Below are positions 1-64,000 of a stretch of 64,000 nt of DNA, in pieces; the stretch's first letter is position 1; each line of letters opens with the position of its first letter. Origin of the DNA: Cladochytrium replicatum (lineage: Eukaryota; Chytridiomycota; Chytridiomycetes; Cladochytriales; Cladochytriaceae); assembly GCA_025526935.1 (NCBI GenBank), contig JAHLKD010000019.1, positions 186,001-250,000 of the forward strand, given 5' to 3'. The notes below the pieces were generated by a model, which did no database searches, had not been told where the DNA came from, and was given only the letters and a program-made list of their open reading frames with translations. The position numbers and the translations under genes are program-made.

Positions 1-2346
1 TTCGTCGACAATGATCTGCCAATATCTCTTCTTCTGTCCGTCGTAGATTAAACGTACGACATCGGAAAACAGACGGAAAAGTTTCCTCGGAGCTCGACTT
101 ATTGTAGAATAAATCGGCTTCTGCTTCAGCTTCGTGCGACTACAGACCAAACAATTCTGCATAATTGATTTGTTGACAAGATTGAATGCATCCGGTTCAA
201 CCTTGGGCATTTTGATGTTGAGCTTCTCTGCCGTTCGAAAGATTGTCCGTAAGTGGATGTGACCAAACTGCTGGTGTAACTTTGCAAGTTCGTGTACTGT
301 CACTGGCGATAAGTTGGTGCTCACTCCAACTGTATCTTGAGATGCTCGTTGACATTCATCATCGTTCGTTTGACGAATGTTGTTGTCTGACATTACATCG
401 AGACCCATTGCGTGAGAAGATCGTACACCGGACGTAAAGTCCATCGACTGATCGAGACCTTCTGCGGATACCGCTACTGCTTTAGCTCGTTGAGCAATCG
501 CATGCCGCGGTTGGTGAGTTCCGACGGTACTAACATCAGCATAGAGATAGTACAAATCTCTTTCCCGTCGCCCAATAATAACGTGTTCATCCGTATCACC
601 ATGCGTGAGGATAACCTTGTCTTTGGTGAAACTCACAATGTCCCCGGAGTCTCCAATGATACTACACACTGATGCAAGTGTGTCTTCGAGATCAGGAACA
701 TAAAGTGCGTTGTGTATTATCTTAATTCGCCCATTGGGTAAAACTACAGATACATCTCCAAAACCACAAACTGGAATTGTATGACTATCCGCTAGTTCCA
801 CCACGTCCTCGTCATTCGTATACGTCAGCGAACTAAAGGCATGACGATTAGGTGTCATCCAAACAGTTGCGCCTGTATCAAGCAAACCCACACGATCCTT
901 TGCTTGAACATGTACACGGACAACCTTCTGTGCCGAGTGTGCGTTCACTATCGAAAACATATTTCCGATGTATGTGTCAGCATCTTTATCAACAGAAGTA
1001 GGTTGGGTAAGGTCAAAGATTACCTTCTTGGTCAACACCGGTTTGGCGGTAGATTCGTCCTCCGACGAATCATCACCTGCATCGCCACGGCTGGCAATGA
1101 ATGCACGAAAATCCGTGTCTAAACAAAGACTCTTTGCAGTGAGATAGCGTTTACACGCCGACTGCTTGTGTCCTCGTTTGCCACAGAAATTGCATGTGAG
1201 ATCTGTCTTCTTTGCAGAAGAAGATGTGGACGACCTGGAGTCCTGCGACTGCCTGGTCCGAGTGGAACTGCTACTCCCACCGCTACTGCCTGAGCCACTC
1301 GAGGCACCCTGCTTACGGCATTGAGCATTGGTGTGAGATGAGTTCGGATGCAAGGTACAAATATCCTCCGACTTCGCAACCTTGGCTTTCGCTTTCGCCT
1401 TCGCTTTCTTCGCCTTTGCCTTCATGGCCTTCTTTGTCCCATTCGGCCCACCGGCATCCATGGTGACGTTGAGTTGGACCAATTGGTTTAGGTCGGTCAA
1501 GATATTTGACACTGTTTCGAAGTAATGCGTTGGCTTTTGGTGGAATGGTCGCGGAGCATTCGGGTTTGCAGCATCAATTGGATCTTGTATTAACGCCGGT
1601 TCCCATTCGGCATACGCAGAAGTGATCATTTTTCCGAGAAAAGGTACGAGGGTCCGTAGTTCAATTGTCTGCATCGTGATTTTTGCGACTAACCGGTTTA
1701 GTAGATCCTTGATTACGAGTTCGTCCGGTAAAGAGTTCAGTTTGAGTTCGAATAACTCAGTGAGGTCGGTCACAAACTGCTGAACGCTTTCTGCCGACTG
1801 ACCGTTCGTACATTTCAGATCTACCAGCCGTTGCTCCCACATAGACGATTCGATCGGAGCTTGTCCGCCAGCACTGAAAATTCGGCGAAGTCCATCGACT
1901 TTGCCTTTTGCTGACGCATAAGCTCTGACTCGATTCATGTCGCGTTTTGGGAAACATTCGCATAGAATTCCAACTGCGACGTTATTGTCCGCTTGTTGTG
2001 CACGGTAATCTTGCATCTCAGCACGATATTGCGTACGTAAGTGACTGTTGTGTGTGACGATCGCCAAATGTTCACGTAGTTCTGCTTCCCATTGTGCTCG
2101 TGCTTCGTTAGCAGCTCCGCCAGCAGCTCCGGCGATGACTATCGGACGCTGTGGGCGATTTCCTTCCGCCTCGTAATTCGGACTATCAGGAAGAGCCATT
2201 GGTTCTTGGAGAAGCATAGTGCCAGCGCCGCCACGTAAGTTTGCGTAAGTCTGCACTTGTTCCATGTACAGATCGAAATCCTGCAGCGTTTTACCGGTGA
2301 ATGGCTTCGGCCGCGAAGATGTGGCGTCATTCGATCCTGAACCCAT
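1..2346 (-). CDS. Ty1/copia copy A Gag-Pol, 5' part (runs off window)
   Basis: Polyprotein of a copia LTR retrotransposon: Gag forms the particle, then protease and integrase follow. The ATG is at 2346, just inside the LTR at 2398-2996. The reading frame matches copy E (10610 onward) almost base for base and I saw no stop before the window edge. It contains a Lys/Ala-rich stretch, a C-x2-H-x4-H-x4-C motif, a CCHC knuckle (C-x2-C-x4-H-x4-C), the DTGAT protease site and the start of integrase. It ends within integrase because the window ends. Near-identity to E suggests recent activity. I could not check the rest of Pol or the 3' LTR. Confidence 0.85.
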   Translation of the reverse strand, partial: MGSGSNDATSSRPKPFTGKTLQDFDLYMEQVQTYANLRGGAGTMLLQEPMALPDSPNYEAEGNRPQRPIVIAGAAGGAANEARAQWEAELREHLAIVTHNSHLRTQYRAEMQDYRAQQADNNVAVGILCECFPKRDMNRVRAYASAKGKVDGLRRIFSAGGQAPIESSMWEQRLVDLKCTNGQSAESVQQFVTDLTELFELKLNSLPDELVIKDLLNRLVAKITMQTIELRTLVPFLGKMITSAYAEWEPALIQDPIDAANPNAPRPFHQKPTHYFETVSNILTDLNQLVQLNVTMDAGGPNGTKKAMKAKAKKAKAKAKAKVAKSEDICTLHPNSSHTNAQCRKQGASSGSGSSGGSSSSTRTRQSQDSRSSTSSSAKKTDLTCNFCGKRGHKQSACKRYLTAKSLCLDTDFRAFIASRGDAGDDSSEDESTAKPVLTKKVIFDLTQPTSVDKDADTYIGNMFSIVNAHSAQKVVRVHVQAKDRVGLLDTGATVWMTPNRHAFSSLTYTNDEDVVELADSHTIPVCGFGDVSVVLPNGRIKIIHNALYVPDLEDTLASVCSIIGDSGDIVSFTKDKVILTHGDTDEHVIIGRRERDLYYLYADVSTVGTHQPRHAIAQRAKAVAVSAEGLDQSMDFTSGVRSSHAMGLDVMSDNNIRQTNDDECQRASQDTVGVSTNLSPVTVHELAKLHQQFGHIHLRTIFRTAEKLNIKMPKVEPDAFNLVNKSIMQNCLVCSRTKLKQKPIYSTISRAPRKLFRLFSDVVRLIYDGQKKRYWQIIVDE

Positions 2347-2397
2347 CTTGTCGTTGTTGTCCAAAGAAATGTGTTAAGCAACGATTCGTAACTATTG

Positions 2398-2996
2398 TGT
2401 TGAACAAAGCTGTGGTCTGGATCCTCAGGTTGTGTGTGTTGCTAATTCACGGGTTAATGTTTCTAAGAGATGAATAAAGAAGATTGCGAGTCACAAGTAC
2501 TAGCGCAAGAGAATGCTCCTTGTGTGTATCGCCACAGGCTCCTTAAATAAGTGTACTGTCGTTTTGGCTTTTCCTTCCGGAAGATCTGGATCGAAGCGAT
2601 AAGGTTTGACTCTTCTTCTCACAGGCGTAGCGAAGCATAATCATGCTAAGCTGTGCGTGAGATCTAGCTCTCCTCAACAGGATTGTTCTCACACATGATT
2701 CCCACGAACGCGTTAATCATATGTAAACCTTTGCTGTGATCTGATCCGGGCTTCACTTCTACAAGTGGATGATAGAAAAGTAATGACAGTTTACTATACC
2801 TATGGCCGCAATAAATATAACCCATGAAGAAATACCCGGAGGTATCCAAACTCGTAATAGATCATCATCTATATGCTTTAGTTCAATAGTTAGAAATGTT
2901 GCTCAGTGAAGAGTGACATTTCTGTATATCGGGCGTTTGTGTTTTTGTACTATCAATGACTGGATTGGCCAAGTCCATCAATCGAAATACTTAACA
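2398..2996 (-). repeat. Copia LTR, 5' LTR of copy A (599 bp)
   Basis: In element sense it runs from TGTTAAG (2996) to TTCAACA (2398), with TG...CA ends. It is nearly identical to the LTRs at 4721-5320, 8080-8676 and 9960-10558. Its outer end abuts protease-coding DNA of copy B directly, as expected if A inserted into B. The partner LTR lies outside the window, so no target duplication can be checked. Confidence 0.9.
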
Positions 2997-4669
2997 GCAA
3001 GTGTGTCTTCGAGATCAGGAACATAAATTGCGTTGTGTTTTGTCTTAATTCGCCCATTGGGTAAGACTACAGATGCATCTCCAAAACCACAAACTGGAAT
3101 TGTATGACTATCCGCTAGTTCCACCACGTCCTTGTCATTCGTATACGTCAGCGAACTAAAGGCATGACGATTAGGTGTCATCCAAACAGTTGCGCCTGTA
3201 TCCAGCAAACCCACACGATCCTTTGCTTGAACATGTACACGGACAACCTTCTGTGCCGAGTGTGCGTTCACTATCGAAAACATATTTCCGATGTATGTGT
3301 CAGCATCTTTATCAACAGAAGTAGGTTGGGTAAGGTCAAAGATTACCTTCTTGGTCAACGCCGGTTTGGCGGTAGATTCGTCCTCCGACGAATCATCACC
3401 TGCATCGCCACGGCTGGCAATGAATGCACGAAAATCCGTGTCTAAACAAAGACTCTTTGCAGTGAGATAGCGTTTACACGCCGACTGCTTGTGTCCTCGT
3501 TTGCCACAGAAATTGCATGTGAGATCTGTCTTCTTTGCAGAAGAAGATGTGGACGACCTGGAGTCCTGCGACTGCCTGGTCCGAGTGGAACTGCTACTCC
3601 CACCGCTACTGCCTGAGCCACCCGAGGCACCCTGCTTACGGCATGGAGCATTGGTGTGAGACGAGTTCGGATGCAAGGTACAAATATCCTCCGACTTCGC
3701 AACCTTGGCTTTCGCTTTCGCCTTCGCTTTCTTCGTCTTTGCCTTCATGGCCTTCTTTGTCCCATTAGGCCCACCGGCATCCATGGTGACGTTGAGTTGG
3801 ACCAATTGGTTGAGGTCGGTCAAGATATTTGACACTGTTTCGAAGTAATGCGTTGGCTTTTGGTGGAATGGTCGCAGAGCATTCGGATTTGCAGCATCAA
3901 TTGGATCTTGTATTAACGCCGGTTCCCATTCGGCATACGCAGAAGTGATCATTTTTCCGAGAAAAGGTACGAGGGTCCGTAGTTCAATTGTCTGCATCGT
4001 GATTTTTGCGACTAACCGGTTTAGTAGATCCTTGATTACGAGTTTGTCCGGTAAAGAGTTCAGTTTGAGTTCGAACAACTCAGTGAGGTCGGTCACAAAC
4101 TGCTGAACGCTTTCTGCCGACTGACCGTTCGTACATTTCAGATCTACCAGCCGTTGCTCCCACATAGAAGATTCGATCGGAGCTTGACCGCCAGCACTGA
4201 AAATTCAGCGAAGTCCATCGACTTTGCCTTTTGCTGACGCATAAGCTCTGACTCGATTCATGTCCCGTTTTGGGAAACATTCGCATAGAATTCCAACTGC
4301 GACGTTATTGTCTGCTTGTTGTGCACGGTAATCTTGCATCTCAGCACGATATTGCGTACGTAAGTGACGGTTGTGTGTGACGATCGCCAAATGTTCACGT
4401 AGTTCTGCTTCCCATTGTGCTCGTGCTTCGTTAGCAGCTCCGCCAGCAGCTCCGGCGATGACTATCGGACGCTGTGGGCGATTTCCTTCCGCCTCGTAAT
4501 TCGGACTATCAGGATGAGCCATTGGTTCTTGGAGAAGCATAGTGTCAGCGCCGCCACGTAAGTTTGCGTAAGTCTGCACTTGTTCCATGTACAGAGCGAA
4601 ATCCTGCAGCGTTTTACCGGTGAATGGCTTTGCCCGCGAAGATGTGGCGTCATTCGATCCTGAACCCAT
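2997..4669 (-). pseudogene. Copia copy B gag-protease fragment, interrupted by copy A
   Basis: Same family as A and E. Gag starts at ATG 4669. A CGA-to-TGA change gives a stop at 4205-4207, after which the frame reopens through the zinc knuckles and DTGAT protease motif to 2997, where the LTR of A begins. Everything downstream of protease is missing here and may lie left of the window beyond A. The broken Gag means B is not autonomous. Confidence 0.88.
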
Positions 4670-4720
4670 CTTGTCGTTGTTGTCCAAAGAAATGTGTTAA
4701 GCAACGATTCGTAACTATTG

Positions 4721-5320
4721 TGTTGAACAAAGCTGTGGTCTGGATCCTCAGGTTGTGTGTGTTGTTAATTCACGGGTTAATGTTACTAAGAGATGAATAA
4801 AGAAGATTGCGAGTCACAAGTGCTAGCGCAAGAGAATGCTCCTTGTGTGTATCGCCACAGGCTCCTTAAATAAGTGTACTGTCGTTTTTGGCTTTTCCTT
4901 CCGGAAGATCTGGATCGCAGCGATAAGGTTTGACTCTTCTTCTCACAGGCGTAGCGAAGCATATTCATGCTAAGCTGTGCGTGAGATCTAGTTCTCCTCA
5001 ACAGGATTGTTCTCACACATGATTCCCACGAACGCGTTAATCATATGTAAACCTTTGCTGTGATCTGATCCGGGCTTCACTTCTACAAGTGGATGATAGA
5101 AAAGTAATGACAGTTTACTATACCTATGGCCGCAATAAATATAACCCATGAAGAAATAACCGGAGGTATCCAAACTCGTAATAGATCATCATCTATATGC
5201 TTTAGTTCAATAGTTAGAAATGTTGCTCGGTGAAGAGTGACATTTCTGTATATCAGGCGTTTGTGTTTTTGTACAATCAATGACTGGATTGGCCAAGTCC
5301 ATCAATCGAAATACTTAACA
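4721..5320 (-). repeat. Copia LTR, 5' LTR of copy B (600 bp)
   Basis: Full LTR with TGTTRA/TYAACA termini, closely similar to the A, D and E LTRs. The base after its outer end (5321) lies inside the open Pol frame of copia element C, so this copy landed in C coding DNA. Confidence 0.9.
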
Positions 5321-7504
5321 ACATTTTGATATTTCAAAGTTACCTGATATGAATAGCGATGATGACAATACTACAGACTCAGATTCTGATGATAGCGCTA
5401 ACACCTCATCTGATGAGGAGTTGTATCCCAACCAACGATTTTATCATCGAATGGATATCTCACAAACGAATGTTACTCCTATGTCCCAACATGATTCAAA
5501 TGTTGATGACGAGCAGAATACCACCAACGACTATAACCATTCGTTAAACATGAACGATGACACTTATGTACCACTCTCTGTACAACACGTACAAGAACAA
5601 AGTGAAGATGATTCCCAAAGTGATTTGGAAGATTTACAATGGATTGGTGAAGATGATGACAACGATTATGGATTTGTTGCACACAAAGCCAAACATCGCA
5701 AACTTAAAGGCAAACAACCTATGGTTACTCCAACAAACAGATTTCATCCCCAGCGAAGACCTTTGTTGAGACGTAATATCCCCAATGTCAATGTAAATGA
5801 GAAAGCAAAATCGAGTACACCCGACATTCCTATACCTCAAGGACACTTGAGAAGTATTCCCAAAACAGTCCAGGAAGCTATGTCGCGACCTGATGAATGG
5901 CCATACTGGCTTGCAGCCATGTGTGAAGAAAATCAACAACTTATCAATTTGGGAACATGGAACAAACGCATCTTGCCAAATGGGAACAACCTTCTCACTG
6001 GCAAATGGGTATATTCATACAAACTTGATGAAGATGGCAACATCATCCGATTCAAGGCACGATGGGTAGTTAAAGGGTTCTCCCAGATACAGGGAATGGA
6101 TTTCGACAAAACCTATTCTCCTGTGGCGAAAACCACTACAATTCGATACTAGTTGCTCTTGCTGCAATTGTCAAATTACACATTTATCAATTTGACATTA
6201 CAGGAGCATATCTCAATGCATCACTTGAGGAAGATGTTTATGTTCAAATGCCTCATGGATTTACAGAGACTGACAAATCTGGCAATCCATTAGTTTGTAA
6301 TCTTGTCAAAAGCTTATATGGTTTACATCAAGCTGCTAGAGAATGGTACAAATGCCTCTGGGCGAAATATGAAGACATGGGATACATCCGTGATCTTTCA
6401 GATGCTTGTCATTTCTGGCAAATGAAACCATCTACTCACAGTTCCACAGTGAAAATACGTGAACACACTACTGTTCATGTAGATGATATTCTTCATTTCT
6501 CTCCAGACCCAAATGGCTACCAGGACTTCATGGATGGCTTGAATTCCTCATTCAAGGTTGGAAGTCACTCTACAGCAAAATGGATTCTGAAAATGCAATT
6601 GATCAAAACTACTCACGGTTATTTCATAACCAATGCTCAATATGCAAAGGAAATATTGCAGAGATTGAAATTATGGGAATCCAATTTAAGACCAGCCAAA
6701 ACACCTATTTCTTCTCACTACAAACATGACACAAGCTGGCCTATTTTATCCAAAAATGATGCAACTATTTTTCGCTCGGAACTCATGAAAATCTCGTACC
6801 TAGCTACAAAGACCAGACCTGATTTATCTTATGCTGTCAATGTCTTGGCACAACATCAGGTTGAACCACGAGTTTGTGAACAAAAGGCACTAGCTCGCCT
6901 GCATCGTTACTTATTGGGAACATGGAACTATGATTTGCATTACACACGGAATAACATACCCACTCCCAAGGTATACTCTGACGGTGTAGATGAGTTTGCA
7001 TCAAATGAACACATCCCTATGGGATATGTTGATGCAGACTGGGCAAATGATCCTGCTCGCTATTCCAGGACAGGATATTTTGTAATGTTTGCCAATGCAG
7101 CTGTTTGCTGGCAGTCTACAAAGCAACAGGTTATAACTTGCTCTTCCACTGAAGCAGAGTTATATGCGTTGAATGAATAATCACGTGAGATGAAGTGGAT
7201 GAAAAACCTCATGGCAACCATTGGTATTTCATGCAAAAGTAAGCCCATGATCCTCTGGCAAGATAATACCTCTACACAGTCTATTGCCAATGACCTGCTT
7301 AATGATCACAGAACTAAACACATGGATGTTTGAGAAAAGTTTGTGAATCTTCAAATTGAGCAGAAGCAGCAGGAACTCAGAGATATTGATACTGAGAACC
7401 AAATTGCTGATATTTTCACAAAACCCTTGACATTCAAATTATTTTCAAAATTCACACGCGCACTTGGTCTTACACGTCAATCTGATTTGACCCTTGTTGA
7501 CTAA
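5321..7504 (+). pseudogene. Copia element C, C-terminal Pol (RT and RNase H), broken
   Basis: A copia family distinct from A/B/D/E/H. The open frame enters from the LTR junction at 5321, reads an acidic Asp/Ser-rich linker, then reverse transcriptase (KARWVVKGFSQ, YSPVAKT, DITGAYLNA, SLYGLHQAAREWYK, VHVDDILHF) and RNase H (GYVDADWAND, SSTEAEL). It has a frameshift near 6145-6155 and nonsense codons at 7178-7180 and near 7331. Pol ends at TAA 7504. Its 5' half is absent, cut by the LTR of B. The 3' LTR follows at 7590. Confidence 0.85.
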
Positions 7505-7589
7505 TACATACATTACCAACAGACAGACGTGCGACTCAACGCTCATACCAATATCCTCATTCTCTACCGCAGCTTTGACTGCGGGGGTG

Positions 7590-8079
7590 TGTTGATGCAT
7601 GCACATATATGGAACTAGCTACTCCAGTCTTCATCCGCTACCGACACTGAGGGGAAATAGCCTTACCAGAGACGTCTGGGACAAGTTCATGCGTAATCAT
7701 ACATTACATGAAAGAACTGGCATTTCTAACTATTGGTCATGAAGACATCCTCCTTTACTCATTGGAATCTAGTAGAGTTCTGCAAGTGATCACGCGTTTG
7801 AGAAAGAATGTGATGCTAATCAGTTTGCTGCTGACAGTTATATCATACTCGAGTACATCTCGTATGATACTAATGCAAGGTACTACATATTTATTTCTCA
7901 TAGAGAACATGTCATTGTAGACAAGATTATAGCTAATCTTCATGTTCTGCTCACAATGGTTATTGTGAACGATCACTGGGATCTATATCTCTCTATTCGA
8001 GAGAATAATGTTTATATTAGATATTTCCATATATCTATAGCCACAGGTTAATTATAAAAGCCGAAACGACAGTATATTT
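7590..8079 (+). repeat. 3' LTR of element C, truncated, with preceding polypurine tract
   Basis: The tract GCGGGGGTG (7581-7589) precedes TGTTGATGC, the same arrangement as in the D/E family (GAGGGGGTG then TGTTAAG). The LTR sequence is unrelated to that family. A TATAAAAG-like promoter box lies near 8054. It is cut at 8080 by the LTR of copy D. Its continuation may be the CA-rich sequence at 16581. Confidence 0.65.
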
Positions 8080-8676
8080 TGTTGAACAAAGCTGTGGTCT
8101 GGATCCTCAGGTTGTGTGTGTTGCTAATTCACGGGTTAATGTTTCTAAGAGATGAATAAAGAAGATTGCGAGTCACAAGTGCTAGCGCAAGAGAATGCTC
8201 CTTGTGTGTATCGCCACAGGCTCCTTAAATAAGTTTACTGTCGTTTTGGCTTTTCCTTCCGGAAGATCTGGATCGAAGCGATAAGGTTTGACTCTTCTTC
8301 TCACAGGCGTAGCGAAGCATAATCATGCTAAGCTGTGCGTGAGATCTAGCTCTCCTCAACAGGATTGTTCTCACATGATTCCCACGAACGCGTTAGTCAT
8401 ATGTAAACCTTTGCTGTGATCTGATCCGGGCTTCACTTCTACAAGTGGATGATAGAAAAGTAATGACAGTTTACTATACCTATGGCGGCAATAAATATAA
8501 CCCATGAAGAAATAACTGGAGATATCCAAACTCGTAATAGATCATCATCTATATGCTTTAGTTCAATAGTTAGAAATGTTGCTCAGTGAAGAGTGACATT
8601 TCTGTATATCGGGCGTTTGTGTTTTTGTACTATCAATGACTGGATTGGCCAAGTCCATCAATCGAAATACTTAACA
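8080..8676 (-). repeat. Copia LTR, 3' LTR of copy D (597 bp)
   Basis: In element sense the polypurine tract GAGGGGGTG lies immediately before TGTTAAG, marking this as the 3' LTR of the minus-strand copy D. The sequence belongs to the young LTR group (A, B, E). Confidence 0.9.
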
Positions 8677-8803
8677 CACCCCCTCAGTCATTAGATAGGT
8701 ACAACCGAGAGTATCACTCAACCGATCATAACTTTCTGTAAATGCTGAAGTTGATATTCTATTGAAATAAAGGTGAGTTGTATGGACATCGCCAGCCGGT
8801 CGT

Positions 8804-9959
8804 TCAAGATAGTATATTAAGTGAAGACTGACTGACTAGCCCCAACGAGCCCCTGTGTTTGAGGTATAATTTACTTCCAAGAGGTTTAGTTAAGATGTCC
8901 GCGATCATATCAGAAGTATCCATATGGTGTAACTCCTGATGTTTCTGTTCAACTTGGAGATTCACAAATCTCTCGCGAACGTCCATGTGTTTAGTCCGTT
9001 TGTTGTTGAACAGATTGTTTGCGATAGACTCGGTGGATTGATTGTCTTGCCATAAACGGAGCGGATTGAACGACGTAATTCCGATACCCGTCATAAGATT
9101 TTTCATCCACTTTATCTCACGCGATAGTTCGTTCAGCGCATACAGTTCGGCTTCCGACGACGAGGCTGCAATAGTCTGTTGTCGAATCGACTGCCAACTG
9201 ATTGCCGCATTAGCGAACATTACCACGTAACCGGTTCGTGAGTATCTATCTGTATCGCCTGCCCAGTCTGCATCGGCATAACCTTGTGGGTTGTTAGCCG
9301 AATCAAACGTGTAGAGACCATCGGGTCTTAGCATCGGAGACGTGATACCAGTCCGTGTATAGTGTAAACCGTAATCCCAAGTACCGAGTAAATATCGTTT
9401 TAATCGATAGAGAGCCTTTGATTCTGACTGTCGAGGATCAATCTGATGTTGTGCCAAAATATTGACTGCGTATGAAATATCCGGTCGTGTCTTAGTCGCC
9501 ACGTACGATATCTTCATTAACATTGATCGAAATTGTGTTGCCTCGGCATCGGACAGTGTTGGTGTGGTCTCATCAAAGATATATGATTTTGACATCGGTG
9601 TTTTGGTCGGTTTGATGTTGGTACCCCATAAATTCGCTTCTTCGAGAATCTTCTTTACGTACAATGCATTGCTAAGGAAATATCCTTCCGTTGTCTGCAA
9701 TAACTCCATTTTCAGAATCCATTTCGCCTTCGAAGTACCGCCTACTGTGAACGAAGTTTCCAAATCGGTCTGAAACCGATGATATGCGTTTGGATCTGTG
9801 GAAAAATGTAGTATATCATCGACATAAACGGTAGTGTGTTCGCGGGTATTATTTGTTGGATTGTATCGCCAGAAATGACAGATGTCTGCAATATTCCGCA
9901 CGAAACCAACACTGAGATATTGTTTCCAAAGAGTTTTTTACCATTCTCGAGCTGCCTGG
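8804..9959 (-). pseudogene. Copia copy D Pol fragment: RT palm to RNase H end
   Basis: A 365-residue open frame (9901-8804) holds the VYVDDILHF catalytic box of reverse transcriptase, GYADADWAGD and SSSEAELYALNE of RNase H, and the C-terminal DMIADILTKPL motif. Upstream of 9901 the frame has TAA (9938-9940) in place of a Tyr codon, so D is also inactivated. It is cut at 9960 by the 5' LTR of copy E in the opposite orientation. Unlike E, D keeps an intact YVDD. Confidence 0.88.
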
Positions 9960-10558
9960 TGTTAAGTATTTCGATTGATGGACTTGGCCAATCCAGTCAT
10001 TGATAGTACAAAAACACAAACGCCCGATATACAGAAATGTCACTCTTCACTGAGCAACATTTCTAACTATTGAACTAAAGCATATAGATGATGATCTATT
10101 ACGAGTTTGGATACCTCCGGGTATTTCTTCATGGGTTATATTTATTGCGGCCATAGGTATAGTAAACTGTCATTACTTTTCTATCATCCACTTGTAGAAG
10201 TGAAGCCCGGATCAGATCACAGCAAAGGTTTACATATGATTAACGCGTTCGTGGGAATCATGTGTGAGAACAATCCTGTTGAGGAGAGCTAGATCTCACG
10301 CACAGCTTAGCATGATTATGCTTCGCTACGCCTGTGAGAAGAAGAGTCAAACCTTATCGCTTCGATCCAGATCTTCCGGAAGGAAAAGCCAAAACGACAG
10401 TACACTTATTTAAGGAGCCTGTGGCGATACACACAAGGAGCATTCTCTTGCGCTAGTACTTGTGACTCGCAATCTTCTTTATTCATCTCTTAGAAACATT
10501 AACCCGTGAATTAGCAACACACACAACCTGAGGATCCAGACCACAGCTTTGTTCAACA
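9960..10558 (+). repeat. Copia LTR, 5' LTR of copy E (599 bp)
   Basis: Starts TGTTAAG and ends GTTCAACA. It contains a TATTTAAG promoter-like box (10407-10414). No canonical initiator-tRNA primer binding site is visible after 10558, so the primer of this family is unclear. Confidence 0.9.
10407..10414 (+). promoter_or_regulatory. TATA-like box in copia LTR
   Basis: TATTTAAG lies about 150 bp before the LTR end and about 200 bp before the Gag ATG, and recurs at the same place in the other LTRs. It is the likely core promoter for element transcription. This is position-based inference. Confidence 0.45.
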
Positions 10559-10609
10559 CAATAGTTACGAATTGTTGCTTAACACATTTCTTTGGACAAC
10601 AACGACAAG

Positions 10610-13600
10610 ATGGGTTCAGGATCGAATGACGCCACATCTTCGCGGCCGAAGCCATTCACCGGTAAAACGCTGCAGGATTTCGATCTGTACATGGAACAAG
10701 TGCAGACTTACGCAAACTTACGTGGCGGCGCTGGCACTATGCTTCTCCAAGAACCAATGGCTCTTCCTGATAGTCCGAATTACGAGGCGGAAGGAAATCG
10801 CCCACAGCGTCCGATAGTCATCGCCGGAGCTGCTGGCGGAGCTGCTAACGAAGCACGAGCACAATGGGAAGCAGAACTACGTGAACATTTGGCGATCGTC
10901 ACACACAACAGTCACTTACGTACGCAATATCGTGCTGAGATGCAAGATTACCGTGCACAACAAGCGGACAATAACGTCGCAGTTGGAATTCTATGCGAAT
11001 GTTTCCCAAAACGCGACATGAATCGAGTCAGAGCTTATGCGTCAGCAAAAGGCAAAGTCGATGGACTTCGCCGAATTTTCAGTGCTGGCGGACAAGCTCC
11101 GATCGAATCGTCTATGTGGGAGCAACGGCTGGTAGATCTGAAATGTACGAACGGTCAGTCGGCAGAAAGCGTTCAGCAGTTTGTGACCGACCTCACTGAG
11201 TTATTCGAACTCAAACTGAACTCTTTACCGGACGAACTCGTAATCAAGGATCTACTAAACCGGTTAGTCGCAAAAATCACGATGCAGACAATTGAACTAC
11301 GGACCCTCGTACCTTTTCTCGGAAAAATGATCACTTCTGCGTATGCCGAATGGGAACCGGCGTTAATACAAGATCCAATTGATGCTGCAAACCCGAATGC
11401 TCCGCGACCATTCCACCAAAAGCCAACGCATTACTTCGAAACAGTGTCAAATATCTTGACCGACCTCAACCAATTGGTCCAACTCAACGTCACCATGGAT
11501 GCCGGTGGGCCGAATGGGACAAAGAAGGCCATGAAGGCAAAGGCGAAGAAAGCGAAGGCGAAAGCGAAAGCCAAGGTTGCGAAGTCGGAGGATATTTGTA
11601 CCTTGCATCCGAACTCATCTCACACCAATGCTCAATGCCGTAAGCAGGGTGCCTCGAGTGGCTCAGGCAGTAGCGGTGGGAGTAGCAGTTCCACTCGGAC
11701 CAGGCAGTCGCAGGACTCCAGGTCGTCCACATCTTCTTCTGCAAAGAAGACAGATCTCACATGCAATTTCTGTGGCAAACGAGGACACAAGCAGTCGGCG
11801 TGTAAACGCTATCTCACTGCAAAGAGTCTTTGTTTAGACACGGATTTTCGTGCATTCATTGCCAGCCGTGGCGATGCAGGTGATGATTCGTCGGAGGACG
11901 AATCTACCGCCAAACCGGTGTTGACCAAGAAGGTAATCTTTGACCTTACCCAACCTACTTCTGTTGATAAAGATGCTGACACATACATCGGAAATATGTT
12001 TTCGATAGTGAACGCACACTCGGCACAGAAGGTTGTCCGTGTACATGTTCAAGCAAAGGATCGTGTGGGTTTGCTTGATACAGGCGCAACTGTTTGGATG
12101 ACACCTAATCGTCATGCCTTTAGTTCGCTGACGTATACGAATGACGAGGACGTGGTGGAACTAGCGGATAGTCATACAATTCCAGTTTGTGGTTTTGGAG
12201 ATGTATCTGTAGTTTTACCCAATGGGCGAATTAAGATAATACACAACGCACTTTATGTTCCTGATCTCGAAGACACACTTGCATCAGTGTGTAGTATCAT
12301 TGGAGACTCCGGGGACATTGTGAGTTTCACCAAAGACAAGGTTATCCTCACGCATGGTGATACGGATGAACACGTTATTATTGGGCGACGGGAAAGAGAT
12401 TTGTACTATCTCTATGCTGATGTTAGTACCGTCGGAACTCACCAACCGCGGCATGTGATTGCTCAACGAGCTAAAGCAGTAGCGGTATCCGCAGAAGGTC
12501 TCGATCAGTCGATGGACTTTACGTCCGGTGTACGATCTTCTCACGCGATGGGTCTCGATGTAATGTCAGACAACAACATTCGTCAAACGAACGATGATGA
12601 ATGTCAACGAGCATCTCAAGATACAGTTGGAGTGAGCACCAACTTATCGCCAGTGACAGTACACGAACTTGCAAAGTTACACCAGCAGTTTGGTCACATC
12701 CACTTACGGACAATCTTTCGAACGGCAGAGAAGCTCAACATCAAAATGCCCAAGGTTGAACCGGATGCATTCAATCTTGTCAACAAATCAATTATGCAGA
12801 ATTGTTTGGTCTGTAGTCGCACAAAGCTGAAGCAGAAGCCGATTTATTCTACAATAAGTCGAGCTCCGAGGAAACTTTTCCGTCTGTTTTCCGATGTCGT
12901 ACGTTTAATCTACGACGGACAGAAGAAGAGATATTGGCAGATCATTGTCGACGAACAACCTCGTTTCATCACAATCTACTTCCTGAATCGAAAGAGTGAT
13001 GCGGTGGATAGTATGATTCGACATATCGCTGATGTGGAAAATCGCAGTCACCCATTACACGTTGCTGAACTACGTTCCGATTCAGGAGAATTGATTACTA
13101 AACGGTTGATCCAATGGTGCAATACCAAGATTCCTCGCATCCGCGTCCACCCAGCTCCTCCGTCAGTAAAGGAACTCGATGGTCTATCAGAGCGGAATAT
13201 ACAATCGATCAAGTATATGTCGGACGCGATGCTGCTACAAGCTGGACTACCACGAACACTTCAATTCGTGCAACTCTCCATCCTATACGCTGCGGTCGTC
13301 AAGAACGCTACTTTCCATTCAGCTGTGAATGCGATTCCGTACTGTGCTTACCTTGACAAGCGGATAGATTTGGCAACTATCCACGCCTTTGGAACACTCG
13401 TTAGTTTGTGGATCTCACACGAACAAAGGTTGGCGCGCAGAATCCGAGACAAGTCTGAACTAGGTCTGTTTCTCGGATACAAGGGTGAAGACCTGAAGAT
13501 CGTCATAGCACTCAATTTTCGGACAAACACAATAGGCGAATACTTCCATGTTACGTTCCACGAGGGAGTTTTTGTTGGTTATAATCCTACCCGACAGTTA

Positions 13601-13867
13601 CTCGACGATCTTACGGTACAATATCCACTGAAGGCCGGGACATATTTCGATGTTGATCAAATACCAACCGGGGATCAGGGGGTGCAAGAGACGACTGTTG
13701 AGTTTGTCTCAGACAATTTCCTGATTTCTACTGTTGCAGACGAAGAAATCGATGAGGATACGAACGACGACCCCATATATTACCGCTTAGAAGAAGCCGG
13801 TGACATGCATGTTGTTGAACATTTACATGGACTAGACGATGATGACCCAGACGATGCTGATTACTGA
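10610..13867 (+). CDS. Copia copy E Gag-protease-integrase polyprotein
   Basis: First ATG after the LTR is at 10610; stop TGA at 13865-13867 (1085 aa). Order: Gag; Lys/Ala-rich tract; C-x2-H-x4-H-x4-C near residue 330; CCHC knuckle near 385; DTGAT protease site near 490; HHCC-type zinc region and integrase core with FSDVV (about 760), SDSGE (about 824) and GLSERN (Glu about 861), the last two acidic residues about 36 apart. Pol continues after the stop in another frame: relative to copy H there is an extra stretch of about 19 bp near 13862 that breaks the frame. The Gag-to-integrase part looks intact, the rest does not. Confidence 0.9.
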   Translation: MGSGSNDATSSRPKPFTGKTLQDFDLYMEQVQTYANLRGGAGTMLLQEPMALPDSPNYEAEGNRPQRPIVIAGAAGGAANEARAQWEAELREHLAIVTHNSHLRTQYRAEMQDYRAQQADNNVAVGILCECFPKRDMNRVRAYASAKGKVDGLRRIFSAGGQAPIESSMWEQRLVDLKCTNGQSAESVQQFVTDLTELFELKLNSLPDELVIKDLLNRLVAKITMQTIELRTLVPFLGKMITSAYAEWEPALIQDPIDAANPNAPRPFHQKPTHYFETVSNILTDLNQLVQLNVTMDAGGPNGTKKAMKAKAKKAKAKAKAKVAKSEDICTLHPNSSHTNAQCRKQGASSGSGSSGGSSSSTRTRQSQDSRSSTSSSAKKTDLTCNFCGKRGHKQSACKRYLTAKSLCLDTDFRAFIASRGDAGDDSSEDESTAKPVLTKKVIFDLTQPTSVDKDADTYIGNMFSIVNAHSAQKVVRVHVQAKDRVGLLDTGATVWMTPNRHAFSSLTYTNDEDVVELADSHTIPVCGFGDVSVVLPNGRIKIIHNALYVPDLEDTLASVCSIIGDSGDIVSFTKDKVILTHGDTDEHVIIGRRERDLYYLYADVSTVGTHQPRHVIAQRAKAVAVSAEGLDQSMDFTSGVRSSHAMGLDVMSDNNIRQTNDDECQRASQDTVGVSTNLSPVTVHELAKLHQQFGHIHLRTIFRTAEKLNIKMPKVEPDAFNLVNKSIMQNCLVCSRTKLKQKPIYSTISRAPRKLFRLFSDVVRLIYDGQKKRYWQIIVDEQPRFITIYFLNRKSDAVDSMIRHIADVENRSHPLHVAELRSDSGELITKRLIQWCNTKIPRIRVHPAPPSVKELDGLSERNIQSIKYMSDAMLLQAGLPRTLQFVQLSILYAAVVKNATFHSAVNAIPYCAYLDKRIDLATIHAFGTLVSLWISHEQRLARRIRDKSELGLFLGYKGEDLKIVIALNFRTNTIGEYFHVTFHEGVFVGYNPTRQLLDDLTVQYPLKAGTYFDVDQIPTGDQGVQETTVEFVSDNFLISTVADEEIDEDTNDDPIYYRLEEAGDMHVVEHLHGLDDDDPDDADY

Positions 13868-15808
13868 TCCAAATGCTGATTTATCGACTCCACAATCCAT
13901 TACTGAAGAATCTCCGAATTTGTCTTCCGTATCTCCTCCTGTAGAGGAATATGATGCACAACTCGAAAGTGATCTTCAATTCATTGGAGAAGATGTCGAC
14001 GAAGCGTATGCAGCAAGAAAACGAAAACGTCAAGCAAGTGCAAATTTGTCGAACACCAAAAGGAAACAAAATTCCTTGTTTACCCGATCCGTTCCTAATA
14101 TTGGACCCTGAAGGCCGATTCCTCATATCCAACACAACCAATTGCGAATGGAAATTTACAGACTGCACCAAAGACTCTTCATGCTTCGTGAGGCTTTATC
14201 ACGATCCGATGAGGCTCCATTCTGGTTAGCAGCGATGAAGGAGGAAGTCATACAACTAGTCGGCAACAATACTTGGGCCGAAACGTTTCTACCTGATGGA
14301 CGGAATTTATTATCGGGCAAATGGGTTTTCACATATAAGCTTGACGAACATGGCAATATTACTCGATTCAAAGCACGTTGGGTCGTACGAGGATTTTCAC
14401 AGATTGAAGGATTGGATTTCGATGAAACCTATTCTCCGGTTACGAAAACGTCCACGATCTGTTTTCTGATTGCATTAGCAGCATTAGTCGGCATGATCAT
14501 ATTCCAGTTTGATATCACGGGTGCATATCTCAATGCGATACTGGAAGAAGAGAACTACGTTGAACTCCCGCATGGTTTCAGACGAGTAGATTTCCGGAAT
14601 CGACCCATCGTCTGCAGACTTATCAAAAGTCTGTACGGTCTACACCAGGCAGCTCGAGAATGGTACAAAACTCTTTGGAAACAATATCTCAGTGTTGGTT
14701 TCGTGCGGAATATTGCAGACATCTGTCATTTCTGGTGATACAATCCAACAAATAATACCCGCGAACACACTACCGTTCATGTCGATGATATACTACATTT
14801 TTCCACAGATCCAAACGCATATCATCGGTTTCAGACCGATTTGGAAACTTTGTTCACAGTAGGCAGTACTTCGAAGGCGACATGGATTCTGAAGATGGAG
14901 TTACTGCAGACAACGGAAGGATATTTCTTAGCAATGCATTGTACGTAAAGAAGATTCTCGAAGAAGCGAATTTATGGGGTACCAACATCAAACCGACCAA
15001 AACACCAATGTCGAAATCATATGTCTTTGATGAGACCCCACCAGCACTGTCCGATGCTGAGGCAACACAATTTCGATCAATGCTAATGAAGATTTTGTAC
15101 GTGGCGTGGCGACTAGGACACAACCCGATATTTCATACGCAGTCAATATTTTGGCACAACATCAGATTGATCCTCGACAGTCAGAAGCAAGGGCTCTCTA
15201 TCGATTACAACGATATTTACTCGGTGCTTGGGATTAGGGTTTACACTGTACACGGACTGGTATCATATCTCCGATACTAAGACCCGACAGTCTCTACATG
15301 TTTGATTTGGCTAACAACCCACAAGGTTATGCCGATGCAGACTGGGCGGGCGATGCAGATAGATACGCACGAACCGGTTACGTGGTAATGTTCGCTAATG
15401 CGGCAATCAGTTGGCAGTCGATTGGACAACAGACTATTGCAGCCTCGTTGTCAGAAGCCGAGCTGTATGCATTGAACGAACTATTGCGTGAGATGAAGTG
15501 GATGAAAAATCTTATGACGGTACCGGGATTAGTCGTTCAATCCGCTCCATTTATGGCAAGACAATCAATCCACCACATCTATCGCAAACAATCTGTTCAA
15601 CAACAAACAGACTAAACATTTGGACATTTGGGAGAGATTTGTGAATCTCCAAGTTGAACAGAAACATCAGGAGTTACACCATATGGATACTTCTGATATG
15701 ATCGCGGACATCTTAACTAAACCTCTTGGAAGTAAATTATACCTTAAACACAGGGGCTTGTTGGGGCTAGTCAGTCAGCTTCACTTAATATCTATCTTGA
15801 ACGACTGA
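13868..15808 (+). pseudogene. Copia copy E reverse transcriptase and RNase H, broken
   Basis: Continues Pol in several frames: acidic linker, RT palm (KARWVVRGFSQ, YSPVTKT, DITGAYLNA, SLYGLHQAAREWYK) to a TGA at 14736-14738 where D has Arg, then HVDDILHF, a frameshift near 14870, a disrupted stretch near 15100-15300, RNase H (GYADADWAGD, SEAELYALNE) and DMIADILTKPL. The polypurine tract is at 15919-15927. Copy E must rely on proteins supplied in trans if it still moves. Confidence 0.85.
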
Positions 15809-15927
15809 CTGGCGATGTCCATACAACTCAACTTTATTTCAATGGGATATCAACTTCAGCATTTACAGAAAGATATGATCGATTGAGTGATACTCTCAGT
15901 TGTACCTATCTAATGACTGAGGGGGTG

Positions 15928-15985
15928 ACACCCGATATACAGAAATGTCACTCTTCACCGAGCAACATTTCTAACTATTGAACTA
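15928..15985 (+). repeat. Remnant of copy E 3' LTR
   Basis: About 58 bp matching the LTR from roughly its 67th base onward follows the polypurine tract; the LTR start is deleted. It is cut at 15986 by an LTR in the opposite orientation. Confidence 0.75.
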
Positions 15986-16580
15986 TGTTGAACAAAGCTC
16001 TGGTCTGGATCCTCAGGTTGTGTGTGTGCGAGTCACAGGTTAATGTTAGTAAGAGATGAATAAAGAAGATTGCGAGTCACAGTGCTAGCGCAAGAGAATG
16101 CTCCTTGTGTGTATCGCCACAGGCTCCTTAAATAAGCGTACTGTCATTTTGGCTTTTCCTTCTGGAAGATCTGGATTGCAGCGATAAGGTTTGACTCTTC
16201 TTCTCACAGGGGTAGCGAAGCATAATCATGCTAAGCTGTGCGTGAGATCTAGCTCTCCTCAACAGGATTGTAGTCGCACATGATTCCCACAAACGCGGTA
16301 ATCACATGTAAACCTTTGCTCTGATCTGATCCGGGCTTCACTTCTACAAGTGGATAATAGAAAAGTAGTGACAGTTTACTATACCTGTGGCCGAAATAAA
16401 TATAACCCATGAAGAAATAACCGGAGGTGTCCAAACTCGTAATAGATCATCATCTATATGCTTTAGTTCAATAGTTAGAAATGTTGCTTGGTGAAGAGTG
16501 ACATTTCTGTATATCGGGCGTTTGTGTTTTGTACGATCAATGACTGGATTGGCCAAGTCCATCAATCGAAATACTTAACA
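15986..16580 (-). repeat. Copia LTR of the older subgroup, minus orientation (595 bp)
   Basis: Complete LTR ends (TGTTGAAC to CTTAACA on the + strand) but clearly diverged from the A/B/D/E LTRs; it shares variants with the LTR of copy H (63109 onward). Flanks AACTA and AATCC do not match, so there is no target duplication. It is either a rearranged solo LTR or the decayed 5' LTR of D with D's internal DNA lost. Confidence 0.85.
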
Positions 16581-16689
16581 AATCCAACACACAATCCAAC
16601 ACACGAATCAAACACACGTTCTTGTGCATCCCAAATAAATAGGATGTGGCAAGTAAGACACGTTTTGTTAAAATTTCTCATTAACGCAA

Positions 16690-16786
16690 TGTCGAACGTG
16701 CACTCTACACAAATGTGCCGTCCTGCCGTAAATCAACAAACATGTGACCACGTTCCTCTCTACACAAGAGCTAGTAGAGACTCACA
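16690..16786 (+). repeat. Element F left LTR (97 bp)
   Basis: Matches 18246-18340 except for a few substitutions and a 2-bp length difference. Confidence 0.75.
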
Positions 16787-18245
16787 CGTTATCAGCACAC
16801 ACTGCTCCTAATCATCGGCGATCAAGCTCCAAACTGGCAGGAAAACGTCGCCCCCGCTCTACTCGAAACGGCAACAGGCAAAACAGCCCCCCAGCACATC
16901 AAAACTACCACCCAAGATCATCACCACCGCCATTCACCACGTCCAACTTGAAGTGCAAGAAGATTATCCTGCAGACTGATGGATCCAACTGGATTGCCTG
17001 GCACACCAACATCCAGAAAATAGCCATCTACATCGGCGAATACACCAAAAATTATCAAGGCACTGGATCCATATACAGGCTATGTGTTCACTGCTCGCTT
17101 TGCTGATTGTGTTTTTGACGAATCTTCTTTCCCAGAACTACATCCTACCTAAGACCACAACTACCATCATCTTCACCTCTGACAGTATTCCCAATCGATA
17201 ACTGGCCCTCTCAGATCCCATTCCCTCACCAGAACCCAGCAAACTGCGAATCTCTCACTCAACGTGCGATCGCTGCTGCTGAACCACCCACAATCATTCG
17301 GGCACCCTCATCACAAAAAAAACAACGCCAGTGAGCGTCCCTCCGTTTTGATGTGCCATTAGTCAGCCTAAACACCTTTGACAACCCAACCAACCACCCC
17401 AACAACCTCGCAAACGAAACACTACTCCATCACCTACTTGCCACATCAACAACACACACAAAAAGACCTATCATATCAATAGGCCAAAAACATCTCATGT
17501 GCAACCTGAAAGTGACAATGACAATGGGGACTCCACTGTGGTAGTGAAAAACAGACCCTCTGGCACCACTGTGGAAGTGGATAATACCGGCGCCACTGTG
17601 GGAGTGGGTAACGCCTCAAATTGTGAAAGTCACAGTGCTCAAACTGGTATGTAAGCAGCATCTCGATGGAGTTGTGGAGTTGGGAAAATGTTCATTGGTA
17701 AATCCATGTTCAAAGGCCCTCCGTCTCGCTTTCTGACAGTTGTTTGCTAGCTAGGTCCTTACTCTTTGTGGTGTATGTTTGGAAGTCCGGCATATCGCTC
17801 ATGAGCTGGATTCGATGCTTTTTCTCTATCTTTATTTGTCTTCCCTATTTTTTTAAACATTTTCTAATCCCTATTATCAATTACTCACCAAAATCTCCTC
17901 TTCTGACAACGTGGCCGACTCACTCACCAAAACTCTCGGCTGTATTCAGTTTACCAAACACCACGATTCCCTTGGTCTCCGATCTCTTGCAGATATTCCT
18001 TCTATGACATCCTTGTCCAAAGGGGGAGTCTCTATGCGCTAAACATCACGAGTTGGTCAACGATGTCGATTTGAGGGGGAGAGAGCCAATATGCATTTTA
18101 TTCTATGTTTTTTGTGGCAAAAGACAATAATCGTTCTTCCATTTATTTTTGCTCTATGATTCTTCGTCGCCAATATATATTTCCTAGAGCACTATGTTTA
18201 GTTTTATTTCTCTATGCTTTTACATTTGTTCAGAGTGAGGGGGAG

Positions 18246-18340
18246 TGTCAAACGTGCACTCTACACAAATGTGCTGTCCTGCCATAAATCAATAAACATG
18301 TGACCACGTTCCTCTCTGCACAAGAGCTAGTAGACTCACA
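18246..18340 (+). repeat. Element F right LTR (95 bp)
   Basis: Preceded by a purine-rich tract ending GGGGGAG at 18245, as expected for a 3' LTR. Confidence 0.75.
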
Positions 18341-18457
18341 AGCAACAAGAGGTAACATAAGGGTTGTTCAATTTTTGTGCGAAAAAGCCGCCATAGATTT
18401 TTACCTGGCGATGTTATTGATGGGAGGCATAGAATTTGTATTTTTGAGAGAAACACT

Positions 18458-21041
18458 CTACCAGGTCCCTCTGATCATGTCTGCACACCTTTCTCCTATC
18501 ACGATGGCGGGCGCATTTGTATTTCCGGCCGTAACTTCCGGCATCACACTCGCATCTGCAACCCTCAAGTTCGAAAAACCAACAACCTTGAGCTCGTCCG
18601 ACGACACCACCGTCATCCTATCTCCCTTCGCTCCCATCTTGCACGTCCCAACCGGGTGGTACAGCGTCACTGCCAACCTACGCACATTCTCCTCTGAGTA
18701 AGCGCGAGTGGAAGCCAACACTTCGTCCGAAAAGTCCTTTCCGAAGCGGACGTACGCGACTCGCCGTAGTTCCGTGAGGACAGATTTGTTGAGCTCCTCG
18801 GATCCCAAGCGGCGTACGCGTGGGTCGGAAGGTGCCAACTGGGCCATTTTGCCGTGGACCTTGCGAGCGATTTCGGTGCCTTCGGCGAGGAAGGTGACGT
18901 CCGCGGGGTGTTCGAGATAGTGAGGATCTATTAAAAAAATCAGACCAATTTTTGGTGAGATTCGTAAATAGTTTACCAATAACGGGGTGATCGAACGGTG
19001 AAGCAGATCGGAGTGTGACCCGGCCACGAGATTGCGGTTTGACGAGCGTGACGAGGGTAGAGAATCGGTATTTGCCTTGTTCCATCACGTTCGCCTTCGC
19101 TTGAGCGACGGGATCGAACACAGTCGAGATCGGCTTCTTGGGAGTAAATCCTTGGTCGAGAGGGAGATCGTCGAGGGATACATGATCTAGTGGTATCATC
19201 TCGATCGAATTCGTTCCGATGGATGTGAGTTGGTTGCCCTCGATCGCAATGGGTAGTGCAAAGAACTGGATATTCGGAGGGGGCGTCTCGACGTTCTTTG
19301 ACACGTAGGAGGAAAGGTAGGTTGGGGTGGATACGAACGCCGTGGATTCTACTCCAGCGGTCGTAAGAAGGCCGTTGTTAGCAGTAGCGTACTACAAACC
19401 GCGATGTAAGCTCGTGCTAGTTCAAGATGTGCAAAATATCATTACCTTGTAAAGTCCCTTCACGATTGCCCCGGTTGTCCTACGATACGTTTGCTTGCTC
19501 AAATCGACATTGCTGACCGGGACAATGAGGTGATCGTGCAGATTTTCTCCTACCCCGGGCAGATCCTTGACGACGGTAATTCCAAGGCTCCGAAGCTCAG
19601 CGGCAGGTCCTGTGAGAGAACTGGTCAGAGAACTGCATTCAAGCACAAGGCACAAGAGCTTACCGATTCCTGATAACTATTCGCAGATTGTCAAACAGCG
19701 TATCTTCAGTTCAGCGATATTAAACCAAGGGAAATAGAACATACCTTCAAAATTTGAGGACTGCCGATGGCGCCTCCTGAAACGATCACCTCCCTTCTAG
19801 ATCTGATGATTCTCTGTAGCCCGCTCGGGTTGCCCTGCGCATCCAAGGGAATGCACTTGACTCCGATCGCTCGAAGGAAGCCAGACTTGCTATCCAAAGC
19901 GGACTCGATCGACGCAACCATGGTGTTGGACAAGAGTGTGAAATTAGGACGATAGGTTTTGAGCTTGCGATCGATGATCGGGGCGATGTAGGCACGGCCG
20001 GTGTGTTGGCGAACGCCGTCGGCCACAGAAGACTTGAAAAGTAAAGAAAAAGCAAAATGTTTAGCTCGCTTTCGCTCGAAATTGCTTTCGATTACCATGA
20101 TCACCGATGCGTTGTAAGTGGACTTGCCGTTGTAATCCCGACCGGGTCCAGTTCCGTTTGTAAAACCTTTGGACGAATCGACCTCACCTCGCGGGCCGTA
20201 TCCAACTCCAAGAGCCTCCATTGAGCGGACCCAGATGTAGTTCCACACGCACGGTTCATTGCCGGTCGTCCTCGTAACACGCACTGGCCCATCGAATCCA
20301 TGATATTCCTGGTGTTGGAAGTCATTGAGCAATCGATCAAATCGTCCACGCAGAACATTGTTTACCTCATCCAGCTCGTTCTTCGGAATCTCCATCTTCT
20401 CGATGCGCTTGAACAACGGGAGCACGTTCTCCCAAGTCCAACCGGTGCACCCGTAATCCTTCTCCCAGATCGCATAGTCGTCTTTCGATCCTCGAACCCA
20501 CAGCATCGCGTTTGTGCTCGAGCAGCCACCCAAGAGCCGGCCGCGGGGCCAGTAGTGCGGGCGATTGCGCGTCTCGGGTTGTTTTGGCGTCACGTAGTTC
20601 CAGTCGAGCTCATTCTTCTGTGTCTCGGGGAACAGTGCTGGGATGTTGACCCTCGCATCAGAGAGCGAGTTCGGGCCGGATTCGATGAGAAGCACAGTGA
20701 AGTTGGGGTTCTCTGAGAGACGGGCGGCCAGGGCGCATCCAGCGGACCCTCCGCCGACAACGATATCTTGATCAGAAAAGTATGGGATCAGGAACGTGGG
20801 AGATGAGAATTTTGAAGAAGGATGACATACAGTCGTATTCTTTTTCAAATGCAGCGCTGTAAGCGATGGCCTTGGAACGACGGAGAGCTTCACGTCCTGA
20901 TTAGGAGGTCAGCGTACATTTGATTCGTTGGCAAGGTTACGTACTCGCGATGTAAATGGTGTACAGTGCAGTGGTGAGAGCGGGGACAGCGATCCATTTA
21001 AGAAGCCAAGCGGGGACAGGGCGAGAATCGAGAGCTGACAT
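18458..21041 (-). CDS. GMC oxidoreductase (choline dehydrogenase/aryl-alcohol oxidase type), intact
   Basis: FAD-dependent alcohol oxidase or dehydrogenase. Exons on the minus strand: 21041-20945, 20896-20831, 20766-20096, 20032-19745, 19676-19664, 19609-19446, 19391-18977, 18927-18458. Phases agree throughout and give 727 aa ending in TAG. An N-terminal hydrophobic segment (about residues 12-33) suggests a membrane anchor or signal. YIVVGGGSAGC (from residue 55) is the FAD-binding fold, GRLLGGCSSTNAMLWVRG is GMC signature 1, and GAIGSPQILKLSGIGP is signature 2, which crosses the 13-nt fifth exon. The catalytic His lies in YHPVGTCKMG and the final active-site part in NTNAPAIVIGE. Longer than the usual 550-620 aa. 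The substrate cannot be told from sequence. The next gene upstream is a decayed paralog with the same first two intron positions. Confidence 0.9.
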
Positions 21042-21400
21042 GATGATTCTGGTAGTGATTTGCGGATGGTTGGAAATGTTTGGGTTTTATGGGGAATAAT
21101 GTTGGCTAATCAAACAGCCGGCACAGCGCATATGTTGGATCTTGTGCCCACGTGGGGTTAGTCATAGTGTGTTCAGCAGCGATGACTGTATTCAAGGGTG
21201 TCGTGTGTCCGGCGCAAAAATTAGTCCTGGATGATGATCGATTCTTCGCCTCGTCGCCCACTTTCGACAATCGTTTACGATGTATATTGGCAGGATGCAA
21301 TTAAGAACAGAGTTCAAGTGGAGTAGCTGGCAACGAGAAAGAGAATCCATACAGGCAACACAGTGTTTTGTTAAATTCACACGATCATGCCCAATGAGGA
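21042..21400. other. Intergenic: upstream of intact GMC gene
   Basis: About 360 bp between the intact GMC start and the last recognisable bases of the decayed GMC copy. It should hold the promoter of the intact gene. I see no clear TATA box or repeat. Confidence 0.4.
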
Positions 21401-23168
21401 ACATGAACTGGATGGTCGAGTCCCCTCCACCTACTTCTTGGCCCAGGTCGACTTGATTAGATCGCACCTCTCTCGAGAAACCAAAGACGGTGAGGTCCCT
21501 GTAAGACACCACTGCCGTCTTGTCTCTGTCAACCATCTTGAAGTTCCGACGGGTTGTACAGAGTCACAGCCGACGTGCGAACAGGCTCCTCAGCGTGCGT
21601 GCAAGTGGCTGCGAGGGCCGCATCGGGGAAGTCCTTGTTGTAGCGAATGGAGGCTACGTGGTGGAGCTCTGCAAGGACGGACTGGTTGAGCTGCTCGGGA
21701 CTGAAGGGCTTGAGTAATCTCAATGTGCTTGGTCCCAATCAACTCCAGTTGGTTGCCCTCAATTGCAAAAGGGAGGTGAAGAACTTGATATTAGGGGGCG
21801 GTGTCGACGCTCTTGGAGGTGTAAGAGTTCAAGTGGGAAGGAGTGCCATGAAGGCTGTATCCTCCACACCAGCAGTCATAAGAAGAACCTTCTTCTGTGT
21901 CAGGTACAAAATTCAACAAAGCGGGTTAGCTATTTTCATTCGTAGACTAGTAACAGTTGCCTTTAGACACCAGTAATGATGGCACCTGGAGTCTTACGGT
22001 AGGTTAGCTTGGCTAGATCCAGTTCGAAACTTGTACAATCAAGTGGTCGTGGAGGTTCTCTCTCACACCAGGAAGGTCCAGTACAACTTCAATTCCAAGG
22101 CTCTTGAGCTCGGTACGGGGACCGATTCCGGAGAGCTGGCGCAAAGAATTAGTTGAAGGCGCACATGAGCAGCCGACCCTTCTCTGACATAACTTCAAGA
22201 CCTGGACACTACCGATGGCATCTCCAGAAAGTACCACTTCCTTGGGGATCATGGGTGAAGTTGGATCGGTAGCTTTTCAGGTGAGGGTCGATGATTGGTG
22301 TGACATAGGCACGACCAGTATGGGGGCAAAACTGAAGACTCATCCACGTAATCAATCGCATGAAGGCAGTATAGTTTCGGTTGTAGTATTCCTACCATGA
22401 TGCAAGCTGCGTTGACAGTAGACGGGCCGTTGTAGTCTCGACCGGGGCCGGTTCCGTTCGTGAAACACTTTGAAGGGTCGACCTCACCACCAAGGCCATA
22501 TCCGCCACCGAGGGCCTCGCACGAACGAACCCACAGGTAGCTCCAGACGCACGGATCGTTTCGGGTAGTGCGAGAAACTTTTACCGGACCATAGAAACCG
22601 TGTAATTCTGCTGATTTACGATCAGAAATTCGATTCATTCTTGCCAACTTTCATTTTCACTTAACCTCGTCAAGCAACCACCGAGGAGCCTGCCACGAGG
22701 CCAGTAATGGGGGAGATTACGAGTGGCTGGCTACTTTGAGGTCGTGTAGTTCCAGTCAACCTCCGTCTTTTGGGAGCTGGGAATTGCGAGGGAAGGTTCA
22801 CACGCATATCGGAAAGATAGTTGTGACGAGATTCGATGAGGAGAGCGGCAACGTTGGGGTTCTCAAACAAACGAGCCGCGACGGCACATCCAGCGGATCC
22901 ACCACCAATGACAATATCTGAGTGAATGAGAGTGATGAGAAGAAAGAAGGAGTTGTACAATAGAAGCGAAACATTACAGATATACTCCTTGTCGAATTCA
23001 GATGCGTACGCGATCGCCTTCGCGCGGCGGAGAGCTTCACGGCCTGCGGGAAACAAGGGTTCATTGGCAGTGCAAACCACACATTCACAACATACAATCA
23101 ATGCACAGGTAGAGAGCGGACGTGATAGCAGGGACGGCGAGATACTTTATGATCCGTGGGGCAGACAT
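21401..23168 (-). pseudogene. Decayed tandem GMC oxidoreductase paralog
   Basis: Start ATG at 23168, exon 1 23168-23096, intron 23095-23044, exon 2 from 23043, with the same intron phases as the intact neighbour. Hydrophobic N-terminus, EALRRAKAIAYA and IVIGGGSAGC are conserved. The frame then shifts near 22780, and about 200 nt after the GRLLGGC motif are missing. Later pieces ([53 protein letters not shown]) lie in several frames. The catalytic-His region reads YNPSELQDG, so the His is lost. The two genes arose by tandem duplication and this one has died. Confidence 0.85.
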
Positions 23169-23314
23169 TGCTGAGGAGAGATGGCGGGCTTTGGCTGAGA
23201 GAGAACCGAAGACCATTAGTGTTGGCTAGAAACGGGAAATAGAACAGCCGAGCTAGTGTGGCGATGGACAAAGTGAGGCACGTGATGGATTTTTCTGTCA
23301 CTACCTGTCAGATG

Positions 23315-23605
23315 TCAGACAGTGCTAAGGTGCCGAGAAATAAATATACAAAAAGAAAACGTTATAGATCCACAAATGCCGGGACATAGAGGGTATTTGG
23401 AGAATGAAGTTATTTTTGGACTCCATAATATGTATTTATTTTCCAACCAATACATATCATCTGCTGGTGCAAAATCCAAATACAAGTGTAAAAAGGGCGG
23501 AACATGGGGAGCCTTGTGAGCTGTAGGAATTGTAAAATTTTCATAACACTTGTGCATATCCAAATCAACAAAAGCAGACAAAATAGAATCAGGAGCAGGA
23601 GCCAA
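23315..23605 (-). other. Retroelement 3'-end relic
   Basis: A 96-codon minus-strand frame with no family I recognise. Bases 23422-23509 match 42222-42324, where the same sequence ends in a 17-nt poly(A) in the same orientation. This marks it as the 3' part of a poly(A)-type retroelement. No protein function can be claimed. Confidence 0.5.
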
Positions 23606-24470
23606 GACTAGGTCATAACCAAAGTTTAACCAAATGCGGTTAAGTGAACGAAGAACAAGAATCCAGCAGGGAACAGCAAGCTAAGGGTAAAATGGGTGTG
23701 GCAAAAGCATATCAATTGCAATGTCAAGAGGTAAGCCAGGATCATCAGGCAGGCTGAAACCAAAACTAGCAGATAAACTAACCATAAACCTAAACACTGA
23801 GATATGGGCACGCGACACTTCAGGGGCATCTGGAAAAATTCCTAAAATGAGGCTGGGGTAGGGGACAAGTGGCCAAGCTGATTAAGCAGGAATAAACAAA
23901 GACACACTGTTGCGAGGTTTGTTGCATGTTTCCCCTCTAAAGTTCGAACTTAGGACTTTGTTGTGTTTCTCGTTTTGTTACTTTGGGATCCTTGATTCAT
24001 TCCTTCCCGCTTGGCGCTTTCCTTGTGGTGTGTGTGTCTAGGAAGTACTGCTCTGAGGAATGCGAACGGGATTTTAGTCGCTGCATCCAATTTTGGCACT
24101 GTCCATTCAACGGGAGCCTCCTTACTTGCAGAAGCAGAAACTGGAGTTCAACCGTTGAGATCAGTCTGCACACCATAGGTTCCTGTCTGTTGCCAACGAC
24201 TCACTTCAGACCAAAGACGATAATTTGCAGGAGGTTAGAACATTACTATCTTAGGGACACAGTCGTTGTTCTGACCTCCTTTTACAGCAATCATCCTCTG
24301 GAGAAGAAAGTCGCCCCTGGATGAGGTGTTTGGATCAGAGCTTCTCTGAATATTGTCTTGGTACGTGACTGCTTGGGCCAAGATCATCCTCATCAGTGTC
24401 TATTTGGCCTGAGTCCCTTTCACTTCCTTGAGAATCATATGCTCCTGTCTCGTCCACGTCCACCCACAGT
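23606..24470. other. No recognisable gene
   Basis: About 860 bp between relics. The open frames here (such as 23983-24324 +) have no motif I recognise. Probably decayed mobile or intergenic DNA. Confidence 0.35.
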
Positions 24471-24530
24471 GTACATTTGGTCAATTGACCCGGACCGGAC
24501 CTGAAAGACCCAAAAACCTGCCGATCCTTA
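24471..24530 (-). repeat. Fragment of hAT-like element 5' terminus
   Basis: About 60 bp ending GATCCTTA, matching the terminus at 38105-38177 (GACCCG-rich, ending CCGATCCTTA). It is a stranded end with nothing else of the element attached. Confidence 0.65.
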
Positions 24531-24724
24531 GGAATTAGTCACCAACCTATCTGTGTAGAAAACTCTCTGTTCCCCATTCTGCTCCATGTGCATATCAGCA
24601 AGGAGCTGCACAATTTCCCCTTCATTTTTTGCCACAGAGAGGCATTGAGTTCATGCAGGCGCACCCACAGTGACCATCTGCCCTCTACCAATGTCTGATC
24701 TGGGGAGCTGCAGCCCGCTAGCCA

Positions 24725-25544
24725 GTAGAAAACTGTTTCTTTATGCCTTATGATACTCCTGTTTTCAATTCGTTGTTTTTTGCTGATGACATAGCTTCTG
24801 CCACCCCTGAGCAAGCCCAACGTGCATTGAAAATTTGTGAAGGTTTTGCTTTAGCTTCTTATTTTGTGTTTTCAACCTTCAAAGTGTGCTGTGTTATCGT
24901 CTCAGTGATTACCTACCCCCTTGAAGCTTCACGGCTCTGCCCTCTCCCAGTCGAGGTTTCATTTAGGTACCTTGGTCACTATTTTATTATTGCAGGGTTT
25001 GATCTTGCTGCAACTATTGATCACTGCTTAGAGAAAGCTTGTGCCTCATTGCATCGTTTTGCACCTTATGTCTCGTACTTTGGTGGATCTGCTCCTCGTG
25101 TTGCCAGGTTGTTGTTTCTGTATTTATTAGACCTTCACTTGAGTTTGGGTTTGGACTTATTCAGCCTTCCGTTGCATACTCGAGAGTTTTTGTTATCATG
25201 CACTATGCCGTCTGTTTTGGCTAGCCCATACCACATCACGTGTTGGCTTGTTGCTGTTTGCGCAAGTTCCTACATTTGAGTTCAGGCTGAAGTACCTTCA
25301 GGCAGGTATGTTTGCTCACTGGTCTAGTGATTCCAGCCCTGTGTTGCCAGCTGCTGTGTTGCAATTCTATCGGTCATCTCCAGTTGGTTATGGTTCATCT
25401 CCTTATGTTTCAGCTTGTCACAATAATCTCATTGTCCCTATGCCCGTTGGGGCCCCACTTCATCCGTCGATGTTGCATTTTCAGTCTTTAGCTGTTGCGC
25501 ATAATGGATCAATTGCAGTTTTGTTTGCCTCTGTCCGCCATTGA
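24725..25544 (+). pseudogene. LINE reverse transcriptase fragment, C-terminal part
   Basis: Starts near the catalytic box LFFADDIASA and continues through RT thumb-like sequence (FRYLGHYF) and a C-terminal domain, with a stop at 25277-25279 and a frame change to 25248-25544. There is no 5' part. The non-LTR element at 38656-42142 is cut just before this FADD box, so the two pieces are complementary and may be one family. Confidence 0.65.
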
Positions 25545-26150
25545 AACTGCGGATGGTTATGGGCAAGTAATGTTAGCAGATAGAAGCAGTCTGTTGTTGA
25601 CTGAAAACATCAGTTAGAGAACCTTTTTTTGAAAAATCATATATTTTGTTTGAAATACCCCTGAATTGTATCGGTTCCTATCCTTTTTAGTGCTGCCTAT
25701 TTCTGATTTGAAGTCAAAAATATTTAAAATTAGTACTATTTCATAGTATCAGTTTTTGAATGGTGGCGCCATTTTATATTGGACATTCTTAGTGTTCTTC
25801 TAGGTAACACAACAGATGATGCTATGTATGTGGTTAGAGCGGTTTTCAAAGAAGCGTGGTGAACCAAGACAAAAGCACTAATATGGGCAAGAGATATGAA
25901 GAATGTATTTGATTCCCAGAGCCCTGTTGCCACTGGGCGCGCGTTCAGAGCTTTGAGGATGCCATATTATTTATGCTGCAACTTTTCTCATACAAATGAC
26001 TGCTGCGCTACAGTCCAGGATTGCTCTTGCCAATGAGCACCCAGAACCTTTATTTATTTAGTGGGTGAGTCCTTGAATTCATGTTTTACTAACATGTACT
26101 GAATACAAGATAGCAGTCATTGACACAGATCCCATACCTAAACATTGTTA
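25545..26150 (+). other. Degenerate gag-like flank of hAT copy 1
   Basis: Reading the + strand near 25800-25980 gives broken protein-like text (TGRAFRALRMP) reminiscent of a retroelement gag, with stops. With 31009-31678 it forms the pre-insertion locus that hAT copy 1 split. I cannot assign a family. Confidence 0.3.
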
Positions 26151-26158
26151 GGCTTTAA
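26151..26158. repeat. 8-bp target-site duplication, left (GGCTTTAA)
   Basis: Identical to 31001-31008. An 8-bp duplication is the hallmark of hAT transposition. Confidence 0.85.
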
Positions 26159-26366
26159 TAAGGATGGCGGGTTTTAGGGCCTTTCGGGTCGGGTCTGGGT
26201 CCATACCAAATGTACCCGACCCGAGTGCCGGGTTTTCATGGAAAATTTTCGGGTCGGATCCGGGTCGGGTATCGGGTCCAGTAGGAAAACCCTTCTCGGG
26301 TCAAAAATCAGACCCGAGTAAAACCTGATGTGATAGGGAAGCTAAAACGAAGCTATTGTTCTTTCT

Positions 26367-26722
26367 GTCCACACAGACACTTTCCAAGAAGACGCAATAT
26401 AAGTTTTGTATGTATCAAACAATTTGCATCACAACAGACATCGAGGCATGTATTTTCTGTCCACCCAGACACTTTCTCAACATTGACGTACTTCAGTTAT
26501 CTCTACCCAATGCAACTAACCTCTCTATCAATGTTACTAGCAATAGGATTCTGTCCACCCGGACACTTTCTCAACTCATTGACGTACTTCAGTTATCTCT
26601 ACCCAATACAACTAACCTCTCTATGGATACTTTCCAAGGAGTCACAACGGAAGTTCTGTAACAAACAATTTCTACCACGACAGACCTCGAGAGCTGTGCT
26701 TTCTGTGCACCTGGACACTTAG
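26367..26722 (+). repeat. Minisatellite array 5' of transposase, copy 1
   Basis: Four units of about 90-100 bp starting CTGTCCACCCGGACAC or a variant, at about 26367, 26457, 26551 and 26701, with the spacer ACTTTCTCAACTCATTGACG. Each unit carries the palindrome TGTCC-N4-GGACA. Confidence 0.8.
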
Positions 26723-26755
26723 AGTCAGTAACGTTCCAGCCACACCACAGCAAAA

Positions 26756-29196
26756 ATGGATGCCCCCTTTATTAAACCAAAGCGTAAGGCAGCGTCTGAC
26801 GCAAGCCAAAGACTGGTGGACAGTCATCCGCTTGACACACGGAAGCGAAGTCTGCCAGCCCCCCAAATTTCAGAGGCGTCCAGCGAGGGGAACATCATGC
26901 AGGACAAACGCAGACGTGTATCAGGACACGGTGGCAACAACAGCGCTCGAGAGCCGAGCTCCACGTCTTCTTCCAATGACTCCAGCGAGTTGGGCCTGGC
27001 TTCTCAGCATGCACCAGAGCTTCCTGCCGACGTTAGTTTTGCTGACTCTTCAGTGCGACAGGAGCCTGCAGCTGGATCAGTTCAACCATCAATGCTTTCA
27101 TCAGACGCAGATGTTGATAGCATGTCGGACTGTAGAGGTAGTCGAGGCGGCATAGCGAAGGATTACTATAAGGTTGATAATGGTCTGAGAACATGTTTGG
27201 TTGCGAAATGCAAGTGGAGCCAGAAGGTCGATAAGACAGGATCAACAAAAAACTTCCTCCGGCATCTGAAAAACCACCATGGAAGTATTGCCAGGTCGCT
27301 TGGACTGTTGGACATCGTCCCCAAGGGACAACAGACATTGAATTTCGGCTCGCAGGAGAAGGAGCAAAACTTTGTGTTCAATCCAGACGTAGCGTGGCGG
27401 TCGATTTTGGACTGGATTGCTGCAGACAATCAGGCTTTTACTGTTGTGGAGAACGAGTTCTTTGTCAGCATGCTGAAGACTTTTCAGCCAAACTATACAC
27501 CAAAGACGGCAAAAGCAGTGAAGCAAAAGGAGATGGATCTTTACGATAGGCAGAAGGAGCTCATTAAAGGTCTGATTGTTGGTTCGCCTTCAAAAGTATC
27601 AATAACAGCTGACTGTTGGACATCGAAGAACCAGATTTCTTTTCTTGGAATTACTGCCCACTTCATCACGAAAGAATGGGAGCCGCAGGACTTGCTGCTG
27701 CAGATGATTCCGATGGTTGGAAAGCATGAAGGCGTCGCCATGGCTATTCAGCTTGTCAAGTGTCTGGATGAATTTGGCATGCTATTGGGTGAACGCTTAT
27801 TGTGCATTACAACCGACAACGGTTCAAACAACTTTACCATGAGTGCTAAGCTGGAGACGCTCTTGGAAGATAGGGATATTGCGTGGTCTGCAGAAACTCA
27901 ACACATGCGGTGTATGGCACACATTATCAATCTTGCAGCAAAGGATTTTATCGATACATTCGCGCCCGCAGGGGACACAGTCGCAAATGACGATAACTCC
28001 GGCGTTAATGTCATAAACCTTCTTCGACGGCTAGTCAGAGGAATCCGGTCTTCCCCAAAACGACGAAGCTCATTTATTGATTCGTGCCAATTTGTGAAAC
28101 TGGTTCCTCTATTACCAATTATCGATGTGACAACTCGCTGGAATAGCACGTTCTATATGGTCAAACGAGCCTTACAGCTACGAGAGGCAATGGACAAAAT
28201 ATGCTGGATTGAAGATTCTTTGAAAGATTGGTCAATAAATCCAAAGCACTGGGAGGTCCTACAGAAGATCCGGGATGGTTTGAGTGTTTTCGAGGTTATA
28301 TCAAAGACAATCGAGGGGTCTAGATATCCAACACTTCCGCTTGTTATTCCATTTTACAACGATCTTATCGATCAACTGGAGGACCTAGAGGAGGCAGAAT
28401 TGGATGAAACTTTCACCAAAGCATTTCGAAATGCACTAGATAAGCTGAGAATATATTACTCAATCGCTAAGAGCCCGTGTTTAGCAGTTGCTACGGTACT
28501 CGATCCTCGTTTTTAGGATCAATATTATCGATTTTCAAAGGCTTGGGAGAAAGATGTAGGAAGGGATCAGGTCACCCTAGTGCAGAAAGTCTGGGAGGAA
28601 TCGTATAAGTCACGGAAAATCAAGAACAGTGGTGCCGATGTTTTTGGAAACACGCCAGAACGTCGACACGATTCGAGCGGAGCTTCCGGTGATAGACAGA
28701 AAAAAACAGACGCTGAACGCTTGAGAGCCATTAGATCCGTTTTCATCTGGCAAGAAGAGATTCCTGAGGAAAAAGTGAGCTGGATCGCTATCTTGGCGAT
28801 CAGGTACTCCGCGGTATTGATTCTGATGGGAAGCCAATCAATATTATGGACTGGTGGAAGACTGTTGGAAGTGTGAACTTTCCAGCCCTAAGCCAGATGG
28901 CAATGGACTATTTAGGAATACCAGCAACAAGCGCTCCAGTCGAACGAAAGTTTTCAGCCGGGGTTGATTTGGTACCTGCAACTCGCAACCGCCTTGCTCC
29001 AAGAACAATAAATGCGTTGATGTGCCGTCATGACTGGTTGCATCAATTGAGTGCTGAAGAACCCTTCAAAAATGATTCCCTAGATTCGAAAAGTGATATT
29101 AGTGAGGATTTTGTGAAGGTGCATAATTTTGGCGAGGATTTTGATGTGGTATTAGAGTTGGAAGCACCTGATGATAACCCACTCTTTCAAGTATAA
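26756..29196 (+). pseudogene. hAT-family transposase, copy 1
   Basis: Cut-and-paste transposase. N-terminal basic signal (KPKRK), Ser-rich region, a BED-type zinc finger (C-x5-C then HLKNHH, about residues 150-180), catalytic-core pieces ITADCWTSKN and CITTDNGSNN carrying the first two acidic residues, CMAHIINLAAK, and a C-terminal dimerisation domain with YLGIPATSAPVERKFS carrying the Glu. Open from ATG 26756 to TAG at 28514-28516, where copy 3 has an AAG Lys codon, then a frameshift near 28775 (one base lost relative to copy 2). The frame resumes to TAA 29196. Total length would be about 810 aa. Confidence 0.9.
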
Positions 29197-29219
29197 ATTG
29201 TTGTTTAGACTGTTCATCT

Positions 29220-29835
29220 GTTGAAGTACCGTCCAGGAGTTGAGAAAGCGACCGCCTGGACAGAATCCTATTGCGAGTAGTATTTGTAGAGAGGTTGGTT
29301 GTACTTGATCGAGATCAGTGAAGCAATGAGTTGAGAAAGTGTCCGGGTGGACAGAATCTTATTGCTAGTAACATTGATAGAGAGGTTAGCTGTACTTGAT
29401 AGATATCACTGAAGTACCGTCAATGAGTTGAGAAAGTGTCCGGGTGGACAGAATCTTATTGCTAGTAACATTGATAGAGAGGTAGTTGTACTTGATAGAG
29501 ATCACTGAAGTACTGTCAATGAGTTGAGAAAGTGACTGGGTGGACAGAATCAGGGAGACTGAGTGTCACTGTGTCTGTCTGGGTAGCAATAGGATTCTGT
29601 CCCCCCGGACACTTTCTCAGCTCATTGACTATACTTCAGTAATTTCTATCAGGGACAGCTAACCTCTCTACAAATACTACTAGCAATTGGATTCTGTCCA
29701 CCCGGACACTTTCTCAACTCATTGACGGTACTTCAGTGATCTCTATCAAGTACAACTAACCTCTCTATCAATGTTACTAGCAATAAGATTCTGTCCACCT
29801 GGACAGAATCCTCTCTATCAATGTTACTAGCCAGT
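29220..29835. repeat. Minisatellite arrays 3' of transposase, copy 1
   Basis: The same unit as at 26367-26722. About four copies are in reverse orientation (29248, 29339, 29437, 29530), then three in forward orientation (29597, 29694, 29790). The transposase gene is thus bracketed by inverted arrays, and a second inversion point sits near 29570. Confidence 0.8.
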
Positions 29836-29972
29836 TTCTTCCCTAGCTTATTATTATTTTCAGATCAGGTAGAAAACTATAGTGTCAGGGAAGTATTATA
29901 GCATACATTCCTGTAACATTCCGGCTAAGAACACCGGGCCAGTATCTTCCCACGACAAACAGTACAAACACC

Positions 29973-30760
29973 ATGCCTTGAACTACAAAGAAGCGAGCGT
30001 TGAAACAATCCAGACCGTCATCTGAAAGAGAATCAAGTGCAGAACCGGTGACTGCACCTGAAATATCTCTGGGATTGGGTTCTGAAGTGGAAGAAGCAGA
30101 AGTAGGCCTTGATGTCAAATCGACAGATGTCAAATCGACAGATGTCAAATCGACAGATGTCAAATCGACAGATGTCAAATCGACAGCTCCTTCAAAGAAA
30201 CTGGCGCGACGTGGTACTAAAGGGGATGCTGACTATTTGCTCATCGACGGACTCTGTCCTGCTTCAGACATACGACTTTGGTATTGAAAATTCAAAGTAG
30301 GCGGCCACAGCTACGACTCGGAGGACTTCATCAGCAACTGTCAAACAAATCGATGAATGCGGCTTCAAGGGTTGATCGACTGACTTTACTCTGACAGCAA
30401 CCTGGTCAAGCCATCAATGAAATTCATGATGAATGCAGTGGACGAACGGAGTTCATAACAGCAGCAAACGCCTATCGTATGGAGTGCTTGAAAAGCTCTT
30501 CCTTTCAGAAGGAAACAACATTTCTGGACTTTACAGGCGGCAGGGACACAAGTACGGCATTTACAGAGGAATGCCTGTCACTGCAAAGGTTGACGAGTTC
30601 CAAGCGACCATCAAAGTAGCAGATGAGGACTGTGAAAGGACAAAACAGGTCCTCAAACAGTCAGAACGACTGTTGAACATGACAAAAGATCTTGAAGAGA
30701 CTGCAATGAACGAGAGAAGGACCCACATCGCAGCAGAAGTGCGAGAGAACACACTGTCCA
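29973..30760 (+). pseudogene. hAT second ORF, copy 1, truncated
   Basis: Matches the 295-residue first half of the copy 2 accessory ORF (33660-32773). The ATG is at 29973, but codon 3 is TGA in place of Arg CGA. There are further frame breaks near 30290-30420, and the C-terminal half is deleted with a join to the right terminal region near 30755. Five tandem GATGTCAAATCGACA units (30111-30185) encode DVKST repeats; copy 2 has two. Confidence 0.8.
30111..30185 (+). repeat. 15-bp tandem repeat x5 (encodes DVKST)
   Basis: Five perfect copies of GATGTCAAATCGACA, in frame. Two copies occur at the matching place in hAT copy 2 (about 33489-33520). Confidence 0.95.
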
Positions 30761-30834
30761 CACAGACACAAAGTGTTCATGTTAATATCCGTGGTCTAAC
30801 TCAAAGTTCAATCAATCCTCTCGGGCAGCAAAAA

Positions 30835-31000
30835 CTCGGCGGGTCAGGGTCGGGTACGGGTTTCAACCACTTCGGGTCCGGGTATTCCCTTTGTACCCAT
30901 CAGTGACCCGGCGGGTCCCCAGACAGACACGACCTGACCCAAAGGGTTTGATGCGGGTCGCCACTGAAACCCGGACCCGACCCTGACCCGCCGAACCTTA
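30835..31000. repeat. Palindromic GGGTC-rich right terminus of hAT copy 1
   Basis: The left arm contains GGCGGGTCAGGGTCGGGT and the right arm its near-exact reverse complement, so the last ~165 bp can fold back on itself. The same design stands at 31679-31860 in copy 2. Confidence 0.75.
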
Positions 31001-31008
31001 GGCTTTAA
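31001..31008. repeat. 8-bp target-site duplication, right (GGCTTTAA)
   Basis: Identical to 26151-26158. The surrounding 14 bp (TTAGGCTTTAATAA) also match, partly because the element end reads CCTTA. Confidence 0.85.
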
Positions 31009-31179
31009 TAATCTCCCTTCTACAGGTGTTTTATCCTATGAAACCCCCCATTGAACCCAACAGTGCTGTTTTTTACAGCTTCAATCAGGCTTGATACACG
31101 TGGAGCAATATCAGTGCAAATACCGCTCTTAGCACAAAGTGGGTTGAACCTCTCTTAAGCACACTCTGTGTTTCCTTCA

Positions 31180-31678
31180 GCAGCAGCTGTGCTGTAGGAA
31201 CAAAGAATATTCTGAGGAACAATGACTTTGCACTAAAGGTCTGGGGTGATCCAAATGATGCATGGTGCTCAAAATGCCAGGGTCTTGGACACTTTAGGGA
31301 TGGATGCAATGTAACAGGTAATTCTCTCCCTCCTGTCAGTTGCAGAAACAGGGCACGCCATTTTGGTAGTGCAGATTAGAGGAGTGATCCGGCTGGATAC
31401 ATGGACATTGAGGACAGAGGGTGTCATGTGACATGGGCTAGGATTGCAAGAGGGAAGAGGCGTGATAGAGATGGAAGTGTAGAGTCAGGTAGCCTGCAAC
31501 AGCAAGTAGTGAGGATGGCTACAATGGCTCTAGAGATGTCAACGCAATGTGCCAGTGAATTGGAGAAGCTCTGGGCACAGATCACTGAGCAGGAAGCAAC
31601 AGCCCAAGGACTTGGCACTGAGCTTGCCACTCTGAGAAGCCATACAAATGAAGAATTTGCTTCAGTTTGCTCAGAGAT
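31180..31678 (+). pseudogene. Zinc-knuckle gag-like fragment
   Basis: The + strand near 31230-31315 encodes a perfect CCHC knuckle (WCSKCQGLGHFRDGC, C-x2-C-x4-H-x4-C). After a stop at 31378, 31401-31678 encodes a coiled-coil-like Glu/Ala/Leu-rich stretch. It is cut at 31679 by hAT copy 2. It looks like the gag or ORF1 of a retroelement; I cannot name the family. Confidence 0.45.
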
Positions 31679-31977
31679 TAAGGTTTGGCGGGTCCGGGTC
31701 GGGTCCGGGTTTCAGTGGCGACCCGCACCAAACCCTTTGGGTCGGGTCGTGTTTGTCTGGGGACCCGCCGGGTCACTGACGGGTACAAAGGGAATACCCG
31801 GACCCGAAGTGGTTAAACCCGTACCTGACCCTGACCCGCCGGGTTTTTGCTGCCCAGGAGAGGATTGATTGAATTTTGAGTTAGACCACGGATATTTACA
31901 TGAACACTTTGTGTCTGTGTGGACAGTGTGTATTTTAGAAACACTATCGTAAAAAGAAACAAAACTCCACTGAGCAA

Positions 31978-33660
31978 TCACAAGTTGATAGGTGGAACAG
32001 CCCAAATCAGCTTCTGTATCTGGTTCATATCGTCAGAGTCCCATCCACCACTGGTTACATCCTTCGCCAACCCAGTCCTGATGAACCGATCAATGTCGTC
32101 ATTTGAAAGCATGAAATCCTTGGCTAAACCTGTCTTCCAAGGTTTCCAATCCACCTCAGGGAGCGTTATGGACGAAAGATGCCTGATGTATGCCGTCCAG
32201 AACCTTAGCCACTCAGAAGGATATGCATCCACTAATGCCCTGAACATGCGATAGATAGTGGCAGACGTACTTAGCGAATTATTGTGCCGTATCCAGTTTC
32301 TGAGCAAAATGTGCACCCTAAGAAGAGTAAGGCTGCTCCGAGAACTTCTACTTGAAGTTGATATTCGGCTTGAGCGGTCGTCTGATTCAACAAATATGGG
32401 CCGTAAAAACTCATTTTGGGAGAGGACTTCGTAGTTTACATTGACGTACTTGATTGATGGTGGAAGAGACGGCAATTTAAGGTCATAAATAACCTCATTG
32501 ATCTTATGCATCTGGAAGCAGATACCCTGGATGACCTCTTTCACCAAAAGGATAGCCGTACGACGATGCTGCTGCAGGCTAAGCAATGCAAGGGAACTCG
32601 TTGGAGAACTGGTTCGATGTACCTTCGGAATTCTACCAATCCCCTTGATAGCCGACGATATGCTTATTAGGCCGCCTGTTGATGTTGGCACCGCAGGTGC
32701 TGCAGCTTCTGAATGACCAGCCTGTCGTTTCAGAGCAGCAAGCTCTCCCTCCAGGGCGGTCACACGTGATTTCTATTGTGAAATCTCCTGGGAAGTTGCC
32801 TGCTTCTCCCTTTCCATTGCAGCGGTGATCTCCCTGAATCTTGCTAGCTCTTCGTGCTCGCCGTGCTGAATCAATGCACCCGCCCTGCCCAATTCATCAA
32901 TGAGAGCCTTCTCTCGCACTTCTGCTGTGATGCGGGTCCTTCTCTCGTTCATTGCAGTCTCTTCAAGATCTTTTGTCATGTTCAACAGTCGTTCTGACTG
33001 TTTGAGGACCTGTTTTGTCCTTTCACGGTCCTCATCTGCTCGTTTGATGGTCGCTTGGAACTCGTCAACCTTTGCAGTGACGGGCATTCCTCTGTAAATG
33101 CCGTACTTGTGTCCCTGCCGCCTGTAAAAGTCCAGAAATGTTGTTTCCTTCTGAAAGGAAGAGCTTTTCAAGCACTCCATACGATAGGCGTTTGCTGCTG
33201 TTATGAACTCCGTTCGTCCACTGCATTCATCGTGAATTTCGTTCAGGGCTTGACGAACTAGCTTGCTGTCAGAGTTAAGTCGGTCGATCAACCCTTGAAG
33301 AACAAATCTTGGGCCGCATTCATCACGATTTGTTTGACAGTTGCTGATGAAGGCCTCCGAGTCGTAGCTGTGGCCGCTCGCTTTGAATTTTCGATACCAA
33401 AGTCGTATGTCTGAAGCAGGACAGAGTCCGTCGATGAGCAAATAGTCAGCATCCCCTTTAGTACCACGTCGCGCCGGTTTCTTTGAAGGAGCTGTCGATT
33501 TGACATCTGTCGATTTGACATCAAGGCCAACTTCTGCTTCTTCCACTTCAGAACCCGATGCCAGAGATGTTTCAGGTGCAGTCACAGGTTCTGCACTTGA
33601 TTCTCTTTCAGATGATGGTCTGGATTGTTTTAACGCTCGCTTCTTTGTAGTTCGAGGCAT
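31978..33660 (-). pseudogene. hAT second ORF (coiled-coil protein), copy 2, one in-frame stop
   Basis: ATG at 33660, TGA at 31978-31980, 560 codons in one frame broken only by TAG at 32773-32775. Unrecognised family. The N-terminus is basic (MPRTTKKRALKQ) followed by Ser/Glu-rich sequence. The middle (about 60-190) is ordered-looking, with a Trp-Tyr-Arg-Lys patch and FLDFYRRQGHKYGIYRG. About 190-310 is strongly charged with heptad-like spacing, likely coiled coil. The C-terminal ~230 residues are conserved again at 54525-54959. It lies 3' of the transposase on the same strand in both copies, so it is element-encoded. Role unknown; DNA-binding or transposase partner is a guess. Confidence 0.7.
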
Positions 33661-33827
33661 GGTGTTTGTACTGTTTGTCGTGGGAAGATACTGGCCCGGT
33701 GTTCTTAGCCGGAATGTTACAGGAATGTATGCTATAATACTTCCCTGACACTATAGTTTTCTACCCGATCTGAAAATAATAATAAGCTAGGGAAGAAACT
33801 GGCTAGTAATATTGATAGAGAGGATTC

Positions 33828-34060
33828 TGTCCACCCGGACACTTTCTCAACTCATTGACGGTACTTCAGTGATCTCTATCAAGTACAGCTAACCTCTCTA
33901 ATAACGTTACTAGCAATAAGATTCTGTCCACCCGGACACTTTCTCAACTCATTGACGATACTTCACTGATACTTCACTGATCTCGATCAAGTACAACCAA
34001 CCTCTCTACAAATACTACTTGTAATAGGATTCTGTCCAGGCGGTCGCTTTCTCAACTCCT
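33828..34060 (+). repeat. Minisatellite array 3' of transposase, copy 2
   Basis: Three units (about 33828, 33923, 34030) carrying TGTCC-N4-GGACA or a variant, opposite in orientation to the array at 37370-37975. Confidence 0.78.
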
Positions 34061-34104
34061 GGACGGTACTTCAACAGATGAACAGTCTAAACAACAATTT
34101 ATAT

Positions 34105-37100
34105 TTAAAAGAGTGGGTTATCATCAGTTGCTTCCAACTCTAATACCACATCAAAATCCTCGCCAAAATTATGCACCTTTACAAAATCCTCACTAACATC
34201 ACTTTTTGAATCTAGGGAATCATTTTTGAAGGGTTCTTCAGCACTCAATTGATGCAACCAGTCATGACGGCACATCGACGCATTTATTGTTCTTGGAGCA
34301 AGGCGGTTGCGAGTTGCAGGTACCAAATCAACCCCGGCTGAAAACTTTCGTTCGACTGGAGCGCTTGTTGCTGGTATTCCTAAATAGTCCATTGCCATCT
34401 GGCTTAGGGCTGGAAAGTTCACACTTCCAACGGTCTTCCACCAGTCCATAATATTGATTGGCTTCCCATCAGAATCAATACCGCGGAGTACCTGATCGCC
34501 AAGATAGCGATCCAGCGCATCTTTTTCCTCAGGAATCTCTTCTTGCCAGATAAAAACGGATCTAATGGCTCTCAAGCGTTCAGCGTCCGTTTTTTTCTGT
34601 CTATCACCGGAAGCTCCGCTCGAATCGTGTCGACGTTCTGGCGTGTTTCCAAAAACATCGGCACCACTGTTCTTGATTTTCCGTGACTTATACGATTCCT
34701 CCCAGACTTTCCGCACTAGGGTGACCTGATCCCTTCCTACATCTTTCTCCCAAGCCTTTGAAAATCGATAATATTGATCCTAAAAACGAGGATCGAGTAC
34801 CGTAGCAACTGCTAAACACGGGCTCTTAGCGATTGAGTAATATATTCTCAGCTTATCTAGTGCATTTCGAAATGCTTTGGTGAAAGTTTCATCCAATTCT
34901 GCCTCCTCTAGGTCCTCCAGTTGATCGATAAGATCGTTGTAAAATGGAATAACAAGCGGAAGTGTTGGATATCTAGACCCCTCGATTGCCTTTGACATAA
35001 CCTCAAAAACACTCAAACCATCCCGGATCTTCTGTAGGACCTCCCAGTGCTTTGGATTTATTGACCAATCTTTCAAAGAATCTTCAATCCAGCATATTTT
35101 GTCCATTGCCTCATCAACGCATTTATTGTTCTTGGAGCAAGGCGGTTGCGAGTTGCAGGTACCAAATCAACCCCAGCTGAAAACTTTTGTTCGACTGGAG
35201 CGCTTGTTGCTGGTATTCCTAAATAGTCCATTGCCATCTGGTTAGGGGTGGAAAGTTCACACTTCCAACGGTCTTCCACCAGTCCATAATATTGAATCTC
35301 TTCTTGCCAGATGAAAACGGATCTAATGGCTCTCAAGCGTTCAGCGTCCTTTTTTTTTCTGTCTATCACCAGAAGCTCCGCTCGAATCGTGTCGACGTTC
35401 TGGCGTGTTTCCAAAAACATCAGCACCACTTTTCTTGATTTTCCGTGACTAATACGATTCCTCCCAGACTTTCTGCACTAGGGTGACCTGATCCCTTCCT
35501 ACATCTTTCTCCCAAGCCTTTGAAAATCGATAATATTGATCCTTAAAACGAGGATCGAGTACCGTAGCAACTGCTAAACACGGGCTCTTAGGGATTGAGT
35601 AATATGTTCTGAGCTTATCTAGTGCATTTCGAAATGCTTTGGTGAAAGTTTCATCCAATTCTGCCTCCCCTCGATTGCCTTTGACATAACCTCAAAAACA
35701 CTCAAACCATCCCGGATCTTCTGTAGGACCTCCCATTGCTTTGGATTTATTGACCAATCTTTCTAAGAATCTTCAGTCCAGCATATTTTGTCCATTGCCT
35801 CTCGTAGCTGTAAGGCTCGTTTGACCATATAGAACGTGCTATTCCAGCGAGTTGTCACATCGATAATTGGTAATAGAGGAACCAGTTTCACAAATTGGCA
35901 CGAATCAATAAATGAGCTTCGTCGTTTTGGGGAAGACCGGATTCCTCTGACTAGCCGTTAAACAAGGTTTATGACATTCCGTTAAGGAAGGTTTATGACA
36001 TCAACGCTGGAGATATCGACATTTGCGACTGTGTCCCCTGCGGATGCGAATGTATCGATAGAATCCTTTGCTGCAAGATTGATAATGTGTGCCATACACC
36101 GCATGTGTTGAGTTTCTGCAGACCACGCAATATCCCTATCTTCCAAGAGCGTCTCCAGCTTAGCACTCATGGTAAAGTTGTTTGAACCGTTGTCGGTTGT
36201 AAGGCACAATAAGCATTTACCCGATAGCATGCCAAATTCATCCAGACACTTGACAAGCTGACTAGACATGGCGACGCCTTCATGCTTTCCAACCATCGGA
36301 ATCATCTGCAGCAGCAAGTCCTGCGGCTCCCATTCTTTCGTGATGAAGTGGGCAGTAATTCCAAGAAAAGAAATCTGGTTCTTTGATGTCCAACAGTCAG
36401 CTGTTATTGATACTTTTGAAGGCGAACCAACAATCAGACCTTTAACGAGCTCCTTCTGCCTATCGTAAAGATCCATCTCCTTTTGCTTCACTGCTTTTGC
36501 CGTCTTTGGTGTATAGTTTGGCTGAAAAGTCTTCAGCATGCTGACAAAGAACTCGTTCTCCACAACAGTAAAAGCCTGATTGTCTGCAGCAATCCAGTCC
36601 AAAATCGACCGCCACGCTACGTCTGGATTGAACACAAAGTTTTGCTCCTTCTCCTGCGAGCCGAAATTCAATGTCTGTTGTCCCTTGGGGACAATGTCCA
36701 ACAGTCCAAGCGACCTGGCAATACTTCCATGGTAGTTTTTCAGATGCCGGAGGAAGTTTTTTGTTGATCCTGTCTTATCGACCTTCTGGCTCCACTTGCA
36801 TTTCGCAACCAAACATGTTCTCAGACCATTATCAACCTTATAGTAATCCTTCGCTATGCCGCCTCGACTACCTCTACAGTCCGCCATGCTATCAACATCT
36901 GCGTCTGATGAAACCATTGATGGTTGAACTGATCCAGCTGCAGGCTCCTGTCGCACTGAAGAGTCAGCAAAACTAACGTTGGCAGGAAGCTGTGGTGCAT
37001 GCTGAGAAGCCGGGCCCAACTCGCTGGAGTCATTGGAAGAAGATGTGGAGCTCGCGCTCTCGAGCGCTGTTGTTGCCACCGTGTCCTGATACATGTCTGC

Positions 37101-37254
37101 GTTTGTCCTGCATGATGTTCCCCTCGCTGGACGCCTCTGAAATTTGGGGGGCTGGCAGACTTTGCTTCCGTGTGTCAAGCGGATGACTGTCCACCAGTCT
37201 TTGGCTTGCGTCGGACGCTGCCTTACGCTTTGGTTTAATAAAGGGGGCGTCCAT
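34105..37254 (-). pseudogene. hAT transposase, copy 2, rearranged
   Basis: ATG at 37254, end at 34105. The N-terminal half (NLS, BED finger, catalytic Asp motifs) is readable with a frameshift near 37060. The C-terminal portion occurs twice: 35110-35965 lacks part of the dimerisation region and matches hAT copy 3, whereas 34105-35109 is the complete type seen in copy 1, including the same TAG in place of Lys (near 34783). The gene is therefore a fusion of two sublineages by unequal exchange or internal duplication. Confidence 0.85.
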
Positions 37255-37369
37255 TTTTGCTGTGGTGTGGCTGGAACGTTACCGACTCTAATGTCCAGGT
37301 GCACAGAAAGCACAGCTCCCGAGGTCTGTCGTGGTAGAAATTGTTTGTTACAGAACTTCCGTTGTGACT

Positions 37370-37975
37370 TCTTGGAAAGTGTCCGGGTGGACAGAATCGT
37401 ATTGCTAGTAACATTGATAGAGGTTAGTTGTACTGGGTAGAGATAACTGAAGTACGTCAATGAGTTGAGAAAGTGTCCGGGTGGACAGAATCCTATTGCT
37501 AGTAACATTGATAGAGAGGTTAGCTGTATTGGGTAGAGATAACTGAAGTACGTCAATGAGTTGAGAAAGTGTCCGGGTGGACAGAATCTTATTGCTAGTA
37601 ACATTGATAGAGATGTTAGTTTGTACTTGATAGAGATCACTCAAGTACCGTCAATGAGTTAAGAAAGTGTCTGGGTGGACAGAATCTTATTGCTAGTAAC
37701 ATTGATAGAGAGGTTAGCTGTACTTGATAGAGATCACTGAAGTACCGTCAATGAGTTGAGAAAGTGTCCGGGTGGACAGAATTTTATTGCTAGTAACATT
37801 GATAGAGAGGTTAGTTGTATTGGGTAGAGATAACTGAAGTACGTCAATGAGTTGAGAAAGTGTCCGGGTGGACAGAAAATACATGCCTCGATGTCCGTTG
37901 TGATGCAAAATTGTTTGATACATACAAAACTTATATTGCGTCTTCTTGGAAAGTGTCCGCGTGGACAGAAAGAAC
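37370..37975 (-). repeat. Minisatellite array 5' of transposase, copy 2 (about 7 units)
   Basis: Units of about 94-100 bp carrying GTGTCCGGGTGGACAGAA begin near 37380, 37475, 37569, 37667, 37768, 37861 and 37954. Copy 1 has four at this place, so unit number varies. Confidence 0.85.
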
Positions 37976-38198
37976 AATAGCTTCGTTTTAGATTCTCTAT
38001 CACATCGGGTTTTACTCAGGTCTGACTTTTGACCCGAGAAGGGTTTTCCTACTGGACCCGATACCTGACCCGGATCCGACCCGAAAATTTTCCATGAAAA
38101 CCCGGCACTCGGGTCGGGTACATTTAGTCAATGGACCCGGACCCGACCCGAAAGACCCTAAAACCCACCGATCCTTAGTGGTGTCACATGATTTTCCA

Positions 38199-38226
38199 GG
38201 AGCAGGTACAGATTTGTACCTGCTCC
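38199..38226. repeat. Perfect 12-bp hairpin with 4-nt loop
   Basis: Arms GGAGCAGGTACA and TGTACCTGCTCC with loop GATT. The 3' arm context (CAGATTTGTACCTGCTC) recurs near 38274. It may be a small foldback element or the edge of one. Confidence 0.7.
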
Positions 38227-38359
38227 TCCACGTTTGCAACATCAAGCAGCATGCAAATCGACGTTGAGTGGGTTCAGATTTGTACCTGCTCGGAGCTCCA
38301 GAAAGCTTGTAATATTACTGAAAGGACCCTTTAATCTTCTTACGCAAAAAGTGCTCAGG

Positions 38360-38655
38360 ACTCAAATATTTGCCAAATGATAACTATTCGCCAAATATTT
38401 GTCGAATCAAACACAAATATTTGGCGAATAGGAAACATTCTGCAAATACTTTACAAATCAATTAGGCAAATATCTATTTGTCAAATATATTTGGGCAAAT
38501 CAAATATTGTAAAGCATTTGACAAGTGGTATGTCAAATATTTGGCCAGTCAAATGGAGCGTCTGGCATTTGACTGGCGAGTCAAATCAAACGAAGCCACA
38601 AGTGGTCACGAGTCAAAAGTAGCAAAATATTTGACTTGATTTGACTCGTGGCAGA
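38360..38655. repeat. Foldback element rich in CAAATATTTG hairpins
   Basis: Three perfect inverted repeats in under 300 bp: CTATTCGCCAAATATTTG (38384-38401) with its reverse complement at 38414-38431; GCCAGTCAAATG (about 38545) with CATTTGACTGGC; and CACGAGTCAAA with TTTGACTCGTG bounding the right side. The outer edges start GACTCAAATATTTG at left and end ATTTGACTCGTGG at right, so it resembles a MITE. It abuts the truncated LINE. Confidence 0.65.
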
Positions 38656-40748
38656 CCCTTGGCCCGCAAAGTACAAGAACGGAGACAAAACAGAACCTTG
38701 AAAAAGACCAAAAACAAATCGGTAGCATGATTTTCTATAATGACCTGAGAAGAACAACTATCAAACATACTCATCAAAACAGAGATCAAACGGTTTGGAA
38801 TTCTGGGAAATTGACGAAGACGTTCCCACAAAAGAGGCCTATGCACAGTATTATACGCTACTTTAATATCTAAGAAAACAACAATAAGGTAGAGCAGTGC
38901 GGGACGCCCTTCGAAGGGTAGCATCTAATGCAAAACACACTCAACACCTGAACGATTGGCCTGGAAACCAGCTTGGGTGGGTTCAAGTTTACCAACATAA
39001 GCTACAAGCATAGGAAGCAGGGTGCGCTCAAAGATTCTTCTATCAACATTGGTTAAAGTAATGGGGCGGTACTGACTAATATCACCAATGGAGCCCTTAT
39101 TCTTCCAAACAGGTAACAACAAGCCAGCATTCCAGGCAGAGGGCGACAAACCTGAACGGAAAATAGCGTTTGAAAGTTGAACAAAAAGGATAGCAACATC
39201 AGAAGCTAACGGCTTAAATAACTCAGCTGGAATATGGTTTGGGCCAGGAGCAGAGTTGTTTGGGGAAGAACGAATAGCACAAACAAAGTCACTAACACTA
39301 ACTGACACAGAATCATTCAGCGCATGTAGACGAACGTGTTCTGCACTGGCAGAGGATTGTGCAAACTGAGTCTGATAAACGGAGGCAAAGTGATTGCGAT
39401 AATGAGATAAAGAGGCAGGATCAGACAGTAAACCACTTGCAGCTGAGCGCCGTTGATGACACCTACGCGCAGTGGAAAGAACTTTGCTAACCTCGGTTAA
39501 AGAACTGGGAGAAGAACTAAACATATTGTCGCCAGAAGCCTCTCGAGCTCGCTGAGAAAGAGACCAAGTACGAATAGCTTTGACACGCTCACGCGATAGC
39601 CGGTCACGCTCCAAGCGGCAATACTCAACTAAACCAGGATCAGGATCATCACAGGAAGAAACAGCTAAATAGTGCTTATGAGCAAGTAAGTAGCTCCGTC
39701 GCAAGGCCACTAAATGCGGCGGCAACAATGGCAGGGCAGGGCGACGGCGAACTAAACTGGGGGGTCCAATGACACAAGCAGCACACGAAGTAACAAAGGA
39801 AAAAATAATATCCAATGCAGAGTCAATACATCCCTGTGCAACATCCACAGACATTTGGGCAAAGGCGGGAGCTTCTAAAATTGGACTGAGTGCAGCATTG
39901 ACATCAGCAAGGGTGGGATCAAAAAACAAATGTCCCACATCCTCCATTGCTTGAAAGACAGCAGGTTCACGCAACAGATGAGCAGCCCAGCGCTTGTGGG
40001 GGGGTGCAGCAGAGGGAGCGCTGGCATTGGGAGGAGCAAAAGAAAAAACAGCTGTAACCGGAAAATGGTCAGAAGCCCAAGGCATAAACTCGCCGTCGGC
40101 TAGACGACTATGAACTATGTAAGAAATAGGATCACATTGAAGCAGAGGATTGACAAACAACAAATCGATAATGGAGTCACCATTGCGAGAAGAAAATGTG
40201 GGGTTATGACAGGAAGGGTGCTTAACCAGAGAGAAACTAGCGGCAGAAATAAATTGCTCAAACAACCTACCCCTAAGATTTGAAGAATGATCACCAGTAG
40301 CTAAAAAACGGGCATTGAAATCGCCCAACAAAAGAACAGGGCACGGAGACGACGGGACATGTTGAGGAAGTGAAGCAATAAACTCTTCAAGGAAGGGGTC
40401 CTGAGCAATACCACACGGAGGCAAATAATACCCTCCAACCAAAAGCCCACGAAATGTAAACCATAGAGAGGTGCCACCATAACTAGAAACGAGACGGAAA
40501 TCAGAAGCTCTACAAAGACTGCGATTGATCAAGACTCCCACACCAGCCTGTCGTGTACCCGATGACCCAGGAGAAAAACGAGTGTCAAAAATCAAATCTG
40601 GAGAAGGCAGCGGGTCTAAAGGAAAAAGGTGTGTTTCAGTCAGGAGCAGAAAAACAATGTGATTTGCGCGCATAAAACGAAACAGTGAATCAAGAACTCC
40701 AAAGCTCAAATTGCGACAATTGAAGGTACCAACTCGAACACTAATCAT
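38656..40748 (-). pseudogene. LINE ORF2: endonuclease plus truncated reverse transcriptase
   Basis: Starts at ATG 40748, whose bases overlap the stop of ORF1. Residues about 1-240 form an APE-type endonuclease (TFNCRN, TETHLF, LLGDFNAR, SIIDLLFVN, ASDH). RT begins with SAPGPNHIPAELFKPL, SQYRPITLTNVDRRIFER and TQAGF, then a frame break near 38925, DIKVAYNTVHRPLL, and a shifted QGSVLSPFLY box. The sequence stops just before the expected FADD and meets the foldback element, so the element is dead. Confidence 0.87.
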
Positions 40749-42142
40749 TGACGAAGATGGGTTGAGCGAGGCTGACGCGCAATCCCGCGGGCACTGTCCA
40801 GCACAGTTTCCTGAGCATCCATGGGGAGCTGACCACGGACATACAGGAAAATAGCAGGATCAGTAACTGAACTGAGGATATGTGCATATCTCTTGTGGAC
40901 AACTTCCCTGACCGCAGCCTCCCGCTGCTCCAAAGGCAGAGTAGAGGCTCGGCGAAGAAAGTCAGGGTTTGATTCGTCAGTGGAAGCTTCCTGGGTGGAG
41001 AAGTGCGCACGGAGAGCAATTGCGGTTGAGCGAATACAGATAAAGGAAGCAATGTTGCGACCAACGAAACTGATGTGGCGGATACCACGCACCACCTCAT
41101 CGCCCAAGAGAGCCCTCAGCATGGTCCGCACAAAGCCGAGCCGCTGTCTCATGATGTCCTTGATGTACACAGTGGTCAAATCATCCACACGGGCCTGAAG
41201 ATCAGCAGGTGGGGAGACCAGCAGCGGAGAGGTCAGAGGATAGAATACGACAGGCCGAGGGCCACAAAGGCTGACATTCGAAGTGGGGTCACGACCAGCA
41301 AGGGCAGTCCTGACAGCTTCTGTACGAGATTCAGCACTCAGTGTGGGGAGACTCTCAAGCACACGGGCACGGGCATTGGCAGCAGCAGCGGCATAAGTGC
41401 GTGGACCACGAGGTCCACGTGGGGCAGGTCGACTAGACGGGGGGCGAGGGCCAGGAGCACCAGAGTTCCCAAGATTGTCCTGAATTGAAGGATTACCATG
41501 CAGTTGTCTAGGGGGAAGGCACACAGGCGCAGCCACATCATCATGGAGGGAGACAGGGGCAACCGGAGGTGAAGGCGAAGGCAGCGGCCTCCCAAAGCGA
41601 CCCACCAGATCCTCGGCCATATCACGACAAACACTAAAAAATTCAGCAGGAGTGTCCCTCGGCAAGTGTGCAAGCATAGGATCCAGCATCGCCAACGGAT
41701 CAAAGGTTGCACAAACAGATCGCATCTGAGTGAGAACAACACGGAGATCGGCCAGAGATGCAACACTCGAGGGAGCAGCCACAGCAGCAAGAACCCGGAC
41801 ACCCGGCAGATGTGATCGGGAACGAGAACGGGAGCGACCACGGGGCAATTCATGTTCAGCAGGTCTTTTGGCGCGTCGGTCACGTGATCGGAAGTCACGT
41901 GATTCGGCATTTTCATCCTCCCCCATATTCACATCATCGGCCCAGTGAATTGGAGAGGCAGGAGCGGAGAATGGAAGCTGTGGAGCGGAATTTTCAACAG
42001 AGGAGGCACGGGGGTGCGAACGGGCCTCAAAAATCACGGTGCCACCAGAAAGTCCATCAGGGGGCACAGCGGGGGGTGCGGCGGGCGGCGCGGCATGCGG
42101 CGCATCAGGCGGCTGCGCATGCGGAGCGCTGGGAGGCGGCAT
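40745..42142 (-). CDS. LINE ORF1 protein
   Basis: 465 aa, ATG at 42142. The N-terminus is Pro/Ala-rich (repeated AAPPAAPP-like), followed by an Arg/Ser-rich basic patch (about 85-110) and a structured C-terminal half. It probably binds the element RNA, as ORF1 proteins of non-LTR elements do. I see no CCHC knuckle. ORF1 and ORF2 overlap by the tetranucleotide ATGA, which suggests stop-restart translation of ORF2. The frame is intact although ORF2 is not. Confidence 0.75.
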   Translation of the reverse strand: MPPPSAPHAQPPDAPHAAPPAAPPAVPPDGLSGGTVIFEARSHPRASSVENSAPQLPFSAPASPIHWADDVNMGEDENAESRDFRSRDRRAKRPAEHELPRGRSRSRSRSHLPGVRVLAAVAAPSSVASLADLRVVLTQMRSVCATFDPLAMLDPMLAHLPRDTPAEFFSVCRDMAEDLVGRFGRPLPSPSPPVAPVSLHDDVAAPVCLPPRQLHGNPSIQDNLGNSGAPGPRPPSSRPAPRGPRGPRTYAAAAANARARVLESLPTLSAESRTEAVRTALAGRDPTSNVSLCGPRPVVFYPLTSPLLVSPPADLQARVDDLTTVYIKDIMRQRLGFVRTMLRALLGDEVVRGIRHISFVGRNIASFICIRSTAIALRAHFSTQEASTDESNPDFLRRASTLPLEQREAAVREVVHKRYAHILSSVTDPAIFLYVRGQLPMDAQETVLDSARGIARQPRSTHLRQ

Positions 42143-42148
42143 TGATTT

Positions 42149-42150
<2 letters not shown>

Positions 42151-42202
<52 letters not shown>

Positions 42203-42203
42203 G
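42151..42203 (+). repeat. (GA)n microsatellite
   Basis: About 53 bp of GA with one interruption, between the LINE ORF1 start and a 17-nt T run. On the LINE strand it is a (CT)n tract in the 5' leader. Confidence 0.95.
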
Positions 42204-42204
42204 G

Positions 42205-42324
42205 TTTTTTTTTTTTTTTTTGAACTTCATAATATGTATTTATTGTCCAACCAATACATATCACCCGCTGGTGCAAAATCCAAATACAAGTGTAAAAATA
42301 CACGTAAATTGGCAGCACATGGGG
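42205..42324 (-). mobile_element. Short retroelement 3' end with 17-nt poly(A)
   Basis: On the minus strand, about 100 bp matching 23422-23509 run directly into a 17-nt A tract (42221-42205). This marks an RNA-derived, 5'-truncated insertion. Its 5' edge lies within 10 bp of the tRNA-like gene. Confidence 0.6.
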
Positions 42325-42331
42325 TCTATAA

Positions 42332-42413
42332 GGTGATATGGCCGAGTTGGTTAAGGCGTGGGTCTCAAGTTCCCATCTCGAAAGAGGCAGGAGTTCGAAT
42401 CTCCTTGCCTCCA
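42332..42413 (+). tRNA. tRNA-Leu(CAA)-like gene, acceptor stem mispaired
   Basis: 82 nt with a D-arm (TGGCCGAGTTGGTTAAGGC), anticodon loop CTCAAGT (anticodon CAA), a long variable arm TCTCGAAAGA typical of class II tRNAs, and a T-arm AGGAG-TTCGAAT-CTCCT. The acceptor strands GGTGATA and TGCCTCC form only four Watson-Crick pairs and one wobble, with two mismatches. No T-run terminator follows closely. It may be a pseudogene or a recombined tRNA. Confidence 0.6.
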
Positions 42414-42432
42414 TAGGGAGGAAAGTTATAAA

Positions 42433-43520
42433 ATGGAACTATTAGTTTTCGATAACATTCCCGTTGATGTAATTTTGGAATATTTTTCTTCTGAAAGACT
42501 AGAGAGTGAAGGGTAAGTTTGGGTGTCGCCCCACCAACTAAAATTTAAGAAAATCTTTATTTACCATCGGTGAGTCCAGCGTGTAGAAATGAACCAAAAA
42601 CAACAGTGCGTCAGAGACCAACAAGACAAACAGTCTCGCCATGAACATGCCCATTTTAAGTTCTCCCTTTGTTCGCGTAAAGCTGATTCGCATTTCGAGA
42701 CCCATTCGTCCACGAGAACCTCAATGTGCCCATTCACACTTCCGTCCAGGTGCACCGACTCCATGTACTCGGCAAGCGGGCGTGGCCAGGTTGCAGTTCT
42801 CGAATGGTGGAAACAAAGTGGGTGTAGCCTAGGAAGATTCCAGAGTGATAGAACTCAGCAAGCGAGAACGGTCCTCTCGAGGTTCCAAATGGTGGGCGGA
42901 CTTTGCTTGAGATAATATTCGCACAGAGCGCAATGGCAAGCAAATCGATTCCGGTCCTGGATTGGTGGAAATAGAGCGGTCTAGCCGCGCTTATAGTGGT
43001 ACGAACCCATTTTTGGCGCGCCAGCTTTCTACGTCGGTTCTTGAATGGGGTGAGAACAAGCAAGCTTGAGTTTATTTGGGGAAGCGAATGCTATGTACTC
43101 GCTCCAGCATATTAGGTTCAATTTCACGTCCTGGATTGGTGGAAGTCCGGTGAAATGCAACTGACGTGGAGCAGAGTACAATTGACAACGCGACAGTGAA
43201 CCAGGCGATGTGGACGCCATCGAGTGGTTAAAGTCCAGCGGGTTGAAACTGAAATATACTGCACACAGACGATGAAACGGTGTATCTGAGAAAGGACACG
43301 TCAATTGGTGGAAGCGAGCGCCCGCTAATTTCAATGGACAGCCAATATCAATGGATTGCACTTCCGAACGTGTAGACTTAATCGATTGGTGGAAATCGAG
43401 CTGGTCTAGGTCTGAAAGGGAGTCAATACGCAATGGACTGTGCGAAACGATGAAGTTTGGCCAACAAGGAAGATCATCTTGATCGGTGGAGCTGAAATGG
43501 GAGAAGGATCGAGGGCGAGA
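42433..43520 (+). pseudogene. Ankyrin-like WWK-repeat protein, decayed
   Basis: The start ATGGAACTATTAG (42433) encodes a short N-terminus (FDNIPVDVILEYF) that resembles the F-box-like start of such proteins; a GTAAGT donor lies at about 42512. From 42770 the + strand shows repeating 83-90 bp units with GHV-VLDWWKSSGL-like cores: GQVAVLEWWKQSG near 42787, IPVLDWWK near 42950, VLDWWKSG near 43131, GDVDAIEWLKSSGLKLKY near 43208, GHVNWWK near 43295 and VDLIDWWKSSWS near 43375. They lie in different frames with stops between, so the gene is dead. Family memory: large fungal ankyrin-type proteins with this WWK signature. Confidence 0.68.
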
Positions 43521-44020
43521 ATTGTCATGGCATGGCAGCGGACTCCGAAATAAAATAAACAATGATGAAAATGACATCGATCAAGTTTGCAGAAACTGCC
43601 ACTTCACCAGCCCGAATTGTGTGCACACGGATGTCAGAGTTGCCATGACGTATTCCTGGCATCTTGTTCCACCCAATCAAGGACGACGCAAAATTTGTTC
43701 GACTTGAAGCGGATCGGGGTGTCCAATGATGGGAGAAGACGATTCGGAACACTCGGAAACATATCAAGAGACGTGTAGCTCCTCCGCTTGAAGATTCATT
43801 CAACGGTCATGCACGATTCCATTCAAAACAGTGAATTCTATGAAGGAATCATGGCTGGAACAACTTGAACGTAGAGATGTCTGTGTCGAAAGTCGCTTCT
43901 GATCTTTTCTGACTCGGGATGCTTCCCTTGGTAAGTTAGCTGTACATAGATCCAAGATCGTACTATTTTTTCCATTTTTTTTTGGTTCCAACTGGATCAC
44001 AAGCCACCCGAAACTTCACG
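43521..44020. other. Intergenic, promoter side of CYC3
   Basis: About 500 bp with no supported gene; short open frames on both strands carry no motif. A T-rich run (TTTTTTCCATTTTTTTTTGG) ends about 35 bp before the CYC3 ATG. Confidence 0.4.
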
Positions 44021-44935
44021 ATGTCGAGCAGCAAAGCGACCGAATGCCCAGTCGACCACTCGAGCATGAAGAAGGGAAATCGGGCGGACGGGGTGGCATG
44101 CCCGGTCGACCATTCAAAGATGGGCGGTGAACAGCTGAACCCTCTCAACATGATGCCGAAACTGGGCCAGGAGATGGCTGCTGGCCAAACTACACCACTC
44201 CCGACCAGTCGAGAAGACTCTACCATCCCGAAAGGCCAGTCTTCTACTTCCGCAGAGACGTGGGAGTACCCTTCTCCACAGGTGAGCCCCGCAATGTGGT
44301 CATGATTGGAACCCAAGAATCTCAAGTATGACCGTTTTTCGAACAGCAATTCTACAACGCACTGAAACGGAAAGGATGGGAAACGCCGGTGGAAGATGTT
44401 CCTGTGATGGTGCAGATCCACAACTTTTTGAACGAGGCGTGCTGGGGGGAGATTTTGAAGTGGGAGCAAAAGTATCACTGGTAAGGTCGCAAATCGATCG
44501 GCCGTGCGGAAAATAGGGATTTGATTTATTTTATCTTTCGTTTGGAATAGTGAATGCAAGAACCCTACACTGCTTAGGTTCAAAGGACGGCCGCAGGAGT
44601 TGAGTCCAAAGGCTCGTATGATGATGGCAATGGGGTACGATGAACATTTGGTTTCTTGTTGTTGAATTGTGATTAAAACAAGGCATTGTAGTGCGGAGCG
44701 TCCGTTTGATCGCCACGACTGGATGGTAGACCGTTGCGGTACGGAGGTGCGATACGTGATCGATTACTACAGCGCAGCGCCGGAGGGTGGAAGTCCAGTG
44801 TTCCATCTCGACGTACGACCTGCGCTTGACTCCCCGACGGCACTATTAGATCGGGGACGGTCCATGTTTTCGGAGATCATGCAGAAATGTTTTCCATCGT
44901 CGAATGGGGCTCGTTCGGGAGCTGTTGAGAAGTAA
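44021..44935 (+). CDS. CYC3: Holocytochrome c synthase (cytochrome c heme lyase)
   Basis: Attaches heme to the CXXCH motif of cytochrome c in the mitochondrial intermembrane space. Exons 44021-44281, 44347-44480, 44551-44634 and 44683-44935 join in phase to 243 aa ending TAA. The N-terminus has two heme-regulatory CPV motifs (ECPVDHSSM and ACPVDHSKM). The body has [51 protein letters not shown] and [14 protein letters not shown] with VRYVIDYY, all diagnostic of the family. The His in HDW-region and the conserved Trp/Arg residues are present. Introns are 65, 70 and 48 nt. An AATAAA lies at 44971. The first ATG in the frame used has no upstream mitochondrial presequence, as is normal for this enzyme. 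Confidence 0.93.
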
Positions 44936-45188
44936 TTTTGTTTTTACATTTTCTGATGCGATAACGATAAAATAAAATCGATGGGACTATTGAGCAGCGG
45001 ACGGAAGGTTGTCTCGGTACATTATTCATAGCTTAGATTAGGCATTTAAGCATAGATATTAAGAATACACTCATAGAAATCGCTGGAAGCTCACTGATAG
45101 GTGATATTATCGAAGGCCGGACGTCTTGGCTCTCACAAGCACTGCGAGTACTATTATATAAGAGAAATATAATGGTAAGCGTTGATCA
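44936..45188. other. Convergent 3' ends of CYC3 and GH43
   Basis: 250 bp shared 3' region, AT-rich, with AATAAA at 44971-44976 as a likely CYC3 polyadenylation signal. No gene seen. Confidence 0.5.
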
Positions 45189-47449
45189 TCAGGCATGGTG
45201 GTGCAAACAACTTACATAGTCATTAGAGAATGTGCTAAAACGGTTGAAGTAGGAAATAGGGAGTTGTGTGTATTAAAGTTGCGAATAGGTTTTCTGATGC
45301 GAGTTTAACATACCAGGTACTGCCCGCGACACAGCATTTAGGCCCGGTCCAGTTCTGTCCACCGCACTGAAAAGAAGATCGCAATGTGAGGGATAGTTAT
45401 GATTATGCTTGATCTTTCAATACCTGGCCATATTTAGCGGCACAGTTTCCGCCACCACCACTGGATGGAGAGGTGGTTGTGGCCGGGGCGGATGTTGTGA
45501 CTGTCCTCGTTGTAGTTGTAGTTGTGGTGGTTGGAGTGCCTCCACCACCACCACCAGGAGCCGACTGAACAGAAAACGTTATCATCAGTGGACAAGGTAA
45601 CTAAATGAATACGCCTTACAGTGGTGCACTTGACAAGGCCGCTGCAGAGGGTGAACGACCTGACGGTGACGGAGCCACCGAGCGCTGAGGTAGCGTGATT
45701 AAAGATTCCAAACCTGTAGCCCATGAAGAACTGCCAGTCCGAGTTCATTGTGAACGCAGAGCCGAAGTTGACAAAAGAGTTTCCGTCCAAACTGTACGAG
45801 AATGTAGCCTGCTTGTTCCCACCCGGCGCAATGTTTGCAGCAATGCTGAGCCAGATACGAGATCCCGAGACGCTCTGCCTTGCGACCTCGACGCCGGTGT
45901 TGGAAGTCGACCAGTCTGAAGCCATGTTGATGGAGTTGACCATGACGACGTAGGTGGATGAGCCTTCTTTCTTGATTCCGATGTAGGCGGACTTGTCCCT
46001 GAAGAGCGCAAGACCGGCGCGGTCGCCAGCGGCCATGTTTGCAAAGTCGAGGATGATGGTGCCGGTTGAAGACGGACCGAGGATGCGGCGGGTGAGGGTG
46101 TTGCGAGCGCGGTAGATGTCGTTTGTGACTGTGGCGGTTTGGAGGACAATGCCGGAGTTCAGGGACCATTTGGTGTTGTCGGGGTTGTGGTTCCATTCCC
46201 ATTCTGGGCCGAAGGAGGCGAAAGTGTCGGTGCCGGTTAGTAACTTTGCAGACGCTTGTGCAACAGGGTAGTCGTAGGAAGCGCCCCATCCGCCGTTTGA
46301 GAGGGTGACAGAGGGGAACCCGTCGGAACCCCAGGTGATGGGAGCGAGAACGGGGATGCGACCGCCCGGATATGCGTCGATGAAGGACATGTAGTACCAC
46401 TGGTTGTTGGGCGTGCTGACGATGCCACCCTGGTGCGGGAAACCAGATCCAGACACAGGAGATCGGACGCTGTTGACGAGGTTTTTGATGGTGTAAGGGC
46501 CAAATGGACCACTTGTGGACATGAGGACGAGCTCCTGGGCGGCGGGATGGGTGACAAAGATGTAGTAACGGCCGTTGACCTTGTAGAATCTGCTGCCTTC
46601 GATGGTGCCGATAGACGATGGGGCGGAGTAGACGACCTGCGAGCGAACTTCGGAGAGACCGTCGGAGGAGAGCTGTGCGACGCTGATCTGGGTGTTTCCG
46701 TAGGCGACGTACAAGGTGTTGTCGGTGTCGACGAGGAGGCCGGCATCGTAGTAGCATTTGTTGATCACGGACTTACGGGACCACGGTCCGCTCGGGGACG
46801 ATGCCGTGAAGCTGTAACAACAACGATGAGTTGGGATGTACATGCAAATGTGAGGTGTTTGTTTGCCTACATGTGGGTCTGTGCGAAATCAACGCACCCG
46901 CCCCAGTACCAAGTGTTGGTGCTCGCCCGGTAGTTAAAGAACGATGCCCAGATTCCTAAGTAAGCAAATGATGGACACGATGGTCAGACCCATAACTAAC
47001 CCAAAATCTCACTGCGGGATGGTCGCGCGGTTCCTTCCTTTTACGCGTCCCATCCTTTCTATTATCCGTGATCAGTCCTCCCGATATCTCACTACGGCTC
47101 TTCGCACAGTTCCTTCCATTGACGCCTTGCTTCTTTTCTATTTCTATTACCTCTAACGTAACCGGATTGACCATTGGTCAAGTCGTATTTTGAGCCAAAG
47201 GGAGCCAGGGAAGGGACGGCATGACCAACGTATTCCCAGTTGACCAAGTCATCCGATTTGAGGATTGGAGCACCGGGAGAGTAGTGCATAGTTGGAAGCG
47301 CAGTAGTAGTAAGTAGAACCGACACGAATGACATCGAGATCGGCGAGATCATTCCAGATGACGGGGTTGTTGAAAGTCGCAGCATTGATCAAGACAGCGA
47401 AAGCAGATACAAGTGCGATAGCCAGGGAACCAAGCGAGACCAAATTCAT
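45189..47449 (-). CDS. Secreted GH43 glycoside hydrolase with C-terminal CBM1 (one apparent frameshift)
   Basis: Likely arabinofuranosidase or xylosidase acting on plant hemicellulose. Exons 47449-47163, 46955-46871, 46811-45620, 45564-45424, 45366-45314 and 45234-45189. Signal peptide at residues 1-27. The GH43 blade starts NPVIWNDLADLDVIRVGSTY (general-base Asp), with MHYSPGAPIL, NTWYWGGCVDF, GTIEGSRFY (acid Glu) and FPHQGGIV. A C-terminal beta-sandwich, a Gly/Thr-rich linker and CBM1 (CAAKYGQCGGQNWTGPKCC) follow, with the last exon giving CTFSNDYVSCL. All junction phases agree, but one extra base near 47290 (after YYYCAS) shifts the frame: either a sequence error or a fresh mutation. About 600 aa without it. 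Convergent with CYC3. Confidence 0.85.
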
Positions 47450-48661
47450 GGTAGCCAACAAGCAACAGCGAACAGGGAATGAAGTAATAGGGGTACAAAC
47501 TTATAGATGTTCCGTAAAATGCTGGCATTGCATATGCGTGTGCGAACAGCAAAGCACTTGACCGGGAAAGCCATCTATTATGCACATTGAAACACAGGTG
47601 CACGATTTGCATTATTGAAAGTGGCATTAAAAGGTAGCTTTATTACCAGTCGGCAAAATCTGTTTTGTGAAAATTGTTTCATTTGTGGAAAACAATTTTT
47701 CAGTGCACGTGCCGTGACTCGATTTATCATTCTATGATATTTAGGTCTAACCTTTTGGTCAACAGATGATTGAAAAGAGTTTTAGTTACTTGTTTTCCTC
47801 CCTTCTTCCTGTTGCGACAAGTCACACCTTTGACGTCGGATCAATACAAATCCTTTAGTGAAGCAAATACCGTCGCCCTCGTAACTTCACTGTCAACTAT
47901 AATCATTTTATAACTGCTAATACTACAAAACTCGAGGAGTTGGGTCATGTGTCTATTGATTTACTGGTGGACTTGGGGCAGCAAGGGAGTGTCAAGTTTG
48001 ATAGAAATTATCAAATACAAAAACAATAATTAAAATAATCTTGGATTCGATGTTGTGTAGCACCGTGTGTATTTTTATTCTTGTTGTTGTTATTGTTAGT
48101 TTTTATTTTCAATTTTAGTAAAACTCGCAAGTCAACACTCCGTTTGGGATGCGCACTTGAGGGCGACGGGAAACTGTTCGATGTGGCATGACAACGAGAT
48201 GCTGACCAGCCGGATTGTAAACGACTTGGGAGCACGCAAACATGGTAACACTAGTGCTGTTGTGCCTGTACCTCCAGGGAAAAACGCGAAAGCGGGAAAA
48301 CGAAGTGGGAGTCAAGACTACAAGAGTGATGCTGATGTGACGAGGGAAGCGATGGTGTATGGAGTCGATAGAAGAGTGCACATCACAATCTTACATCTAT
48401 TTCCATTGACCTTTGTGATATTAATGGAGTACATTGGAGTGTTTTTAATTTATTCTGGCCGAGTGTTTATTTTTGCATCAGCGCCAGCGGGGGAATTCGT
48501 TGCAAGGGCGTTCAACTATTTGTCTTATTACGGGATCTCTTCTTTTTGTAATAAGTCAGCCATATATTCAGAATATTGGATCGCAGCATCTAATGCCCAA
48601 AAACACAAGGCACACCCAGTTAGATAACACTGGCGCAGTAAAAAAATTTCATCACCCTCAA
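47450..48661. other. Intergenic between GH43 and DUF1294 gene
   Basis: About 1.2 kb between divergent genes. An open frame at 48157-48627 (+) lacks an ATG near its start and shows no family motif; I do not call it a gene. The region 47630-48110 is AT-rich with no repeat I recognise. Confidence 0.4.
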
Positions 48662-49081
48662 ATGTCCGAGAGACACAATCCTCGCCGTCGCTTCCCAAGG
48701 AACCTGCGCACGTTTCTTCTGGCCTACCACTCCGCAATGTCCCTGCTGAACTATACTTTGCTCGCATACGACAAAGCACAAGCTCTTGACGACTCGCCAT
48801 ACCGTATACCTGAGCGGAAAATCCTGTTGATTGCGATGTTTGGTGGCTGGCCGGGCGTGTACATCGCCATGGAGAAACTGAGGCATAAGGATCGAAACGA
48901 GGGATTCAAAACCTCTATGCAATTGGCAACAGTAGGACATTTGGGGCTGTGCGGTGTTGTTACATTGCCTGGTATCGAGGGGTTGCTGAGAGTGCTGTAT
49001 TGGATCTTTGTGGGTGAGAGTGGGAGCACTGCTGGAGTCGTTGGGCTTTTGCTGGCGGGTCTGGCAGGGTATTATGTGTAA
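48662..49081 (+). CDS. DUF1294 family membrane protein
   Basis: 139 aa in a single exon from ATG 48662 to TAA 49081. After a basic N-terminus (PRRRFPRN) come a hydrophobic segment (about 18-38), the family core YDKAQALDDSPYRIPE, a second hydrophobic segment with GGWPGVYIAM, the charged RHKDRNEGF, and two more hydrophobic segments (about 87-105 and 120-139). The D-K-x-x-A, R-I-P-E, G-G-x-P-G and R-H-K motifs are those of DUF1294, a small family common in bacteria and fungi with no settled function. The open frame continues upstream of the ATG without family similarity, so I start at 48662. Confidence 0.82.
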   Translation: MSERHNPRRRFPRNLRTFLLAYHSAMSLLNYTLLAYDKAQALDDSPYRIPERKILLIAMFGGWPGVYIAMEKLRHKDRNEGFKTSMQLATVGHLGLCGVVTLPGIEGLLRVLYWIFVGESGSTAGVVGLLLAGLAGYYV

Positions 49082-49698
49082 ATGCGCGCTCGAGTTGTTC
49101 TTTCCCGTGCGGTTGGATTCTTTCGTTTTCCATTTTGTTTTTCATGTCTATGGCTTCTCCTTCTGAAATCTCTTCCATCTAATCAATACTAGAGTATGTA
49201 GTTTTTTAAACCACGAAGCGGTCGTCAATAAATCCCAACCGATGCAACTTTTTCTTTCATGAGTACCGCACAGAACATTCAAAAATGCACCCACTGGCAA
49301 CTAATGCGTTTTAGACAACACATCGCCTGTTCATTGAGTATTTGAAATTGATGGTGCAATTCGTTGCCTTCAGATCTCACTCCTCTGAGGTTGGCACTTT
49401 GTTGAAGTTGTTCACAAAATCGCAGTAACTCCATCAATGCACCCGATCAATGAAGCTCTGAAAGTATTTGGTAGACCTCCCTGCCGAGATCAGCGAATGG
49501 CCGCGAAAATCACAACTATTTTTGAGGGTTTGATATCCTGGTTGGAAACGGGATGAACGGTCGGAGTATCAACTTTACATGAACCAGTACAAAGGAAATC
49601 ATCGCGAGCATTTCTAAGCACCATTTGTGTCATGAACAACGACTTCAGCTGGTTTATCATTATCTCCAAATTGTTTCCAATTTTTGCATTTTTTCATG
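49082..49698. other. Intergenic, no gene recognised
   Basis: About 600 bp between the DUF1294 stop and the 3' end of the monooxygenase pseudogene, AT-rich and repeat-poor. Nothing supported. Confidence 0.4.
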
Positions 49699-50480
49699 TC
49701 AGAGATAATTTCTGCGGCGATGATACCATCTCAACCTGCTCGAATCGACGAGGATTCCTTCTACGAACCCAAACTGCAACACCGACAGCAGTAAAAGCGA
49801 TTAGCGAAACTGGAATCACGAAAACACCATATGGTGGCTTTGGAACATCCACCGCACTCTGTATAATTCATAACGCAAACATCTGCAGCGTGCAATTCAG
49901 TGTTTCAATAAAGCTCCCAAAAGGTGATTCTGGGTTCCCATCTTCAAACTGTGCGAAATTCCCCACAGTTCCGGCAACGATGGCCGTGACGTTGGCAGTG
50001 AACGGGTAATATTCGGTGAATGCGTAGAGCACATCTCTTCATTGTAAGAGTATCCGCCTTTGTTGGTGTTAAGATGTTGGTTGAATCCCATGTGCAGGTG
50101 ATCAAGAATCGATCTCGGGGGGTAGGATCTGCAAACCACTTTTATCAACGATCGTAGCCCTCTTGCCCTAACCTACGGTAACATACAATGATGCTCTGAT
50201 TGAGTCGGTTTGAGCATCCCGCAGGAAACTCGTTCGTTAGGGATTGCTTTTTATCTTCAATAAAGTTTGGAGCAGTGGAAACGTTGCATAGAATCAGAGC
50301 CTGCCGTGCCGCAATCTCAAACACAGAGCCAGGATCCATCCCCGATTGCAAGCTCCCCGATGTCATTGTCCCTTGGAGTTTTAGACTCTATGAGTCGGAA
50401 TCATCGCGCAATGGTATCTGTGAAGTTGGTCGGCTCTGCTTGGCTGTAATGAACCTCTATGGGCAGCAATCGCAAACATT
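49699..50480 (-). pseudogene. Copper type II ascorbate-dependent monooxygenase-like gene, decayed
   Basis: Related to the PHM/dopamine-beta-hydroxylase fold. Minus-strand pieces in three frames: YHCAMIPTHRV near 50410; IAARQALILCNVS and NEFPAGCSNRLNQSII before an intron with GTATGT donor near 50185; DRFLITCTWDST near 50115; GGYSYNEEMC near 50065, where the Met matches the catalytic copper ligand of the family; and LYAFTEYYPFTANV just after. Single-base losses near 50085 and 50035 plus a TGA near 49875 break it. The end encodes a transmembrane segment (VFVIPVSLIAFTAVGVAVWV) with a short basic tail. The 5' part is not recognisable. The family call is from motif spacing only. Confidence 0.6.
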
Positions 50481-50769
50481 AATCAGTCCGGAGACTGTAT
50501 CATGGAGATACATGTTCTCGTATCTTCACCAAGAACGAAGTACTTCTGAGAGGATTTATCTGTACATATAGCCTTGGCATCGCATAATGTGGGAAACACC
50601 TTAAACATTGCGATCTGTGTGGTACATCATGGACAGGATTAAAGGGAGAAATCTCGTTTGATGGAGGCTGCTGATTACTGTTTTTTAGCGGAACAACAAC
50701 TACAGCGACAATCATACCACGAAAAATCGTCTTGCCTGAACGAGTGCGAACGTTTTTAACGCTCTTGTG

Positions 50770-50925
50770 AAGGCTGTATTTGCTGTATGTAGTGCACGTG
50801 CAGACAGATTTGAAAGCAGCGTAGGTGGGAGCCTGGTAAATCTGGATGTCGATTTTGGTAGTGGCCATGTCTGTCTCTGCCTCAGTAGTATCAGAGGAAA
50901 CCTTCCTGGCCACCATCACAAAACA
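50770..50925 (-). pseudogene. Duplicate of the last ATP16 exon
   Basis: About 150 bp resembling 51000-51110: the minus strand reads RKVSSDTTEAETDMATTKID then IQIYQAPTYAAFKS, against the true exon's RKVSSATTEADRAAAKIE and IQVYEALSYAALKK. The similarity runs past the stop into the 3' flank. The stop is lost and no other ATP16 exon is near, so it is a segmental duplication remnant. Confidence 0.75.
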
Positions 50926-50999
50926 AACAGCAAATGTCAGTTTATAACAGGTTATATTTGCAGTATGTAGTGCGTGTGCAAAACAGATGCAGATGTAGA

Positions 51000-51803
51000 T
51001 TACTTCTTGAGAGCAGCGTAGCTGAGAGCCTCGTATACCTGGATCTCTATTTTGGCAGCCGCCCTGTCTGCCTCAGTAGTAGCAGAGGAAACCTTCCTGT
51101 TGGCTTCCTCGAGTTGCCTCTTCGCGGCCTAAGGGTTAAAAAAAGTGATTTAGCGGTGGGGACAGCCCAATTACGATATTATGTACATCAAAGTCGATCT
51201 GGTCCAGAGGGAATGCTTCAGCGGCGTTGATGTTGAGAGTGGAGTCCGGGTTGATGACGGCAAAGCCTCCGCTCACTGCGATGATAGGTGATGTTTAAGG
51301 GTAATAACAAGGTATATGATTTTCTCCATACCAAAGTACTTTTGAGGCTTGTCACCGAAAATCTCGACGAGACCAGGCACGAGCTCAGCGATGGTGGGAA
51401 CGTGGTCAGCCAGGATACCCATCTCACCATCGGTGGAGGTGATGTTGACCTGGGTGGCTTCATGACTCTTCAGAATGGTCTACAAAACTCCAACCATCAG
51501 TCACATCGGGCAATGCAAGAGGCAACAAAATTCCTCCCAGAACACCCGCTCGGCCTACACCAGCCAGTGTAATTCATTCATCGATGGAGAGTACCTGGTG
51601 AGGCAGCACAAAGTTAATCAACAGCTTTCCCTTTGAAGCGGCCGCCTCGGTGGCATACAATCGCGACCTTGCAAATGGGACTGGAACGGGGCACAATAGT
51701 TTTGCAGGGTGAGATTGAATCGAAATCGCAGGTACGTTACGAACTCACCACGGGAGAGGATCAGCGACGATGATCGCACGACGGCAGCAGCTGGGCGCAA
51801 CAT
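51000..51803 (-). CDS. ATP16: F1F0-ATP synthase delta subunit
   Basis: Central-stalk subunit of mitochondrial ATP synthase (bacterial epsilon homolog). Exons 51803-51749, 51680-51595, 51479-51332, 51275-51187 and 51128-51000 give 168 aa ending TAA. The N-terminus is a mitochondrial presequence (MLRPAAAVVRSSSLILSR then ARSRLYATEA). The beta-sandwich has KLLINFVLPHQ, QVNITSTDGEMGILADHVP and AVINPDSTLNINAAEAFPL; the C-terminal helices have AAKRQLEEANRKVSS and a terminal ALKK. For intron 1, donor GTGAGT with acceptor TTCCAG keeps phase and gives a natural presequence; another acceptor 14 nt downstream would break the frame. Divergent from ATP2. Confidence 0.92.
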
Positions 51804-52129
51804 TTTTTTCTCTATATTCTGTTGCTTTCACGGGAGAACAAAAGGCGAACCCGAAGCCACGAGGAGAGAGACCAGGGGATTATTGCCATTAAATACATTT
51901 TAAAACAACTGATACTGCAACAATTACCAAACTGATACTCCAACAACTACCCCGAGCGTCTCTGGTCGGGCGAGATTCCCTCCTAAATTATTCGACATGA
52001 ACAACTATTCGTTCATTCTAACCCTAACCCTACGTGTTTTCTGCTCGTGCCCCAGCCACCACGTCCCTTCCGGTTCCTCCGCGTGCTTTTCTGCCTCAGC
52101 TAGAAGAACTCGAACTTCCAGTCTAAGAA
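51804..52129. promoter_or_regulatory. Shared divergent promoter region of ATP16 and ATP2
   Basis: 326 bp between the two start codons. A telomere-like box CTAACCCTAACCCTACGTG lies at 52018-52036, about 95 bp from the ATP2 ATG. Co-regulation of the two subunits is inferred from the arrangement. Confidence 0.6.
52018..52036 (+). promoter_or_regulatory. Telomere-like ACCCTAACCCTA box
   Basis: Two TAACCC units in a row. Such boxes bind Myb-type telobox factors in other eukaryotes; binding here is inference. Confidence 0.4.
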
Positions 52130-54025
<1,896 letters not shown>

Positions 54026-54519
54026 AGTATAGTAGTGACTCTCTCTGTCCCATATATCCTGTTCATGATGAATACACATTTCACTAAGTGTGAATCGACC
54101 GAGTAACATCCCCCAAACCCCGTTGATTTTCAACTAGATCTCCATCTTTCAATAGTCCCAACTAGCATTCACAAAATCACTTCGATGTGCTGCCACTGCA
54201 CTTTGCTCGCTCGCCGCCTGTAACGACTCTGAGAAAAGTGCCTGATGTGCTCAAACGATAACGACAAGTGCAACTGCGACCACTCGCGCTGCTGTCTTCC
54301 GCTATTGCTAACGCAAATGCCACTGCAATTGCGACTGCGACTCAACTAGATGCCACTCCCATCCCATTAAGAGACACGCTGGAAGTCTCTCGCAAATTTA
54401 TAGAAAATGGGGCTAGTTGTTATTACCTTGAATACAGGTTCAACATGAAGATCTGTTACCCCACCAAATGCCACCGCGCAAGATTCTGGCAACTGATATT
54501 GGAGAATACAGGAGCACTG
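54026..54519. other. ATP2 3' flank
   Basis: About 490 bp without a supported gene. 54270-54350 is rich in GCAACTGC-like short repeats. Ends at an hAT second-ORF fragment. Confidence 0.4.
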
Positions 54520-54959
54520 AACAATCACAAGTTGATAGATGGAACAGCCCATATCAGCTTCTGTATCTGGTTCATATCGTCAGAGTCCCATCCACCACTG
54601 GTTATGTCCTTTGCCAACCCAGTCCTGATAAACTGATCAATGTCGTCATTTGAAAACATCAAATCCTTGGCTAAACCTGTCCTCCAAGGTTTCCAATCCA
54701 CCTCAGGGAGCATTATGGACAACAGTTGGCGGATGTATGCCATCCAGAACCTTAGCCACTCAGAAGGATATGCATCCACTAATGCTCTGAACATGCAATA
54801 GATAGTGGCAGAAGTACTTAGCGAGTTGTTGTGCCGTATCCAGTTTCCGAGCAAAATGCGCACCCTAAGAAGAGTAAGGCCACTCTGAGCACTGCTACAT
54901 GAAGTTGATCTTTGGCTTGAGCGTTTGTCAGATTCAAAGAAGATGGGCCTAACATTCAT
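54520..54959 (-). pseudogene. hAT second-ORF fragment (C-terminal ~145 residues)
   Basis: The open frame 54959-54525 closely matches the end of the copy 2 second ORF (31978-32400), including LLRVRILLGNWIRHNNSLS, YPSEWLRFW and the C-terminal AVPSINL. No transposase or terminus is attached. It shows this protein is repeated in the genome and that its C-terminal part tolerates only substitutions here. Confidence 0.8.
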
Positions 54960-54989
54960 TCCGAGCCGGAATGTTTAAAACATTTAAAC

Positions 54990-55135
54990 AGACCGGCCCA
55001 CGCGAATTTATTAACCACGGACCGACCGTCTGACCTGAATTTATTAGCCACAGACGGACTGTCTGTTGCTTTTCTATTAGGCGCAGACGGACCATCTACC
55101 CCGTTTTTATTAACCATGGACGGACCTTCCAGATG
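54990..55135 (-). repeat. 33-bp tandem repeat encoding an 11-residue repeat
   Basis: Four to five diverged units. The minus strand reads GPSMVNKNGVD, GPSAPNRKATD, SPSVANKFRSD, GRSVVNKFAWA. Unit length is held at 33 bp, so the frame survives. No larger gene is recognised around it. Confidence 0.6.
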
Positions 55136-55204
55136 CAATATTTTCTGCTTCAACTGTAATTCATGCTACCTCAATCTCTCTTGTAGCACCGAAGTCTTTT
55201 CATT

Positions 55205-55370
55205 TCATTAGGCCTATTGATGCTGCTGTTGGGCGACTCGACATTGAAACATGGAACCAAGGATTGACAGGAGAAAACTTTTTGGGAAGTGCAAGACAGT
55301 AGGTGTCATATTTTGCCACTTCCTCGACGACAAATGGACTAACCCAAGATTCCGATTGTTTCCGTTGATA
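55205..55370 (-). pseudogene. Ty3/gypsy integrase C-terminal fragment
   Basis: The minus strand encodes KFYQRKQSESWVSPFVVEEV then YCLALPKKFSPVNPWFHVS, which fits the conserved R-K-L-x-x-x-W-x-G-P-F and L-P-x-x-x-x-I-H-P-V-F-H-V-S tail of gypsy integrases. Nothing else of the element is visible. Confidence 0.6.
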
Positions 55371-55397
55371 GAACTTCATATGATTGGTGGTGAGCAA

Positions 55398-58045
55398 AAA
55401 GGATCGGCGGGTTTTAGGGTCTTTCGTGTTGGGTCCAGGTCCATTGACCAAATGTACCCGACCTGATTGCCGGGTTTTCATGAAAAATTTTCGGGTCGGA
55501 TCCGGGTCGGGTATCGGGTCCAGTAGGAAAACCCTTCTCGGGTCAAAAGTCAGACCCGAGTAAAACCCGATGTGATAGAGAAGCTAAAACGAAGCTATTG
55601 TTCTTTCTGTCCACGCGGACACTTTCCAAGAAGACGCAATATAAGTTTTGTATGTATCAAACAATTTTGCATCACAACAGACATCGAGGCATGTATTTTC
55701 TGTCCACCCGGACACTTTCTCAACTCATTGACGTACTTCAGTTATCTCTACCCAATACAACTAACCTCTCTATGGACACTTTCCAAGAAGTCACAACGGA
55801 AGTTCTGTAACAAACAATTTCTACTACGACAGACCTCGAGAGCTGTGCTTTTTGTGCACCTGGACACTTAGAGTCGGTAACGTTCCAGCCACACCACAGC
55901 AAAAATGGACGCCGCCTTTGTTAAACCAAAGCGTAAGGTAGCGTCTGACGCAAGCCAAAGACTGGTGGACAGTCATCCGCTTGACACACGGAAGCAAAGT
56001 CTGCCAGCCCCCCAAATTTCAGAGGCGTCCAGCGAGGGGAAAAGCATGCAGGACAAACGCAGACGTGTATCAGGACACGGTGGCAACAACAGCGCTCGAG
56101 AGCCGAGCTCCACGTCTTCTTCCAATGACTCCAGCGAGTTGGGCCTGGCTTCTCAGCATGCACCAGAGCTTCCTGCCGACGTTAGTTTTGCTGACTCTTC
56201 AGTGCGACAGGAGCCTGCAGCTGGATCAGTTCAACCATCAATGGTTTCATCAGACTCAGATGTTGATAGCATGGCGGACTGTAGAGGTAGTCGAGGCGGC
56301 ATAGCGAAGGATTACTATAAGGTTGATAATGGTCTGAGAACATGTTTGGTTGCGAAATGCAAGTGGAGCCAGAAGGTCGATAAGACGGGATCAACAAAAA
56401 ACTTCCTCCGGCACCTGAAAAACCACCATGGAAGTATTGCCAGGTAGCTTGGACTGGATTGCTGCAGACAATCAGGCTTTTACTGTTGTGGAGAACGAGT
56501 TCTTTGTCAGCATGCTGAAGACTTTTCAGCCAAACTATACACCAAAGACGGCAAAAGCAGTGAAGCAAAAGGAGATGGATCTTTACGATAGGCAGAAGGA
56601 GCTCGTTAAAGGTCTGATTGTTGGTTCGCCTTCAAAAGTATCAATAACAGCTGACTGTTGGACATCGAAGAACCAGATTTCTTTTCTTGGAATTACTGCC
56701 CACTTCATCACGAAAGAATGGGAGCCGCAGGACTTGCTGCTGCAGATGATTCCGATGGTTGGAAAGCATGAAGGTGTTGCCATGGCTAGTCAGCTTGTCA
56801 AGTGTCTGGATGAATTTGGCATGCTATCGGGTGAACGCTTATTGTGCATTACAACTGACAATGGTTCAATCAACTTTACCATGAGTGCTAAGCTGGAGAC
56901 GCTCTTGGAAGATAGGGATATTGCGTGGTCTGCAGAAACTCAACACATGCGGTGTATGGCACACATTATCAATCTTGCAGCAAAGGATTCTATCGATACA
57001 TTCGCATCCGCAGGGGACACAGTCGCAAATGTCGATATCTCCAGCGTTGATGTCATAAACCTTCCTTAACGGAATGTCATAAACCTTGTTTAACGGCTAG
57101 TCAGAGGAATCCGGTCTTCCCCAAAACGACGAAGCTCATTTATTGATTCGTGCCAATTTGTGAAACTGGTTCCTCTATCACCAATTATCGATGTGACAAC
57201 TCGCTGGAATAGCAGGTTCTATATGGTCAAACGAGCCTTACAGCTACGAGAGGCAATGGACAAAATATGCTGGACTGAAGATTCTTTGAAAGATTGGTCA
57301 ATAAATCCAAAGCAATGGGAGGTCCTACAGAAGATCCGGGATGGTTTGAGTGTTTTTGAGGTTATGTCAAAGGCAATCGAGGGGTCTAGATATCGTACAC
57401 TTCCGCTTGTTATTCCATTTTACAACGATCTTATCGATCAACTGGAGGACCTAGAGGAGGCAGAATTGGATGAAACTTTCACCAAAGCATTTCGAAATGC
57501 ACTAGATAAGCTCAGAACATATTACTCAATCCCTAAGAGCCCGTGTTTAGCAGTTGCTACGGTACTCGATCCTCGTTTTAAGGATCAATATTATCGATTT
57601 TCAAAGGCTTGGGAGAAAGATGTAGGAAGGGATCAGGTCACCCTAGTGCAGAAAGTCTGGGAGGAATCGTATTAGTCACGGAAAATCAAGAAAAGTGGTG
57701 CTGATGTTTTTGGAAACACGCCAGAACGTCGACACGATTCGAGCAGAGCTTCCGGTGATAGACAGAAAAAAACGGACGCTGAACGCTTGAGAGCCATTAG
57801 ATCCGTTTTCATCTGGCAAGAAGAGATTCAATATTATGGACTGGTGGAAGACCGTTGGAAGTGTGAACTTTCCACCCCTAACCAGATGGCAATGGACTAT
57901 TTAGGAATACCAGCAACAAGCGCTCCAGTCGAACAAAAGTTTTCAGCTGGGGTTGATTTGGTACCTGCAACCCGCAATCGCCTTGCTCCAAGAACAATAA
58001 ATGTGTTGATGTGCCGTCATGACTGGTTGCATCAATTGAGTGCAT
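55398..58045 (+). mobile_element. hAT-like transposon copy 3, 3'-truncated
   Basis: The left end AGGATCGGCGGGTTTTAGGG and GGGTC-rich region (to 55565) are followed by two to three minisatellite units and the transposase. The element stops at 58045, where copia-like DNA begins. There is no second ORF and no right end. Confidence 0.8.
55905..58045 (+). pseudogene. hAT transposase, copy 3
   Basis: ATG at 55905. BED finger and both Asp motifs are present (ITADCWTSKN; CITTDNGSIN). Defects: a deletion after HGSIA near 56445 removing about 37 residues, stops near 57069 and 57675 and a deletion in the linker (EEIQYYGLVEDRW), and truncation at HDWLHQLSA. The deletion set is shared with part of copy 2 (35110-37254), so the two descend from one defective source. 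The Lys codon that is TAG in copy 1 is AAG here. Confidence 0.87.
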
Positions 58046-58059
58046 CATTTCATACGCTG

Positions 58060-58195
58060 ACCATCAAAGCAAATGCTACAGCTAAATGCATTGATCTGCA
58101 CAATCCTTGCACGATTCACAAAGATGCTGCTCATTCTAATGCTGAATGTCACCCTCACGCAAGGCAGCGCCCTTCAAAAGACAAAGGTAAACATT
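58060..58195 (+). pseudogene. Copia-type Gag zinc-motif fragment
   Basis: Encodes CIDLHNPCTIHKDAAHSNAE followed by C, with a C-x2-H-x4-H-x4-C array like that in copies A/E (CTLHPNSSHTNAQC) but a different sequence. It is a stray piece of another copia family trapped between hAT copy 3 and copia H. Confidence 0.5.
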
Positions 58196-61100
58196 TTTTT
58201 GCCTATGTACGCAATATCGTGCTGAGATGCAAGATTATCGTGCACAACAAGCAGACAATAAGGTCGCCGTTGGAATTCTTCACGAATGTTTCCTGAAACG
58301 CGACATGAATCGAGTCAAAGCTTATGCGTCAGCAAAGGGCAAGGTTGATGGACTTTGCCGAATTTTCAGTGCAGGCGGTCAAGCTCCGATCGAATCATCC
58401 ATGTGGGAACAGCGGTTGGTGGATCTGAAGTGTACGAATGGTCAGTCGGCCGAAAGCGTTCAACAGTTTGTGACCGATCTTACCGAGTTGTTCGCGCTCA
58501 AACTGAACTCTTTGCCAGACGAACTTGTATACTGAACCGGTTGGTCGCGAAGATTACGATGCAGAGGATCGAATTGCGGACTCTTGTACTTTTCCTCGGA
58601 AAGATAATTACTTCTGCGTATGCTGAATGGGAGCCGACGTTAATACAAGACCCAATTGATGTTGCGAATCCAAATGTTCCGCGACCATTCCACCAAAAGC
58701 CAACACATTACTTCGAAACAGTGTCAAAAATCTTGACCGACCTCAACCAATTCGTCCAACTCAACGTCACCATGGATGCCGGAGGGCCCAATGGGACAAA
58801 GAAGGCCATGCAGGCAAAGGCGAAGAAGGCAAAGGCAAAAGCAAAAGCCAAGGCTGCAAAGTCAGAGGATATTTGTACCTTGCATCCGAACTTGTGTCAC
58901 ACCAATGCTCAATGCCGTGAGCAGGGTGCCTCGGGTGGCTCAGGCAGTAGCAGTGGTAGTAACAGTTCCACTCGGACCAAGCAGTCGCAGGACTCCAAGT
59001 CGTTCACATCCTCTTCTGCAAAGAAGACAGATCTCACATGCAACTTCTGTGGCAAACAAGGACACAACCAGTCGGTGTGTAAACGCTATCTCACTGCAAA
59101 GAGTCTTTGTTCAGACACGGATTTTCGTGCATTCATTGCCAGTTGTGGCGATGCAGGTGAAGATTTGTCGGAAGACGAGTCAACCACCAAACCGGTGCTG
59201 ACCTAGAAGGTAATCTTTGACCTTACCCAACCTACTTCTGTTGATGAAGATGCTGACACATATATCGGAAATATGATTTTGATAGTGAAATCACACTCGG
59301 CACAGAAGGTTGTCCGTGTACATGTTCAAGCAAAGGATCATGTGGGTTTGCTTGATACAGGTGCAACTGTTTGGATGACACCTAATCGTCATGCCATTAG
59401 TTCACTGACGTATACAAATGACGAGGACGTGGTGGAACTAGCGGATAGTCATACAATTCCAGTTTGTGGTTTTGGAGATGTATCTGTAGTTTTACCCAAT
59501 GGGCAAATTAAGATAATACACAACGCTTTTTATGTTCCTGATCTAGAAGACACACTTGCATCGGTGTGTAGTATCATTGGAGACTCCGGGGACATTGTGA
59601 GTTTCACCAAAGACAAGGTTATCCTCACGCATGGTGATATGGATGAAATTATTGGGCGACGGGAAAGATATTTGTACTATCTCTATGCTGATTTCAGTAC
59701 TGTCGGAACTCACCAACCGCCGCATGTGATCGCTCAACGAGCTAAGGCAGTAGCGGTATCCGCAGAAGATCTCGATCAGTCAATGGACTTTACGTCCGGT
59801 GTACAATCTTCCTATGCGATGGGTCTTGATGTAATGTCGGACAACAACATTTTGTCGAACGAACAATGACGAATATCAACGAGCATCTCAAGATACAGTT
59901 GTAGTGACACGAACTCGCAAAGTTACACCAGCAGTTTGGTCACATCCACTTACGGACAATCTTTCGAACGGCAGAGAAGCTCAACATCAAAATGCCCAAG
60001 GTTGAACTGGATGCATTCAATCTTGTCAACAAATCAATTATGCAGAATCGTTTGGTCTGTAGTCGCAGGAAGCTGAAGCAGAGGTCTTTTCTGATGTTGT
60101 ACGTTTAGTCTACAACGGACAGAAGAAGAGATATTGGCAGATCATTGTCGACGAACAACCTCGTTTCATCACAATCTTCCTGAATCGAAAGAGTGATGCG
60201 GTTGATAGTGTGATTCGACATATCGCTGATGTGGAGAGTCAAAATCACCCATTACACGTTGCTGAACTACGTTCCGATTCAGGAGAATTGATTACGAAAC
60301 GGTTGATCGAATGGTGCAATACAAAGATTCCTTGTATTTGCGTCCACCAAGCTCCTCCGCCAGTAAAGGAACTCGATGGTCTATCAGAGCGGAATATACA
60401 GTCGATCAAGTATATGTCGGGCGCTATGCTGCTACAAGCTGGACTACCACGAACACTTCAATTCGTGCGACTCTCCATCCTATACACTGCGGTTGTCAAG
60501 AACGCTACTTTCCATTCAGCTGCTACAAGCTGGACTACCACGAACACTTCAATTCGTGCAACTCTCCATCCTATACGCTGCAGTCGTCAAGAACGCCACT
60601 TTCCATTCAGCTGTGAATGCGATTCCGTACTGTGCTTACTTTGACAAGCCGATAGATCTGGCAACTATCCATGCCTTTGGAACAGTCGTTAGTTTGCGGA
60701 TCTCACATGAACAAAGGTTGGCGCGCAGAATCCGAGACAAGTCTGCCCAAGGTCTGTTTCTCGGATACAAGGGTGAAGACCTGAAGATCGTCATAGCACT
60801 CAATTTTTGGACAAACACAATAGGCGAATACTTTCATGTTATGTTCCACGAGGGAGTTTTTGTTGGTTGTAATCCTACCCGACAGTTACTCGACAATCTT
60901 ACGGTACAATATCCACTGAAGGCCAGGACATATTTCGATGTTGATCAAATACCAACCGGGGATCAGGGGGTGCAAGAGACGACTGTTGAGTTTGTCTCAG
61001 ACAATTTCCCGATTTCTATCGTTGCAGACAAAGAAATCGATGAGGATACGAACGACGACCCCATATATTACAGCTTAGAAGAAGCTGGTGACATGCATGT

Positions 61101-62914
61101 TGTTGAACATTTACATGGACTAGACGATGATGACCCAGACGATGCTGATTTATTGACTTCACAATCCAGTACTGAAGAATCATCTCCAAGTCTACCTTCC
61201 GTATGCCCTGTAGAGGAAACAATGCACAACTCGAAAGTGATCTTCAATTCATTGGAGAAGATGTCAATGAAGCGTATGCAGCAAGAAAACAGAAACGCCA
61301 AGCAAGTGCAAATTTGTTGAACGCCAAAAGGAAACACACTTCCCTTATTTACCCGATCCGTTCCAAATATCAACTGGACTCTGAAGGCTGATTCCTCATA
61401 TCCAACACAACCAATTGCGAATGGAAATTTACAGACTGCACCAAAGACTCTTCGTGAGGCTTTATCACGATCCGATGAGGCTCCAATTTGGTTAGCGGCA
61501 ATGAAGGAGGAAGTCACACAATTAGTCGGCAACAATACTTGAGCCGAAACGTTTTTACCTGATGGACGGATTTATTATCAGGCAAATGGGTTGTTACATG
61601 GCAACATTGCTCGATTCAAAGCACGTTGGGCCGTACAAGGATTTTCAAAGATTGAAGGATTGGATTTCGATGAAACCTATTCTCCGGTTACGAAAACGTC
61701 CACAATCTGTTTTCTGATTGCATTAGCAGCATTAGTCAGCATGATCATATTCCAGTTTGATATTAAGGGTAAGCATATCTCAATGCGATACTGGAAGAAG
61801 AGAACTACGTCGAACTCCCACATGGTTTCGGACGAGTAGATTTCCGGAATCGACCCATCGTCTGCAGACTTATCAAAAGTCTGTACAGTCTACACTTGAG
61901 AATGGTACAAAACTCTTTGGAAACAATATCTTAGTGTTGGCTTCGTGCGGAATATTGCAGACATCTGTCATTTCTGGCGATACAATCTGACGAATAATAC
62001 CCGCGAACACAGTACCGTTCATTTCCACAGAACCAAACGCATATCATCGGTTTCAGACTGATTTGGAGACTTCGTTCACAGTGGGCAGTACTTTGAAGGC
62101 CAAATGGATTCTGAAAATGGAGTTATTGCAGACAACGGATGGATATTTCCTTAGCAATGCATTTATGTAAAGAAGATTCTCGAAGAAGCAAATTTATGGG
62201 GTACCAACATCAAACTGACCAAAACACCAATGTCGAAATCATATATCTTTGATGAGACCACACCAGTAATGTCTGATGCCGAGGCAACACAATTTCGATC
62301 AATGCTAATGAAATTATCGTACGTGGCGACTAAGACACGACAGGATATTCCATACGCAGTTAATATTTTGGCCTATCGATTACGATGATATTTACTTGGT
62401 ACTTGGGATTACGGTTTAGTCTATACATGGACTGGTATCACGTCTCCGATGCTAAGACCCGACAGTCTCTACACGTTTGATTCGGCTAACAAACCCACAA
62501 GGTTATGCCGATGCAGACTGGGTGGGCGATGCAGATAGATACTCAAGAACAGGTTACGTGATAATGTTTGCTAATGCAGCAATCAATTGGCAGTCGATTC
62601 GACAACAGACTATTGCAGCCTCGTTGTCAGAAGCCCAACTGTATGCATTGAACAATCTATCGCGTGAGATGAAGTGGATGAAAAATCTTATGACGGGTAA
62701 AGGGATTAAGTCGTTCAATCCTCTCCGTTTATGGCAAGACAATCAATCCACTGAATCCATCACAAACAATCTGTTCAACAACAAACGGACCAAACACATG
62801 GACGTTCGCGAGAGATTTGTGAATCTCCAAGTTGAACAGAAGCATCAGGAGTTACACCATATGGATACTCCTGATATGATCGCAGACATCTTAACTAAAA
62901 CCTCTTGGAAGTAA
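58196..62914 (+). pseudogene. Copia copy H, gag-pol, old and heavily broken
   Basis: Same family as A/E but more diverged. The 5' LTR and first ~300 bp of gag are missing. Gag (frameshift near 58530) has the CCHC knuckle CNFCGKQGHNQSVC. A stop near 59204 precedes the DTGATVWM protease site. Integrase has a deletion near 60085 and a 91-bp tandem duplication (60431-60612). RT is damaged (stop near 61540, deletions near 62030 and 62375, YVDD region lost). RNase H runs 62477-62914. Followed by a worn purine tract and the 3' LTR at 63109. Confidence 0.87.
60431..60612 (+). repeat. 91-bp tandem duplication inside copia H integrase
   Basis: 60431-60521 and 60522-60612 are the same 91-bp unit with a few differences; copy E has one. 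91 is not a multiple of 3, so the duplication shifts the frame. Confidence 0.9.
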
Positions 62915-63108
62915 ATTATACCTTAAACCCAGGGGCTCGTTGGGGCTAGTCAGCCAGTCGTTACTTAATATACTATCTTGAACAACTGACTGGCGATATC
63001 CATACAACTCACCTTTATTTCAATGGGATATCAACTTCAGCATTTGCAGAAAGATATAATCGATTGAGTGACACTCTCGGTTGTACATATCTAATGACTG
63101 ATGGGGCG
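62915..63108 (+). other. Copia H 3' untranslated region and purine tract
   Basis: Matches the E and D sequence between the Pol end and the LTR. The polypurine tract is worn (GATGGGGCG instead of GAGGGGGTG). Confidence 0.6.
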
Positions 63109-64000
63109 TGGTAAGTATTTCGATTGATGGACTTGGCCAATCCAGTCATTGATAGTACAAAATATAAACGCCTGATATACAGAAATGTCACTGTTAAAAA
63201 CAAGGGCTTCTCCTGGCAGTGGCAGGGCGTCTTTAGCTGTACTTTAGCTAGCACAACAGCTCCAGGTTCCGTCTCTTGGCCCAGTACCTGTTCTCCCAGG
63301 TGTGTGTATATGCGTAATAATCAGGCAGGCTGTACACTACACCCAAGGTGGTCAGGCAACCAGAGAATGCTGTGGTCAAAGACATTGGTCACATCAACTC
63401 AAAGGACCAAGCCACACCACATTCCCCACTAAATGCCACCATCACTCTACACAGAACTTGCCAAACATGGAAATAATTACATGAAATACAAGTCCATAAA
63501 TAAGAACGAAGAGGGATTGACTAAAAAACTCTCAGATCAAAGAGAAAAAAGACAACCCAAAGGATAACCCATTTAGCGAACAGTCTGATATGCTAGTTTT
63601 TAACAGTCACTCTTCACGAACATTTCTAATTGTTGAACTAAAGCATATAGATGATGATCTATTACGAGTTTGGACACCTTTGGTTATTTCTTCATGGGTT
63701 ATATTTATTCTAGCCATAGGTATAGTAAACTGTCATTACTTTTCTATTATCCACTTGTAGAAGTGAAGCATGGATCAGATCAGAGCAAAGGTTTACATCT
63801 GATTCCCACGTTCGTGGGAAACATGTGCAACTACAATCCTGTTGAGGAGAGCTAGATCTCATGCACAGTTAAGCATGATTATGCGTAGCTACGCATGTGA
63901 GAAGAAAAGTCAAACCTTATCGCTGGGATCCAGATCTTCCGGAAGGAAAAGCCAAAACGACAGTACACTTATTTAAGGAGCCTGTGGTGATACACACAAG
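63109..64000 (+). repeat. Copia H 3' LTR (older subgroup), split by a solo LTR and cut by the window end
   Basis: 63109-63191 and 63606-64000 are the two parts of an LTR like that at 15986-16580. The last ~120 bp lie outside the window. Confidence 0.85.
63192..63605. mobile_element. Solo LTR (414 bp) with 5-bp target duplication
   Basis: Ends TGTTAAAAAC and GTTTTTAACA form a perfect 10-bp inverted pair. It is flanked by GTCAC on both sides (63187-63191 and 63606-63610). TG...CA ends with a 5-bp duplication identify a single LTR left after recombination. No relative is in the window; gypsy or copia origin is open. Confidence 0.82.

What the first reader, a model, noticed from the sequence alone, without database searches (positions are those of the whole stretch)
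26159..38177. A two-gene hAT-like transposon with an unrecognised accessory protein
Copies 1 and 2 share one plan: GGGTC-rich end, minisatellite units, BED-finger hAT transposase, inverted units, a second ORF of about 560 codons on the same strand, palindromic GGGTC-rich end. Copy 1 has a perfect 8-bp target duplication around both genes, so they moved as one unit. Most hAT elements I know carry only a transposase; CACTA, Mutator and Harbinger types carry helpers. The second protein has no family I recognise.
Basis: partly seen in the sequence, partly recalled or inferred. Interest (0 to 1): 0.85.

Follow-up and report, generated by a model that had tools for sequence, protein, structure and literature searches.

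The report
Two-gene hAT jumping gene family
A young, abundant cut-and-paste jumping gene in this genome usually carries, besides its transposase, a second gene for a basic, probably coiled-coil protein of no recognised family; jumping genes of this class with extra genes are already known in fungi, but this extra protein is not recognised.

Summary
The element is real, and better attested elsewhere in the genome than in the window. The window copies (26159-31000 +, 31679-38177 -) are damaged members of one hAT family ending in TAAGG...CCTTA. Whole-genome probe counts (up to 3 mismatches): 5' end 279, 3' end 309, transposase core 243, ORF2 start 292. Of 18 two-ended elements read, 5 have both normal frames open: 811-aa transposase and 560-aa ORF2. 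Of 40 elements delimited by exact probes, 29 hold both gene probes, 5 the transposase probe only, 4 ORF2 only, 2 neither; exact matching overstates losses. Perfect 8-bp duplications flank 12 of 18, including two ORF2-only elements. ORF2 is thus a regular part of a mobile unit. ORF2 has no Pfam or PDB relative and no confident fold; a hint of purifying selection is not significant (P about 0.08). Multi-gene hATs are in print for fungi (H3L plus an unknown ORF; TET/JBP), so this is a new variant of a known kind. A helper role is inferred, not shown.

The parts
26151..26158 (.). Copy 1 left target-site duplication GGCTTTAA
26159..31000 (+). Copy 1: internally deleted 4,842-bp element, TAAGG...CCTTA
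26159..26454 (+). Copy 1 5' end, GGGTC-rich
26455..26624 (+). Copy 1 minisatellite units, + orientation
26756..29196 (+). Copy 1 transposase gene, broken (stop at 28514-28516, 1-bp deletion)
29222..29551 (-). Copy 1 inverted minisatellite units after the transposase gene
29584..29974 (+). Copy 1 + units and leader before ORF2
29973..30749 (+). Copy 1 ORF2 remnant (about 760 of 1,680 bp, frame broken)
30837..31000 (+). Copy 1 3' end, palindromic (about 30-bp arms)
31001..31008 (.). Copy 1 right target-site duplication GGCTTTAA
31679..38177 (-). Copy 2: 6,499-bp element, no target duplication
31679..31843 (-). Copy 2 3' end
31978..33660 (-). Copy 2 ORF2, full length, one in-frame TAG (codon 296)
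33821..34073 (.). Copy 2 minisatellite between ORF2 and the transposase gene
34108..37254 (-). Copy 2 transposase gene, rearranged with duplicated pieces
37372..37877 (-). Copy 2 minisatellite units upstream of the transposase gene
37878..38177 (-). Copy 2 5' end
55399..58043 (+). Copy 3 fragment: 5' end, units, broken transposase gene
54526..54952 (-). Older ORF2 fragment (last 427 bp, about 91.5% identical)

Best explanation
This is a hAT-superfamily cut-and-paste transposon that normally encodes two proteins. Layout: 5' end with clustered GGGTC sites; + minisatellite array; transposase (811 aa); inverted array; short + array; ORF2 (560 aa); palindromic GGGTC-rich 3' end. SHOWN: the layout, 8-bp duplications, hAT motifs, high copy number, and that units holding both genes, or ORF2 alone, are enclosed by target duplications. 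INFERRED: the transposase binds the subterminal GGGTC sites, cuts at TAAGG/CCTTA and inserts with an 8-bp stagger; the like-oriented arrays upstream of both genes act as shared regulatory leaders; ORF2, basic (pI 9.05) with a likely central coiled coil, is a long-resident accessory protein that binds DNA or the transposase and helps expression, end pairing or movement. ORF2-only elements arise when the two like-oriented arrays recombine and drop the transposase gene; they are then moved in trans.
For: Five of the 18 two-ended elements read (L023, L024, L025, L027, L031) have both normal frames open; L033 has both open with a duplication inside ORF2. Of the 78 ORF2 places scored (of 1,097 candidates, best first) 55 are stop-free; 48 have a same-strand hAT dimer domain 0-5 kb upstream, against 3 opposite-strand and 1 downstream as controls; 19 are stop-free with a transposase frame of 804 aa or more upstream. 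Exact probes: 57 of 90 transposase cores have an ORF2 start 0-6 kb downstream on the same strand, against 4 on the opposite strand; 29 of 40 delimited elements have both. ORF2-start sites (292) are as common as the ends (279, 309), so ORF2 is not confined to a few copies. ORF2-only elements with perfect 8-bp duplications and open frames: L037:122-2959 and L038:6642-8854. Dimer_Tnp_hAT E = 2.2e-20 and Hermes matches at 4e-12; motifs TADCWTS, TT[D/N]NGSNN, C..H, RW, APVERKFS. ORF2 codon usage is nearest to ORF1 (0.12) and a copia gene (0.13) among seven other genes compared, with GC3 0.48 versus 0.46 (ORF1) and 0.62-0.74 (three host genes). Changes seen in one copy only look neutral (1.04 and 1.07); changes shared by 2 or more copies give 0.80 (ORF1) and 0.56 (ORF2).
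Against: The selection signal is not significant (ORF2 P = 0.08, with 13 silent, 18 replacement and 1 stop among shared changes; ORF1 P = 0.24). Five of 40 exact-probe elements lack the ORF2-start probe, and at least 3 of these cannot hold a whole ORF2 with its leader, so ORF2 can be lost. One host gene (GMC) is also close to ORF2 in codon usage (0.15). ORF2 has no known domain and its predicted structure is poor (mean pLDDT 44). No expression data. Six of 18 two-ended elements have no duplication, perhaps from recombination between copies. ORF2 relatives in other eukaryotes could not be searched.
Confidence: 0.55

Rival explanations
1. ORF2 is a captured host gene (transduplication) that rides along without helping transposition.
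For: Known for fungal hATs: histone H3 capture in Pyrenophora and Pseudocercospora, and TET/JBP transmission between fungal transposons is described as passive (passage). Some delimited elements have lost ORF2 (at least 3 of 40). Copies are too young for a strong selection test.
Against: No progenitor or diverged paralogue turned up, but the test is weak: the 78 places scored of 1,097 are all 96% or more identical, and two codon-shifted patterns found none. Codon usage is nearest to the transposase. An older copy has the same transposase-array-ORF2 order at about 84-95% nucleotide identity (L039/L050).
Confidence: 0.27
2. ORF2 is not needed for cutting but protects the element, for example by countering host silencing.
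For: Fungal hAT7 elements carry TET/JBP, an enzyme class that removes methylcytosine (passages; abstract start). Elements without the ORF2-start probe occur. ORF2 is open in ORF2-only elements L037 and L038.
Against: No enzymatic domain in ORF2. No methylation or silencing data for this host.
Confidence: 0.15
3. The ORF2 frame is a chance open frame in an internal non-coding segment.
For: No domain and a weak selection signal.
Against: A 560-codon frame at about this GC content is not expected by chance; 55 of the 78 best-scoring places are stop-free (biased to the best); codon usage matches other element genes.
Confidence: 0.03

Closest known systems
Pyrenophora tritici-repentis hAT element with H3L (PMC3538342, section 20 part 1 of 2 read)
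   Different: About 5.6 kb, also carries a histone H3-like gene, and its short form keeps a chimeric transposase end; no minisatellite arrays are described in the part read; sequences not compared here
hAT7 TET+ elements of rust fungi (PMC12730594, passages)
   Same: hAT transposase plus an accessory gene in one fungal element
   Different: 7-bp instead of 8-bp duplications; the accessory gene is a TET/JBP dioxygenase, whereas ORF2 here has no such domain
Pseudocercospora fijiensis H3-carrying hAT (PMC6710886, passages)
   Same: 8-bp duplication, high copy number, extra gene inside the element
   Different: Captured histone H3, copies inactivated by RIP; here a number of copies are open
PIF/Harbinger two-protein elements (PMC2836001, start of abstract in a search listing)
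   Same: Two element-encoded proteins; there both are needed for movement
   Different: Different superfamily; a need for ORF2 is untested here

Membership tests
hAT superfamily | hAT C-terminal dimerisation domain | tested here: met
   PF05699 E = 2.2e-20, above its cut-off; Hermes chains E 4e-12. The hAT-like RNase-H model scores below its cut-off (23.6 of 27 bits)
hAT superfamily | Catalytic D, D, E with C..H and RW motifs (recalled motifs) | tested here: met
   TADCWTS, C..H, RW, APVERKFS and TT[D/N]NGSNN; in copy L023 the second D is N, in L019, L024, L025, L027 and L031 it is D
hAT superfamily | 8-bp target-site duplication | tested here: met
   Perfect in 12 of 18 two-ended elements
hAT superfamily | Short terminal inverted repeats of the YARNG type (recalled) | tested here: met
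   TAAGG...CCTTA (one of 12 two-type-ended elements printed there, L019, ends CCTT plus T)
hAT superfamily | Subterminal clustered binding-type motifs | tested here: met
   GGGTC/GACCC 9 + 11 in the ends versus 2 elsewhere in L024; binding itself not tested
Fungal hAT7 TET+ group | 7-bp duplication and TET/JBP gene | tested here: not met
   8-bp duplications; no TET/JBP hit in ORF2
Transduplicated host gene | Identifiable host progenitor | tested here: inconclusive
   None seen, but only 78 of 1,097 candidates were scored, family copies first, and the patterns are insensitive
Two-component transposon (both proteins required) | Transposition fails without the second protein | not testable with these tools
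   Needs an assay

The most novel reading that the evidence does not exclude
ORF2 founds a new family of transposon-borne helper proteins that makes this hAT lineage a true two-component system, and ORF2-only elements are mobile satellites that supply the helper while borrowing the transposase: a division of labour within one family.
Probability: 0.2. Interest if true: 0.65.

Novelty: new variant of a known kind. Interest (0 to 1): 0.42.

Why it matters
hAT elements are usually treated as one-gene machines. A young, high-copy family with many near-identical two-gene copies (at least 19 places with both frames long and stop-free), plus natural ORF2-only variants and variants that have lost ORF2 sequence, is a ready comparison for whether hAT transposition can depend on, or be shielded by, an element-encoded partner.

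Tried and rejected
Tried without result: Pfam and PDB sequence searches for ORF2 gave only coiled-coil-type noise. Viral contigs, bacterial/archaeal genomes and phages held no relative; these find close relatives only and do not cover eukaryotes properly. Two codon-shifted patterns for diverged ORF2: one search gave 6 hits, each one base away from the pattern and reading as family-like sequence; one search gave none. Looking for diverged hAT families, one Pfam model (150 scored of 237) and an 81%-identical fragment (40 scored of 262) led, in the 8 loci fetched, to old or broken copies of this family. Replacement/silent tests were inconclusive; copies covering under 40% of an ORF, and L047-L050, were left out. 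The AlphaFold model of ORF2 is poor (mean pLDDT 44), so I ran no fold search. Host identity was not resolved: ATP synthase beta gave no clear answer; GH43 and GMC genes only suggest a fungus. Literature searches for two-ORF or accessory-gene hATs.

Rejected: that ORF2 is merely next to the element (target duplications enclose it); that copy 1 carries an intact ORF2; that hAT elements with extra genes are unknown. In checking I found that exact matching misleads: of its 4 'ORF2 only' elements one (C49:330131) and of its 2 'neither' elements one (C49:307101) do contain a hAT dimer domain listed.
Full report
WHAT IS THERE. The window lies in a 50.5-Mb, 198-contig genome of a eukaryote, judged from its genes and retroelements. 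Copy 1 (26159-31000 +) and copy 2 (31679-38177 -) are two members of one repeat family lying tail to tail. Using their ends as probes, the family proved abundant: with up to 3 mismatches the genome holds 279 sites for the 5' end, 309 for the 3' end, 243 for a transposase-core probe and 292 for the ORF2 start; the reversed-pattern control gave 0 each time. I read 20 regions around 5'-end hits and 6 more regions, besides 24 short loci returned by searches.

ANATOMY. The two-gene elements read run from 6.5 to 8.7 kb. Order: 5' end (300 bp); + array of 97-bp units (2-7 in copies checked); short leader; ORF1 of 811 codons; inverted array (up to 11 units); a short + array; 154-bp leader; ORF2 of 560 codons; 135 bp; 166-bp 3' end whose outer parts are complementary over about 30 bp. 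Termini are TAAGG...CCTTA (L019 has one changed end base). GGGTC/GACCC occurs 9 times in the first 160 bp and 11 in the last 160 bp of copy L024, and twice in the rest.

TRANSPOSASE. ORF1 matches the hAT dimerisation domain (E = 2.2e-20); the hAT-like RNase-H model matches below its cut-off (6.2e-5), and the BED finger is not supported (E = 4.6). PDB matches are to Hermes (4e-12). The usual hAT catalytic motifs (recalled) are present. Copy L023 has N for D in the second of them, whereas L019, L024, L025, L027 and L031 have D; so L023's open frame is probably not an active enzyme.

MOBILITY. Of 30 5' ends in the sequence searched, 18 have a 3' end on the same strand within 10 kb and 12 do not (cut by the stretch, nested or truncated). 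Of the 18, 12 have a perfect 8-bp target duplication: L019, L020, L021, L023, L027, L029, L031, L032, L037, two in L038, and window copy 1. L018, L024, L025, L028, L033 and window copy 2 do not (the two L038 boundaries come, because the automatic extension overshot there and printed mismatches). All 18 keep at least 304 bp of ORF2. None of the 18 has a complete transposase gene and no ORF2 sequence; but ORF2 abuts the 3' end, so internal deletions tend to leave some of it.

HOW REGULAR IS ORF2? Five of the 18 have both normal frames open (L023, L024, L025, L027, L031). Of the 78 ORF2 places scored (out of 1,097 candidates, best first), 55 are stop-free; 48 have a same-strand hAT dimer domain 0-5 kb upstream (from the 150 scored of 297), versus 3 on the opposite strand and 1 downstream; 19 are stop-free with a transposase frame of at least 804 aa. 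Because only the best matches are scored, these are not family-wide rates. The probe lists show the first 100 exact matches each; restricted to contigs C1-C61, where the lists appear complete, I used 97, 80, 90 and 99 places (3, 20, 10 and 1 beyond C61 dropped). Of the 97 5' ends, 56 have no exact 3' end within 10.5 kb, 1 meets another 5' end first, and 40 form elements: 29 hold both gene probes, 5 only the transposase probe, 4 only the ORF2 probe and 2 neither. Exact matching overstates losses: one 'ORF2 only' and one 'neither' element contain a dimer domain. Of the five without the ORF2 start, three have core-to-3'-end spacings (1,579, 2,333 and 2,337 bp) too short for ORF2 with its leader (2,405 bp); their transposase frames are 203, 784 and 164 aa. 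The other two (C23:465000 and C8:13963) share a spacing of 2,629 bp and have 819-aa frames; whether they hold a working ORF2 is open, as I could not read them. The 18 plus-strand two-gene elements span 2,457-6,060 bp over the same distance.

ORF2-ONLY ELEMENTS. L037:122-2959 is 5' end, 4 units, ORF2 leader, open ORF2, 3' end, with a perfect duplication, sitting inside a decayed transposase fragment about 81% identical. L038:6642-8854 is shorter at the 5' side, also with open ORF2 and a perfect duplication. Three further exact-probe elements of 2.6-3.0 kb (C9, C10, C50) look alike but were not read. The arrays before ORF1 and before ORF2 have the same orientation, so recombination between them would remove ORF1 and leave the L037 form (inference). 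L034 is different: two 5'-type ends around ORF2, with palindromic flanks.

WHAT IS ORF2? 63 kDa, pI 9.05. No Pfam match above noise (best E 0.75) and no PDB match beyond E 0.39, mostly coiled coils. No close relative in viral, bacterial/archaeal or phage collections. The single-sequence AlphaFold model (559 residues from window copy 2, its one TAG read through) is poor (mean pLDDT 44, pTM 0.24); only residues about 200-310 reach block means of 55-73, and they form long helices. A basic protein with a likely central coiled coil is the most I can say. Its codon usage is nearest to ORF1 (0.12) and the copia gene (0.13) among the seven other genes compared, though the host GMC gene is close (0.15); its GC3 (0.48) is like ORF1 (0.46) and unlike three host genes (0.62-0.74). 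This weakly favours long residence in mobile DNA.

SELECTION. With 25 ORF1 and 21 ORF2 copies, changes found once look neutral (ratio to neutral expectation 1.04 and 1.07), while changes shared by two or more copies give 0.80 (ORF1, P = 0.24) and 0.56 (ORF2, P = 0.08); for three or more, 0.69 (P = 0.26) and 0.47 (P = 0.07). ORF2 looks no less constrained than the transposase, but nothing here is significant: the copies are too young. An older copy, L039/L050, shows the same order (transposase end, inverted units, ORF2 leader, ORF2 start) at about 84-95% identity, so the arrangement probably predates the recent burst; only about the first 48 codons of ORF2 remain there before another copy interrupts it.

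MECHANISM. Shown: both genes, or ORF2 alone, lie inside units enclosed by 8-bp duplications. Inferred from hAT biology: the transposase recognises the subterminal GGGTC clusters and performs cut-and-paste. Inferred: arrays upstream of both genes act as common regulatory leaders. Guessed: ORF2 is an accessory protein. My odds: 0.55 for an integral accessory gene that helps movement or expression, 0.27 for a captured passenger, 0.15 for a purely protective function, 0.03 for a chance frame.

COMPARISON. Multi-gene hATs are already printed for fungi: the Pyrenophora element with transposase, central ORF of unknown function and H3L (PMC3538342, section 20 part 1 read), the Pseudocercospora H3 carrier (PMC6710886, passages), and rust hAT7 elements with TET/JBP (PMC12730594, passages). 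Grapevine authors also examined long hATs for captured sequences (PMC2528002, passages). I could not compare sequences with these. This accessory protein, the paired minisatellite arrays and the ORF2-only forms were not met in the searches, which cover only open-licence papers and were seen mostly as listings.

VERDICT. New variant of a known kind; interest 0.42.

Noticed in passing
window 54526-58043: A third, older and broken member of the same family: 5' end and transposase pieces on +, with a separate ORF2 end piece on - (about 91.5% identical).
   Followed up: partly
window 24471-24530 (-): A lone 60-bp fragment of the 5' end of the same family (92% identical).
   Followed up: no
L034:203-3266: An element with two 5'-type ends around ORF2 whose flanking DNA is also palindromic: either a large inverted duplication or an assembly fold-back.
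   Followed up: partly
L023:3967-6399 (-), second catalytic Asp: An otherwise full-length, open transposase with N in place of D in the TTDNGSNN motif, probably catalytically dead although the element has a perfect duplication.
   Followed up: partly
L033:3153-9775: ORF2 with an in-frame internal duplication (open frame of 623 aa from its first Met instead of 560).
   Followed up: no
C23:465000-470910 and C8:8080-13990 of the genome: Two elements of nearly the same length (5,911 and 5,913 bp) with identical spacing from transposase core to 3' end, suggesting one shared deletion form that spread.
   Followed up: partly
window 2978-13867 and 58355-61320: Several copia-type retroelement pieces (RVT_2 and Pol_BBD in the two tested); similar frames lie in or next to hAT copies in L026 and L036.
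   Followed up: partly
window 38613-42142 (-), tRNA at 42332-42413: A LINE-type element (endonuclease-reverse transcriptase) whose 5' side has a CT-rich microsatellite and, about 190 bp from its first frame, a tRNA gene; a similar microsatellite precedes a related element in L037.
   Followed up: no
window 38363-38553: Four near-copies of a 20-bp motif beginning CAAATATTTG, spaced 22-120 bp, just outside copy 2.
   Followed up: no
window 19706-20893, 45434-46843, 52670-53692: Host-type genes: GMC oxidoreductase, GH43 glycosidase, mitochondrial-type ATP synthase beta.
   Followed up: partly
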